Assembly: GCA_948144175.1 (NCBI GenBank)
Contig: CANXME010000542.1
Location: forward strand, 744,001 to 808,000
Reading direction: 5' to 3'
Source: Closterium sp. NIES-65
Taxonomy: Eukaryota; Streptophyta; Zygnematophyceae; Desmidiales; Closteriaceae
DNA length: 64,000 nucleotides
A program made the translations under genes and the position numbers. Shown here piece after piece: positions 1-64,000 of the stretch (positions are counted from its first letter, which is position 1; the number at the start of each line of letters is the position of its first letter). A model generated the notes under the pieces. That model was not told the origin of the DNA, did not search any database, and saw nothing but the letters and a program-made list of their open reading frames with translations.

Positions 1-3000
1 GAGCCTGGGGGTGCTGAGTCTAGGGGTGCTGAGCCTGGAGGTACTGAGCCTGGGGTGCTGAGTCTGGGGGTGTGGAGCCTGGGGTTGCTGTGCCCGGTTT
101 TGCTGAGTCTGGGGGTGCAGAGCCTGTGGGTGCTGAGCCTGCGCGTGTGGAGTGTGGAGGTGCTGAGCCTGGAGGTCCTTTGGGTGCTTCGTCCCGGCGG
201 GAGCCACTCTCTCCACAATAGCCGCACGAGTGGTTTGCTCGGCGCTGGAGCCGTGCTGCTGGAGCTACTGGTCCCAGAGGTGCTCGTACTGGAGGTACTA
301 GAGCTGCTGGATCTCGAGCTGGAGGTGCTCCTTGGGGTGCTTGCGTTGGCGCTACTGGAGCTGCTGGAGGTGCTGCTGGAGCTGGTGGTGTTGCTGGAAT
401 TGGAGCTGACGCTGGGGGTGCTGGTGCTGTCCCTGCTGGTTTTGGAGGCGCTGCGCGGCCGCGGCCGCACTTCGTTTCGCTCCTTGAGAAGGTTCTTGGT
501 CTCCCGCCTTCTACTGGTCCTCCTCCTTCCTTAGAGTGTCCATCGCCTGTCCAGTCACAGTCACAGCTCCAGCCCGCTTCCCCACTGCCTTCTCCTTCTC
601 CTTACACTGGTTCGACCGGCGGTCTTGCTGAGCGTCGTGAGCCTGCGTCTCGTCCTGCGTCGCCTGTTCGTGCTGCTCGCAGTAGTCGTCGTGGTTTGCT
701 TCAGCGTCCTCCTCTTGTCCATGGCACGCTCCAGATGGCTCTACGTCCCTCCACTGCTCCGCAGCGTGTCCCTCTGCCGTCTTTTCCTGCGTCCTCCCTT
801 CCTGTAGGTCCGGACCCGGAATCTGACTCCCTTCGTCCTACTAGTCCTATTGTCACGCGTCTCCTGGCCACTATTGTCACTGACCCTTCCTTTGAGTCTA
901 CTGCTGTGTCTGCTCTAATTGCTGAGCTTGTCGACGTTGCTACTCGCTGTTGTCTAGACTACGCCGCGAGTCTTGTTGCTGAGTCTGGTTGTCCTCCGTC
1001 CGTCGAGGGTGAGCGTTTTACTGCTGTTTTACCTCATCTCGTGTCCTGAGATGCACCAGGAGAGCTTGCCCCTGAGGGAGACCCGGATGCACCAGACATC
1101 CCGACCCCTCGCTCTTACGCAGAGGCGATAGAGTGTCCCTACTCCTCTCAGTGGCAGACAGCCATGGACGCAGAGATGGCTTCCCTGAAGTCCACAGGCA
1201 CCTATGTTGACGAGGTTCCCCCACCTGGGGCAAACATTGTCGATGGCATGTGGATTTTCAGGGTGAAGCGGCCGGCGGGTTCTCCGCATGTCGTCAAGGC
1301 GCGTTACGTGGCTCGAGGCTGCAGTCAGCGGCAGGGAGTTGACTACTTTCATACCATCTCTCCCACCCCGAAGATGACCACCCTTCGGATACTGCTGCAC
1401 ATCGCTGCTCAGCGTGACTACGTGCTTCACTTTCATGACTTCAGCATAGCCTTCCTACAGGGCAGCCTGCACGAGGAGATTTGGCTATGCCGCCCACCTG
1501 GCTTCAGTGGGTCGTTCCCTCCAGGTACCCAGTGGAGCCTCTGGCGTCTACGGTCTCCGCCAGGCACCTCGCGAGTGGCACGACACACTGAGGATGACTC
1601 TTGCGGCTCTTGGGTTTGCTCCTTCTATTGCCGACCCGTCGCTGTTTCTACGCACCGACACTACGCTGCCGTCGTTCTACATCCTCATGTACCTCAACGA
1701 CTTGGTTTTAGCCACTGCTGACACAGAAGCACTATCACTAGTGAAGTTGGAGCTGCAGAAGAGACACACATGCACAGACCTGGGTGAGCTGCGCAGCTAT
1801 CTTGGATTGCAGATCGCTTGGGACAGAGCACGCCACACCATCACCCTAACTCAGTCACACATGGTGCAGCAGGTCCTTCAGCGCTTCGACTTCCAGTCTC
1901 GCCACAGTCCACTCCTCTGCCTACCTATCACTCGCTCTCGGCTGTGCCTGCGGATGAGTCCGTAGAGTCGAGTGGCCCGTATCCAGAGCTTGTGGGCTGC
2001 CTCATGTACCTGATGACCTGCACTCGTCTTGACCTTGCTTACCCTCTTAGCATCCTGGCACGCTACGTTGCGCCCGGGAAACACCAACCAGAGCACTAGA
2101 AGGCAGCTAAGAGGGTGATGCGCTACTTGTGTAGTACATCGGGCATGGGGTTCGTGCTTGGGGGATGGGGTCCAGTTGTTCTCACTGGTCACGCAGACGC
2201 TTCTTGGGTTGACAACTTGGCTACGCAACGGTCGTCACAGGGTTACACCTTCAGCCTTGGCTATGGTTCTGTCTCGTGGCGGTCTACCTGCTCATCTTCT
2301 GTTCTCAGCTCCAGCTGTGAGGCTGAGATCTACGCAGGGGCCATGGCTGCACAAGAGCTACGCTAGTTCTCCTACCTGCTGACCAATCTGGTCGAGGCTC
2401 CTCGTTCTCCTCCAGTTCTGTACGTCGACAACAAGGCAATGCTTGGCTTGTGTCGCAAGCAGAGACTGGAGCATAGAACGAAGCACATTGCTCTTTGCTA
2501 CTTTCTTCCTCGAGAGCTGCAGCAGCGTGGTCAGCTTCGTCTTGCTTACGTGGCCTCTCGGGCCAACACAGCTGATATCTTTACCAAGGCACTTCAGCCT
2601 TGTGATCATCAGCGGTTCTGTACTGTTCTAGGCTTTGTCCCCACTTGGCCTCACTTGCTCACCTCTTGACTTTGCTTGTACTGTGATCTCTACATATATA
2701 CCTGCATGCTTACACTTGCTAGGTTGTGATCACTGTCTTGTTTGTTCTAGCTTATACAACTCTGCGTGTGAACTGGCCTTGTGGCCGTCTGCTTGTGCTC
2801 GGAATCTGTGGTGACGTCGTGATCCACCTTGAGCTTGCTTTGCTCTTCTTGACTGGTCTTGTGACCTCTTGTTCTCCCCAATTTGCCTATGGGGGTGTGT
2901 CAAACTTATCTGTTGTAGTCTGCGTAGGTTGTAGTGGGGTAGATAATATGGGGTACAACACTTTAAGGTTTTCTACTTGTACCCACCTGTTTCCTAGTCA

Positions 3001-3035
3001 ATTCATTCACTCGTACTTTTCTCACACATACAACA
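1..3035 (+). mobile_element. Ty1/copia retrotransposon A, 3' part (cut by window edge)
   Basis: Fossil copia element entering from the left edge. From left to right it shows the low-complexity integrase-to-RT linker rich in Glu, Pro, Gly and Ala codons (about 1-530), a serine/proline-rich stretch (540-1030), the reverse transcriptase (about 1140-2110, recognisable by MWIFRVKR, KARYVARG, SPTPKMTTLRILL and FLQGSLHEEIW), and the RNase H (about 2110-2670, with GHADASW, SCEAEIYAGAMAAQELR and the terminal ADIFTKAL). A polypurine tract (TATGGGGGTG) precedes the 3' LTR at 2898-3035, which runs TGTCAAAC to ACAACA. The protein is very close to element B and the LTR resembles that of D, so A, B and D form one lineage. 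It is broken, with several breaks. It appears inserted into copia fragment G, whose RT sequence starts directly after the LTR. Confidence 0.85.
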
Positions 3036-4547
3036 AAGGGGATTTGCGTGTATGCCAGCTATGCAAATCCCTTTACATGATAAAACAGGCACCGAGGCTC
3101 TGGCAGCAGTATCTGCACAACATTCTGCTTGAAATCGGGTTCAAGCAAATGCCCCATGATCCTGGGATGTACCGCCCTGACTTCCGCAGCAAATACATCC
3201 TTCTCACGGTCTACGTCGACGACCTGCTTTACACAGGGTCAAGCAACGAACTACTGGAGCAGTTCGAGAAGAATCTGGCAGGGCGCGTCGATATCACCTA
3301 CAACTATGAGGCGAAGCAGTTCTTATGCCTAAACATCTCCTACACGCCGGAAGCCATTCACCTCTCAGTGGCTAAGTATGCAGAGGAGCTTGGAAAGTGC
3401 TTCAACATCTCCCTTGCACCACTCTCCACTCCCTACCGAGCTCCCGGACCGAACCACAAACCCGACAACAAAGCCCTATCCCCAGCTGGCATCCAGACTT
3501 ACAAGCAGCAGTTGGGATGTCTACTTTTTGCCTCCATCACATGCAGGCCCGACCTTTCCTACATGGCGAGCCACTAAGCTCAATATCCTCGCAAACCAAC
3601 GGCTGAGAATCTTCTGGATCTCCATCATGCCCTACAGTTCTTCGTCTCAACGCCCAAGATTGGGTTGTGCTACTCAGCATTGCCGACGCCATCCTTCAAC
3701 CTCATTGGCTATGTGGACGCTGATCATGCAGCAGACCCCGACAATCGACGGTCCAGGACTGGCTTCCTGTTCCACCTCGAACCGACAGGACCAATCTCGT
3801 GGAACTCTCAGAAACAGGAGCTGGTTGCCCTATCATAGGCTGAAGCGGAATTCATCGAAGCAACGGCAGCAGTTCGCGAAGGGCTCTACTTGCAAGAACT
3901 TCTGCTGGAGGCGAAGATTCCAGCTTCACCCATCTTTCGCCTTCATTGCGACAACCAGAGCGCAATTCGCATCGCGAACAAACCTGGTTTCGTCAACCGC
4001 ACCAAGCATATCGCACTGCGGTATTTCTTCATCAAGGACGAAGTGGACAAGGTCAAGGTTGACTTGACCTATTGCCCGACCGGTGACATGGCAGCAGACT
4101 TTCTCACGAAGCGACTGTCACGCCAGCAGTATCAGCACTGCTCCGAACTCAACGGAGTAGTCAAGGAGGTCAAATCAAATTACGGCCAGGAGTAAAGGGG
4201 GGTGTTACGAATAGTAATGTATGAACATTACTGTGCACTCCTCACCGCAGCTAAGGAAGCACGCAATAACGAGAACGAATGCGAAGAGTCAAAGCTAACT
4301 CGAAGCGACGCATACGGTTGGAATGGATCTGGATCGTCGGAGCAGATGGCATCGGGCAGCTGCAGGCACGAGGGAATTGGTGGGAACAGTTTCGTAACTG
4401 TATACACCGCACGGTTGGGAATGAATTTGAATAAGGGAATGTACCCCTTAGAGTACATGGCTAGCTAGGTCGATTCGAATTCCCCTGTACTCATATATAT
4501 ATCTTTGTATTTTCATGTCTTAATCATCTCAAGCATTTTACATTCAC
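3036..4547 (+). mobile_element. Ty1/copia fragment G: RT, RNase H and 3' LTR
   Basis: Remnant of a different copia lineage. The RT begins abruptly after A's LTR with LCKSLYMIKQAPRLW and contains the catalytic box as YVDDLL (about 3215). RNase H follows to 4195, including FRLHCDNQSAIRIANKPG, RTKHIALRYFFIKDEV and the terminal AADFLTKRLS. A purine tract (AAAGGGGGG) is followed by a probable 3' LTR starting TGTTACGA at 4203. The right end is uncertain; I place it near 4547 at ACATTCA. The element is broken, with a handful of breaks, and its 5' half is not in the window. Confidence 0.75.
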
Positions 4548-4913
4548 TTTGCTATTGAGGTCAAGGGCCCACCAACATTACATAGCTGTGTGCGAACCTT
4601 CCTGAGAAGATCCTAGGATCGATCACCTTCAGATCGCAGCACCCCTGATTTGTCCGGGGGGCCCAAAACGAAACGACAGGCCTGATTCCGAGCACCCCTC
4701 GTGCCACACGCATGACCGAGATTTTTTCTTGGTCGTGCTGTGCAGCGCGCCATGATCGAAATCGTGAGCGTCTACAGTGCGGGACAGGGCCGAAATGGGC
4801 CCTGTCTTGTTGCGATTGTGCAGTACAGTCCACGCGCAACAGAATACGGCACACGCGTGATCCCTGAGGGGCCACATGCGCGTATCAGGAACCAAACGCG
4901 GTCCTGATTTTCG
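4548..4913. other. Unassigned stretch between G and I
   Basis: No gene or recognised repeat. The sequence is AT-balanced with several short internal inverted matches (for example around CAGGGCCGAAATGGGCCCTG near 4785). It may be the distal part of G's LTR or old target DNA. Confidence 0.4.
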
Positions 4914-6394
4914 TGTCAGAATGTGTAGTTTGTCTAGCCTGCAGTGGGGTACTCTATAGTGCATGCAGTGGGGTACTCTATAGTGAGTACGGCCCCTTAG
5001 GGTTTCCTATGTGTATTCACCTGCTTGCTAGTGCAATCCCTCTTTTGCCTATTCTCTCTTGCCTAGCTAGCTACAACCTAGCTATGGCTCTTGCATTCTA
5101 GCCACGATTCTAACATGCTATCAGAGCGGTTACGCTACTAGCTTGTGGGCCCGCCTGCTTCCGCTGCCATACTGTCTGTCGCGCGCTTCATTTTTTTCTT
5201 CCCGCCACGCGCTCGGGGCGCGTGGTGGTTTTCTGCCCGCCACGCGCTCGGGGCGCATGGCGGTTTCCTGCCCGCCACACGCCCCGGGAGCGCGCGGCGG
5301 TTTCGTCGCCCAACGCGGCACCCCGGGGCCCGCGCGCTGTCCCCTCCCATCACCAGCCGCGACGTCCTGGGTGCCCGCACGTCACCCCTTCTTCTGTCGC
5401 CCGTCAAAGCGCCCCTGGAGACTGCACGCAGCCCTTCCCGTCGCCCGCCGTGGCGCCCTGGGGGCCCGCACGTTGCCCCTCCCTCCCGTCGCCCGTCGAA
5501 GCGCCCCGGGGGGCCGCGCGCCGCCCTGCACGTCGCGTGCCGCGGTGCCCTGGGGGCCCGCGCGTCCCCCCCCCCCCCCCTCCCATCGCCCGTCGCGGCG
5601 CCCTGGGGGGCTGCGCGCCGCCCTTCCCGTCGCCTGTCGCAGCGCCCCAAGGACCCGTGCACCGCCTATGTTTAGGGTATGGGGTGGCGGGTATGGGGGT
5701 GGAGGGTGTGTGCACCGTCCACTGCTCCTCCTCCTCCTCCCTCTCCAGCTGCTGCAGCTGCCGCTGAGGGGGGTGGGTGTGTGGCAGCCGAGGGAGTGGT
5801 GCTAGGGGGGTGTCATGGGAGTGAAGCTAGGGGTGCGGCAGGGGGTGTGTGAAAGGGGGTCTGCAACAGTAGGGGAGGTTGAGCGGAGGTAGCCGTCGTG
5901 TCGCCAGCAGCGCCAGTAGTCCGGGGCCCTTGCCGCTGGTAGCCCAGAGAGCCTGCTGCGCTTGTCACCCATGGGTCCGTTGCTCCTGCCGCTCGTCTTA
6001 GCCGCGGAGCCTGTTACTCCTGTAGCCCGGGGCCCTTGCCACCGGTAGCCACTGTGCGCGCCGCTTCTATTGCCCGTGTGTCTGCGGCTTCAGCCGTTGC
6101 CTCCCATCTTCTCTCCTTTCACAGCTCCTCCTCCTTCTCACTTGCCCTCTGTGATAGCCTTTAGCTTTGCCTGCTGCTTGTTGTGCTGATCATACCCCAC
6201 TTTGACTATGGGGGTGTGTCAGAATGTGTAGTTTGTCTAGCCTGCAGTGGGGTACTCTATAGTGAGTACGGCCCCTTAGGGTTTCCTATGTGTATCCACC
6301 TGCTTGCTAGTGCAATCCCCCTTTTGCCTATTCTCTCTTGCCTAGCTAGCTAAACCCTAGCTATGGCTCTTGCATTCTAGCTACGATTCTAACA
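4914..6394 (+). mobile_element. Non-autonomous LTR element I (LARD/TRIM-like)
   Basis: Short fossil LTR element. The LTRs are 4914-5115 and 6218-6394, both TGTCAGAATGTGTAG to GATTCTAACA. A primer site TGCTATCAGAGC (5116-5127), close to the initiator-Met tRNA type, follows the left LTR, and a purine tract TATGGGGGTG precedes the right LTR. The roughly 1.1-kb interior has no gag or pol. It is GC-rich, with degenerate repeats of cgcc/ccgtcgcc-type sequence (5200-5660) that stay open in several frames. The left LTR has an internal duplication of a GCAGTGGGGTACTCTATAGT block. No 5-bp target duplication is visible. Mobilisation by a full copia relative is an inference. Confidence 0.75.
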
Positions 6395-7134
6395 TGTTGC
6401 ACCCTTTGACTCGCGCGAAAACGGTCAAACAACACCTCTTTGACCAGTCAAACTTTCGAGCCCCCGTGCACACCACTCATTCACATGAGGCACGCATGAA
6501 GCATTACAAACTCATAGGACTTTCATGGGAGGCTCATTTGAGCCTCATGAGAGCCTCATTTGACACCTTCGCATGAGCCTCATTTCAGAGCTTCATGAGA
6601 GCCTCATTTGAGCGCTTCATGAGAGCCTCATTTGAGCGCTTCATGAGAGCCTCATTTGAGCGCTTCATGAGAACGATGAAAATGCAAATGAAAATGCACT
6701 AGCACAAAATGCAATTACGAATAAAAACGAAACACACAAAATGCAAGGACGAATGCACACAGAACACACACAAAATGCACACATCCAAAATGCATAAGGA
6801 AATTACATTTCTCACGCCACAAATTTCCTTGAAACAAAACTCCCCATTTTCTTTCACCTTCGGCGAATAGGCGGTAGGTTGTCGTGCATATCATGTATTG
6901 CACTCAACAGGTGTAGCATGCCAACTATACAAACAGTTATAGCAGCCATTTTTCCGATGTGAATATTTCTAGTGATTGGGCGTAGTTGAAATCTTAGTGC
7001 TCGACACCCATGAAGTAGGTGCTAAACTGGTGTGTTGAGCGGGTTGGTTGATTGAAGCTCAACTAGGAAGGGAAGTGATTTGACCTTGCCGAAAATTGTT
7101 CCAGAAAATAGGAGGTTTGGATTTCCCTCTTGAC
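6395..7134. other. Intergenic, with a 24-bp minisatellite and A-rich tract
   Basis: No gene seen. A 24-bp unit containing CATGAGAGCCTCATTTGAGC is repeated about 3-4 times at 6575-6670, with looser relatives from 6480. It is followed by an A-rich region with scattered ACAAAATGCA motifs (6700-6800). Confidence 0.6.
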
Positions 7135-7473
7135 TGCTAGAAAGGCATACTGCAAGTGTAGCGGAAGATTGATTGTAGAATATAATAGAACTGAAAGCTT
7201 GCATTAGAATGGATTGATTATAATGGTATGGCAGAATAGTTTATTTGTCTAAGTAGCTAACCCCCTCAGGATGCCCCATCCACTCCAATAATGCCGCACC
7301 AATGATTCTATTCGTCAATAATCTTACCCTCCAATAATTCTAAACTCCAACAATTTTGGCCCTACTACAATTATACAATTATTGTACGACCTGGAGTTTT
7401 GTAAGAGGTACAGGACTAAAATCTAACAGCGTGTAAAAAATACGCATGTTTGTTTTCTCAACACACCCCCTTG

Positions 7474-8711
7474 CTGTACATTTTAGTGAGCTTGTTTGTT
7501 TGGAGGATAGCATTAAGTGCCGCTGATTGCTTGCGGGTGATGTTTGGTAATGGTGTTGATGTCGGGGCTGATTTAGTTCGTGGCATTGATTGCGGAGCAC
7601 AACACGTTAGGGTTTGAACGTTCAGTTGGACACGTCGGACGGTTGATTGGGTTGTCATGTAGCATTTTCTACTCAAGTTGCCGCACATTCTGATGCTCAG
7701 GTTGTTCCCTTCGAACGGCCCCCTCACATCGAACCCTGATTTTGTTGCTCCTGCTGCTCCTATTTCTTGCTCCCTTCTCCTGCACAGGTCCAGCAATCTC
7801 GCCATTCTTGCTTTGCAGATCTTGTTTTCCTAATTTTGATGCCACGGCTGCTTGCAGGTCTCTTTTCAGAGTTTCACCTATGGCAGAGCCAATTTTGAGC
7901 GCTGGTGACGTAGCTTCAGCCATGTCGAAGTCGTCTCTTAGTGACGACAGAATGCTGATTTCATCATGAAATGTTCTTTAACGAAGGCAAAATGATGAAA
8001 TTTCGTAGTTTCATGTCGTGCTGCTTGCAGCAGTGGATGACGCGCAAACCCGGCAGCTGCACCCTGATGCGCAACGCCTGCTCATGTTGTGCGATGGTAA
8101 CTCATGTTGTGCGGCTGCAGGTGCTAACGCTTTACAATAGCTGTTGCGATTGGCGCGACTTGCGCGCCTTCCTGAAGTGTGGCGCAGCCTCCACGCGAAC
8201 TGACGACCAACTTTTCTTGACGGGCGGCAGTAGCACCAGCAGCGCCTCCCATACAACTTCATCTTGTGGTGAGTGGTACCTGGTGAGCGGCGGCTGCACC
8301 CTTTGACGAGCTCCTGCTAGCTTTGACGGCAGCTGCAGCACCGGCAGCACTCGACAACACCAACGTCACCTAGTGTTTTGCAGTAGTGCTCTTCCTTATC
8401 CACCTCCTCCGTGGGTCAAACCCTTCATTCTCCTATTACGCAGAAGTAGCTCCTTCCAATCGTGTTAATCGAGTGCAGCCGTCCTTTCCCATCACTTGAC
8501 TAACTTTGCTCCGTGTCATGCTTCCCTACAGGTAATGCACTAGCTAGTGATAGACAACAACTCCGGCTGGTGATGCACTGGAGCGGCACCAGGCGCCTGG
8601 CAGGCGGCAGTAGCACCAGCACCTGACAGCCTGTAGCACCAGCATCTGACGGCCTATAGCACCAGATCGGGAGCTGCATCTCCTGCAGCTCCAGCACTTC
8701 CTGGTATGCTT
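7474..8711 (-). other. Unassigned insert between RNase H and 3' LTR of C
   Basis: About 1.2 kb with no copia similarity I recognise. On the minus strand about 7960-7669 reads as a credible protein stretch (ISILSSLRDDFDMAEATSP, then ALKIGSAIGETLKRDL), predicted helical and charged, family unknown. Positions 8560-8670 contain short repeats of a TAGCACCAGCA/CTGACGGCC type. It could be captured host sequence or a degenerate 3' extension of the element. Confidence 0.35.
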
Positions 8712-11189
8712 TTACAGCTCCAAGACGCATATAGTAGTAGTAGCTTGCCTTTTTCCTTTGATGTATTTTGCTCCCGGCCTTCTCTTCATTTTCCTTATGA
8801 AATCAAATCTGTATGAATCAATTGGCCAACTGATAGCGGTTCCTCCCAAGGTAAATACATAGCCCCCCACTAAGAAACACCCTACTTCATTTGCGCAGTC
8901 CGAGTCTGTGTATCCACGGAGCACCAAGTTTCCTCCTCCATTTACCAGCCCCACGTCCATAGTGTTCTATAAGTAACTGAAGACTCTTTTGATTCGGAGC
9001 ACCTTTGCAGCTGCTGGCTTGCTAGCTTGTCTGACCAGCACTTGCGTTGCATATGCTATGTCTGGTCTCCCTGCCATTGAACTGTACAGCAATGTCCCCA
9101 CTTGCTTCAGCCCTAGCTGGCCATCAATCTCGTCTAGTGGTTCTCCTTGTGGGCTAGGTTCCTTGGTGATGGTGTCCGAGCTCCAGAACGGCAGCCTTCG
9201 ATCCCGAAGTTCGCCAAAGCCTGTGAGATGTACTTTGTGAGTCTGAGAAGATCGAGTCCGTATCAGCAGTGACGTTGAGGCCCAAAAGGATGCATCATGG
9301 TCTTGCTGGCAGTCAAGGTAAAGATCTGCTTCAAGTGTTGAATCACAGAGTGAATGCCTTCTTCATCATGTAACTTGATGAGAATGTCGTCAACGTAGGA
9401 AAGCAACCACACCGTGTCTTTGCCTTCTCTTTTCTAGATGAATAGGGATGGGTCAGATTCGGATTGCACCATGTCCAGCTCCAACACCACACCACGTAAG
9501 TGCTGATGCCATAAACGTGGTGCTTGTTTCAGTCCATACACACTGCGATTGAGTCTCCAGACTTTATCTCCGTCGCGTCGTGGTTTGGGTGGTTCCACAT
9601 GCACGTCCCTGTCGATCGGGGTGTATAGGAACGCATTGGACATGTCCTTTTCCACCACCTTCCACTTCGTAGTAGACGCAACAGCAACGAAAATGCGTGA
9701 GGTAGGTCCGGGGCTGACGAGGGCGTATTTTCCGTTATATGTTCCCCATATCTGTTTGCATCCCTTCACCACCCAGCGTGCCTTGAATCGATTCGGCTGC
9801 CCTTGCTCGTCTCGTTTCACCCTTAACACGACTCATTCTGTCAACACCGGGACTCCACTCGGTACATCAGCTCTCTCCATGGCTTCTTATGCTTCCATTT
9901 CGTCAAATTTTGCCAACTCTGCATCCACCCCAGCTTGCCAAAGAGGTGCATATGGGTCCTTGACCATGTCCTTGAGTGTTTTGGGTTCCTTGTACGTCAA
10001 ATCCACCATGGGGACGCCCTTTGCTGCACATCCTAGCACGTTCTGCTACAAGTTGGGGAGGCTGCTGAATGCTTGTCCAGCCTGTCGTTTTCCAAATAGC
10101 ACGTCCAGTTCAGTAATGCTGTCCATCTCGTATCCTTCCCCTCTCAGTGTAGTCACAGCTCGGTTGAAGTGAACCCGCCGTGGAGTTGCAACATAAGCAG
10201 CCATCGGAATCCTATCAGGTGGGTAGGCAAAATGACTTGCCTTATTCTCAATTTCGTTGTCCTCAGCACCTTGAGGAACGGAGTCCCTTGCTGCAGATAA
10301 GTCACTCTTTGCAACCCCTTCTCCCGTATCGGTTGCAACGGCTGCAGGTGAGTCCTTTTGTGTCAAGTCTGTTGTCTCCGATTCATGTCCTCCTGATGTA
10401 TGGACTTAAGTGGTTGTGGGGATGAAAGGTGTGGATGTCGGAAATAAGTCGAACTTGGACCCAAGTCCTTCTCCATCTGAAGTCCAGTCGTCAATGGGAG
10501 GTGAGACTTCATCCGTATAGCGTTGGCGTTTGAGCATAGATTCAGCATCCGGCAGCATGAGGTCATTAAAGAAGCGAGTGTCTGTGTCTACGTCGCTTGC
10601 CAAGTCCCGCAGGATCCATTTCAAATGTTGGAGAGGCCAAGAAACATTCCAGCTCTTCCCCTTTGTTCCAACTTCCCAATGCTAGCTTGGGGAGAGAGAT
10701 AGTAGCATAGGCAGCCAAATATACGTGCCATTGAGACATCGTCTTTTCGGTCATCACAAAATATGGTGAGGGTGCTGATGGGTTGCTGCTGCAGCTGATG
10801 CAGTTGTATAGCCATGCAGCATACTCTAACGCATAAGGCCAGAACTTGGAGGAAAGGCTGGCCCCAGTGGTCATTGCCCTCACTCGGTCCATGAGTATGC
10901 GGTTAACCTGTTCGGCGATTCCAGTCTGTAGTGCTGCGTAAGGTAAAGACGTTTGGTGGCTGACGTAGTGAGAACTCAGATAATCCGTGAAGGCATTTGC
11001 TGTATACTCCCCCCCATTGTCCATGCGCAAGGCAACCAGCGGCTTCATGGGCAGCTTGGTGTTCATCTCGCTTATGGCCGGATTCATGGGCAGATGCAAG
11101 TGCAGGTTTATATTGCACCATGAGCATCCCATGCATGATTATTCCAACCCCAATGATCCCATGCTGATCTCCAGCTGCCATCGTAATCT

Positions 11190-11940
11190 CCGTGTGACCG
11201 TCAGCATGAATGTGGATCCGAGCTCCCTTCTTTTTGTTATAGTCACAATAGGCTCAAATGTGCCTAAAACGAAAGTTAAAGTGTGCATGCAGATTTCTGC
11301 ACGACGGCTTCAAACGCTGATAGCGTCCTGTTTACAGCTCCAAATGACATGCTATATATTGGATCTGGAGCATCGTAATGTGGCCTAGAATAGGCAATTT
11401 AAATTGCATGATTTCATCAAGTATTGACGACGCAATGTAAGTTTGAACGAATGGCATTACGGCAGCCACTATAGTCTTAGAACACAAATTAGGAAGAGGT
11501 GTGAGTTGGAAATGCCTCCCAGCCTCTACAAACCTCAAGAGCCGAGGTACAGTGATGTGGAACAGTGCCACCCTGTCCCCAACCATGAAATGTCTCGAAA
11601 CTGCCTTCCAAAAGAGCCTACACCAAGAGAGATGTTACACAATACATTGTAATGTAACCAATATCACTATCTTTAAGTTTATCCTTTTGGCGAGCTTCGA
11701 AACCACTTGAATCCAGAAACCAAGGCTCTGGTTCCTCAAGATAATTTCTCCTTGAGTTCTTGGAAGTGTGCTGCGCACACCTGCGACACGTGGAACGTTC
11801 GACACACGACAAAATAGAAAACTCGCACGACACAGAAACTACAACATGGCACGCAACTAGCGATAATTTGCTATTGACTCGACACATACATTCGACATCA
11901 TGACTCATCATTCACACACTATTATAAGCATGAAGTATAT
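11190..11940 (-). other. Unassigned insert between protease and integrase of C
   Basis: This is where a copia element should carry its GAG-pre-integrase domain, but the sequence shows nothing of the kind. Minus-strand frames (11911-11618 and 11586-11332) give protein-like stretches such as VALFHITVPRLLRFVEAG and CRRCAQHTSK without a family I can name. It may be an old insertion or captured exon. Confidence 0.3.
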
Positions 11941-14191
11941 TGTTTCTCATGCCCTCATACCATACCATGCACACACGCATGCACGCACAAGGACAACAAG
12001 TCGAATGCAAACCATGGGGTTGCACCAACACTTCTTCAGCTGGCAGTAGGAGTGAAGGTTGGACTTCAACAGGGGTTCGTAGAGCATATCCGTGTAGCGC
12101 ACTGTTGTTCCATCAGGTATCGTTGCTTGGATTGTTCCCACCATAGAGCTCAGCAGGTTGCTCCCGTCAGCCAGCTCCACGTAAACAGGTTCGTCTAGCT
12201 CCTTCAACTCCTCAAACCAACACTTTTCTGATGTCATGTGCTGGCTGCATCCGCTGTCCAGCAACCACAAGGACTCTCCAACCACAGAGAAAGCAACTTG
12301 TGATGACCTGATGGTTGCAATACAGATGACGGTGCGTTTGCTGCTCGTTCCGGTCGTCCGTTGTTGTTTTGTGTCAATGTTGTCGCGCTTGGGGCTGCCA
12401 CTCCTTTGAGGTGAGGCCCAACGGTTGCTCACGGTGCGTTGGTTCATCCTCCCTCTGATTTGTGGTTCCCACCCCGGTGGTGACCAACCCGGAGGTGCCT
12501 TGGGACACTTGTAGAACGAGTGGCCAGATTGTTTGGGATACCAGCACACGAGGTCTGAGCGTCCTCCCCCTCTGTCGTTGCCTTCAGATTTCTCCCCAAC
12601 AACCGTTTGCTGGCCTCCTGCTGTCTTTGCTACATTGTGGTCGCCCTTGGTCTCGATTCTCTCCTTTGCTTGTGAGTTATCTCCATGCGCTTGACCAGCC
12701 ATGTGGGGAGGGCGACAGTCACGGTTGGTCTTGGTGATGAGATCTTGGTAGTGTTGCTCTTGAATCATCATTAGTTGTAATGCCAAGATGTCATGTAACA
12801 TTGCTAAGTGCCTTAGCTCCTAATGCGACGGCAGTCCAGTAATCAGATTCATAATGAACGTGTCTTCATCCACCATCTTCCCCACCAACACCAGCTTGTC
12901 TCGCATTGTCGTTGCTCAATTAATGTACCCCTCCACCCTCTCTTGGTTTCACATTTTCAGATTTTCAACTGCTTCAAGAGGGATATCTTCGCCACTAAAT
13001 CCTTGACTTGGTAAGTTTCTATGAGGTATTCTCATGCCTCGAATGTCGGGCTATATGATTCTTAAAATATATCCAGTTGTAGCTGAATTGTTGCGCTCAC
13101 GCTGTACAGCAGCACCCAAAACGCCAACGTTGCACGTTGTGAGTAGTCTGCTTGCAAAATTTCTAGCCGTTCCATAGCGTCTTACATGTTGCCGTTGGCC
13201 ATGGTAACCAGGTATTGGTGCGTCACAAAGAACTCCCATAGGTTTGTCACGCGCGCATTTATGCGAAACCGAAGTGCCCACTCCCGGAAGTTTGTGCCGT
13301 CAAATAGAGTAGTTCTGAACACCTTATCGACCGCTGCTCCCACCATCTTGCGTGACACCCTCACCTTGTCTTCTTCCATATACTCGCGTGGAGACGTGTC
13401 GAAAAGAGTTGGTATTGTGGATGGGCTTGGCAGTTGAACCGTGCGTTGTGTTCCACCACCTTGACCATACGAGCGATGTTCCACCACATCTACGCGATCT
13501 TGCTGCATAACACCACTTGAGTGCATCTCGTGTCCTATTCGTCGCATGCTCCGTGCAGGTACAGCTCCCATTTGAGAACGTGATGCATGGGGAGGCATGA
13601 TGTTGTCTCCAAGAGGGTAAGATCTAATGATTAGGGAAACTCCGATGGGATGAAAGTTAGTGGCCAATCATTGTAATGGGGGAGCACCAATAGCCATCTT
13701 CCACTCCTACGTGACCAAATCTGCCATTCTCTTCACCAATCTGCCCGCTCATGCTCCTTCCCATGCCAATCTTATCACCACACTCACTTGTATCCATTCC
13801 ACTCCCGTACTCGTCATCCCTCCCCCTTGCTTCCCTTAGCATGGTTAATTGAGGTGCGATGCAAGAGCTCCCCTCTTCTTGGAGAAATTCATCCCTCCCT
13901 TGGGATGACTCTCCTCCTCGGGGTATGCCTCCACCCCCTTCACCTCCAACTCCTGCATGCGCATTCAAAGTGTGGGTTTGGTCGGTATGTGGGGTGCTTG
14001 CATGTGATTGTCTACGGGTGGATGGGTCTTGAGCATAAATCGACATGTTGAATTTCGCTTCTAAAAATGCTTGGAGTGTCGGTGATGCCCTTGCGATCAT
14101 GTCCTCTATGTGCCCATGCTGAGACATAATGGTATCTTCAAACGCTTTGTATCCAGCTTCGACTTCATCGTCAAACCACACCATAATGTCG

Positions 14192-17100
14192 TGTCAGAAA
14201 GTGGGAAAGACTAGAACAACAGCAATACAGAGTTTGTATAGCAAAAACTAATTGGGCTACCCCATAAGGAGCGCCCCACTACAGCCTAGAGCATATAAAT
14301 GCAGAGTTCTGACACACCCCCATAGGCAAAGTGGGGGACAAGCAAGAGAACGAAGCAAGGTCAAGCTCAGGGTGGATCACAAGGTCACCATACAGTCCGA
14401 GCACAAGCAAATGGCCACAAGGCCAGTTCAAATGCAGAGTTATATATAAAGGAGAACAAGCCGTACAGTGATCACAACCTAGCAAGTGTAAACGTGCAAG
14501 TATAAGTATATTGATCACAGTACAAGCAAAGTCAAGAGGTGAGCAAGTGAGGCCAAGTAGGCACAAGGCCTAAAACAGTACAGAAATGCTGATGATCACA
14601 AGGCTGGAGTGCCTTGGTGAAGATATCAGCAGTGTTGGCGTATGAGGCCACGTAAACAAGACAAAGCTGACCACGCTACTGCAACTCTCGAGCAAGGAAG
14701 TAGCGCAGAGTGATGCGCTTCATTTTGTGCTCCAGTCTCTGCTCCTGACAGAAGGGAATCATGGCCTTGTTGTCGACGTACAGAACTAGAGGAGAACGAG
14801 GCACCTCTCCCAATTAAGTCAGCAGGTAGGTGAGCCAGCGTAACTCTTGTGCAGCCATGGCCCCTGCGTAGATCTCAGCCTCACAGCTGGAGCTGAGAAC
14901 AGAAGACGAGCTGGTAGACCGCCACGAAACAGAACCGGAGCCAAGGCTGAAGGTGTAACGTGACGACCGCTGCGTAGCCAAGTCGTCAGCCCAAGAAGCG
15001 TCTGCGTGACCAGTGAGGACAACTCGAGCCCGTCCTCCAAGCACTAGCCCCATGCCCGACGTACTGCACAAGTAGCACATCACCCTCTTAGCGGCCTTCT
15101 AGTGCTCTGGTCGGTGTCTCCCGGGCGCAATGTAGCATGCCAAGATGCTAAGTGGGTAAGCGAGGTTAGGTCGAGTGCAGGTCATCAGGTACATGAGGCA
15201 GCCCACAAGCTCTGGATACGGGCCACTCGGCTCTACAGACTCATCCAAAGGCATAGCTGAGAGCGAGTGACCGGTAGGCAGAGGATTGGACTGTGGCGAG
15301 GAGTACTAGAAGTCGAAGCGCTGAAGGACCTGCTGCACCATGTGTGACTGAGTTAGGGTGATGGTGTGGCGTGCTCTATCCCAAGCGATCTGCAAGCCAA
15401 GATAGCTACGCAGCTCATCCAGGTCTGTGCACGTGTGTCGCTTCTGCAGTTCCGACTTCACTAGAGTTAGTGCCTTAGTGGCAGCAGTGGCAAAAACCAA
15501 GTCGTCGACGTACACGAGGATGTAGAACGGCGGCAGCGAAGTGTCAGTGCGTAGAAACAGTGACGGGTCAGCAATAGAAGGAGCAAACCCAAGAGCCGCA
15601 AGAGTCATCCTCAGTGTGTCGTGCCACTCGCGAGGCGCCTGGCGGAGACCGTAGACTGGCCGGTGGAGGCTCCACTGGGTACCTGGAGGGACAACCCACT
15701 GAAGCGAGGTGGGCGGCGCAGCCAGATCTCCTCGTGCAGGCTGCCCTGTAGGAAGGCTGTGCTGAAGTCAAGAAAGTGAAGCTCGTAGTCACGCTGAGCA
15801 GCGATATGCAGCAGTATCCGAAGAGTGGTCATCTTTGGGGTGGGTGAGAAGGTCTGAAAGTTGTTAACTCCCTGCCGTTGACTGAAGCCTCGAGCCACGT
15901 AACGCGCCTTGAAGACAGGCGGAGAACCCGACGGCCGCTTCACCCTGAAAATCCACATGCCATTGACAATGTTCGCCCAAGGTGGGGGAACCTCGTCAAC
16001 GTAAGTGCCTGTGAACTTCCAGGAAGCCATCTCTACGTCCATGGCTGATTGCCACTGGGAGGAGTAGGGACCCTCTATCGCCTCTGCGTAAGAGCGAGGG
16101 GTCGGGATGTCTGGTGCATCCGAGTCTCTCTCATGTGTTATCAGCATGGACATGAGATGAGGTACAGCAGCTCCAAAGCACTCAAAGTCCTCCTGCATGT
16201 CCTCAAGGACGTCCGTGCCAAGAGCATACTCACCCTCGACGGACGGAGGACAGATAGACTCAGACTCAGCAACAAGACTAGTGGTGTAGTCTAGACGATA
16301 ATTAGCAGCAAAGCCGACAAGCTCAGCAACTAAGGCAGACGTAGCAGTGGACTCAAGCGTAGGGTCAGTGACAACGGTGGCCAGGAGACGCGTGATAGTA
16401 GGACTAGTAGCATGAAGGGAGTCAAACTCCAGGTCCGGACCGTCAGCAAGGGAGGACGCAGGAGGAGACGGCAGAGGGATACTTAGTGGAACAGAGGAAG
16501 GACGAAGTGCTACCTCGTGCGTGCCGGGGACAGGAGGAGGATGCGGACGCGGAACATGACGACCAGTGCGAGCAGCGCGAACAGGCGACGAAGGACGAGA
16601 CTCTGGCTCACGACGTTCCGCAAGACCTCCAGTCGGTCTAGTGTAAGGAGAAGGACCAGGCAGTAGGGAGGCTGGCTGTAACTACGACTGCGACTGGACA
16701 GTCGGTGGACACAGTTAGGGAGGAGTAGGACCAGTAGAAGGCGGGAGACCAAGAACCTGCAGAAGGAGTGGAACCAAGTACGGCCGCGGCCGTGCAGCGC
16801 CACCAGAACCAGCAGAGGCAGCACCAGTACCCCCAGCTCCAGGGTCTCCAGCTCCAACTCCTTCAGCACCACTAGCTCCAGCACCAGCAGCAGCTCCAGC
16901 TCCAGCGGCACTTCCAGCATGAACAGCCCCAGCGCCTCCGGCTCCAACTCCTGCAGCACCACTAGCTCCAGCACCTCTAGAAGCTCCAGCTCTTGCAGCA
17001 CCTCAAGCACTAATAGCTCCATCATCTCCAGCTCCAACTCCTACAGCACCACTAGCTCCAGCAACTCCAGTACCTCCAGTACGAGCACCTTCGGGACTAG

Positions 17101-20100
17101 CGGCTCCAGTACCTCCAGTAGCTCCAGCAGCAGTAGTGTTCCCAGCTCCAGCAGCACGGCTCTACCGCCGAGCAAACCACTCTTGCAGATGCGGTAGAGA
17201 GAGTGGCTGCAGCCGTGACAAGACACTCGTAGGACCTCTAGAGGACAAAGTACCTCCAGGCGCAGCACGCTCACGCTCAGCACCCCCAGGCTCCGCACGC
17301 TCAGGCTCAGCACCTCAGGCTCCGCACCCTCGGACTCAGCAACCCAAGGCTCAGCACCTCTAGGCTCTGCACCCTCAGACTCAGCACCCCAAGGCTCCGC
17401 ACCCTCAGACTCAGCAACCCCAGGCTTAGCACCCCCAGGCTCCGCACGCTCAGGCTCAGCACCCCCAGGCCCCGCACCCGCAGGCTCAGCACCCCCATCA
17501 GCACCAGAGTCCACATCTACCTCGACAAGCTCGAGAGGGTCTACTTGGGACACACGTGAGGGTGCAGGACTCTGAGGGGGGAGGGGGTCTACCGGGGGAG
17601 GACCTGGTGCTAGGAAGAGAGGCGGGGGGGAGAGAGGGGCAGTGCGGTAGGGGAAGAGACGGTAGTAAGGAACCGACTCGTCAAACGTGACGTCCTGAGA
17701 GGACAGAACACGACGAGAGATGGGGTGGTAAAACTGCCAGCCAGGCGCGTCAGCGGGGAAGCCAAGGAAGACGCAGGGAACATCACGGGAGGACAGCTTG
17801 TTCGCGGAAGAATCGCGGACAAAAGCTCGAGATCCCCAGACACGGAACACAGACGCATCGCCAACCTTCCCCGTCCACCGCAGAGCAGGTGTGGTCTCTG
17901 GAACAGAGACATGAGGCTGAAGGTTGAGCTGATGCGCAGCATACTGAACCGCGAACAGCCATAGAAAATGGGGAGCAGCCGCATGGATCATGGACGTACG
18001 AGCGACGTCCATGACCATGCCAATGCGGCGCTTAGCAATCCCATTTTGTTGTGGGGAGGCCGGAAGCGTGAATGTCTGGCGGATGCCCTCCGCATAACAG
18101 AAGGCTTGCAGAAGGTCAGATGCAAACTCTCCACCTCTGTCGGAGTGCAGACGCAGAACAGGAAGGTCCGAGCCGAAACTCTCACTGAGCTGGCGACGGG
18201 CAGCGCGGATCCAGTCGATCAGAACCTCAGTAACGTCACCCTTGCGGCACAAGGGGAAGACTGTGGTGTAACCCGAGTAGTTGTCAATGACCAGCAGAAA
18301 GTAACGCTCGTGACCCTGTCCACGGACGCGGGCTGGGCCCCACACGTCCATGTGGAGAGTGTGGAGGGGAGCCTCCGTCGGAGGGAACTCGAGGAGTGAG
18401 GAGTGGCGCGATGCCGTCCCTCGACGCAAGGAACGCAGGTAGTGGCAGGCCCCGGTGGGAGGGGAGGGAGAGACCGGGGGAGACCAGTGACAAGGACACG
18501 GGAGGCCATACCTCGAAGACGAGGCAGGGAGGGGTGACCAAGGCGCTAGTGCCAAAGGAGAGTCTGGTGTGACAGGAGACGACACGAGTAGGGGGCAGAC
18601 TCCGGACCAGACCTGGACGCGGCAGCAAACACCTGACTAGACACGGCTACCTGACTAGACTCAACAACCGAAGGAGACGCAGTAGAATGTGTACATGTAC
18701 AGTGGGGCACCCGCTTACCTCAAGGAGTGAACTGGTCAACCCACACGTCCTGGAGGTCGGCTCCACTCACCAAGTTCGTGGAGAACGAGGCGAGGTGAAG
18801 ACCCGACAGTGAGCCAGACAGGACAGCCGGACACGGCAGAACTGTAGAGGAGTGCGCAAAGACTGGGACCCTAGAGGGGTCCGCTAGGGAGACAGCAACC
18901 GGCCGACTGAGCGGCGTGAGTGTGGTGCTGTCGCGAAAGAAGGAGCGGGAAGCACCTGAGTCAAGCGTGAAGGTGTGCAAGGCCTGAGCAAGCGTAGAAC
19001 CTGAGGGAGCAAACTCACCGACACCTGGAGCAGCAGACTTACTAGCACCTAGAGCAGCAGCCTCTATACCTGGGTCGGGCGGCACACATAGGTAACAGTC
19101 ACCCTCAGCACAAATAGTCACAGCATACATGGCAGCAAGGATAGCATCATAATCAAGATCAAAGATAGCAACACCACACTTAAGCATATCAGCCCAGCGA
19201 GGGAGCTCAGTGGCGTCAAGGAACTGTGCGCGCCAGGCATTAGACAGACGACCGAAACAGCGATGTGTCGCGCGTGGCAGTCCGCATGTCTCCCCACGGC
19301 ACTCGCCGGTGCGGAGAACGTAAGCGCAGGGACCAGCAACCCCAGACCTCCCACGCCCTGCGTACCACTCACGAAGTTGCTGGGGTGACGGGGCCTCACG
19401 GGAACGCGGTTGCTGCTGTCACTGGCTACCGCCGAAACCTCCACGCTGCGCGGCTCCACCCCTACCAGCACCACCGCCACCGCAACCCCCACTGCCACCG
19501 CCGCTGCCGCCCCCACCTCCACCGGCGCCACCGACGCCCCCACTCCCACCACCACCCCCACCTCCACCCCCACCCCCTCTACCTCCTCCACCGCCACCAC
19601 CGCCGCCCCCGCCGTCCCCTCCACCACCCTTGCCCCCTTTGCCCCCTTTGCCCTTGCCGCTGCGGCGCCTCCCACTAGAAGCAGGCGCAGCCCCGACCCC
19701 CTCGGTGCCAACGAGGTCAGCAGCAGGAGCAGAAGCAACTGAGGGCAAAAGGGGAACGGGGGAACACCCCTCAAAGAAAGGGGTGCGAGGGTCGCCGCGA
19801 GAAGCTCCTACAGCGACTATGCTTAGTCTCGGCTGCAGTGAGGCACTCCTCGAGCAGGTCGATGGTGAGCTCGGTGGGGCAAAGGGAGAGAAAGTGGTCC
19901 CTGACTGAGCGAAGAGAGTCAGGGAGGCGGGTGACTAGGTAGAAGAGGGTGATCTACATGGGGGGGGGGGGGGGGGAGGGGGGGGGGGGTTCTTGGCTCG
20001 AAACTCGGAGGGAAGTGCAGTTCGGTAGCGGGTGTCACTAGTGCGGAGGTGAGCAATGAGGTTAGGGACTGCGGCAAAAGCGGCTAGGTCAGGGAACAAG

Positions 20101-21298
20101 TACGGCAACATGAGGTGGCTGAGGGCAGCTGTGGTAGGGGAGGAGTAGCGTGCGACGACAGCGTCTTACAAAGACTTCGCAGTCTTGTCTTGGCCAAAGT
20201 GTGCGCGCTCAGTAGACGGCAGGTGACTACGAAGAGCAAGGCGACCAACAACGTCACGAGTAGTCCACTGCGAGCGAACTGTACTGTTCGCATCGGCAGC
20301 AGGTGCAACAGAGGCACCGGACGTGTGATCGAAAAGCGAGACTCCGTCCCTAGAGTCGCACTGAAGATAGAGCGGCAGGTCATCTACCCAAATGTCGAAA
20401 TCGACCGCACGACCCTCAACATCGAAGGTAAGAACAGTAGGGCTAGCCATGGCGGCAGTAGCAGCAGCAGTAGCAGTAGGGCAGGGCGGCGTAGCTCGGC
20501 AGGGCGGCGCGGCTCGGCTGGGCGGCGCGTCTCGTCTGGGCGGTGCAGCACGGCAGGCAGGCGGGCGCGGCGGCGCGCTTAGCAGGGCGGGCGCTTGCCA
20601 GGGGCGGGTGCAGGACAGTGCCGTGACTGGCGGTTTGGGGCAGGGCCGCAACGGGGTGGCTGTAGGGCAGGGCCGCGACGAGGCGGCGGTAGAGCAGGGC
20701 CGCGACGGGGCGGCAGTAGGGCAGCGCCGCGACGAGGCGGCGGTAGAGCAGGGTTGCGACATGGCGGCAGCAGGGCAGGGCCGCGACGGGGCGGCGGTAG
20801 AGCAGGGCCGCGACGAGCGGCTGAGGGTAGGGCCGCGACGAGTGGCGGCAGGGCAACGCCGCGACGGACGGCGAGGTCAGGCCGCGACGGGCGGCTAGGT
20901 CAGGCCACGATAGGCGGCGACAGGGCAGGGCCGCAACGGACGGCTAGGTCAGGGCCGCGACGGGCCGTTAGGGCAGGGCCGCGACGGGCCGGGAGGGCAG
21001 AGCCGCGACGGGCCGGGAGGGCAGGGCCGCTACGGGCGGCAGTAGGGCAGGGCGCGTGACGGCGTAGGTGAGGTAGGCGCGAGGCGCGGTTTGGGCAGGG
21101 CAGGAAAAAAAAAGTCGTGGTGGGCCCTAAAAAAACGTTCCCACTTGGGAACCTGCTCTGAAACCATGTCAAAAAGTGGGAAAGAAGAATGACTAGAACA
21201 ACAGCAGTACAGAGTTTGTATAGCAAAACCTAATTGGGCTGTACCCCATTAGGAGTGCCCCACTACAGCCTAGAGCATATAAATGCATAGTTCTGACA
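14192..21298 (-). mobile_element. Ty1/copia retrotransposon B, full length, nested in C
   Basis: Minus-strand fossil with both ends. LTRs 14192-14314 and 21167-21298 run TGTCA to TTCTGACA; by eye about 5% substitutions plus two small indels, so moderately old. The primer site (TGGTTTCAGAGC, minus) is at 21155-21166 and the purine tract at 14315-14325. Target duplication is TGTCG/TATCG, one mismatch. In coding order: GC-rich leader of degenerate gggccgcgacg repeats (21050-20590), gag starting MASPTVLTFDVEG at about 20451, a Gly-rich block (19750-19420), protease (TLDSGASRSFFRDS, about 18960), integrase (LHMDVWGPARV, HSDRGGEFASD, SPQQNGIAKRR; 18590-17700), a GAEPEGAEPGG-type linker (17520-16500), RT (16150-15300) and RNase H (15080-14590). 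It is broken, with on the order of five to ten breaks. Confidence 0.88.
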
Positions 21299-21727
21299 TA
21301 TCGATCGAGAAGATTGTGTCTTAAGATGTATATATGCTTAACTGCTTGTCTAATGTAGATTTTAACATGTTTTTGACCAAATTTTGGCTAGATGCCCCCT
21401 AGAGTAGCTCTGAAACCATTGTAGAAACGCATAGTGCCAGCGTAGGGGAAGCTTGGTTGTAGAATATTGTAGAAATGAAAGGTTGCATTAAAATGGATTG
21501 ATTACAATGAAATGAGAGAGCATGGTATTTATATAAGCAGCTAACCCCATCACGATGGCCCCATCCACACCAATAATGCCGCACCAAAAATTATACTCGC
21601 CAATAATTCTCACCCTTCAATCATTATGGCCCTACAATAACTGTAACAGGTTATTATCCTCTAATCATTCTAGAGTCTTATACAATTCAACAACATATAA
21701 GTTCTTCTTATGGTTGTGTTCTCAACA

Positions 21728-22840
21728 TTGTTCTTGCCAGATGCGACTTACAGTTATGCGGCGCTATCGTTTGCGAAAATTGAACTGCCGCCCTTCAAGT
21801 TACAGAGATTTATTGTTGCCACTGTCGCGCAACTTGCTCTTCTAGTTGTTTTAAGTTGCGAATTGTGTCTTCCCATGTTTTCTTAGACGTGAAACATTCA
21901 AGGCACACCTGGCGTACCAATTATGCGTGTACCAAAATACGCCAAACGTTAGTAAAAAATACCCAAAGTGTACGCGCTCGACACGCCCTAAAGCATCCGA
22001 GGAATACGATATGAAAAACATTGAGAAACTATCATTGCGGGATGCTTGCATCACTGTGTCAGGTATGAAGTGCCCCAACGGTCTTCCTTGACTCCAAAAG
22101 GTTGCAACAAATTCGTGCAAGATTGAAGAATTAATTACGACTTTTTTCCATGAGGTGATTGTTATATCAGGTTTCCCCATACATGCTTGTTTGTGTCAGA
22201 AATAGGACCGTCTAGAAGAATCGGTGATTCATGAAAAGCTGGGCCACATTTTGTACTAGTGCATACTCTTACATCACAACTACACAACATATACAAGAAC
22301 TTTATAAAATTATATACCCCTTTGCCTCATGCTACACCATGGGGCCAATTACAAAGAAGGGGCCCCTCTTTAGGGGAATACATGCACGCACTGTGTAGGA
22401 TGAGACAGAAGAAAACACTGATTCCTTATATCGGGCTAAACTACACAAAGTGGATAGGTATTTCATTTCGTCACAATCGCCACATCAAATTGAACAACAG
22501 TTCGCCAATGAATATTAAACAGAAAAACTGGCAAACAAAAACGCGCTCGCAAGAAGATCACTGCCATAGGGTTAATTCAATGCTCGTTTCACAACATCTC
22601 CCGTTCACAATTTACAACAATGCTCATTCGTTCACAACAATGCTTGATCACAACAATGCTTGTTCACAACAATGCTCGTTCGATCACAACAATGCTCGTT
22701 CGTTCCCAAAAATCCTCGTTCACAACATTGCTTCTTCACAACAATGCTTGTTCAAAACAATGCTCATTCACACAAATTCTCGTCTGAGATTAGTTTTCCA
22801 GAGTATTTTGCCCCAATTCCCCTTTTTGAGAGGCGGTTTT
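21728..22840. other. Intergenic, with TTCACAACAATGCTCG repeats
   Basis: No gene recognised. Positions 22577-22775 hold about ten degenerate copies of a unit close to TTCACAACAATGCTCG. The same motif recurs at 45555-45655 downstream of the fucosyltransferase gene. The rest is AT-rich and unassigned. Confidence 0.55.
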
Positions 22841-23168
22841 GGTCAAGAATGAGAAGTGATTGAACTATGATAAGTTGGAGTATAAGTAGCAAACCCTAAC
22901 TTTGTGTACCCCCTAAAGGCTAACCCACAATAGCCTACACAACAATAACACATTTAGTGTTTGACACACCCCCATAGGCAAAGTGGGGGAGAGCAAGGGG
23001 TCACAAGACCAGTCAAGACAGGCAAGCAAGCTCAGGGCGGATCACAACGTCACCACACATTCCGAGCACAAGCAAATGGCCACATGGCCAGTTCACATGC
23101 AGAAAAATATATGCAGTACAAACACCAAGGGCGATCTTAACCTAGCAGAGAAAATAGGCAGGAGTATA

Positions 23169-25377
23169 TGTGAGGATCTAGGATCGAGCTCAGAAAAGAG
23201 AATGTGAATTAAATGATCACCTGGGTACAAGACGAGGCTATATATAGGCTCGACACAAGGCCCTGTAACCAGGTGTTGCGCGAAGGTTCCGCGGGTCGCG
23301 AAGCGTCCCGAACAGATCCTTCCCGAATTTGGTAGAAGGCAATTCGGTGGCAACCGAAAAACCAGAATTCGATGCACGCAACCTAGCTCGGTGCTATAAC
23401 TATAATAAAATATAGGAAAGCACCTAGCCTAGGAAATCAAGCAATTCATGCATGCATATAATTATCCTATGCTAGAAATAGCATGATAAAGTAAAGGCAA
23501 GCAAGCATGGCTGGCATAAGCTGTCGTACTCTCACACGTCCCCCCCTCAAAGCTGGGTGGCGTGAGATACACCCTGCTTGACAAGATAGTCCTCGAGAGC
23601 ACGGCGTGTGTTGCCCATATCAGCTTCTGCAACCCAACTGTCCTCAGTGGGGTCGTATCTCTTCCAGCGAATCAAGAACTCGAGGGTCTTGCCACCGCGG
23701 CACCGCGGCTCCACTTCGTACTCGGGTTCATCCTGTATGAGAACAGGTGGTGGTGGCGGTAGTTGCCGTCCCTGGAACTGTTGGTTGGGGTTGTTGTAGG
23801 GTTTCAGTAGCTGCACATGGAAAGCGTTGTGAAGCTTCCACGTATCTGGTAAGCGCAAGCGGAATGTTACAGGTGTCACCTGTGCCTCAACGAAAAAAGG
23901 ACCACAGAAGCGAGGCCGGAGTTTGGATGGGAGGTGAGACATGTTCAAGTTGCGCGTGTCAAGAAGCACCTGATCTCCGACTGCTACTGAGTGATCACAT
24001 CGCTGACGATCGGCATACTGCTTCTGGGAGGTCTGTATCGTGGTGAGTCGTCGCTGAGTCTTCTCCCATAGCTGCTGCTTGGTGGTGATGAAGTCATGTG
24101 CGGCTTGGACGTGTGCCGGTGTAGTTGGCTGCTGTGGTGTGAGTGGTTCCCGTCCATAACACAGGAAGAAAGGAGTTTTCTCCGTGGCCGCATGTGATGC
24201 GTTGTTGTAAGCGAACTCTAGGGTCGGTAACTGTGTGTCCCAGTGGCTGACGTCGTCCTTGCAAGCTGTGCGCAGTAACTGTTCAACCACTTAATTGAGT
24301 CGCTCTGTCTGTCCGTCAGGCTAAGCGTGGTATGCTGAAGACATTGCAAGCTGTGTCCGGAACAGTCCCATGAGCTCCTTCCAGAACTTACTGGTGAATC
24401 TTGGGTCTCTGTCTGAGATGAGTGTAGCGGAGATGCCGTAGATGGTGATGATGCGGTCGAAGAAGAGGCGAGCAGTTGCTTCAGCTGTAGCTGTGGCGTT
24501 GGTCAGGATGAAGTGACCCATTTTGGAGAACTTGTCGATCACCACAAGGATGGAATCATGTCCCCGTGAGGTCGAAGGTGACAAAATTAGAAGAAGAAAG
24601 AGCAATGAACTAGCAGAAATGGGGATACAAATAGCAAACCCTAGAAGGGTTGTACTCGCTATAGAGCACCCCACTACAGGCTAGAACATAAGAATAATAT
24701 TCTGACACACCCCCATAGCCAAAGTGGGGTGTAATCAGCAGAGCAGGCAAAACAGTACAAGCTCAGGGTGGATCACAATGTCACCACGCATTCTGAGCAC
24801 AAGGTCAAGAAGAAATAGTTCAAAGTTAACAATTATGAGCAAAGCTAGCAGTGGTCACAACGGGCAAGTGAGGAGGAGGAGGGAGAGTGAGAGGAGAGGA
24901 GATAGAAGGCGGCGGCTGAAGCTGCAGACACACGGGCAATAGGAGTGGCGAGCACAGTGGCTACCGGGACAGCGCCCCGGACTACGGGAGTAACAGGCCC
25001 CGTGGCTCAAGTAGCGGCAGACGGGCAACGGACCCACAGGCGACCGGCTCAGCGACAAGCTCACTGGGCTACCGGGACAGCGCCCCGGACTACAGGTGCT
25101 GCGGACGACAAACTGGCAACCTCCGCTCAACCTCCCACACACAGTCCCACCCCCCTCATACACACCCACTGCTACACTGCTAGCTCCACTCCCACGCACC
25201 CCCCTTAAACCCTAAACCCAGTCTCCCACACAACCACCCCCCTCAGCGACAGCTGCAGCAGTGGGAGACGAAGGAGGAGGAGGAGAAAGGGAGGAAGGCA
25301 CACCGGCCACCCCCATACCTGCCACCCCACAGCAAGCGGCCCCCTCAGGTCGCCACGACGGACGACGGGAAATGGCA

Positions 25378-25409
<32 letters not shown>

Positions 25410-28400
25410 GGCGGTGTGGTGAAAGGGGCCCACAACGGGCCTGGTTGGAGGGCGGGGCCGCGACAAGGGGCGGGGCCGCGACGAGGGGCGGGGCCGCGAC
25501 GGTCGGGCAGGGCCGCTTCGAGGGGCAGGGCCGCGACACAGGGCGGGGCCGCGACGTAGGGCGGGGCCGCGACGGTCGGGGCGGGGCCGCGACGTAGGGC
25601 AGGGCCGCTTCGAGGGGCGGGGCCGCGACGCAGGGCGGGGCCGCGACGTAGGGCGGGGCCGCGACGTAGGGCAGGGCCGCGACGGTCATGACAGAAGGAA
25701 GTCCTGTGATGAAGTCCTGTGATGAAGTCGAGGCTAACGACTTGCCATGGCTGCTCCGGTACGGGTAGAGGCTGAAGTAACCCTGATTTTTTCTGCTTGC
25801 TGCTCTTCATCCGCTGGCACGTGTCGCATGAGGTGACAAACTGCTGCACGTCTGCTGCCATCCCGGAGCAGTAGTAGTACTTTGCTATCCCTGCTAACGT
25901 CTTGTTGCTCCCGAAATGTCCCGCGTAAGGTACGTCGTGAAACTCCTCCAATAGGATCTGCTGTAGTGGGGCGTAATTCGGTACCCAAATCTTTCCTGAA
26001 CCCTTCGTTACAGCTAAGTCTTTCTCCCACTGTAACAGCTTCTTGGTCTGTGCTGTAGCAATCTCTGCGTCCACGGAGTACCCATGTTGGAATAGACCCT
26101 TCAGCAGAGGGTTCATCCCATCGAGCTGGATGCCTGCTACATGTCCGGGGCGGCTCAATGCGTCTGCCTTGTTGTGTAGCCTGGGCTTGTAGATGATGTC
26201 GTAGTGGAAGTGAGTTTCCAGGAAGTCCACCCACCGCACCTGTCGTCGTGAGAGTGTCGGCTGCGACTTCAGGTATTTGAGACTGCAGTGGTCAGTATAG
26301 ACTGTGGTCTTGGCTCCCTCTAGGTAACACCTCCACGCCTTGAAGGCTATGACTATCGCTAAGGATTCCTTGTCATGGATGGGGTAGTTCAGTTCTTCTC
26401 CGTGTAGCTTCTTACTGAGGTAGGCGATGGGTTGCAAACCGTGTCCGTGATCCTGCATCAACACTGCTCCGACTGCTTGGTCACTAGCGTCTGCTTCCAC
26501 CACGTAGTCCTTGTCTGGATCTGTTAGGATGAGTACTGGCGCTGTAGTCAGTGCTGTCTGTAGCTGCTCCATGGCTTGCTGATGAGGGGTATCCCATTTG
26601 TAGGGCGTATCCTTTTTCAGTAGGTCGGTTAGTGGTGCTGCTATCTTAGCATGCTGCGGCACGAACCCGTTGCAGTAGTTGGCGAAGCCTAGGAACTGCT
26701 GCAACTCCTTCACGTTCTCCGGAACTTTCCACTTCTCGACGGCTTCGATTTTCCACGGGTCCACGTGTACACCCTCGGCACTCACCATGTGCCCGATAAA
26801 CTGCACCTTCTTCAGGGCGAAGTCGCTCTTCGACAGCTTCATGTTCTTGAAGTAGATGAGAATATCGTCCAGGTACACCACCACGCACTCGTCCAACAGG
26901 GGCCGTAAGATGTGATTCATCTCCGCCTGAAACGTTGCTGGTGCGTTGCAGAGTCCGAACGGCATCACCAAGTATTCGTAGGAGCCGTATCTAGTACGGA
27001 ACGCCGTCTTGTGGATCGAGTTGTCCGCCATCTTGATCTGCCAGTAACTCGACCGTAGGTCCAGCTTCGAAAATATTGTTGCTCCACACAGTTGATCCAG
27101 AAGGTCGTCGATGCACGGTATGAGGTATTTGTTTTTTACTGTCAATTTGTTCAGTGCGCAGTAGTCAATGCACATCCATAAACTGCCGTCTGGTTTTGGA
27201 GTGAAGAGGACTGGTGCACCGTAGGGAGAGATGGATGGACGGATCAGTTGTCTGTCTAGTAGATTATCTATTTCTTCATGTCTGTCAGTTCGGTCGGACT
27301 CAGTCGGTATGGTGCACGTGAGACGGGTTTCGCACGTGGTTCCTCCACGATCTCGTGCTCGTGGGCGCGTGCAGGGGGTACGCCTGTAGGTAGGTCGTCG
27401 GGCATTATATCCTTGCACTGCTCCAAGACCTCCTTCACTGCTGCAGGTAGCTCCGAACTCGGCTTCTCCTCCTCTGCTGCTGCCATAACCAGTGCTAAGT
27501 AGCCCCGTGTTACTCTCGTTCATCATCCGTTCGAATCGTGCCAGTGTCATTTCAGGAACGCTCCCTGTATCCGTCCATCTTCGCAGCTCCACTCGTTTCC
27601 CGTTGTTGTAGATGTACGCCTTCCTGTTGACCCAGTCGATCTCGGGGTTGAACCGCTTCAAGAAATCTCGCCCCAAGATGAAATCTGGTCCCTTGATGTT
27701 CGTGATCGGCAATGTCGGCTTCCACCTCAGCGCCCCTATATGCAGCTGCAGTGATGCTTCACTGTGGATGGGAAGTTTCGTATCGTCCACCATCGTTGTC
27801 GTGAACTTGGTCTCCTCCGAAGATTCCCCAATTTTCTCCAACGTCCCATGGTCGCACACCGAGTGAGACGCACCGCTGTCCACCAGTGCTTGGAGGCGTC
27901 GCCCGTTGCAAATCACCTCGAGTAGTAGTGGTTGTTGCTGCTCCGAGTAACCATAGATGGTCTCGCTTATAGGATCGTAGGGTACGTCGAATAGATCATC
28001 CCTCGGTCCTGCGCTCGAAGCTGCTCACTCCATATCAGTTTTCAACTGAGTTGAGTTAGAAGGATTTATCCGAGGCCGATTCAGCTTCGTCTTGGCCTGG
28101 AACCTTCCCTTAAGCCTTTGCAGCTGTGTAGGCTTCACCTGTGGGTAATTGGGAGCCTAAACACTGTGCTGCGGGGAGAGAATATTAACTCCTTGGAACG
28201 CACGGCCCTTTTCCACGCTCCGGAGTGGTTTGCCCAACTTCTTAGTACCTGAATAATGTCTGAAGGCTTTTTCTTGGCCTTGAAATCTCCCCTGGATTTT
28301 TTAAGGCTTGAAAACCTTGAGAGGGAATATTCTTACTCTCGGGGGTGTTCGACTGGAGTTTCCCGGTCGGTGTAGAGTCTTGTTTCGCGGAGCCTCCATT

Positions 28401-30202
28401 TGTCTCGGCGATTTCCCCTGTTGCCGGCCGGTCGTGGCATTTTAAATTCACGCCATCGTATCCTCCTGTTTTTGCCATCGTGGATGTCACACTGTTGTTG
28501 CCCTGCAGCTCCGCTCGTGCCTTCTTCATTTTCCAACACGCCAAGAGTCGATGTCCTGCTGCGCCGCAAAATTCGCACTTCTCATATTTTGTCGGCCGCT
28601 GCTTCGCGTCGATCTTGTTGACATCCATTGGGTCGGCGGTCATGGGTGGTGCCGATCGCTTCGTGCCAAATGATCAGTTCGGCATGTGGCATCGCGTCTC
28701 GGGCTCACATTGCATTAGCGCATCGAATCTCTCTGCTGCACACACCATGTCGTGGTAAATGTTGTAGTTTGCGGCAATCACCTGTCGGCGGACTTCCATC
28801 TTTAGCCCCTCGATATAAGCTTGGATTTTTTCCCCTTCGGTCAGGTCGATAATTCGGTTGAAGAGGCTCTCCATCTGCTGCGTGTACTGTGTTACACTAC
28901 CGAACTGTTTATGCCGATGAATCTGCTGCCGCGCCATGTAGCTGGAGTTGATTGGTTCGAAACGTTGAATTAAAGCTTCCCGAAACTGCGTCCATGACCC
29001 CTCGCCTCGGATCTTATTGTTGTTGTAAATCCACTCGAGCGCTGGGCCTCGTAACAGTGTCGCTGCGAGCCGAATCCGCATTGCATCGTCTGTCGGGGTC
29101 GTACAGCCAACGGCCTCGAAGTAAATTTCGAGGGTCGCAATGAATCGACGAACGTCAGTGTCTCTCGCATTCAGATTGAACGTCTCCGGTAGCCTCGGAC
29201 GTGCCACCTCAAGATTCACTGTAGTCGCTGCCACTGCTGCTGGGTGAAGTGTCGGTGTAGCCGCTGCTGGTGCTGACGTCGCTGCTGCATTCGCTGCTGC
29301 GTTCGCTGCAGCTATGGTGGCTACCGACTGGTTCGCGAGAAGCTCCTCTATTCGCTGGAGTGCTGCTTGCGTCTGGTCCAGGCCGGTGTGTAAATCCGCT
29401 ATGTTTCGTACGGAATTATCACCGTTTTCCTCCATTTGACGATTTACCGGAAGATTTGCGACGGAAATCATTAAAGTCTAGGCGCTGGTTATCTTACTGT
29501 GAGTCGAATCGGCTGTAGAATTGACGAGCGCTGATTCTGTAGGTCGCGTAGTTCTCCCTTAGTCGAAATTTGCGTCCAATCTCGGCCGTTGAGAAGAAAT
29601 TCGATCCGACGCTCCAAATTCCAACGTTTTTGGGCTAAATTCTCAGGGCCTGAGATTCGAGTCGATCTGACGGTCGAAATTCCAACTTTTTTGCCACTAG
29701 ACCTGAGGAGTGTTCAAAAACCGGTTCGAGGGAAACGTTAGAAAATAGCGCGGAACAGGTTTACGTACCCGAATCGGCACTTTCCGTTGTCGCCCCCGCA
29801 GTTTTAAAAGCTAGGTTTAAGCGGTCGAAAAACTTCGCTTCTAAACAGGCTCTGATTACCAAGTGTGAGAATCTACGATCGAGCTCAGAAAAGAGAATGT
29901 GAATTGAATGATCACCTGGGTACAAGACGAGGCTATATATAGGCTCGACACAAGGCCCCGTAACCAGGTGTTACGCGAAGGTTCCGCGGGTCTCGAAGCG
30001 TCCCGAACAGATCCTTCCCGAATTCGATAGAAGGCAATTCTGTGGCAACCGAAAAGCCAGAATTCGGTGCACGAAACCTAGCTCGGTGCTATAACTTAAA
30101 AAAAAATATAGGAAAGCACCTAGCCTAGGAAATCAAGCAATTCATGCATTCATATAATTATCCTATGCTAGAAATAGCATGATAAGCCGTCGTACTCTCA
30201 CA
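23169..30202 (-). mobile_element. Ty3/gypsy chromovirus E, nested in D
   Basis: Minus-strand fossil with LTRs 23169-23536 and 29864-30202 (TGTGAG to CTCACA, about 5% different by eye) and a perfect target duplication GTATA (23164-23168 and 30203-30207). The primer site (TGGTAATCAGAGC, minus) is just inside the right LTR. In coding order: gag (29471-28674), zinc knuckle (CEFCGAAGHRLLACW, about 28580), protease (LQALVDSGASHSVCD, about 27890), RT (VVYLDDILIYF, about 26870), RNase H (VVEADASDQAVGAVL, about 26490), integrase zinc region (HFGSNKTLAGI, CDTCQRMKSSK), integrase core (VVIDKFSKMGHF, LISDRDPRFTSKFW) and a C-terminal chromodomain (FLIRWKRYDPTEDSW, about 23640). The chromodomain places it with chromoviruses. 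It is interrupted by F and has a few further breaks; RT to integrase is otherwise well preserved. Confidence 0.9.
24579..25693 (-). mobile_element. Non-autonomous one-LTR insertion F, nested in E
   Basis: Insert in the integrase region of E, bounded by a perfect GAAGG duplication (24574-24578 and 25694-25698). The left part (24579-24707) is a copia-type LTR ending ATTCTGACA followed by CACCCCCAT, the minus-strand purine tract. The interior has no gag or pol. It carries GC-rich sequence (24840-25200) and repeats of gggccgcgacg (25440-25690) like the leader of element B, plus a long G run (25379-25407). Only one LTR is recognisable. The leader similarity suggests a derivative of the B family. 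Confidence 0.75.
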
Positions 30203-33200
30203 GTATATATAGAGATCACAGTACACGCAAGGCCTAAAACAAGTGAGGAAAAGTGGGCACCAGCCCCAGCAAAGTGCAGAAGCGCTGATGATCACCAGGC
30301 TGAAGTGCCTTGGTGAATATATCAACAGTGTTGGCCTAAGAGGCCACGTAACGCAGACGAAGCTGAACGCACTGCTGCAGCTCTTGAGCAAGGAAGTAAC
30401 AGAGAGCGATGTGCTTCGTTCTGTGCTCTAGTCTGTGCTCCGCACACAAGGCAATGGCAGCCTTGTTGTCGACGTACAGCACTGGAGGAGAACTAGGCCG
30501 CTCTCCCAGGTCGGTCAGCAGGTAGGTGAGCCAGCGTAACTCCTGTGCAGCCATGGCTGTGGCGTAGATCTCAGCCTCACAACTGGAGCTGAGAACTGAA
30601 GACGAACGCGTAGAACACCACGAAATTGAGCCAAGGCTGAAGGTGTAACCCTATGACGACCACTGAGTAGCCTGGTCGTCAACCCAAGAAGCGTCTGAGT
30701 GCCCAGTGAGAACAACTCAGCTTCCTCCTCCAAGCACGAGCCCCATGCCCGATGTACTGCAATACCCTCTTTGCAGCATCCCAGTGCGCCTTTCGGTGCC
30801 TGCTAGGAGCCACGTAGCGGGCAAGAAGGCCAAGAGGGTATGCTAGGTCAGGACGAGTGCAAGTCATCAGGTACTTGAGGCAACCAACTAGCTCTAGGTA
30901 AGGACCACTCGACTCTACGGACCCATCCAAAGGCAGAGCTGAGAGCGAGTGACCTATAGCCAGAGGAGTGGCCTGTGCCGAGGACCTGGTGAAGCCGAAG
31001 CGCTGAAGGACCTGCTGCACCATGTGTGACTGAGTCATGGTGATGGTGCGGCGTGCTCTGTCCCGGGTGATCTGCAAGCCAAGGTAACTGCGCAGCTCAC
31101 CCAGGTCAGTGCACGTGTGTCTCTTCTACAGCTCCGACTTCACCAGAGCGAGAGCCTCAGTGTCAGCAGTGGCAAAGACCAAGTCGTCGACGTACACGAG
31201 GATGTAGAACGGCGGCAGCGAAGTGTCGGTGCACAGAAACAGCGACGGGTCAGCAGTAGAAGGCGCGAACCCAAGAGCCGCAAGCGTAGTCCTCAGTGTG
31301 TCGTGCCACTCACGTGGCGCCTTGCGGAGACCGTAGACCTGCCGCCGGAGGCTCCACTGGGTACCAGGAGGGAACGACCCAGTGAAGCCAGGAGGGCGGC
31401 ATAGCCAGATCTCCTCGTGCAGGCTGCCCTGCAAGAAAGCTGTGCTGAAGTCAAGAGAATGAAGCTCGTAGTCATGCTGAGCGGCAACGTGTAGCAGCAC
31501 CCGAAGAGTGGTCATCTTCGGGGTGGGGGAGAAGGTCTGAAAGAAGTCTAATCCCTCTCGCTGACTGAAGCAGGACACAGGCAACACAGGACAAGACTCA
31601 GGCTCACGACGGTCTGTAAGACCGCCTGTCGGACCAGTGTAGGGAGAAGGACCAGGAAGCGGCGAGGCAGGCGGTAACTGTGACTGCGACTGGACAGGCA
31701 GAGGGAGGAGGACTAGGAGGAGGCGGCTGACCAAGAACCTGCTGAAGGAGTGGAACGAAGTTCGGCTGCGGCCGTGAAGTGCCCCCAGCAGCAGAGGAGA
31801 CAGCACAAGAACCTCCAGCAACTCCAGCAGAACCTCCAGCTGCTCTAGCAGCACCTCCAGCACCTCCAGTACCTCCAGCAGCTCCAGCAAAACCTCCAGC
31901 AGCTCCAGCAAAACCTCCAGCAGCTCCAGCAGCACCTCCAGTACCTCGAGTACCTCTAGTAGCTCCAGCAAAACCTCCAGCAGCTCCAGCAAAACCTTCT
32001 TCAGCTCCAGCAGCACCAGCAGCACCTCCACGAGCTCCAGGACCTCCACCAGAAGTAGGGTCTCCAGCGGGCGGTATCACAACACCAGGAGCTCCACTCC
32101 GGAGGCTGCAGCGCTGAGCGTACCACTCACGGAGCCGCTGAGGGGAGGGACACTCCGGCTCCAAAACGGCACCCGCAGGACCACTCGCCCCAACTCCAGC
32201 AGACCCCCCAGCTCCACAAGCCCCACGATGGAGGCTGTAGCACTGGGAGTACCACTCACGCAGCTGCTGCGAAGAAGGAGCGCTAGCAGGCGCAATACAG
32301 TCAGTCTCAAAGTTCCCAGCCTCAGCGCCTCTAGGCGCAACACCCCCAGTCGCAGCACCTCCAGGCTCAGCACCCGCAGTCTCCGCACCCCCAGTCTCAG
32401 CACTCCCAGGCTCAGCACCCTCAGTCTCAACACCTTTAGGCTCAGCGCCCCCAGACCCAGCACCCCCAGGCTTAGCGCCCCCAGACCCAGCACCACCAGG
32501 CTCAGCTCGCTCAGCACCTCGCACAGGACCATAGTCAACAGCTACCTCGATAGGCTCGACCGGGTCTACCTGGGAAACACCTGAGGGAGCAGCACCCTGG
32601 GGAGGCAGGGGGTCTACCGAACCAGAACCTGGCGTGAGGAAGAGCCGCGGAGGGGGGAGCGGGGCAGTGCAGTAGGGGAAGAGACGGTAAATGGGTCTCG
32701 ATTCGTCAAAGGTGACGTCCTGAGAGGCGAAGACCCGGCGTGAGGTGGGGTGGTAAAATTGTCAGCCAGGCGCGTTAGGGACAAAGCCAAGGAAGACACA
32801 GGGAACGGCATGGGAGGAGAGCTTGTCCGCGGACGTATCGCGGACAAAGGCTCGACATCCCCAGACGCGGAACACCGACGCATCGCCAACCTCCCCCTTC
32901 CAACGCAGGGTAGGCGAGGTCTCTGGAACAGAGACTCGGGGCCAGAGGTTGAGCTGATGCGTGGCGTACTACACTGCAAACGGCCATAGGAAATGGGGGG
33001 CAGCTGCATGGATCATGGAAGTACGAGCGACCTCCATGACAAGACCAATGTGGCACTCAGCAACCCCTTTCTGCTGCGGAGAGGCCGGGAGTGTGAACGA
33101 CTGGGTGATGCCGTGCTCCGCACAGTAGGCTGCCAAGAGGTCAGAGGAAAACTCGCTACCTCTGTCAGAGTGCAGACGCAGGACAGGAAAGTCCGACTGT

Positions 33201-36200
33201 AACCGCTGGCGGAGCTGGAGACGAGCAGCGCGGATCCAGGGGATCAAGACATCAGGGACCTCACCCTTGGTACGCAAGGGGAAGACCGTGGTGTAGCGCG
33301 TGTAGTCGTCGACGACTAGCAGAAAGTACCGCTCGTGGCCCTGTCCCTGGACGCGGGCCGGGCCCCACACTTCCAGGTGGAGAGTCTGCAAGGGAGCCTT
33401 TGTGGGAGGGAACGAGGAGGAGTGAGGTGCGGCGCGCTGCCGCCCCTCGACACAGGGAAGACAGGGAGGAGCAGGCGAGGGTGGGAGAGGAGGGAGAACC
33501 CTGGGAAGACCAGAGACAAGGTACCTGGAGTGCATGCCGCGAAGACGCTGCACTGACGGGTGACCAAGGCGGTGGTGCGAGAGGACAGTCCTGTGCGACA
33601 GGGAGCGACACGAGCAGGGAGGCGACAGCTGACCTGACGCAGACGCAGCCACCTGAGAAGACTCAGTGGTCAGTGTGTACAAGTCCGACCCCGGCTGCCG
33701 AGTGAAGGTAGCCAGGTGACGAGCCGTCCGCGCACACGTGCAGTGCGTCACACGCTCGTAGGCCGGGGTGAACTGGTGAACAACCGCGTCCTGGAGCGCG
33801 GAACCTGCCACCAAGTTCGTAGAGAACGAGGGGAGGTAGAGGCCCGACAGCGTGCCAGACGGGACAGTAGGACAAGGAAGGGCACTGGTGGAGGTCGCAA
33901 GGACCGGACCCCCTGAGGGGTCAGCCAGGGAGACAGCAACCGGTCGAGGAAGCTGCTCTAGGGCAGTGCGGTCGCGGAAGAAGCAGCGGGAAGCACCTGA
34001 GTTCAGTGTGAAGGTGTGCAGTGCCTCAGTAGGTGCAGCACCAGCAGACGTAGACGCACTAGCACCTAGGGCAGCAGCCTCACCAGGACCTAGAGCAGCA
34101 GACGTGCTAGCACCTAGAACTGCAGCCTCACTGGTCCCAATGCCCGTGTCGGGCGGTACACTAAGGTAACAGTCACCCTCAGCACTAATAGTCAATGCAT
34201 ACATAGCAGAAGAATAGCATCATAATCAAGAGCAAAGATATCAATCCCCTTCTTAAGAAGATCAGCCCAACGGGGCAGCTCAGAGGCGTCAGGAAACTGC
34301 TCGCGCCAAGAGTCGTCAAGGCGAAAGAAACAGCGCTGTGCCGTGTGAAACCTCCCACAAGTCTGGCCAGTGCGGTCCCCCGTACGGATGACATACGGGT
34401 AGGTACCCCCTCCCCCAGACCCCCCACGCTAAGAGTACCACTCACGGAGCTGCTGGGGCGAGGGAGTCTCGCCGGGGCGCTGCTGCTGCTGCCGCTGGCC
34501 ACCGCCAAACCCCCCCGCTGCACCGCTCCACCGCGCCCGCCACCCGCTCCACCGCCGCCACCAATGCCACCACCACCTCCACCACCCCCACCACCGCCGC
34601 CGCCGCCACCACCCCCTGTGCCGCCACTGACCCCCCCACCACCCGCACCACTCCCACTCCCGCCACCACCCCCTGTGCCGCCACTGACCCCCCCACCACC
34701 CGCACCACTCCCACTCCCGCCACCACCCCCGCCCCCCCCACCTCCTCCACCGCCGCCGCCCCCACCTACACCTCCACCTCCACCACCCCTGCCCCCCTTG
34801 CCCATGCCGCCCTTGCGTCTCCCACTAGGAGCAGACGCGGCCCCGACCCCCTCAGCTCCAAGGAAGTCGACAGCAGCAGCAGATGCAATGGAGGGGAGGA
34901 GGGGGGAGGGGGAGCACCCCTCAAAGAAGGGGGTGCGGGGGTCACCACAAGAGGCACCTACAGCGAGAATGCTCTTCTCAGCTGCTAGGAGCTCCTTCTC
35001 GAGGAGGTCGACAGTGAGGTCAGTGGGAGAGAGGGCGAGAAACTGGTCCCTGACCGTGCGAAGGGAGTCAGGGAGGCGGATGACACGGTGGTATAGGGTG
35101 AGGTATATCGGGGGAGGGGGGGGGGGGGGTTCTTGGCAAGGAAATCAGGGGGGAGCGCGGCACGGTAGCGGAGGTCACTGGTACGGAGGTGGGTGATGAG
35201 GTCAGCTACAGTGGCAAAGGCGGACAGGTCGGGGAAGAGGTAGGGCAGGGAGAGACGGCCTATAGCAGCTGTGGCAGGGGAGGAGTAGCGCGCGACTACT
35301 GCGTCGTACAACTCCTTGGCGGTCTTATGCTGTCCGAAGTGCTCGCGCTCATCTAACGATAGGTGACTGCAAACGGCTAGGCGGGCGTGTCAATCACGGG
35401 TCTGCCACTGGGAGCGAGCAGTACTGTCAGCAGTAGCGGGAGGTGCGAGAGCAGCGCCTGACGTATGGTCATACAGGGAGACATCGTCCTTGGCAGTAAT
35501 CTGGAGGAACAGATGAAGGTCATCTAACCACACCTCAAACTTAATCGGGCGACCCTTTGCGTCAAAGGTGAGAATGGATGGGGTGGCCATAGTGGCAGTA
35601 GGAACAGAAGCAGTAGTAGCAGTAGTACAGTAGGAACAGGAACAGGGGTTGCCGCAGGTGGGGCACAGTAGGGCGGCGCGGCTCGGCTAGGGCGGCGCGG
35701 CTCGGTTCGGGCAGCGCGGCTCAGTTCGGGCGGCGCGGCTCGGTTCGGGCTGTGCGGCTCGGCTCGGTCTGGGCTACGCGGCGGTGCGTCCCTGGGGGCA
35801 TGCGCGTGGGCGGCTGTAGCGGGCGGGCCGTGGCGGCTCGTGGGCCTTACTAGCGCGCGGGCGGCCTAGAAAGGGCGTCGCGGCAGCCTACGGGCGGGGC
35901 TGCCGGTCGTTAGCGGGCTACACGCGGCCAGGAGGGCCAGTCGACAAGCTGCTCGTGGCGGCGTGGGCGGCTTACGGGCGGCGCGCGCTCAGAAACGGCC
36001 GCGCGCGGGCTGCTAGAGGGCGACGCGCGGGAAAAAAAAAGGCCGCGCGCGGCACTAGCAAGCCGCGCACAGGCAGCAGGAGAAGACGAGGCGCACGAGG
36101 GCGCACTAGGAGAATGGCGCTCGAGGGCGCTAGGATGATAAGGCGCTCGAGGGTGCTTCTAACAATGGGCCCTTAGGTGAGTCCTAGGTCTAGAACCTAA

Positions 36201-36344
36201 GCTCTTAATACCATGTCAAGAATGTGAAGTGATTGAACTATGAAAAGTTTGAGTACAAGTAGCAAACCCTAACTTTGTGTACCCCCTAAAGGCTAACCCA
36301 CTATAGCCTACACAACAATAACACATATAGTGTTTGACCGTTTT

Positions 36345-37523
36345 AATTCGATTACCCTGATTTTGTAAGGCTAGTCATATTGTAACCCTTCCCCCAAAAG
36401 TGTAGCAATTATATCACCATGTATAAATCAGGCTGTCTGTTTTGTTGCCCGTACCAGCCAGGGTATGTTAAAAATACCATTTCACCGTATCCTCGCACCT
36501 GTAGTTTCACGCTGTAGGATTCTGCCAAGCTGCACCAACAACAAAACATTCTGCTCACCGACATCCTTTGCTGTGAAAGTGGTTGGTCTTGTTTTTTCTT
36601 GCTGTCATTGCTATTCGTCCTCGTGACAACTTTGGCTGCCAACACTTAGTTGTTTTCTTGACAGCGTATTGCATTTGTGGTGGGAGCACCGTCGTGAACG
36701 AAGGACGGAGCGCACTGTACTTGGACGATGTGTCTCTTGCCTCATGGACGCCATGCACGCTTGGAATGGTGAGGGGTTTCTTGCTTATGCTTCTTGCAAA
36801 GAACTATCGTTCATCCCAGCCCGTTCACCTCTGTTCCACACCTCTGACTAACTAATCCTCCGTGTGCTTTGGCCTAACTAATCCTCCGTGTGCTCTGGCC
36901 TAACTAATCCTCCGTGTGCTTGTTTGCATGTACGGATTCAAGCAACACCTCAGCGCCATCTCCACCCATCTGCATGAGCGTCAACTTCAGCACATCAATT
37001 CTTCGCCGTGCCTCAGGATAAGCATTTATGAAAGCGCCGATCGTGTCCACGGGAAACATGATCCTTTAAGCCACTTTCCTCAAAGAAAGGGCGGTCGTCA
37101 CTGAGTTTGTCACTCTCCTCTCTAAGAAACGCACTAACGCAGCATCGCTTATCTCTGTGCTGTTGTAGTACTTGAGACAGATCAGCGTCGACTTGCAAAA
37201 GATCGTCGAGATTGCCGCTGAAGGAGCTCCCGTCATGGTCGATTCACAAGCCGGAGTTGTTTTCCACCTAAGGACAGAGATTGAACATCTCGTGTCTACT
37301 CACTACACTGCGTCACCGTTCGTAGCTCAATCCTAACACCACATGTTGCACCGCTTTGTCGCAGGGAGGCTTTGGCGGCCAAGAAATCGGCTCTTAAAGT
37401 GGCCAAGCTCAACATCGTCGACGATGTTGTCAGCGGACTGGCAGACATTCTCGGCAGGAGTCACGTGAAGAATCAGCGCTTCATGCGCCCGCTCATCTTC
37501 TGACAGACAAACCTGGAGGCGTA
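36345..37523. other. Unassigned sequence upstream of the hAT fragment
   Basis: No gene I can defend. A short triplication of CTAACTAATCCTCCGTGTGC lies at about 36846-36920. This may be the degraded 5' part of the hAT transposon that becomes recognisable at 37524. Confidence 0.35.
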
Positions 37524-37645
37524 GGGGATTCATGCCATCAGATGGCTGTCACGAGGCAAAGCCATCCAGCGGCTACTTGAAGTGTTGTCAGCTGCCATGC
37601 TCGCGCTGAAGGAGAACTCTGCCATGTTGTGGGAGGTGGTAACCT
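37524..37645 (+). pseudogene. hAT transposase, 5' fragment (ZNF862-like)
   Basis: The plus strand reads GIHAIRWLSRGKAIQRLLEV followed by LSAAMLALKEN and WEVVTL. The RWLSRGKA...RLLEV pattern is typical of the RNase-H-fold part of ZNF862/KIAA1586-like hAT transposases. The reading stops at the left LTR of copia element H, and the same protein type resumes at about 44204, beyond H. I infer one hAT gene split by the insertion. Upstream coding sequence is not recognisable and an in-frame TGA lies at 37501-37503, so the copy is a pseudogene. Confidence 0.6.
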
Positions 37646-40600
37646 TGTAAACGGGAGTTGTGTGTTGGCCCCGTCCTCGCTTGGGCGGAGCCGACTTCGT
37701 GGTCGGATGTGAGGGGAGCAGCCAACCTGTAGTAGTGGGCGAGCTGGTTGACGAGGAGGTCGACCTGCACGGAGACCACTGTACGGGCGCCGACTTCAGG
37801 GTGGAGCCGACATCAAGGAGGTCGACCTGGGAAGTCGACCTACGGAGGACGTCAACTTGATAACGTCAACTTGGGGCAGCCGACTTGGGTAGTCGGCTGA
37901 CGGACTGCTGGTCGACCTGCTGGTGGTCGACCTGACCTGGTGGTCGACGAAGGAGGGACCGACGTTGACCTCGACTCAGGACGCCAAGCAGTTGGGCGTC
38001 GAGCAGCTGGGCGTCAACTTGGTGACGCCGACTCCAGGTAGCCGACTTGGGGGTCGGCTGATAACTGCGCTGGTCGACATGGAGCTGGTCGACCAGAAGT
38101 GACGTCGACCTGGAGCTAGTCGACCAGGGGCTTGGTCGACCTGGTGAGGTCGACTTTGGGTGGCCGTCGACTTGGGAGGTCGACGGGCACATACAGAAGC
38201 AGCTGGTCGACGTGGTTGCCCGGTCGACCAGGTTACCTGGGTGACGAGGTTCTGCGGAGGAGAGCGGCAATCGCCCAGGCAAAGCTGGCGAGTCCGACCT
38301 CGGTGGTGGTATCCCGAGGTCGACATGGCGGATCAGGTGGAGTCGTCAACATGGGGTGACTTGGTGTGTGCGTTGTGCAGGTGACGAGGCTCAGCCCACC
38401 AATCATCTGCGAGCACCTGCGAAGCGGGTGCGCTGCTGTTCTGCGTGAGCAATGCTAGCACGCCGTCAACCTGCGACGTTGGCACGCCGTCGACTTTGCA
38501 AGCGGCTGTCAATGGCGCCGAGCACGAGGACGACGCTCAACAAGGACAACTTGACCTCGTACATCCTGCAGGACGAGGCGATGCAAGAGGCTGGCCGGTC
38601 TCAGGTTTCTCTTGGTGCAGGCAAACTTCGTCGCCCCAGCGAAGCAAGGAGGCCGACCGAGGCAGCGTGGACAGTCTGGCAGCGGTAATAGCAGTGGCTG
38701 GAAGTCGGCCAAGGAGGTCGACAAGAAGAAGTCGACCAAGGAGAGCGGTGGAGGAAGAGGAGGTCGACGTCGGGAGTGCTGGCTGTGCGGCGACCCCGAC
38801 CACCTCTCCTTTGAGTGCCCCGACCGCAGTGACTCCAAAGACGACGACGCCAAGAGAGGCCGCGGGAGGTCTGGCAATCGTCGCCCTCGTCGAGGAGGAA
38901 ACAAGCCGCACAAGGAGAAGCAGTCGACCAAGACGTCGACTTCGGCGAAGGACGCCGACTCCTCTGCTGGCGGCAAGGGGCGAGACGTCAAGACGGCATC
39001 GTGCTCGCTGGTCGGCGTCGTGGAGCCGACCGTCTCGCTGGCGCCGGAGGTCGGAGAGGACTTCCAGGCGGTGGCAACAGCTGTGCAGGCGAACCCGGCA
39101 GTGGTCCTGCTCGATAGCGGCTGTTCCCATCACCTAATGGGGATGAAGGAAGTCTTCGTCGACCTGCAGCGGAGCGGCCCCATCAAGCACGTGCGGGGCT
39201 TCAATGGAGCGCTGCAGGACGTCCAGGGCCGTGGCACCGTTGCTCTGCAAGGGGAGGTCGGGAAGCAGGTGCTCATCCCCAACGTGCTGTACGTCCCGGG
39301 TGTGCGGGCAAACCTGCTGTCATCCGGCCAGCTGAAGGAGCATGGTGTGAAGCTGCAAGACGACGGCGACGAGATGCTGCTCGTCTCAGCAGCAGGGGAG
39401 GTGCTCGGTCGGGCGACATACTCCGGGCGTGTCCTCTGCACCGATCTGCGTCCCTGTTCAACGAGGTCGACCTCGCCCACGATGGAGGTTGTGGCCCTGC
39501 AGGGGATCGTCTTGAAGACGAAGTCGACGTCGGACAGGATGCATGCTAGGCTTGCGCACGTCGGCATGGACACCATATGGAGCTCGGCGAAGAACGAAGT
39601 CGCCATTGGGCTGGACCTCAAGTTGGCGACGGGCGCCGACTCACCGTGTATCTCGTGCGTCGGTGGGAAGCTGGTGCGGCACACCTTCCCCGACCAAGGC
39701 TCCGACGCCGACGACGTGCTCGCCGGCGTGCACATCGACCTGTGTGGGCCGTTCCGCGTGGCTGCCAAGGATGGCAGCTTGTACTTCCTGCTGCTGAAGG
39801 ACCGCAAGACCCGCTTCGTGTGGGTGAGGTCGGTCGCCAAGAAGTTGGATGTGCTGCTGGAGTTCCAGAAGTGACTGGTGTTACTGGAGAGGCAGACGAC
39901 GAAGTCGGTGCTGATGTTGCGCTCTGACCGGGGAGGGGAGTTCCTCAGGAAGAAGTTCATCGACTTTGTGGACGGACAGGGAATCGTCCACGACCTGACC
40001 TGCCCGCACACCCCGCAGCAGAACGGTATGGTGGAGAGGGAGATGAGGACGGTGGTGGAGTTAGTACGGACGATGCTGCTACACATGGGCGTGCAGCACC
40101 ACTGGTGGCACCTCGCTCTGCGGCAGGCCGTCTGGGTCCGCAACTGCCTTGAGAGGTCGACGCTGCCGCCGGGGACGACGCCGTACTAGCTGCTGACCGG
40201 GCAGAAGCCCGACTTGTCGCTGGCACGGATGTGGGGCTGCATGGTGCAGTTCCTCGTCCCCGAGCAGCAGTGTGGTGGGAAGCTGATGCCGAAGGCCAGG
40301 TGGGGCCTGCATCTCGTGTGTCGGAGGCGAGCAAGGGCTGGGAGCTCCTCGACATCGACTCCAACCGGGTGGTCACCACGTCGGACGTGGTGTTCTATGA
40401 GGATATGTCGCTGGCCGAGAGGAAGTCGGAGCACGAGCTGGTGTCAGGACGGACGCCGACCACCCCAGCGACCGATACCTCGACAGTGACGCTGCCGTTA
40501 CTTGCCAAGGTCGGTGAGCATGCTAATGGGGACAACGAGGTCGTCCGCCCTCTTTCCCCTTCCCCTACGACCCCTGCCCCTCCCCTCGTGGCCGACTTGT

Positions 40601-43600
40601 ACGGGCTGACTCCTATGTCGGCCTCCGGCAATGAGGGGAGTAGTGGGACGTCGCCTTCGGCGCCGGCCAAGGGCATCGCTGGTGGCCGACGTGACGAGAG
40701 GCAAGTCGACGTGGGATTGAAGCCGACGTCGACAAGGGAGGAGCAGGTCGAGGAGCAGCAGCCGACAGGGGAGCAGGTAGCAGTTAAGCCGACCACGGAG
40801 CAGTCGGCAACCAGACAGTCGGCGATAGGGGAGAGGTCAACCAGGAAGTCGACCGAGGTGCAGCAGGACGACGAGGGCAGTGAAGACGGTGACGAAGGAG
40901 GGGACGCCGGGGAGTCCACCAAGAGTGACGTGCTGGAGGTTCGGCCTGAACCCCGGAAGTCGGATCGAGTTCGGAGGCCGCTGGACTTCTTCGTCCCCGC
41001 TGCCTTCACCACAGTGTACGACGTTGTGAACCACATGCTGTTTTTGTAAGGCCACATGTCGACCCGCTGACGACCACCTGCTGTACGACGACGCCGAGGA
41101 AGATGAGGAGTTTTTGGAGCTTGACCCTGACGTGCTGGCCGACCCTGAACACCGTTGGGACATCTCGACGATGACGGTGAAGGAGGCTTTGGCAAGCTGG
41201 AAGGGCCCGGCGGTGAAGGGCGCCATGGAGGAGGAGATCCGCAGCCTCATCAACATGGGCACATGGGAGCTGGTCGAACGCCTGCCAAGGGTCAACATCA
41301 TGAAGAACCGGTGGGTGTTGACGACGAAGTACCACATTGACGACACCGTCGAGCGCAAGAAGGCGAGGCTGGTCGTGAAGGGCTTCACGCAGGTGTACGG
41401 TGCCGACTACGACGAGACGTTCGCGCTGGTGGGCAGCTACGTCACGCTGAGGATCTTCCTCAGCATCGTCGCCGTCCTCAACCTCAACCTGATGCAGCTC
41501 GACATGAAGAACGCCTTCTTGCAGAGCAAGCTCGACTGGGTGCTCTACATGTCCCAGCCGGACTACTTCAACGACGAAACCGGCCAGGTCTGCAAGCTGC
41601 TGAAGAGCCTGTACGGGCTGAAGCAGTCGCCGCTGCTGTGGTACTTGGCGGTCAACGACGTGTTGGTCGACGCCGGATGGAAGAAGAGCCAGGCCGACGA
41701 GGCTCTCTACTTCAAGGTCGGCAAGGACGGAGTGGCCTGCTGGGTGCTGGTCTACGTCAACGACCTGCTCGCCGCCAGCAGCAGCACCGAGATGCTGAAG
41801 GAGCTGAAGGAGCTGCTGGAGTCCGCCTTCGAGTTGCGTGAGATCTCGCCGGTGCAGAAGTACCTTGGGCTGGAGATCGTCCGCGACAGGTCAGCGGGGA
41901 AGCTGTGGCTGCACCAACAGGGCTACGCTTACAAGCTGTGTAGGCGCTTCGTTGACAAGGAGCAGACCGGGCACACCCCGAAGACGCCGGTCTCGGTCGT
42001 CGCCTACGCCGAGCTCACCTTCGACGATGAGGAGGCGCAGGAGCGACAGAAGGAGGAGTACTGGCAGAAGGTCGGTTTGCTGCAGTTCGCGGCGACGACG
42101 ACGAGGCTGGACATCGCCTTCGCCTGCAGCAAGCTGGGGAGTGGTCTCACGGTGCGGAGCGACCAGCACTGGCGCGAGGTCGACCGCTGCCTCACCTACC
42201 TCGCCAACACATGTGACAACGCCCTGGAGTTCGGCGGTGGACAAGAGTCGCTGGAGCTGGTCGGCTACGTGGATGCCGACGACGCCGGTGACAAGCAGAA
42301 CAGGACGAGCGCGGGCGGCTACGTGTTCGTCTATGGAGGGGCCGCAGTCTCCTGGTCAAGCCAGCGAATCAAGTGCGCGACGCTGTTGTCGACCGAGTCG
42401 GAGTACGTGGCGGTTACCGAAGCCGGCAAGGAGGGACGTCGGCTTCTCTTCCTCCTCGCCGAGTTCCGGCAGCTGGATGCCGGGAAGCCGACCGTCCTCC
42501 GGGTGGACAACAAGTCGGCCATTACAGTCGCCGAGGGTATGGGGTTGACGGGCAACCTCAAGCATATGGAGCGGCGACAGGCCTGGCTGCAGCACATGGT
42601 GAAGCGCGGGAAGTTTTCACTGAAGTACATCCCGACCGCTGAGCAGCCGGCCGACTTCCTGACGAAGGCGCTGCACTATCCGGCCTTCAACCGGTGCTCC
42701 GTTGCCATCGGCCAGGTGCGCTTGGCCGACGTGGGCGACGAAGTTGACGACGTGCAGCACTAGGTGTCATGCCCTCTTGCATGGCTGGTGCGGTGGACGA
42801 CGTGCTGTGAGTTGGGTGCACGTCGAAGAGCTATTCTCCGAGGAGTACTGCCGTGTGGGCTGGGGGGCCCAAGCGTGAACGCAACAAGGGAGTGTCAACG
42901 GGAGTTGTGTGTTGGCCCTGTCCTCGCTTGGGCGGAGCCAGCTTCATGGTCGGGTGTGAGGGGAGCAGCCGACCTGCAGCAGTGGGCGAGCTGGTTGACA
43001 AGGAGGTCGACCTGCACTGTACGGGCGCCGACTTCAAGGTGGCGCAGCCATCTGGGAGGTCGACCTGGGAAGTCGACCTACGGAGGACGTCAACTTGATG
43101 CCGTCAACTTGGAGCAGCCGACTTGGGTAGTCGGTTGACGAACTGCTGGTCGACCTGCTGGTGGTCGACCTGACCTGGTGGTCGACGAAGGAGGGGCCGA
43201 CGTCGACCTCGACTCAGGACGTCAAGCAGTTGGGCGTCGAGCAACTGGGCGTCAACTTGGTGACGCCGACTCCAGGTAGCCGACTTGGGGGTCGGCCGAC
43301 AACTGCGCTGGTCGACATGGAGCTGGTCGACCAGAAGTGACGTCGACCTGGAGCTAGTCGACCAGGGGCTTGGTCGACCTGGTGAGGTCGACTTGGGGTG
43401 GCCGTCGACTTGGGAGGTCGACGGGCACATACAGGAGCAGCTGGTCGACGTGGTTGCCCGGTCGACCAGGTTACCTGGGTGACGAGGTTCTGCGGAGGAG
43501 TGCGACGGTCGCCCAGGCGAAGTCGGGGAGTCCGACCTCGGTGGTGGTATCCCGAGGTCGACATGGCGGATCAGGTGGAGTCGTCAGCATGGGGTGACTT

Positions 43601-43714
43601 GGTGTGTGCGTTGTGCAGGTGACGAGGCTCAGCCCACCAATCATCTGCGAGCACCTGTGAAGCAGGTGCGCTGCTGTTCTGCGTGAGCAACGCTGGCACG
43701 CTGTCGACTTTGCA
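37646..43714 (+). mobile_element. Ty1/copia retrotransposon H, inserted in a hAT gene
   Basis: Plus-strand fossil with long LTRs, 37646-38500 and 42893-43714 (the right end may extend to about 43800). The LTRs are highly similar. In order: gag remnant (LNKDNLTSYILQDEAMQEA, about 38530), zinc knuckle (CWLCGDPDHLSFEC, about 38780), protease (LLDSGCSHHLMG, about 39110), GAG-pre-integrase (HARLAHVGMDTI, CISCVGGKL), integrase (VHIDLCGPF; LRSDRGGEF; TPQQNGMVERE; 39730-40190), an acidic linker (40500-40990), then a single open frame 41114-42763 with RT (LVVKGFTQVYGADYDETFA, LYGLKQSPLLW, YVNDLL where DD is usual) and RNase H (VGYVDADDAGDKQNRTSAG, ADFLTKAL). The pol C-terminal half is the best preserved retroelement coding sequence here. 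It is broken, with about three or four breaks. Confidence 0.88.
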
Positions 43715-44203
43715 CTGCTGAAGCGTGGTCGATCAAGTCGTGCTGCAACGCAGTCGACCATGCTGCGCTGGCAGTCTCGCGACCTGAATGCTAGCTCTGA
43801 TGTTGTCTTGCCATGCCAACTTCATTGTACCATTCTTGTCAACCTTCTCTAGTGAAACTCTTGTCAATTCTCCTCGTGAACTAGAAAGCTGTGTGTGCAC
43901 AAGAAAACGACTAAGGACCAAAGAACGCGGAGATCACACGAGCACCCGTGCCTAGCCCGTAGTCTAGCTCCCGTTGTAGTAGTTATCTTCGCAAACCTCC
44001 TTCAACTTTCAGTTCCTTCTTTTGATTTCTCGCGGACATCCTAAGCAAGCTCAACCCTTTGAACACAAGGTTTCAAGTGCGCCAGGTGAGGTACCGCCGA
44101 AACGGCTTGTGCCTGGCCTATGCCGTGGTGTCTGGTGGGTGTAATATGAATCTCTGCTATTAACAAACCCCCGCTGGTTTCCCTTTCTGCTTCTTAACCA
44201 CAG
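43715..44203. other. Stretch between H and the hAT 3' fragment
   Basis: No coding domain recognised. The first 80 bp still contain GTCGAC and may belong to the H LTR. The later part is AT-richer and ends in a pyrimidine-rich tract and CACAG (about 44200) directly before the hAT coding sequence, so it may be a hAT intron. Confidence 0.4.
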
Positions 44204-45256
44204 GTGGACATGACCCTGGTTGCGCACCTCGTGGTGCAAACTCACATGCGCATCATTCAGCGGTACATCGATGTGCCACATGGCCACGTGTATGGACAAA
44301 GATACAAGATGCAGCTACCGGACTTTTTGGAGAGGCACGCTTCAGTCGACACTCACACAATGCGTGCTGATGGCGTCGATGCTGACGGGAACCCTGCTTC
44401 AACCGTGTTTCGCCTTCATGAGAGGCGACTCGAATGCCACACAACGAATGGCGACTTGGAGGCGTGCGCCGCCCTTGCTGTGAAGTTCGCCTCTGGTATC
44501 AACAGTCAGCTAGCGGGGCGGATGGCAGATTTGCAGAATCTAGAAGGCACCAAGCTCTTCCTGTCCCAGACCTACCTGCATTCAAAAAGTGGCTGAAGCA
44601 GCTGGCTGCACTCTTCCACGGGAAACTTCCTGGTTTATTAACACTCGTTCTGTTTCTGTGTGTTTTGCATTCCCAATGTTGCAGGGATGTGGTTGTTAAG
44701 GTGCCAGCAGCATGCCTTGTTATGTTGTCTGCATGTATCCTTAAATTGCTTATCTTGTCTCTCCGCTGTCCCATCCCATCCGTCCGGAGTGTTGTTCTGG
44801 ATTGCCAGTTTGCACGTCCTTCAAGATTCGATCTCAACAAGGCAATGGCAGAGCTATGGATGTTCACGTCAACGATGCACTCGCAGCACCACAATGAACA
44901 CTTACACCAAGCACCCTCCAACACCCTTCGTGATGACGACACCTGGTGTCGTGCATTCCCCAACATCATGATGCTGTGGCAGGCAGTGGCCGTTCTTCCT
45001 CTCAGCACTGTTGAATGCGAGAGGGGATTCTCAAAGCAGAACCTTAATTAAGACGTGAGGACGGGGCACCATTGGCGATGCTAGCCTTCGAGCCCTCATG
45101 CGCTGCTCCCTCTTCAACTACCAGGTGGACTGGTTTGATGTTGTTGCTGTTTTCCGGGGAGAGAAGAACCGGCGCCCCGTTAGGGACTTCTCGGGCATGA
45201 TTCCTGGAGCGCTGGAGTTTGTAGACAGTAGGGGGGAGCAAGGCCCCAATGTTTAG
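44204..45256 (+). pseudogene. hAT transposase, 3' fragment with dimerisation domain
   Basis: The plus strand opens MDMTLVAHLVVQTHMRIIQR and continues to about 44590. PAFKKWLKQLAALFHGKLPG follows in the next frame, so a frameshift lies near 44570. A probable intron or degraded gap covers about 44630-44800. From 44826 it reads LNKAMAELWMFTSTM, then WCRAFPNIMMLWQAVAVLPL and STVECERGFSKQN, the conserved hAT C-terminal dimerisation motif. A one-base shift near 45046 and an in-frame TGA near 45055 precede TIGDASLRALMRCS and a tail to a stop at about 45256. The type matches the ZNF862-like hAT group. The copy cannot encode a full transposase. No terminal inverted repeats or 8-bp duplication were identified by eye. 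Confidence 0.75.
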
Positions 45257-45683
45257 AGTAGTGTTTATCCTATTATGTAGTTGTAGTTGTAGGTGAAGGC
45301 ATGGCCCTATCCCTATGTAATTGTTGTTACTTAATGGAAGGCATAGTATGGCTGCTCTAGTGCGCCAACACATGAAACAGGGTAATTTGGCAAACTTCAG
45401 GAAAACACCCTTACACAAACAGTGTGCAGAAGTTTTTACCCTTGTGTGGACAGGGTGGAGGAAACATCATCCTGGCAGTCAGGGTGCTGTCACCCTGGTA
45501 CCCTGATACTTAAGGGTGCTCTGAAACCAAAAATGGCCGCTGATGCTCGCTTTTTCCCCACAATCCTCGTTCACAACAATGTTGTTCACAAAAATCCTCG
45601 CTCACAACAGTGCTCGTTCACAACAGTGCTCGTTCACAACAATGCTCGTTCACACACAGAGTGACAGCCACAGTTGCCTTCTG
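45257..45683. other. Convergent intergenic spacer with TTCACAACA repeats
   Basis: This lies between the 3' ends of the hAT remnant (plus) and the fucosyltransferase gene (minus). Positions 45555-45655 carry about five copies of CGTTCACAACAATGCT-like units shared with 22.6 kb. The terminator or polyadenylation region of the minus-strand gene should lie here, but I see no unambiguous signal. Confidence 0.5.
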
Positions 45684-48600
45684 TCAGGCGTGCTCCTCCT
45701 CCAGATAATAGGAGTCACCATTCGCTGCACTCCCTGCTCCCTGCTCCCCTCCCCGCTGCTCACCTCGCCCTCCCCCCTCTCGCCCTCGCCACCCTGCTGT
45801 TGCTGACCCTCCACCCATGCCAGCAGCAGAATTAGCGGCAGCAGCAGCAGCAGCAGCAGCCACAGGGCCATGAGAGGCACGTGGTAGAGCTGGATGTGCG
45901 GCATCCAAGGCGTCATGGTGGGAGGGCAGTGGCAGCGGCGGCAGGTTGGTGGTGAGCCCCACGCCCGTGGCGTGGCACGCCCGCGTCTGCGGTATGTTCT
46001 CCAGCGGCCGCTTCTCTGCCTCTCCAGGACACTGCGGGGAGAGGGGCAGGGGGAGGGGGAGGGGGAGACAGGATGGTGTTGGGGAGGGCGGAGATATGTG
46101 GTGGATAGAAGTCGGGTAAAGGCGATGGTGGAAGACAAGGGAAGAGGACATACAAAGAGCACCTGTGGCATGGCCGCTCGGGCTCACCATTGAGACTACA
46201 AGACAGTCCTATGAGATGCAGGAGAGGTTGAAGGTGTGACAGCTCGGTGCAGAGAGCAGCACTGGAGCAGCAAAGGCTGCATGCGCCCCTCAGGGCACAG
46301 AGTGCACACGAGACACAGACATGGCGCCATGTAGGTCCGGCCACAGACATGGCGCCATGTAGGTCCGGCCACAGACATGGCGCCATGTAGGTCCGGCCAC
46401 AGGCATGGCGCCATGTAGGTCCGGGCACAGGCATGGCGCCTTGTAAGTCCGGGCACAGGCATGGCGCCATGTAGGTCCGGGCACAGGCATGGCGCCATGT
46501 AGGTCCGGGCACAGGCAGACACTGGTGGTGCTGTGTGCACACACGGACACGTGTCCATATGCCCCAACCCCCCACGCCCCCATGATCTATGCAAGAGTTC
46601 ACCTCTGCACGGGTACATAACCACCACACTCCCCAGTGTCCTTCCCCCCTCACCAGCAAGCGCTCCCCCCCTCACCAGCAAGCGCTCCCCCCCTCACCAG
46701 CAAGCGCTCGTGCAGTTGGTGCACGTAGCGGGGCTTACATAGAGGAGCCAAGCATGCAGGCGAGGCGAGACAGTCCCATGGGCACCTGTGACAACCGCAC
46801 TCCCCAACCTCATCCACTCACGAGGATGCACTCCTGCACTTGGTGCACATAGCACGGCTCATAGCAGGGCACATAGCAGGGCACGTAGCAGCACGCGCTC
46901 CTGCACTCACCAGCACGCGCTCCTGCACGGGGTGCACATAGCAGGGCTCGGAGGAGCCGAGCATGCAGGCGAGGCGGCCGTTGGAGCGCCAGTCGCTGTG
47001 CTTCCACTTGGCGACGTTCATGGTGTAGGGCGTCACCCCCGCCACCCCCGCCGCCACGTACCCAAACGTGGACGTGTCCGTCACCAGCAGCACGTCACTG
47101 CCCACCCCGCCGCGGCGCACAGGCGCATGGGCGCACGCTCGCATGGGGGAACAAGCACCAATCAGTCATGTGAGAGATCAATGTTGAGAGGTATATGTGT
47201 GTAACGCGAGGGATGAAAGCACAAGTTTGAGAAGAGACACGGATGGGTGACATATGTGAGTGATGCTGAAGGCAAATGGTGAAAAGAGAGATTCAAAAGC
47301 ATGGGGCACGTGAGGTGGTAACGGGGAGAAGTGATGGCGGAGAGGGGGGGTCGGGGGGCTGCACCAGAAGGCGAGGAGCCACATCTCGGTGACGGCGAGC
47401 TCGTACTGAAGCTGGTCCTCCTGCTTCTCCTGACCCTCTCCACTCACACTGCCACGTGCATGGTGTGTGGGTGATGGCGCATGGGAGATGATGCATGGGA
47501 GATGATGCATGGGAGATGATGCATGGGAGATGATGCATGGGAGATGATGCATGGGAGATGATGCATGGGAGAGGCATGAGTTCGTTTCATGCCCGCTGAG
47601 TGCCCCATCATGCCATGAAAGAAAACCCACTCTTGCATGCATGCACACCACAAGAATGACATGTGAAGCCCTGAGTAAGCACAGCACATCCTGTCTAGTA
47701 AGTACCACCAAACCTAGAGAGCAGTGCACAGAACGTAGACGGTGGTGGGTGGCACCTGAAGACGGAGACAGTGCTGCCATCCAGCGGCTTGCCCAGCATG
47801 TAGCGGTCGCGCAGCTTGGTGCCGTGGGTGGGGTTGAGCGAAACCACCAGCGCCCCGATGCTGCGCCCGCGCACGCCCAGCAGCGCCTCCTCCGTCACCT
47901 GCACGTTGCCCGGGGGTGGAAAGCGGTGCAAAGGGGGTGGTGCACTTTAGTGGGGAGTGATGCATGGGGAGTGGTGCATGGGGAGTGGTGTATGGGGAGT
48001 GGTGCATGGGGAGTGGTGCATGGGGAGTGGTGCATGGCTGCCCTTTTGCCTGCGCATCGGATCGAGCTCATTCACTGCATTATGCTTGCACGCTTGCATC
48101 CAGAGGACTGGGAGCGAGAGATGCAACGAGAGGGACCACGGGTACCATGGCGGCAGCTGTGTTCCTCACGTGCCACTCACAGAGGCAGCGGTGTGGCGCC
48201 ATTGGTCGGTGGGCATGACAGGCGGCAGCACTCTGGCGATGTTGGTGGCGCACTCAAACACATTCACCATCAAATCCTCCTCTGTCTCCTCGAATGCCCG
48301 GATCTGACATGGAAACACATGCACACACATGGGACACACATGGACATACATGCACATACATGCACACACATGCACACACACACATGCGCACACATGGACA
48401 CACATGCACACACATGCACACACACACATGCGCACACATGGACACATGCACACACATGCACACACACACATGCGCACACATGGACACACATGCACACACA
48501 TGCACACACACACATGCGCACACATGGACACACATACACACACATGCACACACATGCACACACATGCACACACACGCAGACACATGCACACACATGCATA

Positions 48601-51600
48601 CACATGCACATGCACACACATGCCCACACATACCTACACATGCACACACATGCACACACATGCACATACATGAACAAACATGCACACACATGCACACACA
48701 TTCATACACATGCACACACATGCACACACATGAACACACATGCACACACATGCATACACATGCACACACATGCATACACATGCACACACATGCACATGCA
48801 CACACATGCCCACACATGCCCACACATGCACACACATGCACACAGATGCACACACATGAACACACATGCACACACATGCACACACATTCATACACATGCC
48901 CACACGTGCACAAACATGCCCACACATGCGCACACATGCACACACATGCACACACGTGCACACACATGCGCACATGCACACACGCACACATGCATACACA
49001 TGCAAACACATACACACATGCAAACACATACACACATGCACACACAGATGCACACACACATGCACACGTACAGATGTGGTGAGCACATGTATACTCATGG
49101 CCTACTTCCAACCCTCCTTTCCTATCTACTTTCCCCTCCCCCCATTCCCCTTCTCGGCTCCCTTCTTACGAACCTCCCATCCTGTCATTCCAACACCATG
49201 TCTCCCACCCCAACTCAATCCCCCTTCCCCTTCCCCACTCCCACCTGCTTCCCCGGCCTCTCCCCCTTCCCCTAACCCCTCTCACCCCCCCCTGTGAGCG
49301 GACCTGCAGGCCGACGGTGAGGGAGTGGAGGGCGAGGTGGCCGTGGTAGAGGCGGGTGATGCGATCCCACAGGTAGTTGGCGGGGTGCAGCAGGTACCTG
49401 CACCGCACATGCATGGCACACACATGGCACACGCACGGCACACGCACGGCACACACACGGCACACGCACGGCACACGCACGGCACACGCACGGCTCACGC
49501 ACGGCTCACGCACGGCACATGCATGGCACATGCACGGCACATGTATGGCACACGGGTGATGGACAGGGTGGTGCTTGAGTGGAACCAACAAGGGTTGCTG
49601 CAGGCCATGGGAGACCTTCGCAGTTGGGCATAGATCACATGAAGTTTGCATCGAACCAGGTTGAGATGACATGAGGCTCATACATTGAACCCGGTTTGTT
49701 ACGATTGGAGTATGATGCTTAAATCGAAAGGTGGTGACAACTGACCGAGAAAGGTGCGTGAAGACTCGTCGATCGGGAAAAAGGGACTCGAGCTGAACCT
49801 GCAGGGGCGAGCAGACGGGGAGAGGAATGGAGTGAGTGAGAGGGAGAGGGAGAGAAGGGTGGGCATGTAGAGAGGGAGGGGGCAAGGAGCAAATGGGCAT
49901 GGTAAGGACGATATGGTTGGGCGCTGCCAAGGTTGGGCGCTGCCAAGGTTGGGCGATGCCAAGGTTGGGCGATGCATGCCAAGGTTGGGCGATGCCAAGG
50001 TTGGGCGATGCCAAGGTTGGGCGATGCCAAGGTTGGGCGATGCCAAGGTTGGGCGATGCCAAGGTTGGGCGATGCCAAGGTTGGGCGATGCCAAGGTTGG
50101 GCGATGCCAAGGTTGGGCGATGCCAAGGTTGGGGATGAGAGAACATGTGGTGACACAGATAGGAGCATGCAAAGAAGGATTGTTCACAGAACAGCATTGG
50201 CAAGATGCTGCCATCACGCGGCATGCCTCTCATCGTGGCTTGCCAAAACGACCTAAGCTTCCTTCCTGCGGCATGGGGAAGTGGCGGACCCACGCACACA
50301 ACTCATGCAGCACTGCCAACGGGGCAAGTGGTGAGTTGGCCGTGTGAGCCACTGGGCACATGCACACATGCCTGACCGCGCCCCACAAGTAAATGCACAG
50401 GCCAGTGCCGCTGCAATTAGCGTGTGCAGCAGGTCATGATGGCCCCAACCTGCACCCCAACCTGCACCCCAACCTGCACCCCAACCTGCACCCCAACCTG
50501 CACCCCAACCTGCACCCCAACCTGCACCCCAACCTGCACCCCAACCTGCACCCCAGCCTGCACCCCAGCCTGCACCCCAGCCTGCACCCCAGCCTGCACC
50601 CCAACCTGCACCCCAGCCTGCACCCCAGCCTGCACCCCAGCCTGCACCCCAGCCTGCACCCCAACCTCGAGAGCCGGGCCAGCCAACCCCACTGGCCCTG
50701 CTCTCAACGCCAAGGGTTCTTTCTCCATACCCACCGTACCACACCAATGTAACACTGTATGGGCAGCACCTACCAGCAGCACATACCTGCAGCGAGGGCA
50801 CCAACACTACCTGCAGCGAGGGCACGAGGTAGAAGTGCACCTGCAGCGAGGGCACGAGGTAGAAGTGCGGCACGAGGAAGTAGTCGGTGTAGAGCGTGGC
50901 GAAGCGCGCCGTGGCCATCTCCTGCTGCTCCGCCTCACAGAACATGCCCCACGTGTCCGCCTTGGAGCTACCCGTGGCCCGTGGGAAGGGAGGGAGGGAG
51001 CGGAAAGATCCGAGAGAAATGTGAGGTGGGGGGGATGGGGGGGTTGAGGAGAGAGAGAGAAAGACAAGGGGGGAGCAGGTTTGCGAGTGAGAGAAGAGAA
51101 TCGCGCACCTCTACTCAACGCACGAGCGATAAACTTTAAAAAGATTTTTGTAATTTTACTTTTCCTGTGATTTTGTGCAGCACAGCAGCAACCAAGCAAG
51201 CTGGATTGGAACCAGAAAGTGAAATGTAAATGCTGACATCACTCACTCCCATGACATATGCATGCTGACGTCATCTACTCCCATGACATGTACATGCTGA
51301 CGTCACTCACTCCCATGACATGTGCATGCTGACGTCATGGCCGTCCCATCCATTAACAAGGCCTCGGTTGCGCGCCAGCGAGCGGTGCACCGTCTGGGAT
51401 ATGGTGCTGGGGGAGGCGTGTGTGTGGGGAGGTGGGATGAGGTGCATAATGTGGGGAGGGCATATGAGAAAAGAGAAAGGAGGGCATGTGAGGAGGGCTT
51501 GTGAAAGGCAGTGGTGGAAGTGACATGCAAAACAGGTGCTTTCGATGATGGTGGCTAGCCCTCCCTAAATGAGCAGAGTATGCAGCTGAGAGCAGAGTAT

Positions 51601-54600
51601 GCAGCTGAGAGCAGAGTGGTTGCAAGCATGGCGACTCACTTGTAAGCATCGAGCGGGATGGTCCAGGAGGTGCCGGGGAAGGGGTCACAGAAGAAGCGGA
51701 AGAGGAACGAGTCGGGTGGGATGATGAGCGTGCGGTTCGTCAGCAGCGCGTACGCGAAGGCCGAGATGAGCGCCATTATGCGGTTGCCCATGCCTGCAGG
51801 CGTGCAGCAGGGGAGACCAGGGCACACACGTGGAGAGAGGGGGGTGAGGTGCACGCATAATGGCCGCCCACAGCAATGGTATGCTTGCCCTGCATGGGCC
51901 TCACCTGCATTCTCACACCCTTCTGTCTCCCTAAAAACCACTCCATCACGTCACCCTAGACCCATGCCCCATGGGAATAGCTTTGAGAAGCTTCACATCA
52001 CACAACAAGCCGCCTTGCCCCTCAACGTCACCCCTCCTCCCCGCACCACATCCTGCCAGCCCCCGCACTCACGCACTCCACCCCCCCCCCCCCCCCCATT
52101 GCATGCGTAGACAGCCCCCAGCCTTGCCAATGTGCCCACCAGGCCCCAGCCGCGGCCGGGCATACATGCACCCTCAGCAGACAGTGGGCAGAGAAAGCGC
52201 ACGTGTCGATGCTCTGTGCAAGGCTCTTGCAATGGCGAGCAGAGGCGGTGCAATGGGACTTGAACCCCTCTCATGTATCTCCGTTTTGTCCAATCATTTC
52301 TTGCTCCACAAGTCAAATACTTGGTGTTGTTGTGCCTCAAAGGCATTTCAGGGGCGTACCATGGTAGGCGGGCGGCATAAAGAAGAGATACTTGCAGTTG
52401 CCCAGCCCGTCAACGCCATCCTTCCACCCCATGTACCTGCACCCCGCACAGTGATTGGTGGGGGGGGGCATGGGAGACAGGCAGAGGCGTGGATATGAAC
52501 GCCAGAGGCACGGAATAGGAACGGCAGAGGCATGGAATAGGAATGGCACAGGCATGGAATAGGAATGGCACAGGCATGGAATAGGAATGGCACAGGCATG
52601 GAATAGGAATGGCAGAAGCATGGAATAGGAATGGCAGAGGCATGGAATAGGAATGGCAGAGGCATGGAATAGGAACGGCAGAGGCATGGACTAGGAATGG
52701 CAGAGGCATGGAATAGGAATGGCAGAGGCATGGAATAGGAATGGCAGAGGCATGGAATAGGAATGGCAGAGGCATGGAATAGGAATGGCAGAGGCATGGA
52801 ATAGGAATGGCAGAGGCATGGAATAGGAACGGCAGAGGCATGGACTAGGAATGGCAGAGGCATGGAATAGGAATGGCAGAGGCATGGAATAGGAATGGCA
52901 GAGGCATGGAATAGGAATGGCAGAGGCATGGAATAAAAATGGCAGAGGCATGGAATAGGAATGGCAGAGGCACGGACTAGGAAGGCTCACGGGTTGCGGT
53001 AGAAGGCAAGCCAGTCGTGGATCTGTGTGCAGCGGCGGTGCATCCGACGGTACTCCGACAGACGCCGCCGCAACGCCAGTGATGGCGGCAGCTGCCGGTC
53101 AGGGCGCTGCGGTGCACGTAGAGAGAGGGTTGGGGGGAGAGGCCATGCAGAAGGGCGGGGTGCATTAGAGAACGCGAGGGGACAGGAAGACGAGGAGAAG
53201 AGGCGAGGAGGGAATGGTGAAACAAGAGAAACAGGCGCAGCCTCAACGCCAGTGATGGGGGAGCTGGCGGTCGGGGCGCTGCCATGCACGCAGAGAGAGG
53301 GGAGGGGGGAGAACAGGTTGCCAGTTAGATAGACGGGCAGAGAGAAATGGTGATAGAGAGAGGCTCGTGACCAATGGCACGTGGGATGCAGACAGAGAGA
53401 GCAGCGGAAGACGGGGAAAAGTGGTGAGGAACACATAAGTGCATCTCACCGTGACATACATGCATCTCACCGTGACATACATGTGCATCTCACCGTGACA
53501 TACATGTGCATCTCACCGTGACATACATGCATCTCACCGTGACATACATGTGCATCTCACCGTGACATTCATGTGCATCTCACCGTGACATACATGCATC
53601 TCACCGTGACATACATGTGCATCTCACCGTGACATACATGTGCATCTCACCGTGACATACATGCATCTCACCGTGACATACATGTGCATCTCACCGTGAC
53701 ATACATGTGCATCTCACCGTGACATACATGTGCATCTCACCGTGACATACATGTGCATCTCACCGTGACATACATGTGCATCTCACCGTGACATACATGC
53801 ATCTCACCGTGACATACATGTGCATCTCACCGTGACATACATGTGCATCTCACCGTGACATACATGTGCATCTCACCGTGACATACATGTGCATCTCACC
53901 GTGACATACATGTGCATCTCACCGTGACATACATGTGCATCTCACCGTGACATACATGTGCATCTCACCGTGACATACATGTGCATCTCACCGTGACATA
54001 CATGTGCATCTCACCGTGACATACATGTGCATCTCACCGTGACATACATGCATCTCACCGTGACATACATGTGCATCTCACCGTGACATACATGTGCATC
54101 TCACCGTGACATACATGTGCATCTCACCGTGACATACATGTGCATCTCACCGTGACATACATGTGCATCTCACCGTGACATACATGTGCATCTCACCGTG
54201 ACATACATGTGCATCTCACCGTGACATACATGTGCATCTCACCGTGACATACATGTGCATCTCACCGTGACATACATGTGCATCTCACCGTGACATACAT
54301 GTGCATCTCACCGTGACATACATGCATCTCACCGTGACATACATGTGCATCTCACCGTGACATACATGCGCATCTCCCATTTGCTCCAGCATCTGTCGCC
54401 TGCCCGCCGCGTGTGCCGTTTAACTCCGTCCACCCACACCCCAGGGCCCGCCATGCCGCCACGCGCGCCCACGTGCATGCGCTCACGCCCATCGCTACCG
54501 TCGTCGTACCTGCCACCGCCCCCCTCACTGCCACCGCCCCCATCACTGCCACCGCCCCCCTCACTGCCTTGACCATCCGCCAGCCTGCGACGCCCACCCG

Positions 54601-55381
54601 TGCCTCGCCTGCCCTCCCCTCGCCTGCGCGCCTCTCCGCCCACAGAACATCCTCGCGCCTCTCCGCCCACTGAACCTCCTCGCTCCTCCGTCAACTCCCT
54701 TCCCCGCGACGCTTCCCGCCTGCCCTCCCGCGTCCGCTCCCCCTGCAATTCCCGCTGCGCGCCCCTTGGCGACCGCCCTCGCGTCCCCCCTTCGTCGCCG
54801 CCACGCGCATGCTGCTGTGAGTGCGGACCCGACAACCACCCGCCCACATCGTCGCCGCCTAGGCCTTCACTCTCGCCGTCACCTCCGTCACTGTCACGTC
54901 CTTCAGTGTCACCTCCGCCAATGTCACCTCCGTCAATGTCACCTCGGTCAGTGTCACCTCCATCAATGTCACTTCCGTCAATGTCACATCCGTCAATATC
55001 ACCTCCGTCAATATCACCTACGTCAATATCACCTCCGTCAATGTCACCTCTGTCAATGTCAGCGCGTGAGCCCCCAACCACACGATCGCTCATTCCATCT
55101 CCCCTCGTGTCCGTGTCGAACCCATACCCTCTCCAAGCCTCGCCGTTCCCACCCACGCGCCATTTACGGTCATCCCGCGCCTCAAAGTCCGAACCATTTC
55201 GCCGCCATGTCCCAACCGGCTCACCCGCCCTCGCCCTCGCTAACGCCCTGCGCAAGACGGGCCCTTCACCAGCGGCGGCAGCGGCGGCGGCGAGCATCAG
55301 CAGCGCCGCCGCAACGCGCGCGACAACCGCTGTCGACCGGCGAGAGTAGGTCGGCCCCGATGGCGCCATGGCGTAGCGCAC
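45684..55381 (-). CDS. GT37 alpha-fucosyltransferase, 13 exons
   Basis: Minus-strand host gene. Exons in coding order: 55381-54356, 53106-52991, 52436-52360, 51793-51640, 51406-51311, 50967-50787, 49798-49746, 49397-49304, 48303-48181, 47898-47756, 47448-47365, 47097-46911, 46031-45684. All 12 introns are GT-AG, the phases agree and the total is 893 codons. Protein: N-terminal hydrophobic anchor (residues about 18-38), long low-complexity stem with DIDGG repeats (about 108-165), CWSKW and [13 protein letters not shown], then HGMGNRI (406-412), [27 protein letters not shown] (596-605), STFGYVAAG (725-733) and [13 protein letters not shown] (792-804). These follow plant FUT1/GT37 order. The expected role is Golgi type II GDP-fucose transfer to xyloglucan or arabinogalactan-type glycans; the acceptor is unknown. 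It is longer than the usual 500-560 residues because of the stem and an Ala/Gly-rich tail. The start could also be Met5. The splice sites are my reading, not transcript-based. Confidence 0.85.
46311..46520. repeat. 26-bp minisatellite in intron 12
   Basis: About eight units of 26 bp containing CATGGCGCCATGTAGGTCCG. Each unit has a short palindrome (ATGGCGCCAT). Confidence 0.95.
46655..46870 (-). repeat. Extra copies of the exon 12 end and donor in intron 12
   Basis: The exon 12 end (minus strand GAGCGCGTGCTG|GTGAGTG at 46911/46910) recurs at least three ways downstream. A short copy of CAGGAGCGCGTGCTG follows immediately. A copy of CYVHxVQExxL|GTGAGTGG lies at 46822-46866. A longer one at 46655-46772 includes the LACMLGSS segment and ends in three 22-bp units, each with TTGCTG|GTGAGG. 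Confidence 0.85.
47474..47577. repeat. 14-bp minisatellite in intron 10
   Basis: About seven units of GGGAGATGATGCAT, related to the intron 9 unit (shared GGGAG..G.TGCAT pattern). Confidence 0.9.
47948..48036. repeat. 14-bp minisatellite in intron 9
   Basis: About six units of GGGGAGTGGTGCAT. The unit resembles the 14-bp unit of the next intron. Confidence 0.9.
48308..49075. repeat. 10-bp (CATGCACACA)n array in intron 8
   Basis: About 75 units of CATGCACACA and close variants, running to within a few bases of the exon 9 acceptor (48304). On the transcribed strand this is a long alternating UG-rich tract, which may affect splicing or Z-DNA formation. Confidence 0.95.
49405..49553. repeat. 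11-bp minisatellite in intron 7
   Basis: About 13 units of GCACGGCACAC and variants, ending 8 bp from the exon 8 acceptor. Confidence 0.9.
49913..50135. repeat. 16-bp minisatellite in intron 6
   Basis: About 14 units of CCAAGGTTGGGCGATG, the first ones with GCGCTG, one with an extra GCAT. Confidence 0.95.
50448..50668. repeat. 12-bp minisatellite in intron 6
   Basis: About 18 units of ACCTGCACCCCA with an AACC/AGCC alternation. On the minus strand each unit contains CAGGT. Confidence 0.95.
50781..50868 (-). repeat. Tandem in-frame donors at the exon 6 end
   Basis: The exon 6 end CTCGTGCCCTCGCTGCAG is repeated: after the first copy a 30-bp unit and then a 24-bp unit each end CTGCAG followed by GT. 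Possible donors follow 50841 (GTGCAC), 50811 (GTAGTG) and 50787 (GTATGT). All three leave the same phase and would add 0, 10 or 18 residues (repeats of FYLVPSLQ). GTATGT is the best donor and I used it. Confidence 0.85.
51238..51336 (-). repeat. 32-bp triplication of the exon 5 donor
   Basis: Three 32-bp units plus a partial fourth. The first is the last 25 bases of exon 5 plus the donor (CATGGGA|GTGAGT at 51311/51310). The others lie in intron 5. One copy keeps GTGAGT and the middle copy reads GTAGAT. Confidence 0.9.
52500..52983. repeat. 22-bp minisatellite in intron 2
   Basis: About 22 units of 22 bp built around GGCAGAGGCATGGAATAGG. The array starts within a few bases of the exon 2 donor (52990) and fills most of the intron. 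The apparent long ORFs here are repeat artefacts. Confidence 0.95.
53225..53290 (-). repeat. Duplicate of exon 2 start with its acceptor
   Basis: A second copy of the exon 2 acceptor and first 35-40 bases (minus strand GGCAG|CGCCCCGACCG) lies about 175 bp upstream of the real one (CGCAG|CGCCCTGACCG at 53106). The flanking pyrimidine-rich tract is copied too. The decoy is one base shorter early on and soon meets a stop, so its use would not keep the frame. Confidence 0.8.
53439..54374 (-). repeat. 23/21-bp minisatellite seeded by the exon 1 splice donor
   Basis: About 41 near-identical units of 23 bp (some 21 bp). On the minus strand each contains ATGTCACGGTGAGATGCACA. The first unit overlaps the last bases of exon 1 and includes the real junction ACG|GTGAGA at 54356/54355, so nearly every unit repeats a donor-like GTGAGA. 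It fills most of intron 1. Confidence 0.95.
54890..55065 (-). repeat. 15-bp coding repeat in exon 1 (DIDGG)
   Basis: On the minus strand this encodes about twelve tandem [15 protein letters not shown] pentapeptides within the stem of the fucosyltransferase. It is an acidic, flexible, length-variable spacer between anchor and catalytic domain. Confidence 0.85.
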
Positions 55382-56169
55382 GGCGTGGCGCGAGAGATGC
55401 GCACCTCACAAGAATTCTGGCCCTCAGGACATGCCCACAAAGGTAGCATACTTTGAGGTATCCTACGTAACCTATCAAAGAACTTGGCCCATCATGCAGG
55501 GATCTGTGCTCCAGAAGTTGGGTTTCGGATCTGAGAAAGGGGAGGCATCCCAAGCGAACGAAGGAGCAGTAAGGAGCTGGCTAATATCAGACCAGTTACA
55601 AAAAGGACATTCTCGAATTTTGCAGTTCTGGACCCCAGGTGCCACGCCCTCAGTTTCTGACCATTCTTTCCTCTGCTCCGCGACCCATCTCGGCTCGCTC
55701 ACTCGCCTTGCGAACAAACGTGCGCGACGTTACTGTCATGTTACTACCATGACGAGCTCGGCGAAGACAGGCGAAACTGGGCCGAACAGAAGTGGGCTGC
55801 TACAGTAGTATGTGCTGACGTCTATCGCGAAGAGAGAGTGGCTTGTTTCACCTGCCATTCCTCCCGGCTCCTGATGAGTGTGCGTGGCTGGAGCCTCCAG
55901 TAACATTCTCAATTGTTACGGTGGGCGGTGACCTCCACTTTCGCAAGCGTGGTCACTCCTTCGTCTTTGCGATTTCGCCTGTATGAAGTGTGTGCCGTAC
56001 GCGTCACGCGCTTCTGTTTGCGAGGTTTCATCCAGTTGATAAGTTCTTTCGCAGATTGCGTTACATGATGGGTAATCCGCAAACTTCAAACAGCACCGTT
56101 AGGGAACGCACACTACATAAACACAAGCTTCGACGTTCCCTCCCTTCCCTCCCTGCCACCCGCAACTAA
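55382..56169. other. 5' flank of the fucosyltransferase gene
   Basis: This should hold the promoter and 5' leader of the minus-strand gene. I see no convincing TATA box or other regulatory motif. No coding sequence recognised. Confidence 0.4.
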
Positions 56170-56298
56170 GGGTGCATTCCTGAAATGGTGGCAGGGCAAC
56201 TGTTGGTGGCAAGCACATTTTCCGGCCACTGAATTTTTGGGTACACTTGCCACCAACTCGATGTGACAGTTGCCCTGCCACCAACCAGGAATGCACCC
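56170..56298. mobile_element. 129-bp Tourist-like MITE
   Basis: Foldback element starting GGGTGCATTCCTG and ending with its complement CAGGAATGCACCC. The inverted arms extend about 50 bp with some mismatches (GGTGGCAGGGCAACTGT against ACAGTTGCCCTGCCACC, GGTGGCAAG against CTTGCCACC). TAA flanks both sides (56167-56169 and 56299-56301), the trinucleotide target duplication of PIF/Harbinger elements. No coding capacity. Confidence 0.85.
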
Positions 56299-56892
56299 TA
56301 ACGCTCACATATCCTGCTGCACAGCTGGCGTGTCTGTCCGTACATGATTCACCGATGTTGTTGAGACAATGTCATACTCTATTCACGTGACAGCGTACCA
56401 AACCCGCTTTCCTTCCCTCCACCTGGACGATCTCTTCTTGATGCTGACGACGACTTCCAACAAACATGGCTGTCGCCTCCCCAGTCCCGCCGATGATCCC
56501 TTCAGACCCGCATCGTTGGACCATCATGCTGCCACTCGCCTCGCATCGCATCCCCAAGCCTCTCAGGCTAAAAGACGGTGCATTGCATTTCAAACGAGCC
56601 AGATCCTTTCCAAAATTTCTAGTATTACGTTACTAACATGAAGCGCACGGCGTCATTCTTCGTCATCCTCTCTGTAAGCTCTATTGCCATGCCACCACAC
56701 TAGATGACCCATGATCTCTGGTTTCCACTCTTATTTCAAGGACAGAGTTTTCAAGACGATCCGAATCTGTCACCGATTTTTTGGTCAATGAGCGCATCGA
56801 GTCGACTTGATGTCACTCAGCGTCGCACTGCCAGTGCGACTCGCACTCGGAGTACAGAAGTGTCTCTTTCAAAGGGCTAAGTCGCACTGTCA

Positions 56893-57168
56893 ATGGTTGC
56901 TCTCTCGTGTCTTCCCCTCGTCTCCACCAGGTGCGGCGCTCTTCACTGTCGCCGCGTCTGCATCACTCTTCCCAGCGGCACTCCGCGACGGCGGCGTTAC
57001 TGCCGCGTCTGCCGCTCAGACCAAGCCCCTGGCGTGGAAGGGGAAGACGATAGGTACGCGTTTACGACCGTTATGCACAAAGTATATATTGATATCTTGT
57101 TCTTGTGTGAATATGCGAATCAATCTTGGCATACAAATGACGGGGTTGTAGTGCACCCGAATAACTAG
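56893..57168 (+). CDS. Hypothetical coding-like stretch
   Basis: An open frame reads RRRRYCRVCRSDQAPGVEG and DDRYAFTTVMHKVYIDILFL followed by CEYANQSWHTND. The CxxC pair and mixed composition look more protein-like than the surrounding repeats. I do not recognise a family. It may be an exon of a plus-strand gene or a transposase remnant. Confidence 0.25.
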   Translation: MVALSCLPLVSTRCGALHCRRVCITLPSGTPRRRRYCRVCRSDQAPGVEGEDDRYAFTTVMHKVYIDILFLCEYANQSWHTNDGVVVHPNN

Positions 57169-57238
57169 CCAGCATTTTGCACATGATCATGCTCATACTA
57201 ATACGTGGTGGTACGCTACTCCTCGTAACTGTCCTGGC

Positions 57239-57440
57239 GTGACGCTTGAGAACATCTCAAATCATGTGCTTCGATTCGTATCCGTCCCCTGCGTCCCCAT
57301 CCGTTTCTTGCCCGACCCATTCCCATTGCCAGCGAAGTATATGACCAAGCTCCGTCCTACTAAGCTCAATGGCAGGCTTGTCGGCGACAAAGGTGCACCG
57401 GGGAAATACGTCCTCAAGGCAGTGAGGTACGTCAGGCAGT
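57239..57440 (+). CDS. Hypothetical exon-like stretch ending in 21-bp repeats
   Basis: The frame reads TLENISNHVLRFVSVPCVPI, RFLPDPFPLPAKYMTKLRPT and GAPGKYVLKAVR, ending in CAGTGAG|GTACGTCA. The last bases are repeated downstream (57405-57550) as five or six 21-bp units, each with a GTACGTCA or GTGCGTCA donor-like core. No family recognised. Confidence 0.3.
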
Positions 57441-57550
57441 GAGGTGCGTCAGCAAGGCAGTGAGGTGCGTCAGCAAGGCAGTGAGGTACGTCATCAAGGC
57501 TGTGAAGTACGTCATCAAGGCAGTGAAGTATGTCCTCAAGGCTGTGGGGT
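57405..57550 (+). repeat. 21-bp tandem repeat with donor-like core
   Basis: Six degenerate units of AAGGCAGTGAGGTACGTCAT type. It has the same architecture as the reiterated donors of the fucosyltransferase gene, here on the other strand. Confidence 0.85.
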
Positions 57551-57699
57551 ACTATAGCTAATCGCTGAGACCCAAGTTGTGCTCACCTACCGCCTCGTGT
57601 CTCCCCTATCCCTCTCCATGTCCTGTTGGCAGGTACTCACCCACTTCATACTACATTACATATTATATGGAAATTTTACATATCAGGTCTGAGGGAAAG

Positions 57700-57947
57700 A
57701 TGCCTACCTTCAGCGCTGGGGCGTCTTGTGCTGCCACTGCCCTTGGCCAAGTGGGTCAAAACGTGAGAAACATCACAAGCGCCACCACAAGCGCTACAGT
57801 TTTATTCTTACAAATGCTCAAATTAAGACCACTCTGGCTGAGACTCAAAGTGCAATTAATGATGCACTGTCTGATGGCCCTATTGCGAGAATTGGGTATG
57901 AGACAAACTTTCAGGCACTCTGTGGAAAGCGCACGAAAGTGGTGTAA
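57700..57947 (+). CDS. Hypothetical coding-like stretch
   Basis: The frame reads KDAYLQRWGVLCCHCPWPSG, a basic KREKHHKRHHKRYSF block, then ILTNAQIKTTLAETQSAIND and ARIGYETNFQALCGKRTKVV to a stop. Basic, Cys/His-containing N-terminal part. Unrecognised. It could be the same broken gene as the two stretches upstream. Confidence 0.25.
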
Positions 57948-59715
57948 TCACTTGTTGACAGAACTTTACGCTAGTGCCAGTTTAGATACAACTTAGAATG
58001 TATGTACAAGATTGAGGTTAAAAGACCCAATATAAGTTCTTGAGTGGCAAATATACCGTATCGCCCCGGATATACGGTAACCGCAGGCCTATGTTAAGCG
58101 CATGCGCTTCTATCTGGAGCAATGCGCTTATGGCCGATCCTCAATTAGAAGCGCACCCTCTTAAAAAACCTTACTTATTATAAGCGCACTCTTGCTATAT
58201 AGACAAGAATGTCTGTTGTTTTTTTCACTTTCTTTACTACCTTCGTACAAACTACATTACTCTAGCTAAAAAAATCAACTAAAACTTTCAAGTCAAATAC
58301 ATTAGACTTGTTGGGCTGAAGTGCCCTAGGATCTTTGTAGAGTTCAAGTCTGAGTAGAATTGTAGTAGCGGAAGCGTTTGAATGAAAATACTTGAACCAC
58401 CTTGCGCTAGTATGTGAGGGAAAAGTAAGTTGTTTAAATAAGCAAATACAAAGGTTTATATAAGAGTACAAGGAATACGAATAGGTAATTTAAAACCGTT
58501 TTACTGTTGCGATTCGATACAGTGCGACTCGGGCAACTGCTCAATGTCGAGTCAGTTGTGTGTCCTTGCTGTCGCGCTGTATTTGTCAAGTCAAAGGTCG
58601 CTGACCTTTGACCTTCTCGTAACCTCCAGGCGGTTACCCTAACCTCCGAGGGTTGACTCGCGATGCTTCGATTCGGACTGCTTCGCTAATGTCCTGAGTT
58701 TCGACACGACAGAGGCGCTTAAAGCCCGGGGTCAGCATGGTAAATTATCAAGTTATGTGTATTTGAAATAGGCTGTAGGCGAGATCTGCGAAGCCTATTT
58801 CGGTTGGCTACCCTTGGCGAGAACAATTTTCCGCCGCAAACAAGTGAACATTTCGCACTCACCAATCCTGCGAATCCCACCAACCCAAAGCGACAAATGT
58901 GTCGCACACATCCTCTCTCACACATCCTCTCTTGCATCGAGCATGGAAAGTGTTGCTCACCCGAAGTCACCTCACCACTGAATCAGCTCGATGCTAACGG
59001 GAAATAGAAAAACTGAGCAAGCAAAGCACGTGCAGGTTATCAACGCCACCTACTCAACGCCACAACAGAAACGTGTTCGAGACGATCCTTACCCAAGATT
59101 ACTTGGGTAACGACCATCGCTAGAGCTGGCAACAGCAAAGTGTAGGAACGTGCAAGCGCGATTGCACTAACGGGAAAAAGGTCGTGATGACAGACTGGAG
59201 ACTACGGGTAGCTAGGCACAACAAGAAACGACGAGTGTATTGGAGTCGTTGTGACTAGCCAGGGGGAAGAAAGCGGACTAGATTCGGCTTGCGCACCAAG
59301 CGCCGAGCAGCACTCGCTCGCCACATTTAGCTGCTCGCGTTCTGTGCGACGCGGAGCCCGCATTCCTCGCGACGCGGAGCCCGCATTTTTTCGCGACGCG
59401 GATCTCGCATTTCAGGCGGATCTGATCCCGCCCTCCAGTCGACGCGGAGCCCGCGTTCCAGACGACGCGGAGCCCGCGTTCCCGGCGACGAGAAGCGCGC
59501 CCTCCAGGTGACCTGGCTACAACCACCGCGCGCACAACTAAAGCGGATACTGCGGAGTGACGGGGAGCAAGGTGCAGCACACGCCCCTGCGGATCGCTAC
59601 AGAGGATAGCCCAGGTGAGTGCCCATTTCTCTGCTACTGCTACTATAGTACAGCGACAATGGTCGCTGCTGCCTTGAGGGTCCTATCGCGCTCACGTGTC
59701 ACGGGGCAAAGGCAC
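57948..59715. other. Intergenic, with GC-rich GACGCGGAGCCCGC repeats
   Basis: No gene recognised. Positions 59345-59500 hold five or six degenerate copies of CGCGACGCGGAGCCCGCATT. The remainder shows no repeat or RNA gene I can support. Confidence 0.5.
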
Positions 59716-62700
59716 ACAGCTGCAACCAGAGTTGCTGCTGCCTTGGGCTTGCTTTCACCACTGTAAACCCACCTGTTCTGTCCCAAGGCAGCAGCATCTC
59801 TGGATCCTGTTGCCTTGGGCCTGGTTTCAGCGTTGTAAACCCACCTGTTCTGTCCCAAGGCAGCAGCAACCGTGGATGCTGCTGCTTTGGGCCTGGTTTC
59901 AGCACCATGCCTCGACCTGTTCAGTCCCCAGGCAGCAACAACCAGAGTTGCTACTGCCTTGGGCTTGCTTTTACCAATGTAAACCCACCTGTTCAGTCCC
60001 AAGGCAGCAGCAACCGTGGATGCTGCTGCCTTGGGCCTGGTTTCAGCACCATGCCTCCACCTGTTCAGTCCCCAGGCAGCAACAACCAGAGTTGCTACTG
60101 CCTTGGGCTTGCTTTCACCATTTAAAACCCACCTGTTCAGTCCCAAGGCAGCAGCAACCGTGGATGCTGCTGCCTTGGGCCTGGTTTCAGCACCATGCCT
60201 CCACCTGTTCAGTCCCCAGCCAGCAACAACCAGAGTTGCTACTGCCTTGGGCTTGCGCGGAACCACTGTAAACCCACCTGTTCAGTCCCAAGGCAGCAGC
60301 AACTTTGGATGCTGCTGCCTTGGGCTTGCTTTCACCATTTTAAACCCATCTGTTCAGTCCCAAGGCAGCAGCAACTTTGGATGCTGCTGCTTTGGGCCTG
60401 GTTTCAGCACCATGCCTCCACCTGTTCAGTCCCCAGGCAGCAACAACCAGAGTTGCTACTGCCTTGGGCTTGCTTTCACCAATGTAAACCCACCTGTTCT
60501 GTCCCAAGGCAGCAGCAACCGTGGATGCTGCTGCCTTGGGCCTGGTTTCAGCACCATGCCTCCACCTGTTCAGTCCCCAGGCAGCAACAACCAGAGTTGC
60601 TGCTGCCTTGGGCTTGCTTTCACCACTGTAAACCCACCTGTTCTGTCCCAAGGCAGCAGCAGCTTTGGATGCTGCTGCCTTGGGCTTGCTTTCACCATTG
60701 TAAACCCACCTGTTCAGTCCCAAGGCAGCAGCATCTCTGGATGCTGCTGCCTTGGGCCTGGTTTCAGCACCATGCCTCCACCTGTTCAGTCCCCAGGCAG
60801 CAACAACCAGAGTTGCTGCTGCCTTGGGCTTGCTTTCACCATTTTAAACCCACCTGTTCAGTCCCAAGGCAGCAGCAACCGTGGATGCTGCTGCCTTGGG
60901 CCTGGTTTCAGCACCATGCCTCCACCTGTTCAGTCCCCAGGCAGCAACAACCAGAGTTGCTACTGCCTTGGGCTTGCTTTCACCATTTAAAACCCACCTG
61001 TTCAGTCCCAAGGCAGCAGCAACCGTGGATGCTGCTGCCTTGGGCCTGGTTTCAGCACCATGCCTCCACCTGTTCAGTCCCCAGCCAGCAACAACCAGAG
61101 TTGCTACTGCCTTGGGCTTGCGGGGAACCACTGTAAACCCACCTGTTCAGTCCCAAGGCAGCAGCAACTTTGGATGCTGCTGCCTTGGGCTTGCTTTCAC
61201 CATTTTAAACCCATCTGTTCAGTCCCAAGGCAGCAGCAACTTTGGATGCTGCTGCCTTGGGCCTGGTTTCAGCACCATGCCTCCACCTGTTCAGTCCCCA
61301 GGCAGCAACAACCAGAGTTGCTACTGCCTTGGGCTTGCTTTCACCAATGTAAACCCACCTGTTCTGTCCCAAGGCAGCAGCAACCGTGGATGCTGCTGCC
61401 TTGGGCCTGGAATCAGCACCATGCCTCCACCTGTTCAGTCCCCAGGCAGCAACAACCAGAGTTGCTGCTGCCTTGGGCTTGCTTTCACCACTGTAAACCC
61501 ACCTGTTCTGTCCCAAGGCAGCAGCAGCTTTGGATGCTGCTGCCTTGGGCTTGCTTTCACCATTGTAAACCCACCTGTTCAGTCCCAAGGCAGCAGCATC
61601 TCTGGATGCTGCTGCCTTGGGCCTGGTTTCAGCACCATGCCTCCACCTGTTCAGTCCCCAGGCAGCAACAACCAGAGTTGCTGCTGCCTTGGGCTTGCTT
61701 TCACTATTTTAAACCCACCTGTTCAGTCCCAAGGCAGCAGCAACCGTGGATGCTGCTGCCTTGGGCCTGGTTTCAGCACCATGCCTCCACCTGTTCAGTC
61801 CCCAGCCAGCAACAACCAGAGTTGCTACTGCCTTGGGCTTGCGCGGAACCACTGTAAACCCACCTGTTCAGTCCCAAGGCAGCAGCAACTTTGGATGCTG
61901 CTGCCTTGGGCTTGCTTTCACCATTTTAAACCCATCTGTTCAGTCCCAAGGCAGCAGCAACTTTGGATGCTGCTGCCTTGGGCCTGGTTTCAGCGCCATG
62001 CCTCCACCTGTTCAGTCCCCAGGCAGCAACAATCAGAGTTGCTACTGCCTTGGGCTTGCTTTCACCAATGTAAACCCACCTGTTCTGTCCCAAGGCAGCA
62101 GCAACCGTGGATGCTGCTCCCTTGGGCCTGGTTTCAGCACCATGCCTCCACCTGTTCAGTCCCCAGGCAGCAACAACCAGAGTTGCTACTGCCTTGGGCT
62201 TGCTTTCACCAATGTAAACCCATCTGTTCTGTCCCAAGGCAGCAGCAACCGTGGATGCTGCTGCCTTGGGCCTGGTTTCAGCACCATGCCTCCACCTGTT
62301 CAGTTCCTAGGCAGCAACAACCAGAGTTGCTACTGCCTTGGGCTTGCTTTCACCATTTTAAACCCACCTGTTCAGTCCCAAGGCAGCAGCAACCGTGGAT
62401 GCTGCTGCCTTGGGCCTGGTTTCAGCACCATGCCTCCACCTGTTCAGTCCCCAGCCAGCAACAACCAGAGTTGCTACTGCCTTGGGCTTGCGCGGAACCA
62501 CTGTAAACCCACCTGTTCAGTCCCAAGGCAGCAGCAACTTTGGATGCTGCTGCCTTGGGCTTGCTTTCACCATTTTAAACCCATCTGTTCAGTCCCAAGG
62601 CAGCAGCAACTTTGGATGCTGCTGCCTTTAGCCTGGTTTCAGCACCATGCCTCCACCTGTTCAGTCCCCAGGCAGCAACAACCAGAGTTGCTACTGCCTT

Positions 62701-64000
62701 GGGCTTGCTTTCACCAATGTAAACCCACCTGTTCTGTCCCAAGGCAGCAGCAACCGTGGATGCTGCTGCCTTGGGCCTGGTTTCAGCACCATGCCTCCAC
62801 CTGTTCAGTCCCCAGGCAGCAACAACCAGAGTTGCTGCTGCCTTGGGCTTGCTTTCACCACTGTAAACCCACCTGTTCTGTCCCAAGGCAGCAGCAGCTT
62901 TGGATGCTGCTGCCTCGGGCTTGCTTTCACCATTGTAAACCCACCTGTTCAGTCCCAAGGCAGCAGCATCTCTGGATGCTGCTGCCTTGGGCCTGGTTTC
63001 AGCACCATGCCTCCACCTGTTCAGTCCCCAGGCAGCAACAACCAGAGTTGCTGCTGCCTTGGGCTTGCTTTCACCATTTTAAACCCACCTGTTCAGTCCC
63101 AAGGCAGCAGCAACCGTGGATGCTGCTGCCTTGGGCCTGGTTTCAGCACCATGCCTCCACCTGTTCAGTCCCCAGCCAGCAACAACCAGAGTTGCTACTG
63201 CCTTGGGCTTGCGCGGAACCACTGTAAACCCACCTGTTCAGTCCCAAGGCAGCAGCAACTTTGGATGCTGCTGCCTTGGGCTTGCTTTCACCATTTTAAA
63301 CCCATCTGTTCAGTCCCAAGGCAGCAGCAACTTTGGATGCTGCTGCCTTGGGCCTGGTTTCAGCGCCATGCCTCCACATGTTCAGTCCCCAGGCAGCAAC
63401 AACCAGAGTTGCTACTGCCTTGGGCTTGCTTTCACCAATGTAAACCCACCTGTTCTGTCCCAAGGCAGCAGCAACCGTGGATGCTGCTCCCTTGGGCCTG
63501 GTTTCAGCACCATGCCTCCACCTGTTCAGTCCCCAGGCAGCAACAACCAGAGTTGCTACTGCCTTGGGCTTGCTTTCACCAATGTAAACCCATCTGTTCT
63601 GTCCCAAGGCAGCAGCAACCGTGGATGCTGCTGCCTTGGGCCTGGTTTCAGCACCATGCCTCCACCTGTTCAGTCCCCAGGCAGCAACAACCAGAGTTGC
63701 TACTGCCTTGGGCTTGCTTTCACCATTTTGAACCCACCTGTTCAGTCCCAAGGCAGCAGCAACCGTGGATGCTGCTGCCTTGGGCCTGGTTTCAGCACCA
63801 TGCCTCCACCTGTTCAGTCCCCAGCCAGCAACAACCAGAGTTGCTACTGCCTTGGGCTTGCGCGGAACCACTGTAAACCCACCTGTTCAGTCCCAAGGCA
63901 GCAGCAACTTTGGATGCTGCTGCCTTGGGCTTGCTTTCACCATTTTAAACCCATCTGTTCAGTCCCAAGGCAGCAGCAACTTTGGATGCTACTGCCTTGG
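59716..64000. repeat. 72-bp satellite with higher-order structure (continues past window)
   Basis: About 59 monomers of 72 bp, running off the right edge. Two main types alternate: one has a perfect 15-bp hairpin (CCCAAGGCAGCAGCA / TGCTGCTGCCTTGGG, 8-10 base loop); the other has an imperfect hairpin (CCCAGGCAGCAAC / GTTGCTACTGCC). They are joined by CCACCTGTTCAGTCC. A 73-bp variant containing TTGCGCGGAACCACTG recurs at 60251, 61116, 61837, 62486, 63207 and 63856, giving blocks of 865, 721, 649, 721 and 649 bp (12, 10, 9, 10 and 9 monomers plus one base). Because 72 is a multiple of 3, ORFs up to 541 codons appear in several frames. I read these as artefacts. Confidence 0.95.

Follow-up and report, generated by a model that had tools for sequence, protein, structure and literature searches.

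A GT37 fucosyltransferase gene with tandem repeats over its splice donors

The window, that is the whole 64,000-nt stretch of DNA that was analysed, contains a GT37 (xyloglucan-type) fucosyltransferase gene on its minus strand, in which 13 exons and 12 GT-AG introns make up a model with an open frame of 871 amino acids (Table 1). The gene is present in four genomic copies (the window gene, C2133, C874, and C1780), and all 13 exons were found in each. Lengths of exons 2–12 are identical across all four copies, and GT/AG is present at each exon junction listed for them. In addition, the join of exons 6 and 7 is backed by a gap-free alignment against solved GT37 fucosyltransferases, and a spliced aligner recovered 12 of 12 introns in both copies checked, along with additional introns that are spurious and lie at low-complexity ends (one in the first copy, two in the second). 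Based on the four-copy conservation, the GT37 alignment, and the spliced aligner, wrong exon ends are unlikely for exons 2–12; the end of exon 1 is putative, being placed by the frame staying open, by the donor motif, and by between-copy conservation. Further open GT37 frames exist elsewhere in the genome.

Table 1 The GT37 gene, its exons, and the repeats and displaced copies within it (window positions)
Feature	Position	Strand	Basis or remark
GT37 (xyloglucan-type) fucosyltransferase gene, 13 exons	45684..55369	-	open frame, homology, copies; E1 end putative
Exons E1-E3	E1 54356-55369, E2 52991-53106, E3 52360-52436	-	
Exons E4-E6	E4 51640-51793, E5 51311-51406, E6 50841-50967	-	
Exons E7-E9	E7 49746-49798, E8 49304-49397, E9 48181-48303	-	
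Exons E10-E13	E10 47756-47898, E11 47365-47448, E12 46911-47097, E13 45684-46031	-	
23-bp array, 41.4 copies, over exon 1 donor	53439..54376	-	21 bp exonic; TRF
Copy of exon 2 acceptor and head, 172 bp upstream of exon 2	53231..53293	-	49 exonic bases, 85.7%
22-bp array inside intron 2, from 7 bp past exon 2 donor	52480..52983	-	TRF; absent from initial annotation
32-bp array, 3.4 copies, over exon 5 donor	51230..51337	-	27 bp exonic; TRF
30-bp unit x2 plus 24-bp copy, over exon 6 donor	50787..50868	-	28 bp exonic; TRF, 24-bp copy by eye
11-bp array in intron 7, stopping 2 bp before exon 8 acceptor	49400..49554	-	outside exon; absent from initial annotation
10-bp array in intron 8, stopping 3 bp before exon 9 acceptor	48307..49058	-	outside exon; absent from initial annotation
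22-bp array, 2.2 copies, over exon 12 donor	46881..46929	-	19 bp exonic; TRF
Displaced copies of exon 12 tail and donor (46828-46860 and 46698-46767)	46644..46860	-	

The initial annotation had described donor-spanning arrays after exons 1, 5, 6, and 12, with units of 23, 32, 30/24, and 22 bp, and TRF confirmed all four, the further 24-bp copy at exon 6 being read by eye. They do not begin exactly at the junctions, as had been stated there; their first units start 21, 27, 28, and 19 bp inside the respective exons. Comparing the four gene copies showed that the exon 5 array is common to all of them. The exon 1 array comprises 41.4 units in the window gene, 2.4 in C2133, and 11.6 (of a 21-bp unit) in both C874 and C1780, and the exon 6 donor carries 10 units in C2133 and different units in C874 and C1780. 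In the latter two, the exon 2 donor also lies within an array, of 21-bp units, and donor arrays were found at exon 7 in C874 only and at exons 9 (26 bp, 7.2 units, 100% match) and 10 in C1780 only. Pooling the four copies gives arrays over 8 of the 12 donors, 7 of these 8 being spanned by short units.

On the acceptor side, the reported duplication of the exon 2 start with its acceptor was recovered as one copy (Table 1). Short arrays over acceptors were found in none of seven trusted gene models. The second displaced copy of the exon 12 tail runs into a 22-bp array of three units (46644-46709). Introner-type introns would recur as near-identical copies at many loci; when 1001 bp covering most of intron 12 served as a query, with a search tool that skips common words and for this one intron, the only full-length match was the partner; the remaining matches were exon pieces and partial array matches.

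Under a null model in which each array is placed randomly in the collapsed introns, and P is the probability of spanning at least as many donors as observed, the four copies gave P values of 0.0074, 0.012, 0.0013, and 0.00076, of which the first is biased because the window gene was chosen for showing the pattern, and which are not four independent tests because the copies share some arrays by descent. The underlying counts were 4, 4, 5, and 6 of 12 donors spanned versus 0.87–1.33 expected, and 4–6 of 12 donor seeds were duplicated versus 6–8% of collapsed intron positions. Acceptors were spanned 0, 0, 1, and 1 times, which is in line with expectation. The initial annotation is supported in that arrays exceed random expectation at donors (P 0.0008–0.012), also in the paralogous copies that it had not covered. 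An ordinary minisatellite would be positioned independently of junctions; for donors in the related GT37 copies, the arrays are not.

Exon-edge copies in chaperonin, MCM, and further loci

Exon-edge copying is not peculiar to the GT37 gene and recurs in several unrelated genes. Three chaperonin (CCT) genes together have 20 introns, of which 15 contain copies of the edges of adjacent exons in direct orientation, and 3 of 4 MCM loci contain such copies as well. Across seven models with 68 introns, every match was direct and adjacent, matches that overrun an exon end by a few bases into the first bases of the next exon being counted as edge matches. The introns of these models held no copies of remote exons and no inverted copies, leaving an origin from spliced RNA unsupported, and a control with reversed coding sequence gave 0 matches, on which basis chance similarity of intron copies to exons was rejected. 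The search used blastn at E 1e-3, a setting at which old, decayed traces would escape. From the automatic models of GT37 loci, only the plus-strand locus L041 was counted, as most others were unusable and loci of minus-strand matches had kept their original orientation; short low-complexity arrays over predicted acceptors in several of these models were left uncounted because the models are wrong. Also left aside as untrusted were the models of L048 and L049 and the middle of L050.

Two unit sizes recur, 20–32 bp and about 120–180 bp. A shift of 120–179 bp was seen in 99 of 208 self-repeat regions (shift ≥60 bp, match ≥35 bp), a count in which direct repeats are given as 100-bp regions (208) and inverted repeats as pairs (11), and thus on different scales; loci L055 and L056 entered this count only, and the 45 kb of the window outside the GT37 gene were covered by self-repeat comparison alone. 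Units of about 120–180 bp copy donor and acceptor sides alike, whereas short units in the seven trusted models occur at donors only. In CCT epsilon, two long arrays, one of 173 bp (2.6 units) over a donor and one of 124 bp (11.5 units) over an acceptor, are fresh and include the intron part. Copy number also changes between MCM copies: in two partners that are otherwise 100% identical, a donor-derived 28-bp array measures 527 and 415 bp, a difference of 112 bp. Among the papers listed by a literature search, nothing bore directly on nucleosome or Okazaki-fragment size as a possible cause of the 150-bp unit.

The copies also differ from their exons in a patterned way. CCT copies showed differences at 241 of 1075 third codon positions versus 122 of 2163 first and second positions, and MCM copies at 117 of 436 versus 24 of 865, the MCM pieces having been located with a protein profile, a method biased towards pieces whose protein sequence is conserved. 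Fucosyltransferase copies were without silent bias (17/219 third versus 40/437 first and second positions). The rows of these silent-site counts are not independent. Shadow-lineage changes comprised 62 silent and 48 replacement changes, excluding the CCT epsilon exon 1 and exon 7 rows; only 2 of 23 CCT copy indels, a count that includes these rows, are multiples of three. Splice dinucleotides were kept in 35 of 36 cases (GT 19/19, AG 16/17), and in 24 of the 32 cases open to testing (2 others were not) similarity breaks off abruptly once the splice consensus is reached. The freshly homogenised array at the head of CCT epsilon exon 7 was left out of the codon-position, splice-dinucleotide, and flank counts, and C2133 out of the codon-position and flank counts; the list of 47 copies omits the farther units of that CCT epsilon array and retains homologous rows of related gene copies.

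Origin and persistence of the copies

Direct observation covers the anatomy of the repeats, the fact that they recur both across the four GT37 copies and in genes unrelated to these, the size classes into which they fall, their direct orientation next to the exon of origin, and the change in copy number between near-identical copies. The repeats are probably of the mirage type, meaning direct duplications over exon-intron boundaries in a duplication-prone genome, with copies of junctions being tolerated. Such a genome would duplicate short stretches very often, in the two sizes of about 20–32 bp and 120–180 bp. Duplications within exons would break the protein and be lost. A duplication over a junction would leave the original exon and splice site intact, so that the mRNA could stay unchanged and the extra copy would become intron; copies spanning junctions may thus persist, the right mRNA still being made from the original splice site. 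The exon-adjacent splice site is presumably the one used, extra donors downstream would be harmless, and short units would be amplified by slippage. Their confinement to donors may have its cause at the acceptors, where splicing would use any additional AG lying shortly upstream, which would not be tolerated. Against this explanation, tolerance alone does not predict the donor excess over the intron interior. Moreover, neutral copies should lack silent bias, GT/AG retention, and a sharp loss of similarity at the splice consensus, and the silent-site bias of the CCT and MCM copies remains unexplained by it.

The silent bias, the retention of splice sites, and the lack of relationship between intron flanks would be accounted for jointly if the longer copies came from diverged functional homologs via misaligned recombination between chromosomes, with only the short arrays generated by local slippage. 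Silent and intron-flank differences would then have been present from birth, and such an origin, which is compatible with tolerated boundary duplication, is a tentative possibility that we hold to be somewhat unlikely. Functional homologs of the fucosyltransferase with 4–18% third-position divergence are indeed present in the genome. However, identity between the CCT partners is about 99% or higher, and a DNA search with one MCM shadow matched only its own locus and the partner; the homolog that donated the copies would need a source other than this assembly.

The initial annotation had also raised junctions as slippage hot spots. In this case, slippage or break repair at the first intron bases, for example through R-loops or the donor motif, would preferentially give birth to the short arrays there. 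The donor excess over the intron interior of the GT37 gene is in line with this idea, as are the short units over exon edges at 7 GT37-gene donors, 1 CCT epsilon donor, and 1 L041 donor, with 0 acceptors in trusted models. Yet CCT acceptor seeds were duplicated (3/7, 4/8, and 1/5 in the three genes) about as often as donor seeds (4/7, 3/8, and 2/5), and exon-interior seeds more still (122/301, 138/249, and 138/187), which argues against the junction itself as the target there. Intolerance of extra AGs could also yield the donor bias in the absence of a hot spot. We consider donor hot spots rather unlikely.

A comparably speculative reading is that introns hold a maintained supply of spare exon edges, which change in the manner of coding sequence, keep working splice signals, and are either used (in alternative or stepwise splicing, or as repair templates) or resupplied by diverged homologs in units of about 150 bp. 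If this were true, exon-edge duplication would be a standing, genome-wide process shaping introns. Its narrower form, in which the copies are useful and extra donors or spare exon edges are selected for splicing repeat-laden long introns or for alternative exon ends, appears improbable. The silent-site excess in the CCT, MCM, and shadow-lineage counts and the kept splice dinucleotides would fit selection, but the copies are truncated exons, their CCT indels are seldom multiples of three, the fucosyltransferase copies are without silent bias, and the MCM profile and the non-independent rows weaken the silent counts.

Finally, the proposal of the initial annotation that tandem duplication across AGGT sites is giving rise to introns and splice sites in this gene is very improbable, because such births predict the downstream exon head in the 5' part of the intron and the upstream exon tail in its 3' part, whereas the order was the reverse in 10 of 10 introns with both kinds of copy (68 introns, seven models, blastn at E 1e-3) and all 12 introns lie at the same places in 4/4 GT37 copies, even though GT after AG opens 4 of 12 downstream exons (exons 3, 7, 8, and 10) and related proposals appear in the accessible text of published reports (PMC2891723, PMC4974935, PMC3087553).

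Relation to known repeats at exon-intron boundaries

Differences between near-identical gene copies make the birth, spread, and splicing effect of these repeats traceable within one genome. Three questions thereby become accessible to tests: the way in which introns grow, the choice that the spliceosome makes when donors are identical (exon 1 is followed by 41 of them), and whether new introns ever arise from duplicated sites. For annotation the repeats are a trap, as introns contain exon fragments whose splice sites are intact and whose protein sequence is hardly altered.

The closest known kind are the mirages of amphioxus, among which the Adh3 mirage is reportedly unstable in somatic cells. 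In the repeats described here, tandem units likewise span boundaries, at GT37 donors and at a donor and an acceptor of CCT epsilon. According to the available text on the amphioxus mirage minisatellites, tandem units of 10–72 bp and 150–160 bp lie over exon-intron boundaries of Adh3 and the globin genes BflGb6 and BflGb9, vary in copy number between haplotypes, and are reported not to disturb splicing (PMC3087553). Similarly, copy number here differs between gene copies (exon 1 array, MCM 28-bp array), there are two size classes (20–32 bp and about 120–180 bp), and both 5' and 3' boundaries are duplicated for the long units. Unlike amphioxus mirages, the repeats here occur in a repeat-rich and, to judge by its GT37 genes, apparently algal genome of the green lineage, are frequent (15/20 introns of the three CCT genes), have short units at donors only in trusted models, and show a silent-site bias of the copies. 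In the portions of the literature available, boundary-spanning repeats were an oddity known from a small number of lancelet genes; the repeats described here affect unrelated housekeeping genes in another lineage.

Intron gain by tandem duplication over a proto-splice site has been described for potato RdRp and Drosophila cases in the accessible parts of two reports (PMC2891723, PMC4974935). The duplications there and here both include a splice site; in contrast, existing introns receive the copies here, and 0 introns have the copy order of that process. With ordinary intronic minisatellites, the arrays share direct tandem units and variable copy number, but their units include exon ends and donors beyond random placement.

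A fucosyltransferase gene in four copies

The window gene was modelled with 13 exons, 12 introns that are all GT-AG, and an open frame of 871 aa. Two of its ten translated pieces matched PF03254 (XG_FTase) in Pfam at E < 0.001, and solved GT37 fucosyltransferases, which we take to be plant enzymes, aligned to the protein assembled from its exon pieces. Matches to PF03254 across the genome marked many GT37 loci besides this intron-rich gene, in some of which the profile was matched near end to end within one long open frame (e.g. 776 aa on contig C1858). The assembly comprises 874 Mb in 2400 contigs, with many loci present twice. The window gene (contig C542) is paired with a copy on C2133, and C874 and C1780 carry another such pair; each of these three contigs holds all 13 exons. 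Third codon positions of exons 2-12 differed by 5.5% between C542 and C2133, by about 4% between C874 and C1780 (from a tabulation in which the codon positions are shifted by one), and by 16-18% between the two pairs. We term the four genes copies because alleles and duplicates are indistinguishable here. Arrays similar to the coding array in exon 1 occur in the other three copies. Among the retrotransposon pieces elsewhere in the window, RVT_2 reverse transcriptase was matched at three sites; there were also a gag and a pol of Ty3 type, with RNase H and integrase zinc-binding domains.

Features located in the window
Feature	Position	Strand	Description
Fucosyltransferase gene	45684-55369	minus	13-exon model
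Array in intron 12	46314-46517		28-bp unit matching itself on both strands
Coding array in exon 1	54878-55061		15 bp, in frame; repeating acidic-glycine motif
Satellite-like array	59717-64000		72 bp, ~59 copies, 76% match; up to window end
Retrotransposon pieces	2726-3577, 25205-27916, 28674-29471, 31126-32049, 41114-42763

Short arrays over splice donors

Over the donors after exons 1, 5, 6 and 12, TRF recovered the tandem arrays that the initial annotation had placed there; their units measure 23, 32, 30 and 22 bp. Contrary to the claim that they start precisely at exon-intron junctions, their first units extend 21, 27, 28 and 19 bp into the respective exons. The duplicated head of exon 2 was also found, its second occurrence lying 172 bp upstream. 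Among the copies, the exon 1 donor array comprised 41.4 units in C542 versus 2.4 in C2133 (TRF), and the exon 6 donor was spanned by 30-bp units in one gene pair versus ~20-bp units in the other. A 21-bp array crossed the exon 2 donor in C874 and C1780, with none across it in C542 and C2133. Confined to one of the four copies were a 24-bp array at the exon 7 donor (C874), a 26-bp array at the exon 9 donor (C1780; 7.2 units, 100% match) and a 164-bp unit at the exon 10 donor (C1780). In total, 8 of the 12 donors had a spanning array in one or more of the copies, and at seven of the eight its units were short. No acceptor of the gene was crossed by short units in the four copies. Acceptors were crossed by long units only (exon 4 in C874 and C1780, exon 2 in C542 and C2133), and the arrays of introns 7 and 8 in C542 end 2 and 3 bp before the acceptor. 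Partial similarity of 70-74% linked the 28-bp array of intron 12 to arrays elsewhere in the assembly, for instance on contig C947.

When all arrays of a copy were placed randomly in its collapsed introns and donor overlaps were counted, C542 had four spanned donors versus 0.87 expected (P = 0.0074, a value biased by the choice of this gene for showing the pattern). The other three copies gave 4 versus 0.97 (P = 0.012), 5 versus 0.93 (P = 0.0013) and 6 versus 1.33 (P = 0.00076); the exon 1 and exon 5 arrays are common by descent among the copies, and the selection bias does not extend to arrays that occur in C874 and C1780 alone. Spanned acceptors numbered 0, 0, 1 and 1, in line with expectation under the same placement.

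Donors are a possible duplication hot spot at which short arrays are born preferentially, as donor seeds were duplicated in 4, 4, 6 and 6 of 12 cases in the fucosyltransferase copies, versus 6-8% of collapsed intron positions (acceptor seeds: 1 of 12 in each copy). By simple reasoning, slower decay on the exonic side keeps junction copies visible longer by at most about twofold, so that either a true hot spot or some advantage of the copies may be involved. In three chaperonin genes, however, duplicated donor seeds (4/7, 3/8, 2/5) were similar in frequency to acceptor seeds (3/7, 4/8, 1/5), and exon-interior seeds were duplicated equally or more often (122/301, 138/249, 138/187), which indicates that the whole exon edge is copied there, not the junction itself.

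Exon edges copied into adjoining introns

The fucosyltransferase arrays are real and recur, and they belong to a wider tendency for exon edges to be copied into adjoining introns. CCT beta, epsilon and eta of the same genome were modelled by spliced alignment and named after their closest solved relatives, and every intron was searched by BLAST against the spliced coding sequence of its gene. Copies of adjacent exons were present in 5/7, 6/8 and 4/5 chaperonin introns, and in 4, 4, 6 and 6 of 12 introns in the fucosyltransferase copies. Among the matches in these seven models there were no inverted copies or copies of remote exons, and reversed coding sequence, used as a control, gave 0 matches in their introns. 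The distance from exon to copy was 110-180 bp for 26 of the 47 listed copies, and 99 of 208 self-repeat regions in all loci used had a shift of 120-179 bp. Very fresh copies in CCT epsilon were plain tandem arrays, one crossing a donor (173 bp x 2.6) and one crossing an acceptor (124 bp x 11.5). An exon piece was repeated two or three times in three of the four MCM loci translated; one such MCM exon copy, read by eye, bears its own 28-bp donor array, in a stretch of 415 bp in one genomic copy versus 527 bp in its otherwise 100% identical partner, a difference of four units. Repeated profile intervals were seen in one pair of HSP90 loci (C1978, C2069), the other listed HSP90 loci having none or short overlaps only. 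All three protein families that were analysed down to the sequence showed exon-edge copying.

The near-identical CCT eta partners (loci L047 and L054) differ by arrays in intron 4. A 34-bp array has 13.2 units in one and 5.5 in the other, and a 24-bp array derived from exon 5 coding sequence and an 18-bp array each occur in just one partner, not the same one. The CCT gamma locus L050 has, at 3348-3501, a 19-bp array (8.1 units, 100% match) of exon end and donor (GGCATTGAGCAG followed by GTGAGAG) ~50 bp into the following intron.

All 10 introns with both kinds of copy (BLAST) hold first tail copies of the upstream exon, then head copies of the downstream exon. The suggested link of the arrays to intron birth was not supported.

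Copies differed from their exons at 241/1075 third versus 122/2163 first and second positions in CCT, and at 117/436 versus 24/865 in MCM, in rows that are not mutually independent and with an MCM set retrieved by protein profile; for a neutral copy next to an exon under constraint, the expected ratio is about two. Copies of at least 40 bp pooled over the seven models had 260 silent versus 180 replacement differences (59% silent versus 43% expected), and the fucosyltransferase copies alone were without silent bias (17/219 versus 40/437). GT was retained in 19/19 tail copies and AG in 16/17 head copies. Similarity of ~0.88 in the exon dropped to ~0.4-0.5 past position +5 or -3, and intron flanks were unrelated in 24 of 32 testable cases. 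Recombination with diverged functional homologs may have brought in the copies, which would then have differed at silent sites and had unrelated flanks from the outset; however, when this assembly was searched with one MCM copy, no homolog of that kind appeared. Since only 2 of 23 indels in the CCT copies are multiples of three, these are not coding at present.

Tolerated duplications and known systems

We propose that this genome produces direct duplications frequently, and that those within exons would be eliminated by selection. Junction-spanning duplications would persist because the original exon and splice site stay and the copy adds to the intron. The spliceosome is expected to use an extra AG placed just upstream of the real acceptor. 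A short acceptor duplication would create such an AG, whereas a short donor duplication would add sites further downstream; harm from the former and not the latter would account for short arrays at donors and long copies on both sides. Short-unit arrays spanned seven donors of the fucosyltransferase gene, one of CCT epsilon and one of the GT37 locus L041, and zero acceptors in the seven models. The donor excess in the fucosyltransferase gene, the silent-site bias, the kept splice dinucleotides and the drop of similarity into mostly unrelated intron flanks are left unexplained by selective tolerance.

This kind of structure is already known from lancelets. In amphioxus the same structures are named mirages; their units measure 10-72 and 150-160 bp, and regular splicing was suggested by RT-PCR (PMC3087553). 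Keyword searches of open-licence literature found no report of mirage-type repeats in a plant or alga. As far as literature searches reach, what is new here is the high frequency, the other lineage, the short units at donors only and the silent-site pattern.
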